Source of the DNA: Promethearchaeota archaeon
Lineage (GTDB): Archaea; Asgardarchaeota; Lokiarchaeia; Sigynarchaeales; SOKP01
Direction: 5' to 3'
NCBI GenBank assembly: GCA_019057975.1
Contig: JAHLWJ010000078.1
Coordinates: forward strand, 1 to 16,126
DNA: 16,126 nt
In this document: piece by piece, positions 1-16,126 of the stretch
How positions within the stretch are numbered: the first letter of the stretch is position 1
How the letters are laid out: the number at the start of each line of letters is the position of its first letter
The notes under the pieces: model-generated
What the model saw: the letters and a program-made list of their open reading frames with translations, nothing else
Told to the model about the DNA's origin: nothing
Databases searched by the model: none
Translations under genes and position numbers: made by a program

Positions 1-35
1 TATTTTTTTTGGAATATCTCTTCTATATCTTTCAT
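1..35 (-). CDS. 5' end of a gene leaving the left edge (partial, tentative)
   Basis: On the - strand an ATG at 35-33 is preceded by GGTGAG with a short spacer and followed by 11 open codons reading MKDIEEIFQKK up to the window edge. The start context looks like a genuine SD-led archaeal gene start, and a TATA-like stretch lies about 30 bases upstream. Too little is visible to name a product. If real, it diverges from the histone-led operon, and the 500 bases between them would be a two-way regulatory region. Confidence 0.4.
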   Translation of the reverse strand, partial: MKDIEEIFQKK

Positions 36-59
36 AAAGCTCACCAGATTTTTACCTTA

Positions 60-74
60 AGAATTTATAAAAAA
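60..74 (-). promoter_or_regulatory. TATA-like element for the left-edge gene
   Basis: On the - strand the sequence TTTTTTATAAATTC lies about 30 bases upstream of the ATG at 35. That distance suits an archaeal TATA box driving a transcript with a very short leader. It is a weak call in A+T-rich DNA and depends on the left-edge gene being real. Confidence 0.3.
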
Positions 75-445
75 ACCAAATTATTTATTTTTAGTTAATA
101 GTAGGCTAATAATGAATCTTATTTGACATATACGATATTTAAAGCAAAAATTCATAGAAAAACACATAAGTAGGAGTATTCTCTTAAGATATATGATAGA
201 AATTTGACATCACAGATTTTTCTTTTTTTTAATCTTTATACCGATGATAAATCCTTATTCCATAATATCAAGCATAAAACAATATTATTTTAACATATTT
301 TTAATCTTTCCTTTATCAAATTTTTAAATGAGTCCATTAGCGATATCTTTCTTAATCCGCAAAAGGATTCTTTATGTTCTAATAAACCTCCACACTCACT
401 ATATTATTTTTAATGAAATAACAATTCACTATTATTTACACTATA

Positions 446-480
446 GTCAAAGGATTTAAATAGTAAAGAAAGTATATATT
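446..480 (+). promoter_or_regulatory. Candidate archaeal promoter (BRE/TATA) for the histone-led operon
   Basis: Two adjacent candidates are visible: CAAAGGATTTAAATAG (purine-rich BRE-like bases followed by TTTAAATA at 455-462) and GAAAGTATATATT at about 468-480. Starts about 25 bases downstream would fall near 485 or 502 and leave a 40-55 base leader. No clear SD lies just before the ATG at 540, so the leader has no obvious ribosome site. In such A+T-rich DNA TATA-like matches are common, hence the low confidence. Confidence 0.35.
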
Positions 481-539
481 TCATAAGAATATATATTATA
501 TGTAAAGTATAAACAAAAGAGAAATATATATTTTTTAAA

Positions 540-1049
540 ATGGCTCCAGAAAAACAACGACCTAAATATTTCCCTAAAAAAACCATTAAGGAGATTTTAA
601 GGAACAATGGATTCAAGCAAATTATGAATGGAACCGTGGATTTAGTGAATGAAGTAATATCAAAGATATCTAATGAGATTGCATTAGGGGCCATAAAATT
701 AACACGTCTAAAAGGTGTAAAGACGATAAAAAACGAAGCAATAAAAATCAGTGCTCAAGATTTTATAGGAAGAAATTTAGATAACTTAGAAGTAAAATTA
801 TTCACGAATGGACAAATTAGGATCATATTAGAGCAAAATGCTGCAAGGCGAATTTCAAGCGAGTCACTTGATTACTTAAATGAATTAATTTCAAAGACGG
901 CTGAAGATATAGCATTAGATGCTGCGAAACTAATCCATTCAAGGGGATCTGAAATTGATCAAGGTATGGCTATTAAATTAAGCACTAAAAAATTTTTAGG
1001 TGTTCAAGAAAAGAATGAAAATAATATTTATTTTGAGGAGGGCATTTAA
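540..1049 (+). CDS. Archaeal histone-fold doublet (two tandem histone folds)
   Basis: A 169-residue protein holding two archaeal histone folds in one chain. Fold 1 spans about residues 11-75 (FPKKTIKEIL... to GVKTIKNEAIKISAQDF) and fold 2 about 86-152 (GQIRIILEQNAARRIS... to LSTKKFL). Single archaeal histones are about 65-70 residues, so this is a fusion that should fold as an intramolecular pseudo-dimer and bind DNA. Against HMfB recalled from memory, fold 1 keeps the Lys-Thr of the second DNA-binding loop (K61-T62), whereas fold 2 has Glu-Ile there. The position of HMfB Asp59 is Ala in both folds, and His49 is Leu and Ser, so tetramer stacking may be weakened. The short acidic tail follows fold 2. 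It is the first gene of the operon and ends 11 bases before the next. A nucleoid or element-specific chromatin role is likely. Confidence 0.88.
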   Translation: MAPEKQRPKYFPKKTIKEILRNNGFKQIMNGTVDLVNEVISKISNEIALGAIKLTRLKGVKTIKNEAIKISAQDFIGRNLDNLEVKLFTNGQIRIILEQNAARRISSESLDYLNELISKTAEDIALDAAKLIHSRGSEIDQGMAIKLSTKKFLGVQEKNENNIYFEEGI

Positions 1050-1060
1050 ACACGAAAGAT

Positions 1061-1876
1061 ATGTTTAATGGTTATATGGCGACTGTATGTGATGTAATAT
1101 ATAATGCTATGAATGACGGGGATTATGATATATTAAGAGGAATCCAATCATTTGATTTATCTCCTTGGATGGGATTAAGAGGTATAGAAGTTATTTTGAC
1201 TGTAATCGTAGACTTGTCAATTGCCTCTAATCCTTTTAGATTTGATTTGGATTATGAAACAGAACAACAATATAATGAATTTGGTATTTATGATCGAATA
1301 AGGAAACGATTCGAATTAGAGAAAGAAGGAAAGATTTCATTTGGTACATTAAAATTTGCTTTAGGTGATTTAAATAATAAGAAAGAGAAATTAGAAAAAT
1401 TAGCAGAGAAGGGATTTATAAAAATTGAGCCAACAGGTGAAATTTTTGCAAACGATTGTAAAATTTCTCTTACTAAAATCTGGGATGAATTTATTCAAGA
1501 AATAATTAGTAATGAAGTTAGATTAAAGTTTTTTGTAAGCTCCTTGGGAAAGATGATTGCACTAGGGATCGGGGAACGCGGAATAAGATTTATTAAACCT
1601 ATTATTATCGCATTGAATCGTGCTCAGAGTAATAGTAATGAGATAAGCTTACAAGATTTCTTTGATATCTATGTTGAGGCTGGATTTCCTTATTATTATT
1701 TCCCAATTTCTATTCGAACTGATGAAAAGAAGCATGAATCAATTAGATTGATTGATTTCAAAAATCGTGAAAAAATTTTATTTAAAAAACATTCTATAAA
1801 TGCATTACAAATATGGCGTACTGCTGCCAGTAATTATTTGTTAGAGAAAAGAAAAGGAGTTCGAGGTAGAAAATGA
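1061..1876 (+). CDS. Unknown protein A of a tandem paralogous pair (271 aa)
   Basis: I do not recognise the family. The protein is clearly paralogous to the next gene product along its whole length. Shared blocks are DGD..xLRGxQxFDLS (residues 19-34), a middle block around EKGFIKI, then KIWDEF, a GxRFIKPI block, and a basic C-terminal segment RLIDFKNREKILF. It has no membrane segment, signal peptide or nucleotide-binding motif, and looks mixed alpha/beta and soluble. The ATG at 1061 has only a weak GAAAG upstream. The strong GGAGGG at 1037-1042 is placed for a start at ACG 1052, in frame three codons upstream, which would also bring the N-terminus closer to that of its paralog. The last codon overlaps the next start as ATGA. 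Co-directional packing with an AAA and an SMC-like ATPase suggests subunits of one complex. Confidence 0.88.
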   Translation: MFNGYMATVCDVIYNAMNDGDYDILRGIQSFDLSPWMGLRGIEVILTVIVDLSIASNPFRFDLDYETEQQYNEFGIYDRIRKRFELEKEGKISFGTLKFALGDLNNKKEKLEKLAEKGFIKIEPTGEIFANDCKISLTKIWDEFIQEIISNEVRLKFFVSSLGKMIALGIGERGIRFIKPIIIALNRAQSNSNEISLQDFFDIYVEAGFPYYYFPISIRTDEKKHESIRLIDFKNREKILFKKHSINALQIWRTAASNYLLEKRKGVRGRK

Positions 1877-2694
1877 AAATTAATGATGTAGAATATGAAT
1901 ATTTTATTAATTCTTTTGCAGAATTGATATATGATGGATTTATTGATGGAGATAATCGTCTTTTAAGAGGGGTACAAACATTTGACCTCTCAACTTATTC
2001 CCATCTGGAAGGAATTGAATCTATTATTTCTGTAATGTTTGCATTGACAATTGACGCTAGAATTGAAGCAAAAGATCTAGAAAGGCTACTTACTAACGAT
2101 AAAGAATACTATGAAGAAACTGGAACATATGAAAAAATGATTGAAAGATTAAATAAAAAAAAAAATGGAGAAATTCAATTCTTTCTAATAAAGAATGCAT
2201 GTAGCGGATTAAAGAATGTAATTAAAAATTTATTCTTATTGCAGGAGGAGGGATATATTGAAATAATTGGAGATGAGATAGAGAATGCGAAGCTTAAATT
2301 ATCTACGATCTGGGATGATTATCTTGATTATGTTATAAAGCAAGGATTTGAATCAGAAGTATATGGGAGTTCAATAAGTAGAATGATAGCGTCAGCTCTT
2401 CTAAAGAAGGGTTTTCGATTAATACATCCAATAACTAAAGCATTACTAAAGTCAGAAAAAAATAGCGGAGAGATGAATCCAAGCGACTTTCAAAAGTTAT
2501 TTGAAGATGATGATTTAGAATATCGACATTTTACAAATGTTATTGAAAGAGATCAAAAAAAGCCTAAAGACATTAAATTAATTCATCATAAAAGTGATTC
2601 TAAGATCATTTTTAATAAGGCGTCGTTATACGCAGCAAAAAAATGGTTAACTTTAGTAGAGGAATTAAAATTAGAAGAAGAACGAAAAATTTAA
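1873..2694 (+). CDS. Unknown protein B of a tandem paralogous pair (273 aa)
   Basis: This is the second paralog, starting at an ATG that overlaps the previous stop by four bases (ATGA), with GAGG about six bases upstream. Matching blocks are DGDNRLLRGVQTFDLS (residues 25-40), EEGYIEI, KLSTIWDDY, SSISRMIASALLKKGFRLIHPI and the C-terminal IKLIHHKSDSKIIFNKAS. The family is not recognised. The overlap implies translational coupling and equal dosage, which fits a heterodimer built by gene duplication. Divergence is well beyond a recent duplication. A winged-helix accessory subunit of an SMC-type complex (KITE-like) would suit the context, but nothing in the sequence proves it. Confidence 0.88.
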   Translation: MKINDVEYEYFINSFAELIYDGFIDGDNRLLRGVQTFDLSTYSHLEGIESIISVMFALTIDARIEAKDLERLLTNDKEYYEETGTYEKMIERLNKKKNGEIQFFLIKNACSGLKNVIKNLFLLQEEGYIEIIGDEIENAKLKLSTIWDDYLDYVIKQGFESEVYGSSISRMIASALLKKGFRLIHPITKALLKSEKNSGEMNPSDFQKLFEDDDLEYRHFTNVIERDQKKPKDIKLIHHKSDSKIIFNKASLYAAKKWLTLVEELKLEEERKI

Positions 2695-2711
2695 GATAAG
2701 GTAAATGTAAA

Positions 2712-3437
2712 ATGTCCAAGAAAAGTGAAAATTCTTTTAAAATTTTTTCTCCTGATCAAATTGTTGAGAGTAAAACTGACATTATTGGAGATGAATATCA
2801 GAAAATCTTCAATGATGTTTGGAAAATTATTAGGTATCAACAAAAATATTATATCAGCGATGGAATACCGGGGTTTCTTTTTTATGGTGATGTTGGATTA
2901 GGTAAAACATTAATCGGAAAGACTCTTGCTAAAGAATTAAATTGTCAATTAATCTTTATTGATGGAGCAGATATTGCTCGGTCATTATATGGTCAATCTG
3001 AAAGACAAATTTCAATATTATTTCAAAAAGCAAAGGAGTATAGATATTCTATAGTTTTAATAGATGATTGTGAATCAATTTTTCCTAAAAGAGATTGGAT
3101 AAAGGGAGAATCATGGCATCTTGCTCAAAATAATGTTTTTTTTCATCAAATTGATGATTTAGATTCATCTAAAATATCCGTGATACTTACAACGAATAGA
3201 TTTGATCTTATCGATAAAGCTATTAAAGATAGACTATATAATATAAAGTTTCCCAAGCCAAATCAGAAAACTTTAATAAGCATCGCAAAAAGAAAATGTT
3301 TAAAATTAAAAATTAATTTTGATTTATTAAAATCAAATATGAAATTTGAAGATATTAATTCCATCAGAACTCTAGAGAAAGAAATATTGTCAATATATAT
3401 TAATGAGATATTGAATAATGAAATCCCGTCACAGTGA
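2712..3437 (+). CDS. Single-domain AAA ATPase (classical AAA clade)
   Basis: A 241-residue ATPase made of little more than one AAA module. Walker A is GDVGLGKT (59-66). The conserved stretch YGQSERQISILFQKAKEY (93-110) matches the region before Walker B in Cdc48/FtsH-like AAA proteins. Walker B is IVLIDDCE (114-121), sensor 1 is TTNRFDLID (160-168), followed by the arginine-finger region KDRLYNIKFPKPN and a small helical lid. The usual DE of Walker B is DD here (D118-D119), a conservative change that may slow hydrolysis. There is no N-terminal substrate domain, so partners probably supply specificity. ATG 2712 has AAGG about a dozen bases upstream. It lies between the paralogous pair and the SMC-like gene and may remodel or load that complex. 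The stop codon lies inside a perfect palindrome. Confidence 0.93.
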   Translation: MSKKSENSFKIFSPDQIVESKTDIIGDEYQKIFNDVWKIIRYQQKYYISDGIPGFLFYGDVGLGKTLIGKTLAKELNCQLIFIDGADIARSLYGQSERQISILFQKAKEYRYSIVLIDDCESIFPKRDWIKGESWHLAQNNVFFHQIDDLDSSKISVILTTNRFDLIDKAIKDRLYNIKFPKPNQKTLISIAKRKCLKLKINFDLLKSNMKFEDINSIRTLEKEILSIYINEILNNEIPSQ

Positions 3438-3445
3438 CGGGATTT
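3421..3445. repeat. Perfect 25-base palindrome across the AAA stop codon
   Basis: AAATCCCGTCAC at 3421-3432 is followed by one A and then its exact reverse complement at 3434-3445. As RNA it forms an 11-bp hairpin with loop CAG. It is the most G+C-rich spot nearby. It contains the stop codon of the AAA gene (3435-3437) and ends directly against the GGAG (3446-3449) that serves the next start at 3459. It could be a dimeric-protein operator inside the operon, an RNA processing or stability hairpin, or a structure that tunes access to the SD. No T-run follows, so a terminator is unlikely. Confidence 0.85.
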
Positions 3446-3458
3446 GGAGTTGATTAAT

Positions 3459-3809
3459 ATGACTTTTATTATGGTTCATTGTATTGAAAATAGCATTGCT
3501 TCAATCATCTGGGACTGGTTTGAAGGAAGATCAAGAAAAGAATTGCAGTCATATTTTATGGAAAAGCTTGATACTAGAACATTTTTAATGGAATTAAATG
3601 GAGAATTATTATCTTTATTATGGTCATTAAAAGAAAGATATGACAATAAATTAGATATTTTTATAGCAGAACCCTTATATGAAAGGGATTTACCCGAAGA
3701 AATTAAGGAGGTAGTAAAATGTCTGAAAGAAAACCCGAAAAAAAGAAAAATTTTAGAAAAAGTAAAGGATCTGAAGATAAGATGCTCATTGAATTTGAAA
3801 ATGAGATAA
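3459..3809 (+). CDS. Small protein of unknown function (116 aa)
   Basis: An in-frame TTG at 3444 lies inside the palindrome. The ATG at 3459 is preferred because GGAG at 3446-3449 lies nine bases before it. The product (MTFIMVHCIENSIASIIWDW at the start) has a hydrophobic, aromatic N-terminal third and a very basic C-terminus rich in Lys (KENPKKRKILEKVKDLK). No known motif is seen. Its last 91 bases overlap the next gene in another frame, so the basic tail may be shaped by that overlap. It sits between the AAA and SMC-like genes and could be a small bridging subunit. In haloarchaea the Sph (ASRP) gene has the partner RdfA, but I see no convincing RdfA similarity here. Confidence 0.68.
   Translation: MTFIMVHCIENSIASIIWDWFEGRSRKELQSYFMEKLDTRTFLMELNGELLSLLWSLKERYDNKLDIFIAEPLYERDLPEEIKEVVKCLKENPKKRKILEKVKDLKIRCSLNLKMR
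3705..3712 (+). promoter_or_regulatory. Strong Shine-Dalgarno AAGGAGGT
   Basis: A full-length SD lies inside the upstream gene, with a six-base spacer to the ATG at 3719. It is the best ribosome site on the + strand of this window. It is the main reason for accepting the short overlapping reading frame that starts at 3719. Confidence 0.8.
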
Positions 3810-3916
3810 AAGTATTAATAAATTCTAATAATATTACTCATTCTGCTTTAACTAAAAAAGCAGAAGAGGGTCTAGATAAAATTATTGATAAAATTGTGGA
3901 GAAATATTATGAGTGA
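3719..3916 (+). CDS. Small basic/helical protein overlapping both neighbours (65 aa)
   Basis: The start ATG follows AAGGAGGT with ideal spacing. The product opens with a Lys/Arg/Glu-rich segment (MSERKPEKKKNFRKSKGSED) and continues as a likely amphipathic helix ending AEEGLDKIIDKIVEKYYE. No family is recognised. Its 5' 91 bases overlap the preceding gene out of frame, and its last eight bases overlap the start of the SMC-like gene, so all three are probably translationally coupled. The size and position, just ahead of an SMC-like ATPase, would fit a small regulatory or bridging subunit. An alternative is that it is reached by -1 slippage at the A-run 3738-3744, but the strong SD makes an independent start more likely. 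Confidence 0.7.
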   Translation: MSERKPEKKKNFRKSKGSEDKMLIEFENEIKVLINSNNITHSALTKKAEEGLDKIIDKIVEKYYE

Positions 3917-5756
3917 AGAAATACTTAATATTGAAATGGAAAATGTTGGTGTATTTGGAGGTAAACATAAATTTCAATTAAAAAAAGGACTTAATCTGAT
4001 TAAAGCACCAAATGCTAAAGGTAAAACAAGTTTCACTCATGGTTTGGAACTGCTTATTCTTCCAAGCTCAGAACTAAAAGGTAAGGGATACTATATGAAC
4101 CTCTATGCTAATGCTCCCAACGATAAAATGGAGGTTAGTATTAAATCTAATGAGTATTCGTGGAATAGAAGATTTAGGAGACCAACAAATAGTAATAATC
4201 TATTACCCGTATCTGATGATATTTTTCCCAATTCTAAAATAAATATGGCAAATATTTGCTTTGCAATTCCTGAAAATGAGTTAATGAATTCAATACTCCT
4301 TGGTAAATCAATAAGAGATTATATAGAGCAAATATCAGGAAGTAAAGCATATAATTCAATAATCAAATCTCTTGAAAATAAAATACGAAATTTTCAAAGA
4401 CAACACCAAATATTTCAAGATGATTTAATTAGAATGGAAGAAACACAAAATAATCTAGATGTGGATTATAAAACCAAAAAAGAATTAGAAGCAGAATTAC
4501 AGACTATTCCTGAAGTTGATGAAGAAGAATTATTAAAAAATAAAGAAATAAAAGAAAAATATTTTGATAAGAAGAATAAAAAAGACTCAATTGATAAAAA
4601 AATAAGAAAGAATAAAGGTACATTGGAAAGTCTTAAACAACAGATTAATGATTTTGCTAGGAATATTGAACGAAAGAAACGATTTATTGCTGATATTGAA
4701 TCAGAGCACCCTAAATTAACACAAAAGATTGAAGATTTAAAAGATCAATTAGATATTAAGAAGAAAGAACAGCAAGAATACAAACAAGAGCTAATAAAAA
4801 TAGATGATTATTTAAAATCAATTAGTGAAAATTGGACAAAGATGAATAAATATAAAGAAGAAAAGTGTTCTGCTTGTGGTAGAAAATATAGTCTAAAGGA
4901 ATTGCAGGAATGGGAAAAAGAATGTGAGAACACAAAGAAAGATTATCAAAAACAAAACAAGATATTGAAAAGGGAAATTGAAGATTTGGAAGATAAAATA
5001 AATGAATTACAGAAGCAAGAAAGGCAATTGAGTCTTGAAACATCTAATCTGGCTAAACTTGAAAAAACACATGCTAACAGGGAGTTAGAACACGATAAAT
5101 TAGAGAAGAGTCTTAATTCTGATTTAAAAATCCAAAAAGCAATAGAGAAAGAAATTGATAATTTATTAAAAGATGTAAGTGATGATATTGTTGAACTAAA
5201 GAGGAAGAGAGAGCGATTGATAGATCAAATTGAGGTTTTAGTAGGTAAAAACGAAGAAACCAAAAGAAGACTTACTGAACTCGAAAATAGAACAAAGGGA
5301 GCGGAGATTCTTAAGTATAAATTGGATTTTTTAGAAAAAGGTATAAATTTTCTGAAAATTAAGAGAGATGAGATAATTAATAAAGCTGCAGATAAATTTA
5401 ATATTAGAATTAATGAAATAATAAAAGAATTAGACTATAAAGATTTTCAACAAATTCAGATTAAGGACGATTATAAAATATATATTACAAGAGAAAAAGA
5501 TGGAATGTCATTGTCAGAATGGCCACTTGAAGCTTTATCAACATCAGAACGATATACTCTGGGAATTACTTTTTTAATTGCAGCTAAGGAGGAGTATCTA
5601 CCTGAATTTCCCTTTTTTGTGATTGATGAAATTGTTACTAGTTATGATCAAGATCGAATGAATAAACTCAAGGATTATGTAGCTAATATTACAGATTATG
5701 TTATAATAACTCAACTTGAATCTGAGAGCTCTTTGGATGAACTTGTGATTGAATAA
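3909..5756 (+). CDS. Archaea-specific SMC-related protein (Rad50/Sph-like ATPase)
   Basis: The start at 3909 (MSEEILNIEMENVG) is chosen over the longer in-frame ATG at 3885 because GGAG at 3898-3901 is correctly spaced and overlap with the previous gene is only eight bases. The 615-residue product has Walker A APNAKGKT (33-40), a long coiled coil from about 150 to 520 interrupted by a Rad50-type zinc hook CSAC (320-323), the signature ALSTSER (542-548) in place of LSGGE, and Walker B FFVIDE (569-574). The short arms, the LSxSER signature and the C-terminal layout match archaea-specific SMC-related proteins such as haloarchaeal Sph. Those often have a degenerate P-loop, while here the Walker Lys is intact. 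The protein should dimerise and act on DNA topology, tethering or segregation. No Mre11-like nuclease lies nearby, so a plain Rad50 repair role is less likely. Confidence 0.9.
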   Translation: MSEEILNIEMENVGVFGGKHKFQLKKGLNLIKAPNAKGKTSFTHGLELLILPSSELKGKGYYMNLYANAPNDKMEVSIKSNEYSWNRRFRRPTNSNNLLPVSDDIFPNSKINMANICFAIPENELMNSILLGKSIRDYIEQISGSKAYNSIIKSLENKIRNFQRQHQIFQDDLIRMEETQNNLDVDYKTKKELEAELQTIPEVDEEELLKNKEIKEKYFDKKNKKDSIDKKIRKNKGTLESLKQQINDFARNIERKKRFIADIESEHPKLTQKIEDLKDQLDIKKKEQQEYKQELIKIDDYLKSISENWTKMNKYKEEKCSACGRKYSLKELQEWEKECENTKKDYQKQNKILKREIEDLEDKINELQKQERQLSLETSNLAKLEKTHANRELEHDKLEKSLNSDLKIQKAIEKEIDNLLKDVSDDIVELKRKRERLIDQIEVLVGKNEETKRRLTELENRTKGAEILKYKLDFLEKGINFLKIKRDEIINKAADKFNIRINEIIKELDYKDFQQIQIKDDYKIYITREKDGMSLSEWPLEALSTSERYTLGITFLIAAKEEYLPEFPFFVIDEIVTSYDQDRMNKLKDYVANITDYVIITQLESESSLDELVIE

Positions 5757-5784
5757 AACTTAACTAATAAAATATTGAATCTAA

Positions 5785-5958
5785 ATGGTAGAAGATATAA
5801 ATATCTCTAAGGTAATTAAATTAGGAAACAGTTTGGCAATTGTAATTCCTAAAGAATTTTGTGAAAAATTAAATATCAGAAAAGGTATTCGCCTTGGAGT
5901 GCAACTCGAAGAAGATAAACTAATAATTAAAAAAGTTGGAAAATCAATAAAAGAATGA
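5785..5958 (+). CDS. AbrB/MazE-type (SpoVT-AbrB fold) small DNA-binding protein (57 aa)
   Basis: A short reading frame starting 28 bases after the SMC-like gene. The product reads ISKVIKLGNSLAIVIPKEFC, followed by KLNIRKGIRLGVQLEEDKLI, the classic swapped-hairpin AbrB pattern (K..GNS..I.IP......L.I..G......). Such proteins dimerise and are either transition-state regulators or the antitoxin half of MazEF/VapBC-like pairs. No toxin follows: only a weak 37-codon frame is present downstream, so it is either an orphan regulator, perhaps of this operon, or a leftover antitoxin. There is no SD before the ATG. A T-rich stretch follows the stop. Confidence 0.83.
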   Translation: MVEDINISKVIKLGNSLAIVIPKEFCEKLNIRKGIRLGVQLEEDKLIIKKVGKSIKE

Positions 5959-5963
5959 AGTTA

Positions 5964-5987
5964 TTATTTATTTTTTAAAAAAAATAT
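5964..5987 (+). terminator. T-rich tract, possible terminator of the SMC/AbrB operon
   Basis: The sequence TTATTTATTTTTTAAAAAAAATA begins seven bases after the AbrB stop. Archaeal RNA polymerase can terminate at U-tracts without a strong hairpin, so this is a reasonable end for the left operon. A+T richness of the region keeps the confidence low. Confidence 0.35.
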
Positions 5988-6012
5988 TAGATAAATAATT
6001 GAGGGTATAGAA

Positions 6013-6126
6013 TTGGTTCTTTTTAAGGATTATTTACCAAACGATAATGTCTTTATTTGGTTCGAAACATATGACGAAGATTTAATAAATTCTCTCTCTA
6101 ATAAATATTCTCTTTATTATTATTAG
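6013..6126 (+). CDS. Weak TTG-started frame of 37 codons (doubtful)
   Basis: TTG at 6013 follows GAGG (6001-6004) with eight bases between, and the frame stays open to TAG at 6124-6126. The putative peptide starts LVLFKDYLPNDNVFIWFETY and ends SLYYY. It matches nothing I know. It could be a tiny partner of the AbrB-like protein, the decayed 5' end of a lost toxin, or chance. The rest of 5959-6244 is A+T-rich DNA with short TTAATAATTAA-like repeats and no other signal. Confidence 0.25.
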   Translation: MVLFKDYLPNDNVFIWFETYDEDLINSLSNKYSLYYY

Positions 6127-6244
6127 AATATATTAAATAAAAATAACTTAATAAAAAGCAGGTTAAGGATTAATAGGAAGTAATGTCTAATTAATAATTA
6201 ACAATTAATAGATAAGTGTAAAATTATATATAAGGTGAATTTAA

Positions 6245-6625
6245 ATGGTACAAAACACAGAGAAAGAAAAGAGGCATCAATTAAAAGTCATTGTTAATCT
6301 TATTCTTGATTCAGAGAAATTAGACTTTCCTATTGATGATAATGGAATATTTATATGGGATCCTATTACTTGTATTAATGACTATATCAGTCATGGGCTT
6401 TTTAAGGGACATGATGCCTCTTATATGGATTATTTAGATCCTAGCGAATGTATACAATTCAAAGATTGGGATATAAAATATCCTTCTAAATTGAAAAAAG
6501 AATTAATGAAGATATATATCATGAACATATGGGAACATCCTGAGAGTAAAAGCGGAAAAAAATTACATAAGGATTTTGAATCATTGGAACAGGCATTAAA
6601 CACTATAACTAAAAATTTTGAATAA
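6245..6625 (+). CDS. Unknown protein (126 aa)
   Basis: AAGGTGA at 6232-6238 supports the ATG at 6245. The product has no recognised domain. It starts with a basic segment (EKEKRHQLK) and a hydrophobic helix (VIVNLILDS), followed by an aromatic and Asp-rich middle (FIWDPITCINDYISHGLFKG, then DASYMDYLDPSECIQF) and a helical C-terminus. It looks like a soluble acidic protein. The next gene lies 33 bases downstream on the same strand, so the two may be co-transcribed. No motif links either to the antiviral operon on the other strand. Confidence 0.78.
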   Translation: MVQNTEKEKRHQLKVIVNLILDSEKLDFPIDDNGIFIWDPITCINDYISHGLFKGHDASYMDYLDPSECIQFKDWDIKYPSKLKKELMKIYIMNIWEHPESKSGKKLHKDFESLEQALNTITKNFE

Positions 6626-6658
6626 TTTTAATATAATAATAAAGATAATGAAGTTGTT

Positions 6659-7258
6659 ATGCGATTTCCTCATTTAGAAGTTAAAAGAATGGAAGGAAAG
6701 AAGATTTTATATTGGCTTGTAGATCATCAAATGATTATAATTGATCCAGGAAGAAAAAATGGAAATATTCATTTCTATAAACATGTAAAAACAATAAATT
6801 CTTGCGGCTTAAGATCTGAATTAGAAAGATATTTACATGGAGAAGAATTATCAAATCCCAGCCATTTAATCATTCAAGAGATTATAGATGATATGCATAA
6901 TTTAAAAATGAGTATTTTCCAAGATAAGCTGATGCTTAAAGGATTATGGATTGAAACTTGTGGATATTTATTCCCTGATTTTATTGCTTGTGATGGAGGT
7001 GATCGGAATTACAACAGAAGTCCTGAGAGAAGATATATTTCTATAAAACAAAATATTGAGAAATTATCAGAAACAAATAAAAGAACGAAAGGTTCTTTAT
7101 GGAATGCATTTGCTAGTGAAAAATTTTTTAAAATCGTCCAGACCACTCAATTTAGTAATATTTCTGCATTTAAAGCGTATTATAATGACGAAGAAATAAG
7201 TGTAATGGAATTCAGAGATAAATGGGAAAGAAAAGTAAAAGAACTTATAGAGGCATAA
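6659..7258 (+). CDS. Unknown protein (199 aa)
   Basis: No family is recognised. The N-terminal 50 residues look like beta strands (KILYWLVDHQMIIIDPGRKN), followed by helical segments, a Cys/Asp/Arg-rich patch (PDFIACDGGDRNYNRSPERR, about residues 116-135) and a helical C-terminus ending VMEFRDKWERKVKELIEA. No SD precedes the ATG at 6659. The in-frame ATG eleven codons later has none either, so the start is uncertain. It is probably in one unit with the preceding small gene and converges with the decayed zinc-finger gene. Confidence 0.78.
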   Translation: MRFPHLEVKRMEGKKILYWLVDHQMIIIDPGRKNGNIHFYKHVKTINSCGLRSELERYLHGEELSNPSHLIIQEIIDDMHNLKMSIFQDKLMLKGLWIETCGYLFPDFIACDGGDRNYNRSPERRYISIKQNIEKLSETNKRTKGSLWNAFASEKFFKIVQTTQFSNISAFKAYYNDEEISVMEFRDKWERKVKELIEA

Positions 7259-7263
7259 AAAAC

Positions 7264-7283
7264 TAATTCTTTCTTCTTTTTAA
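7264..7283 (+). terminator. T-rich tract after the 199-aa gene
   Basis: TTCTTTCTTCTTTTTAAA lies just after the stop at 7258 in the 33-base gap between convergent genes. Pyrimidine-rich tracts of this kind can end archaeal transcripts. No hairpin is seen. Confidence 0.35.
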
Positions 7284-7291
7284 AATCAATA

Positions 7292-7917
7292 TCACATATC
7301 TTGTAAAACAAATTTCGGTATCTCACTCATCTCCAAGTTTATTTTATGCTTGGAGGACAAATGATTTTTTAAACTCTGTTTATCCTTCGTGTTAAAAATA
7401 CATTCGGGACATTGATATTTTATAGCATTTTTATTATGCATGCTATTGAGATGTGTTTTTAATGTAGAAATTCTTTTGCTTTCATAATCACAGTGAGGAC
7501 ATTCATACCATTTCAAACCAATGTCATGCTTATTGGTCATATGTTGCTTAAGTGTGGAGTTTCTTTTTGGCTTTCTAATCACAGTGGGGGCACTTATGCC
7601 ATTCAACATCTATATCGTGAATGTCAGCTAAATGTTGTTTCAATCTCGATTTTTTTTCCTTTATAGTCACAATAAAGACATTCTTGTCATTTCACTTCTA
7701 TATTACGAATATTAGTTAGATGTTGTCTCAGTGTATCCCCTCTTTTAGCTCGATATTCACAATAAGGACATTCATACCATATAACATCAATATCATGAAC
7801 ATTTTTTAAATGACGATTAAGACCTCCTTTTGTTTTAAATTCTAAATCTCAATGAGTACAACTATAGTTTTTTAGATGAGGATTATGTTTATTATTGATA
7901 TATCGATTTCGCAGAAA
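7292..7917 (-). pseudogene. Decayed C2H2 zinc-finger array gene (about six fingers)
   Basis: Reading the - strand from about 7917 gives a continuous series of C2H2 fingers spaced at about 28 residues by linkers such as DIDVEWHK. The finger cores are CTH*DLEFKTKGGLNRH, CPYCEYRAKRGDTLRQH, CLYCDYKGKK/SRLKQH, CPHCD*/NSTLKQH, CPHCDYESKRISTLKTH and CPECIFNTKDKQSLKNH. The frame is broken by TGA at 7849-7851 (where Cys is expected), TGA at 7687-7689 (Trp expected), a frameshift at the eight-T run 7650-7657, TAG at 7575-7577 (Tyr expected) and another frameshift just after it. One finger has also lost a zinc His (IRN for IHN). Only the last two fingers remain in an open frame (7292-7609). Tandem C2H2 arrays are typical of eukaryotic DNA- or RNA-binding proteins and occur in some archaea and viruses. 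A surviving two-finger product cannot be excluded. Confidence 0.83.
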
Positions 7918-7956
7918 TATTTCAAGAAATTTTTCAAAAGGGGTTAGAAGAATAAA

Positions 7957-7976
7957 TGCTATTTATATTTTTACTG
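7957..7976 (-). promoter_or_regulatory. TATA-like element upstream of the zinc-finger pseudogene
   Basis: On the - strand the sequence AGTAAAAATATAAATAGC has the BRE/TATA look of an archaeal promoter. It lies about 40-60 bases before the first recognisable finger remnant, a plausible place for the lost gene start. No ATG was found in frame between the two. Confidence 0.3.
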
Positions 7977-8054
7977 CTTATTATTTGATTTAATACTTGT
8001 CGTTAAAAGGTTATTATTTGTATGGTAAATATATATTTAGAATCCTTTTTGTTT

Positions 8055-8315
8055 TTAATTCATTTCGTGCTTTATCAACTTTAGTTCGTTCAGACAGATT
8101 TTTTCAAGAATGTGGCCAGTAACATTATTCTTTTTGACACTCATAATTGTGAGAAGTTCTTGGTATGATACAGGATAAAAGTTATTGTTATCAATACCTA
8201 TATCATATTGATATCTGAAAAGATCGAGGGTTCCATGAGAATGACCATGTAATTGCCATGCATTATAGTTGCTTTTATTCCATACTCTCATCGCATAATG
8301 ACATAATGTTATTGA
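8055..8315 (-). pseudogene. C-terminal fragment of a calcineurin-like metallophosphoesterase
   Basis: The frame encodes LCHYAMRVWNKSNYNAWQLH then GHSHG, a spacer, DIGIDNNNFYPVSYQELL and a short tail. This is the C-terminal third of the small phage- and prokaryote-type metallophosphoesterases: the HYxxxxW block, the metal-binding GHSHG and the D.G.DNNNFYPVS block. The N-terminal half with DxH, GDxxD and GNHD, which carries the other metal ligands, is missing. From about 8315 upward the frame loses family similarity and is taken over by the HNH-like gene on the + strand. With half the active site gone it cannot be a working phosphoesterase. The abrupt loss points to deletion or recombination. 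Confidence 0.78.
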
Positions 8316-8698
8316 TTGACTTTCTATTAGATTCTGATAAATTAATGACGAAATCAGTTGAGTTATTAATAGAAAAATCTCCAATTAAAATTGTTGGTCA
8401 TTCAAAAGAAGAATTTGATAGTTTATATCTGAAACAAGAATTTATGGGTACTCCAATTGAACAATATAAAGGTTCCATGTTTAATCATTATGATTCTAAG
8501 GAATGGGGTTTTAGAAGTGCTGAAATTTTAAAGAGAGACAAAGATTTATGTCATATATGTTTAGTAAAGGGCATTAAAAAGGCAGCAAATACAGTAGCTC
8601 ATAGAAGAAGTAGTTGGAAATATCCTGAGATGTGGTTACATCCTACAATTTTATATGCAACATGCGAAGCCTGTGAAAAAGAAAGACATAATCGTTAA
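8306..8698 (+). CDS. HNH-nuclease-like protein, possibly 5'-truncated
   Basis: The frame is open from 8258, but its first part is antisense to the phosphoesterase remnant. The ATG at 8306 (MLLIDFLLDSDKL) is the first start near the apparent junction, with ATG 8345 as an alternative, and none has an SD. The C-terminal 50 residues look like a small zinc-stabilised HNH fold: CHIC, then NTVAHRRSSW, then HPTILYATCEACEKERHNR. The paired CxxC motifs and the His after the first pair fit HNH. The usual Asp-His is Ala-His and the Asn is His, so catalysis is doubtful. It may be the surviving 3' end of a longer gene. The gene converges with the viperin gene 47 bases away. Confidence 0.55.
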   Translation: MLLIDFLLDSDKLMTKSVELLIEKSPIKIVGHSKEEFDSLYLKQEFMGTPIEQYKGSMFNHYDSKEWGFRSAEILKRDKDLCHICLVKGIKKAANTVAHRRSSWKYPEMWLHPTILYATCEACEKERHNR

Positions 8699-8699
8699 G

Positions 8700-8711
8700 T
8701 CAAAAAATAAC
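8700..8711 (-). terminator. T-run downstream of the viperin gene
   Basis: Read on the - strand, GGTTATTTTTTGAC lies about 35-45 bases after the viperin stop in the gap between convergent genes. It is a plausible U-tract end for the antiviral operon. No hairpin precedes it. Confidence 0.3.
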
Positions 8712-8745
8712 CTAAAACTCGTTGTAATTATAAAATATTTCGTTT

Positions 8746-9606
8746 TCATTGCTTTAATTTAAAATAATCTCCCTTTCTAAATTTAAATTTATTTTGATTA
8801 AATTCTAATCTATTAAAATTCTCTAATGCTCCAAATTTTAGAATAGATTCACTATAATGATGATAATTATATGAATCTTGAAAAAAACACCCATCGGGAG
8901 TTATCATACAGTATGAATCCATTATCATATCAGATGTTTCCCAGACAGGATTTAAGCTAGAATGTCTATGTATAAAAGATTTGAATTGCCAAGAATCTAA
9001 TTTTCCGAATTCTTTGAAGAAATCATCATTAATTCCATAAATCGGATGCACTTCCAATATTTTCCATCTAAAAGGAGTTAATTGAAGAATAATTTCTCTT
9101 AGATCGTCATTCCAATTTAAAGGCGTAATCGTTGTATTAATTTTAAGATAAATATTAAAATTTTTGATTAAATTAACTCGATTTTTTATAAGATTGATGT
9201 GAGAATATGAATTATTTGAGCTATTATACTTTTTTAAACATCTCCCTAATTTATTTTCAATCTTATCAGAACTCGAATCAATACTCAGACCGATAATATC
9301 TAGAGATTTACCACACTTACTTAAAAATTTTTTATCAATTCTGGTTCCATTTGAAATTACTGAAACAAATAACTCTAAGTCTTTTGAATAGTTGATTAGT
9401 TCTGGCAAATGTTTAATTAAGGTTGGTTCTCCTCCTGCGAAGTTAATTTTTTCACATCCATTTTCAGCTAAGATATTAATTAATCTGAGGGACTCTTTTA
9501 GTGATAATTCTTTATTATGGTTTTGATATCGAGCAAAACAAAATTTACAGCAATAATTGCATCTTTCAGTTATGTGATAATTGATTGATTCAGGTAATCT
9601 GTCCAT
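8746..9606 (-). CDS. Prokaryotic viperin (radical SAM ddhNTP synthase)
   Basis: Viperins use a [4Fe-4S] cluster and SAM to convert nucleoside triphosphates into 3'-deoxy-3',4'-didehydro forms that end viral RNA chains. The 286-residue product has the cluster motif CNYCCKFC (Cys16, 20, 23), KINFAGGEP (53-61), SVISNGTRI (82-90), LSIDS (107-111), KIN (155-157), FRWKI (179-183) and MDSYCMITPDG (229-239). The RWK and MDSY blocks follow vertebrate viperin closely and separate it from other radical SAM enzymes. There is no N-terminal amphipathic helix, as expected for microbial forms. The ATG at 9606 is chosen over one 20 codons upstream because GGAGGTG (9615-9621) precedes it with eight bases between. 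It is the last gene of the operon, five bases after the NYN gene. No nucleotide kinase lies beside it. Which NTP it uses cannot be read from the sequence. Confidence 0.92.
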   Translation of the reverse strand: MDRLPESINYHITERCNYCCKFCFARYQNHNKELSLKESLRLINILAENGCEKINFAGGEPTLIKHLPELINYSKDLELFVSVISNGTRIDKKFLSKCGKSLDIIGLSIDSSSDKIENKLGRCLKKYNSSNNSYSHINLIKNRVNLIKNFNIYLKINTTITPLNWNDDLREIILQLTPFRWKILEVHPIYGINDDFFKEFGKLDSWQFKSFIHRHSSLNPVWETSDMIMDSYCMITPDGCFFQDSYNYHHYSESILKFGALENFNRLEFNQNKFKFRKGDYFKLKQ

Positions 9607-9611
9607 TAGAT

Positions 9612-10151
9612 TTACACCTCCAAAATGTACGTTAATTGTAACAAAGATAAAGACATATCCCCACAAAATTCAGGAGAATTACTAATTAACTTGGTATAAT
9701 GGAGATATTCTTTAATCTCTGGAACAATAAAGCGTTTCCCCCTAAAGCGACTCTCAAATCTCCATTTTATTTTCTCACATATTTTCGGAATTTTCGCTTT
9801 ATGATTGCGAAATTGGTCATTTGAGATGATTATTGTTTTAAGTGGGGCAATCTGTAAAAAATCTATGAGATATTCATCTGCTTCATGTCCTTTCTCGCAT
9901 TTTATTATTTTCCAAGAATTTATTTGTTTCCATAACCATTCTGGATTATCGATATATCTGGGCAAGCTATTATCGATAAATATGATAGGATTTATTATTC
10001 TATATTTTCTCTTTAAATCTTCACTATACTTCTGAACTGCTTGAAGTTTAACTTTTTCAGCTACTTTTTCTCCATTCCCATTCCTTCTTGTTATTTGGTT
10101 TGAACCATCGAATAAGACTAGTATTTGATCCATACAAACAGTAAGGATCAT
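9612..10151 (-). CDS. NYN/PIN-domain ribonuclease, Regnase (Zc3h12a)-like
   Basis: A 179-residue protein that is almost entirely one NYN/PIN nuclease domain. Acidic motifs fall in the expected order: LFDGSN (Asp15), a second strand FIDNS (Asp60), GHEADEYLIDFL (Asp92, Glu93) and IIISNDQFRNH (Asp112). The DGSN, [D/E][D/E] and SNDxxxxH layout and the later RFRGKRFIVPEI strand resemble the RNase domain of Regnase-1 and KHNYN, which cut RNA with Mg2+. No CCCH finger or KH domain is attached, so targeting must come from a partner. The ATG at 10151 lies 40 bases after the NACHT stop without an SD, and ATG 10133 is an alternative. The SD of viperin lies in its last codons, so the two are translationally coupled. 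It could be a toxin-like effector or a processing RNase. Confidence 0.88.
   Translation of the reverse strand: MILTVCMDQILVLFDGSNQITRRNGNGEKVAEKVKLQAVQKYSEDLKRKYRIINPIIFIDNSLPRYIDNPEWLWKQINSWKIIKCEKGHEADEYLIDFLQIAPLKTIIISNDQFRNHKAKIPKICEKIKWRFESRFRGKRFIVPEIKEYLHYTKLISNSPEFCGDMSLSLLQLTYILEV
9615..9622 (-). promoter_or_regulatory. Shine-Dalgarno of the viperin gene
   Basis: TGGAGGTG on the - strand lies within the last codons of the NYN gene, eight bases before the ATG at 9606. It settles the viperin start and indicates coupled translation of the two genes. Confidence 0.8.
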
Positions 10152-10191
10152 ACATTAATAAAAGAAGGAAAGGCATTCACATGTATTTTTT

Positions 10192-13100
10192 TTAGAACTC
10201 GTCATCCTTGATTTCTGGAAACGTATTCCGGTAACCTTCAAAATATGTATTAATTTCATTTACAAGATCTGAAATTATTAGGTATTTCCATGCATGTCTT
10301 CGAGCTTTGTCTCTTAAATGTGTTGGAATAAATTCAATCTGATTTGGAAAGAAGATTTCCTTGATTATGATTGGATCTAAGGTTTCTTTTATCCATTCAG
10401 AAGGAATATTTTTAGGACAATTATTATACCACTCTAACAAATTGTTATACTGAATACCATCAAAAATAAGACGTTTGATATATTCCTCTAAATTACCAAT
10501 AAAATAATTGAAGTTATTGCTAAGATAATAATAATCATAATCATCCACTTCTCTTTTTACGAGACGTTTATACTCTGTTTTATCATATAATAAATAAACT
10601 AAGAACCAGAAGATTTGCTTTTGATGTTTTCGAGAAATTTTTGGAGCTTTTTCATCATAATAATCATCCCAACTATCTATGTGAAATGTAGGTATGATAA
10701 ACCTTAATATATTTTCTGTTTCTGAATATAAGCCTTTTGCTTTGATAAATTCTATAATTTCATCGGGATTAATCGTCTCATTTTTTATACCATTAATAAT
10801 ATTTTTTACTTCTTGGTCTTTTATACTTGAGAAATTGTAATAATCATCTCTTGGGGTTGATTGATCCTTATAATCAGGCATTTCATCTATAATTTCTTTT
10901 GATTTTCGAAAATAATTCAAAATATGAAAAATCTTGGAATCTCTATAGGAATAAAATGAATAATCGTTCTCACTCTGTTTTTCACGAACACTATTAATTT
11001 TTTCTACGTAAAATTGTTTTAATTCTTTAAATTCTTGAAGTTCAATCAACTTTTTTTCATCTAACAAATAGGTCATCCTTGCATATTTTGATATCTTTAA
11101 ATTTTTTAAATCTTTAATAATGTGATCATACCTTTCGTTTGAATAATCACTAAGTAGATCATTCAAATAATCTTCATTCGGGATTTCATAGTATAATAGA
11201 CTAAGTAATAATGAATAATTTCTAAGAATATTAAGTTCAAATAAAGACTCATTTTCAAAGATATCTTCAAATCTAAATTCTTTTTTAGGTAGATTCAAAG
11301 GTTCTCCTTTATAGATCCCCTTTTCTCTTTTGATAGATCTAATTTTACTTTTAATTTCCCAATCAAGCTCCTCCTGACATTCCGCCAAAAATTCTTTTAT
11401 GATTGGTATTATTATGGGGGAAAAATTTGAATATAAAAGCAAAACTAATTTATGTTTGAATGACCAATCCGTTTTTATAATTAATACTAAAGCTTCTTCA
11501 ATTTCACTCTTTTTAAACGTTAATAGCTCTTTAAGTAGCTGATTATATACTTCTGCTCTTGTTCCATAATAGAATCTACCAAATTGGCATAAGATTAGAT
11601 ATATTTTAGCTATTGGATTTTTTATGAATGGATATAATTTTTTGGGAAGATCTATGGTAAGATTCCAAAATATTTTATAGGATGGATGAACCTCTTGAGG
11701 TACTAATGGGTATATATAATATTTCTCCCATAAATCCCTTAAAACTAATAGGGGCTTTGAAGGATCTTCTAAAAACAGAGCAAGTTCTGATAATTTTATA
11801 GAATATTTTTGCAAAGCTGATAAAAAGTCTTTACTTTTTTCTTTAACTATTTCTGTTTCTTTTAGCTCTTCAATATATCTTTCATAAACCTCTTTATCAT
11901 AATTAGATTGAAGCTCTTCCCAATCTAACTTGTCTTTTAATTTTTCATTAACAAACTCAAAAGGTAATAAATGAATAATATTCTTTACTTCATCTTTATT
12001 GTCCTTACCATTGATATCTAAATATTCAACATATTCCGGTCTTCTGCGCGAACTCCACCATCTCCCTCCGATCCAATAATCACCATATTTCTTCCAAATT
12101 TTATCATATAAATATTTGTAATCCTTAATATCTCTAAAAAGAATCTTGAAGTCTTTAAAATCAACTTTTTTGCTGATTAATTCATCAATCCATTCTAATC
12201 TAATTTCAGGGCTAATATCTTGAAATTCTTCAAATGCGTGAATTACAAATTTAGGTAAATGTATTAAATTTTCTTCAGGAATAATCTCATCATTATCATA
12301 ATCATCAATTTGGATTTCTTCGCTCAAGAAATAATCAGAAACTAGTTTAAAAAAATGCTTTGCAACATTTTCCATGATATCTGGGAAATCATTCTCAATT
12401 ACATCAAAAATAGCATTTAATTGGATGAGTTCGGGATGATCTTTATCTTCATGGAGAATATAAGATCCTCCTAATCGAGTCACTGTGCCCCAAGTGTCCT
12501 TGTGTTCCTTGAAAAACTCAAATACTTTTCTTAAGTATCGTTCAATATCATAGTAGTTCTTTGGTTTATTTTTATCCCACCAAGTCTTCTGAAACTCCAA
12601 TAAATAATTATTTATGTCTGATAAAAATTCTACAAGTTTTTTATAGTAAGACCTATCCATATAAGGATGATTTCTAAAAATGTTTTCTGAGAAGGAAAAT
12701 AAGAGCTCAAAACCGCACCTAGATAAATGATGTTCTATTTCCTCATCAGAAAAGGATTCACTTTCTTTTATCAATGTAAAATAGAAATATTTTCTAGTTT
12801 TTAATGCATAATCAAATAACAAATTATAATCCCCTAAATATCCATAATCCATATCATTGAGAGCTTTGTTTTGATTTCTATAATTTAAAAAAAGCAAGCA
12901 ATTAAACATAAATCCATATTCTTTTGGATTCTCTTCAGGATTTAGATATTTTTCATCTTCTAATTTTTTACTTAGATCGAATTTCTCATTCCGATATATA
13001 CTGCTTAGGATGGATATTTGTCGATCATCCAGTTCTATCTCAAAAAAGATCTTAACCATTTCATATTTTTGCTTTAATGCGATGGCAGAATTTTTATAAT

Positions 13101-16100
13101 ATTTAATCCATTTAGTAAATAAGTCCTTTGGTATCTTTTCTATTTCTTTAATTTTCTCAATTAACACCCTAATTAATTGATCTAAATGATCCTTATCATT
13201 ACTTTTTAAAAATCGATCAGATTCTTCTAAAGCACGATTAGGATTATCGTCAATTAATATTTTCAGCAATGAATTTTTAATGAATTTATCCTGTGTTGAT
13301 TCATATTTTTTTATGATTAACTCTTCATTTAAGCTGATTTGGTACTCTTTACTTCTCTTAAAACCATCATATACTTTTGCGTACCATGGTATTAAATAAA
13401 TATTATCTGATTCAAAAATTTGAATAATTAGTTTAGGAAGATCCTCTTTCTTATAATAAAAGCGATTTGCAGAATGATCTAAATTATTGTGAAAGAATTC
13501 CATTAAATAATCATCTGCTAATTCCAAATATCTTATCTCTTCTCTGGATTTCACATCAAAGTCTTCAAGATCCAGAAGTTTTGTAATAAGTGTAAAGTAC
13601 TCTGGAGGATTGTGATTTTCTTGTGGTTCACCCATTTCATATTCTTTTGAAATCTCGTCTAAAAAAGAACCCCATACTTTAGTTGGTCTATTAACTTTAT
13701 ACTCCCGAAATAAATCTAATAAACTCCATTTTTTCTCTAAATCATTGTTTTTAATTGCTTTCTGAAATTCAAATTGAAACCCTTTCATAATATAATTACC
13801 GTATTCTAAAGATTCCCAATTCCATGGAAAGGATACATTTCCATAATTATATGGAATATTTAAGGCGGGTAAAATGACGTTAGACTGTAGATATAAATAA
13901 TTTGGAAAATCCTTTTCATTTCGAATTCCTATTTCTTTTATTTTAGGATTATTAATATCTCTTAAGAAAAACTCTTGTAAAAAATCCTCGATTTCCCAAT
14001 TGGGGATTGGCTCTACTGGAGAATCTTTAAGAAACCGGTTATAAATATATTTTGCTAAAAAATATCCTAAAAAATGAGGATCAAGTAAACGGGCATAATT
14101 CTGGAGCCCTTCATAATAAGGTCGAATAAATCGCTTAAGAATCGGATTGTTTATTGTAGCATCAAAATATCTAATTGATTTAATATGCTCAGATTTAACA
14201 CTAGAATAGGCAATCTGAGGTAAAACCTCAAATAATGAATAATTTACTTGGTCATTACCGTATAAATAACCATCAACATATTGCATAAGAAAAAATCTAT
14301 TCTTATCAGAATTACGAGGGATTTTTATTTTTTCTAAATAACTTCTAATATCTTCATCATTTCTAATGCTTTTATAATCCCCAGAATCAAGGTGTTCCGA
14401 GAGTACTTGATAATACACCCACCTTTCATACATCTGGGATTTATATTTTGGTATCTCCATTTTAGGAAATATCCCTAAAATATAAAGGTCTAAAGGAGTT
14501 AAATATCCATGAAATCGTTCTGCTACAATTTCAAAATCTTTTTCTGAATTAAATTTATCAGAAACTATTTGGAGATAATTAAAAGCAGTATCTTTCTCGG
14601 GTAGTTTCAAATTTAAGAAATAATTCTTTTTTTCTAAACTCTCACCCAAATAATGCTTATAAATCGATATTATTGAATTTTCCACATATCTAGTAGAAAT
14701 AATAATTTTTATCCAATCACTTTTCGAAGATCTTACATCTTTAAGCTCTGTCTTAAGTTGGTTTTTAAGAATAGTAATCAATAAATTTTTAATAATTTGT
14801 TTGAGATTCTCCAGGGCCTCGTCCCAACCATCAAATATTAGAAGAATAGGATATTTATTTAGTACCGAATTAAAAAAATTAATCGTATAATTATTATAAT
14901 TATATTCTGAAAGAATTCCCCTCAGTAAAACATTATTTATAAACTTTAGACTATTTTTAGTGGAGATATATCGGTTAAACTCTTCTAAATCAACAACTTC
15001 ACTTTTGTTATAATAGAGTATGTTGTTCTTTATTTCAAAATTTTTTATTGAAAAGAACATTGGAATGATTCTAAAATCGGATTCATTATAGATTTTATTG
15101 AAAATATCTAAACCCAGTTGATATAGTAAAATAGTTTTTCCATAACCTGCAGGCGCCTGGAGTACTAATAAATTTTGTTGAAATTGCTTCAATTTATCAT
15201 CCGATCTATCAAAATGCTCGTAGAGATTTTCAATACAATAATTTTCAAAATTATTTGCCCATTCAAGAAGACTTAATCCTCTTCGGTCATATTTACAATC
15301 AATTTTATATATCCAATCAATATCTTCTATAATATCTTTGTAATAATAGATTTTATTACCTGATTTCGTAAGTCTCACGTCTAGTTTATCTAAATTATTG
15401 ATTAGAGAGTTTTTCAATCGGCTTAAGAGTGTATTTGTCACTATTTTAAATTCTTTAGGATATAATTCAGGATGATCTTTCAAGAATTCTATGATCTCTA
15501 AGAATTTATTTGTAAATTGATAATCTCCTTTATTATCTTCAACAACAAACCAGTTGAATAAATCTTTTATTGACAGATCATGTTTAATAATTTGAAGGCT
15601 TTTTTCGTTAAGTTCTAAATTAAGGAGATTCCAAATACCTTTAACTCCTATTTTTTCCTCTAACAACTTAAAATATAAGAATTTAGCACATATTTCTCCA
15701 ATCTCAGTAAGTATTTTATTTTTCCATTCTTTTCTAAAAAGAATTTCTTCTCCGATCATTTTATTCATTTCTGAACGTGCTGCTTGATATCCTGTTCTAT
15801 CACCAGGATCTAAAAGTTTTACAGTTCCCCCTATTTTAGTTATAGCAATATTAAAGCGTTTAATTAAACTATTTTTTTCAGTTTCAAATAAAGCATTTCT
15901 ATACATACTGGCATCATTTGGAAAGTCATCATCTCCTTTATAAAAATACCATTGTAAAATAAACATTTTCTTAGTAAAGCTCTGCCTCTTATCAACATCT
16001 ATTATATGTTCTATTAGCTTTAATTTATCTTGATTAAGATCTCTTGAAATTGCTTTTAAAAAATTATCTAATTGTACTCTATCAAAATTTTCAATAGAAG

Positions 16101-16104
16101 TCAT
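10192..16104 (-). CDS. Giant STAND NTPase with NACHT-type ATPase core (1970 aa)
   Basis: Residues 1-300 form a helical region with no effector family I recognise. The NTPase core follows: Walker A APAGYGKT (317-324), Walker B PILLIFDGWDEA (419-430) in the NACHT/Avs style (DGxDE), and IIISTRYVE (467-475) as the sensor-1 Arg region. After the NTPase helical domains comes a C-terminal part of roughly 1350 residues, rich in Tyr, Phe, Leu, Lys and Glu, mostly helical. It has no leucine-rich or WD repeats that I can see and no clean TPR, and presumably acts as sensor. The layout (N-terminal module, central STAND NTPase, very long C-terminal sensor) is that of bacterial and archaeal Avs and bNACHT immune proteins and of animal NLRs. 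The start at 16104 is only 22 bases from the window edge, so its promoter and any upstream genes are outside. It is the first visible gene of the operon with the NYN RNase and viperin, which may be its effectors. Confidence 0.93.
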   Translation of the reverse strand: MTSIENFDRVQLDNFLKAISRDLNQDKLKLIEHIIDVDKRQSFTKKMFILQWYFYKGDDDFPNDASMYRNALFETEKNSLIKRFNIAITKIGGTVKLLDPGDRTGYQAARSEMNKMIGEEILFRKEWKNKILTEIGEICAKFLYFKLLEEKIGVKGIWNLLNLELNEKSLQIIKHDLSIKDLFNWFVVEDNKGDYQFTNKFLEIIEFLKDHPELYPKEFKIVTNTLLSRLKNSLINNLDKLDVRLTKSGNKIYYYKDIIEDIDWIYKIDCKYDRRGLSLLEWANNFENYCIENLYEHFDRSDDKLKQFQQNLLVLQAPAGYGKTILLYQLGLDIFNKIYNESDFRIIPMFFSIKNFEIKNNILYYNKSEVVDLEEFNRYISTKNSLKFINNVLLRGILSEYNYNNYTINFFNSVLNKYPILLIFDGWDEALENLKQIIKNLLITILKNQLKTELKDVRSSKSDWIKIIISTRYVENSIISIYKHYLGESLEKKNYFLNLKLPEKDTAFNYLQIVSDKFNSEKDFEIVAERFHGYLTPLDLYILGIFPKMEIPKYKSQMYERWVYYQVLSEHLDSGDYKSIRNDEDIRSYLEKIKIPRNSDKNRFFLMQYVDGYLYGNDQVNYSLFEVLPQIAYSSVKSEHIKSIRYFDATINNPILKRFIRPYYEGLQNYARLLDPHFLGYFLAKYIYNRFLKDSPVEPIPNWEIEDFLQEFFLRDINNPKIKEIGIRNEKDFPNYLYLQSNVILPALNIPYNYGNVSFPWNWESLEYGNYIMKGFQFEFQKAIKNNDLEKKWSLLDLFREYKVNRPTKVWGSFLDEISKEYEMGEPQENHNPPEYFTLITKLLDLEDFDVKSREEIRYLELADDYLMEFFHNNLDHSANRFYYKKEDLPKLIIQIFESDNIYLIPWYAKVYDGFKRSKEYQISLNEELIIKKYESTQDKFIKNSLLKILIDDNPNRALEESDRFLKSNDKDHLDQLIRVLIEKIKEIEKIPKDLFTKWIKYYKNSAIALKQKYEMVKIFFEIELDDRQISILSSIYRNEKFDLSKKLEDEKYLNPEENPKEYGFMFNCLLFLNYRNQNKALNDMDYGYLGDYNLLFDYALKTRKYFYFTLIKESESFSDEEIEHHLSRCGFELLFSFSENIFRNHPYMDRSYYKKLVEFLSDINNYLLEFQKTWWDKNKPKNYYDIERYLRKVFEFFKEHKDTWGTVTRLGGSYILHEDKDHPELIQLNAIFDVIENDFPDIMENVAKHFFKLVSDYFLSEEIQIDDYDNDEIIPEENLIHLPKFVIHAFEEFQDISPEIRLEWIDELISKKVDFKDFKILFRDIKDYKYLYDKIWKKYGDYWIGGRWWSSRRRPEYVEYLDINGKDNKDEVKNIIHLLPFEFVNEKLKDKLDWEELQSNYDKEVYERYIEELKETEIVKEKSKDFLSALQKYSIKLSELALFLEDPSKPLLVLRDLWEKYYIYPLVPQEVHPSYKIFWNLTIDLPKKLYPFIKNPIAKIYLILCQFGRFYYGTRAEVYNQLLKELLTFKKSEIEEALVLIIKTDWSFKHKLVLLLYSNFSPIIIPIIKEFLAECQEELDWEIKSKIRSIKREKGIYKGEPLNLPKKEFRFEDIFENESLFELNILRNYSLLLSLLYYEIPNEDYLNDLLSDYSNERYDHIIKDLKNLKISKYARMTYLLDEKKLIELQEFKELKQFYVEKINSVREKQSENDYSFYSYRDSKIFHILNYFRKSKEIIDEMPDYKDQSTPRDDYYNFSSIKDQEVKNIINGIKNETINPDEIIEFIKAKGLYSETENILRFIIPTFHIDSWDDYYDEKAPKISRKHQKQIFWFLVYLLYDKTEYKRLVKREVDDYDYYYLSNNFNYFIGNLEEYIKRLIFDGIQYNNLLEWYNNCPKNIPSEWIKETLDPIIIKEIFFPNQIEFIPTHLRDKARRHAWKYLIISDLVNEINTYFEGYRNTFPEIKDDEF

Positions 16105-16126
16105 TAAGTTTTCACAATATTTTTTT

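Follow-up and report, generated by a model that had tools for sequence, protein, structure and literature searches.

Do a giant STAND-type NTPase, a NYN ribonuclease and a viperin, encoded in a row on one archaeal contig, belong to a single antiviral system? The question is raised by contig JAHLWJ010000078.1 of a Promethearchaeota archaeon (assembly GCA_019057975.1), positions 1 to 16,126 of which are referred to here as the window. A preceding sequence-only reading had described the three genes as a co-directional operon whose members are separated by 40 and 5 bp, and the ORF coordinates bear this out: the three minus-strand ORFs follow one another between 8746 and 16104 (Table 1). It had also placed the viperin Shine-Dalgarno sequence inside the NYN gene, and indeed GGAGGTG (9621-9615) overlaps the last codons of that gene. 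The heptamer is present in two copies in the window versus 0.24 expected; the G+C content of the window is 25-30%, and the MAG-derived relatives of its NYN and STAND proteins (below) give it an Asgard-archaeal look. Because the ribosome-binding site sits inside the NYN gene, the arrangement suggests that NYN and viperin translation may be coupled. A scan of positions 8500-10400 found no terminator-like site. The operon is adjoined by an HNH-like gene with a PADLOC match to PtuB.

Table 1 Features of the STAND-NYN-viperin operon in the window
Feature	Position	Strand	Evidence
Giant STAND-type P-loop NTPase, putative sensor, 1970 aa	10192..16104	-	ORF, P-loop motifs, sub-threshold Pfam matches
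Gap of 40 bp between STAND stop and NYN start	10152..10191	-	
Predicted NYN (Zc3h12a/Regnase-like, PIN-fold) RNase, 179 aa	9612..10151	-	Profile of relatives, invariant residues
GGAGGTG, viperin Shine-Dalgarno sequence within the NYN 3′ end	9615..9621	-	Sequence; GGAGG likewise in L125 and L128
Viperin, 286 aa, ATG at 9606	8746..9606	-	NCBIfam, PADLOC pVip, structure alignment

From its sequence, gene 8746-9606 can be called with certainty a bona fide viperin, as had been proposed. The protein passes the NCBIfam model viperin_w_prok (NF038283; 254.1 bits, cut-off 180) and matches the PADLOC pVip family (E=4.2e-73), and in an alignment of 45 sequences the cysteines of the radical-SAM CX3CX2C motif (C16, C20 and C23) as well as G58-G59-E60-P61 are invariant. 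The C-terminal region is present, and solved viperins and viperin-like enzymes align over most of the protein, one viperin-like enzyme over residues 4-282.

The Regnase-like call for the middle gene stood as regards its residues and its relatives, whereas the window protein itself stays below the Pfam cut-off for PF11977 (14.1 bits, cut-off 23). D15, N18, D92, I108, N111 and D112 are invariant among 15 aligned NYN relatives; we take D15, N18, D92, N111 and D112 to be the catalytic acidic residues with the DxxN and SND motifs. A profile of these 15 relatives, searched against solved chains, found ZC3H12C/A/B, KHNYN and PRORP2 at E values from 6e-11 to 8e-9 (ZC3H12C 5.9e-11, KHNYN 5.1e-9); searched with the window protein alone, the same chains yielded none of the ZC3H12, KHNYN or PRORP structures. 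Counterparts beside other viperins do pass PF11977 (29.5 bits at L128, 32.4 at L087, 23.1 at L088 and 33.9 at L073) and share the motifs of the window protein. Since these counterparts pass the model, the acidic residues are invariant and the profile finds ZC3H12, KHNYN and PRORP, the prediction of gene 9612-10151 as a NYN-type (Regnase/Zc3h12a-like) RNase is sound. An AF2 model of the protein had a mean pLDDT of 52.9 and was not leaned on for that reason; its best Foldseek matches include PIN nucleases and MCPIP1, with a Utp24 PIN domain first (E=0.01), MCPIP1 at rank 17 and none at E≤0.001.

The third call, a NACHT/STAND protein, held in its motifs and not in its family. The NTPase lies at about residues 300-480, followed by a long C-terminal part, and APAGYGKT (Walker A), LLIFDGWDE (Walker B) and ISTR, with the Walker and sensor motifs assigned by our own reading, are largely kept in the homologues P0123 (70% identity, from a Promethearchaeia MAG) and P0124 (41%). 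The window protein, however, scored below the cut-offs of both NACHT (15.3 versus 26.7) and nSTAND_NTPase5 (20.3 versus 34), and thus "NACHT" is here a sequence likeness and not a settled family; among the homologues, P0124 alone passes a model (NPHP3_N, 25.2 versus 24.8). Neither Pfam nor PADLOC recognised an N-terminal effector domain, PADLOC gave no family match up to E 0.01 and no described Avs model matched, and no solved structure was matched by the profile built from the aligned STAND proteins. The AF2 model of residues 1-750 (pLDDT 42.3) was too low in confidence to be leaned on. The gene starts 22 bp from the window edge and looks complete, since P0123 starts at the matching place.

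How far do these genes travel together? Used as a query against proteins, the window NYN retrieved only two close relatives, at 99% and 88%, the latter (P0002, named from a Thorarchaeota MAG) beginning at the second Met of the window protein (10133), and recurrence was therefore sought by profile inside viperin flanks. Viperin, sought in 227 Asgard genomes at E 1e-40, was found at 15 places in 14 genomes. At two of these, L128 (genome G119) and L125 (genome G012, with a NYN gene truncated where the contig begins), NYN is the direct co-directional neighbour of viperin, and GGAGG precedes viperin inside the NYN gene, as in the window; no NYN neighbour was seen at the other 13 places, of which L127 and L132 are truncated on the upstream side. 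An independent PF11977 search of the same 227 genomes gave at least 120 matches in 95 genomes, and both NYN genes were above its cut-off (28.8 bits at L128 and 24.7 at L125). With 123 PF11977 matches (the search table sums to 120) and an assumed 750,000 genes, which is our own estimate, about 0.005 NYN-viperin neighbours would be expected by chance in the Asgard set (0.0049; P(≥2) = 1.2e-5), against two observed. NYN without viperin is common, with PF11977 in 95 and viperin in 14 of the 227 genomes; the genome searches covered the best-scoring candidates per genome, and absences of NYN or viperin are therefore not complete.

The pairing extends to other archaea and to viral contigs. Among the viperin loci on genome contigs, which represent the best 80 of 137 relatives, a gene combining PF11977 and SAP lies directly downstream of viperin at L073 (Euryarchaeota UBA23), and at L010 (Thermoplasmatales) a NYN gene matching PF01936 (32.9 bits) overlaps the 3′ end of viperin; the latter belongs to another NYN subfamily, was not taken as PF11977-like and was kept in the tree label only. 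Searched for viperin, 389 genomes of the phylum of L073 yielded 11, L073 and L010 included, and ten of these 11 Thermoplasmatota viperin stretches (L010 among them, and L194 and L200 ending soon after viperin) showed no PF11977-like match. Three of the 20 viral loci returned (L086, L087 and L088) encode, directly upstream of viperin, a coiled-coil protein whose C-terminal domain is NYN; between L086 and L088 these proteins share 94% identity, and the L086 protein, in which two residues are unread, gave no PF11977 match. At L087 and L088 the pair lies among genes that by our reading resemble phage head and tail genes, and all three contigs look like bacterial prophages. The coiled-coil NYN gene also occurs at a further viral locus, L134, with no viperin within about 700 bp downstream; of 19 plasmid records matching the L134 gene, the two examined contained no viperin, and in nine examined of 14 plasmid viperin regions no NYN adjoined viperin. 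Two other candidates were set aside: the NYN of L002 (LabA-like by look) is not adjacent to viperin and has a profile that hits two further places of the same stretch, and the NYN of L155 adjoins a SPASM radical-SAM gene and not a viperin. The NYN-viperin pair is thus not private to this contig or its near-identical relatives, the case that the preceding reading had named as its own refutation, since it is found at distant Asgard, Thermoplasmatota and prophage-like loci.

Position and orientation of the NYN genes were compared across 111 viperin loci, a set without the duplicates (L101-L117, L133, L001, L003 and L004) and without viperin matches of ≤60 bits, and including loci cut by contig ends. 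PF11977-like NYN genes make up 6 of 203 ORFs adjacent to viperin versus 0 of 1236 other flank ORFs, and all six are co-directional with viperin. The Fisher test gave 7.4e-6 (3.5e-4 when the three viral contigs are taken as a single case), using a profile grown partly from the NYN genes that were counted, which had been found by scans of whole flanks and not of neighbours alone; the Asgard PF11977 count is free of this circularity. The NYN-linked viperins are scattered over a quickly built, unbootstrapped tree of 130 viperins, in which the rows labelled as having no NYN include loci with cut flanks; the eight NYN-linked rows (seven PF11977-like, one PF01936) need six state changes, with or without the 22 rows of unknown surroundings. 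Since six changes are needed, the pairing is, on this tree, one that formed or was lost repeatedly and not one inherited operon.

Most viperins examined have no NYN neighbour, and their partners are diverse: members of kinase families (L118 by Pfam, L119 and L121 by look), helicase-like genes (L125, L129 and L130, by look), CARF-like genes (by look), a DUF3800 gene (L124) and a TPR protein (L126). Such variety would be expected of a defence island in which STAND, NYN and viperin share a transcript and act independently, NYN and viperin being popular cargo, and the PtuB-like neighbour of the operon and the many genomes with NYN and without viperin agree with it. Cargo of this kind, however, does not readily account for PF11977-like NYN genes in viperin flanks being direct co-directional neighbours in six of six cases, nor for the viperin GGAGG lying inside NYN at three Asgard loci, and we consider the island somewhat unlikely, while still taking it seriously.

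Close coupling of the two genes could also point to regulation. Regnase-1 controls immune mRNAs. MCPIP1 is called a negative modulator of inflammation in the available part of PMC10560294. A NYN of this type might accordingly trim the mRNA of the operon or of viperin, keeping viperin low until STAND relieves the repression. The architecture of the relatives speaks against such a role: the viral contigs combine NYN with a coiled coil in one protein and L073 combines it with SAP, the L073 gene also lying downstream of viperin, so that no single cis-regulatory scheme fits. We regard a Regnase-1-like regulator as improbable.

The giant gene at the head of the operon is a less certain part of the recurring association than the NYN-viperin pair. 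The order of giant TPR protein, NYN and viperin is repeated at L128, with genes strongly diverged from those of the window; the giant protein there, which contains TPR repeats and is 1546 residues long or longer, lies about 75 bp upstream of NYN and is cut by the contig end, and an NTPase is not visible in it because the N-terminus is missing. At L124 a protein with TPR repeats and, by our reading, a P-loop, 1559 aa long or longer, is divergent from a DUF3800-viperin pair. The STAND homologue P0124 and a viperin (P0027, 54%) come from the same source, both listing a longest contig of 13,959 bp, and probably share that contig; the protein search returned no NYN from it and would miss a diverged one. 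Relatives of the STAND protein were found in at least two of the 227 Asgard genomes (G083 and G153), in a search that scored at most two candidates per genome. The G083 homologue (26% over 655 residues) is followed about 130 bp downstream on the same strand by a gene of 166 aa with PIN-like motifs by our reading, which scored below the Pfam PIN cut-off (13.6 versus 23.6) and for which a sequence search found no PIN structure; the 20-kb stretch read there shows no viperin. Of the G153 relative 222 aa of the C-terminal part are present, at the end of a contig, and the 12-kb stretch read there shows no viperin. For the proposed triplet, then, one look-alike (L128) and the probable P0124/P0027 contig stand against STAND relatives in so few Asgard genomes, and a fixed three-part system is not supported, given the 13 of 15 Asgard viperin places where no NYN was seen and the coiled-coil NYN genes without viperin beside them.

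Since NYN-viperin recurs more widely than STAND-viperin, the ribonuclease might instead serve viperin itself, clearing or processing viperin-terminated RNAs (ddhN-ended or stalled) and thereby protecting or recycling for the enzyme, with STAND an unrelated upstream gene. Other RNase folds, HicA and RelE, also adjoin pVips according to the available part of PMC10865869, as such a service role would allow. A giant protein stands upstream in the same order in both L128 and the window, which argues against an unrelated neighbour, and this explanation appears to us decidedly improbable.

The explanation that we prefer, tentatively and at close to even confidence, is an antiviral operon that combines a single sensor with two effectors directed at RNA. 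STAND proteins switch upon NTP binding and oligomerise. The window protein would use its long C-terminal region to recognise a signal of infection and, upon NTP binding, oligomerise and recruit or license NYN, which would then cut RNA in trans; viperin would make 3′-deoxy-3′,4′-didehydro nucleotides (ddhNTPs), at which viral RNA synthesis would stop. Because the STAND protein lacks a recognised effector domain and an RNase is encoded next to it, NYN is its natural candidate effector. The recurrence of the NYN-viperin pairing in other archaea and prophage-like contigs suggests a two-pronged RNA-directed defence. A bolder proposal, possible and on balance doubtful, is a distinct type of system in which a giant STAND or TPR sensor controls an in-trans NYN and viperin together, built around a mobile NYN-viperin core common to archaea, Asgard and otherwise, and to bacterial prophages, the sensor being the part that is exchanged (STAND, TPR protein or fused coiled coil). 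Were this the case, infection would set off the cutting of RNA and the termination of RNA chains simultaneously.

Each component can be compared with systems already described. Avs and bacterial NACHT proteins are large STAND NTPases with a long C-terminal region, as is the window protein. Unlike Avs, the latter has no PADLOC match and no recognised N-terminal effector domain, from which absence we infer that its effector is encoded separately. The NYN protein shares the family of its catalytic domain with the animal ZC3H12/Regnase and KHNYN RNases, as judged by the profile search of solved chains; unlike these it is small (179 aa here, 159 aa at L128), and neither protein has a CCCH-finger or KH match in Pfam. 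If the partnership is real, two families of enzymes that vertebrates use in antiviral control of RNA would already have been at work next to each other in archaea.

On the viperin side, the enzymes make RNA-terminating modified nucleotides (PMC10865869, available part), and in the literature covered they are described alone, with kinases, with HicA or RelE, or with TPR proteins. The available part of PMC11291487 proposes Asgard viperins as the ancestors of eukaryotic viperins and reports that 9 of 48 protected E. coli against T7, with one more after codon adaptation. A literature search on viperins and ribonucleases, NYN and PIN domains included, or NACHT proteins returned no report of the NYN-viperin pair among the texts it covered; Bernheim 2021 and Shomar 2024 lie outside that search and may mention NYN. 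An archaea-only system type combining viperin with a large tetratricopeptide-repeat protein, attributed to Bernheim 2021 in the available text of PMC12988326, where "NYN" has 0 occurrences in the main text, resembles L128 and L126; compared by description only, the window differs in that the partner is a STAND NTPase and not a plain TPR protein. A close arrangement is that of pVip classes 9 and 10 in the available part of PMC10865869, which adjoin a HicA or a RelE toxin and in which an RNase gene likewise lies directly beside pVip, HicA being up- or downstream, and for which joint action has been proposed. Because these pairs have already been reported, RNase genes beside viperin are known and NYN-viperin is a variation on them, with NYN as the partner that is new relative to the literature covered. 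Unlike in the HicA and RelE pairs, the RNase here is predicted to have the NYN/Zc3h12a (PIN) fold, it occurs in archaea and prophage-like contigs, and in two Asgard loci the first gene of the operon encodes a giant STAND or TPR protein.

Among 227 Asgard genomes, the top match to the Regnase-like NYN family of the window lies at L155:8123-9545 (E 1.6e-13), where the NYN-family gene and a non-viperin radical-SAM gene of the SPASM type overlap, making this locus a second NYN-radical-SAM pair. At a further Asgard locus (L180:5930-12816), a homologue of the giant STAND NTPase is followed by a gene labeled PIN-like from its motifs, with a Pfam score below the cut-off; no viperin is found there, and the two genes possibly represent a STAND plus RNase pair in their own right.

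In L128, one of the Asgard loci with a co-directional NYN gene directly adjacent to viperin, a single TAA separates the two genes, which share one frame (L128:9700-9860). No in-frame ATG, GTG or TTG occurs from the NYN stop up to the point where the cluster motif of viperin has its first Cys, and GGAGG stands ahead of an ATT. The junction may reflect a non-standard start, read-through, a broken fusion or a sequence error.

Other nuclease candidates were noticed near Asgard viperins. A DUF3800 gene (78.7 bits) is located immediately upstream of the viperin at L124:4866-6591, with a giant TPR protein encoded divergently to this DUF3800-viperin pair, and DUF3800 is possibly another nuclease in place of NYN. 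At L131:1857-4641, an RNase III with dsRBD (PF14622, 70.7 bits; PF00035, 51.9 bits) is encoded ~500 bp upstream of the viperin, the end of which is overlapped by a 165-aa gene without a Pfam match. In the window itself, an HNH endonuclease-like gene is convergent with viperin at a distance of 47 bp; it is listed below with the other genes.

Other genes in the window
Feature	Position	Strand	Match
Histone gene, two matched stretches	in cluster 540-5756	+	NF043032, 53.9 bits (cut-off 50)
Two unknown genes, similar-looking	1061-1876, 1873-2694 (cluster 540-5756)	+	
AAA ATPase	2712-3437 (cluster 540-5756)	+	
SMC-like gene	in cluster 540-5756	+	near 'archaea-specific SMC-related protein', 286 bits (below cut-off 300)
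Small C2H2 zinc-finger protein, 105 aa	7292-7609	-	PF13909, 40 bits
HNH endonuclease-like gene	8258-8698		PHROG matches; PtuB, E 2e-5

Viperin is also accompanied by other partners. A large gene of one helicase-like family, assigned by inspection, follows viperin in L125, L129, L130, L194 (where it is cut and incomplete) and L002, often with CARF-like genes (likewise by inspection) nearby, and this arrangement is perhaps a larger conserved archaeal cassette. The Thermococcus viperins of L023:5283-6865 and L042 overlap by 4 bp with a 233-237-aa gene bearing a DLEYY motif. Directly after the Asgard viperins of L118, L119 (viperin frame of 559 codons) and L121 we observed an AA_kinase-like gene, which in L118 matches PF00696 at 62 bits and in the latter two was assigned by inspection; these partners differ from the thymidylate-kinase-like partners recognized by inspection at the viperin loci L029 and L065.
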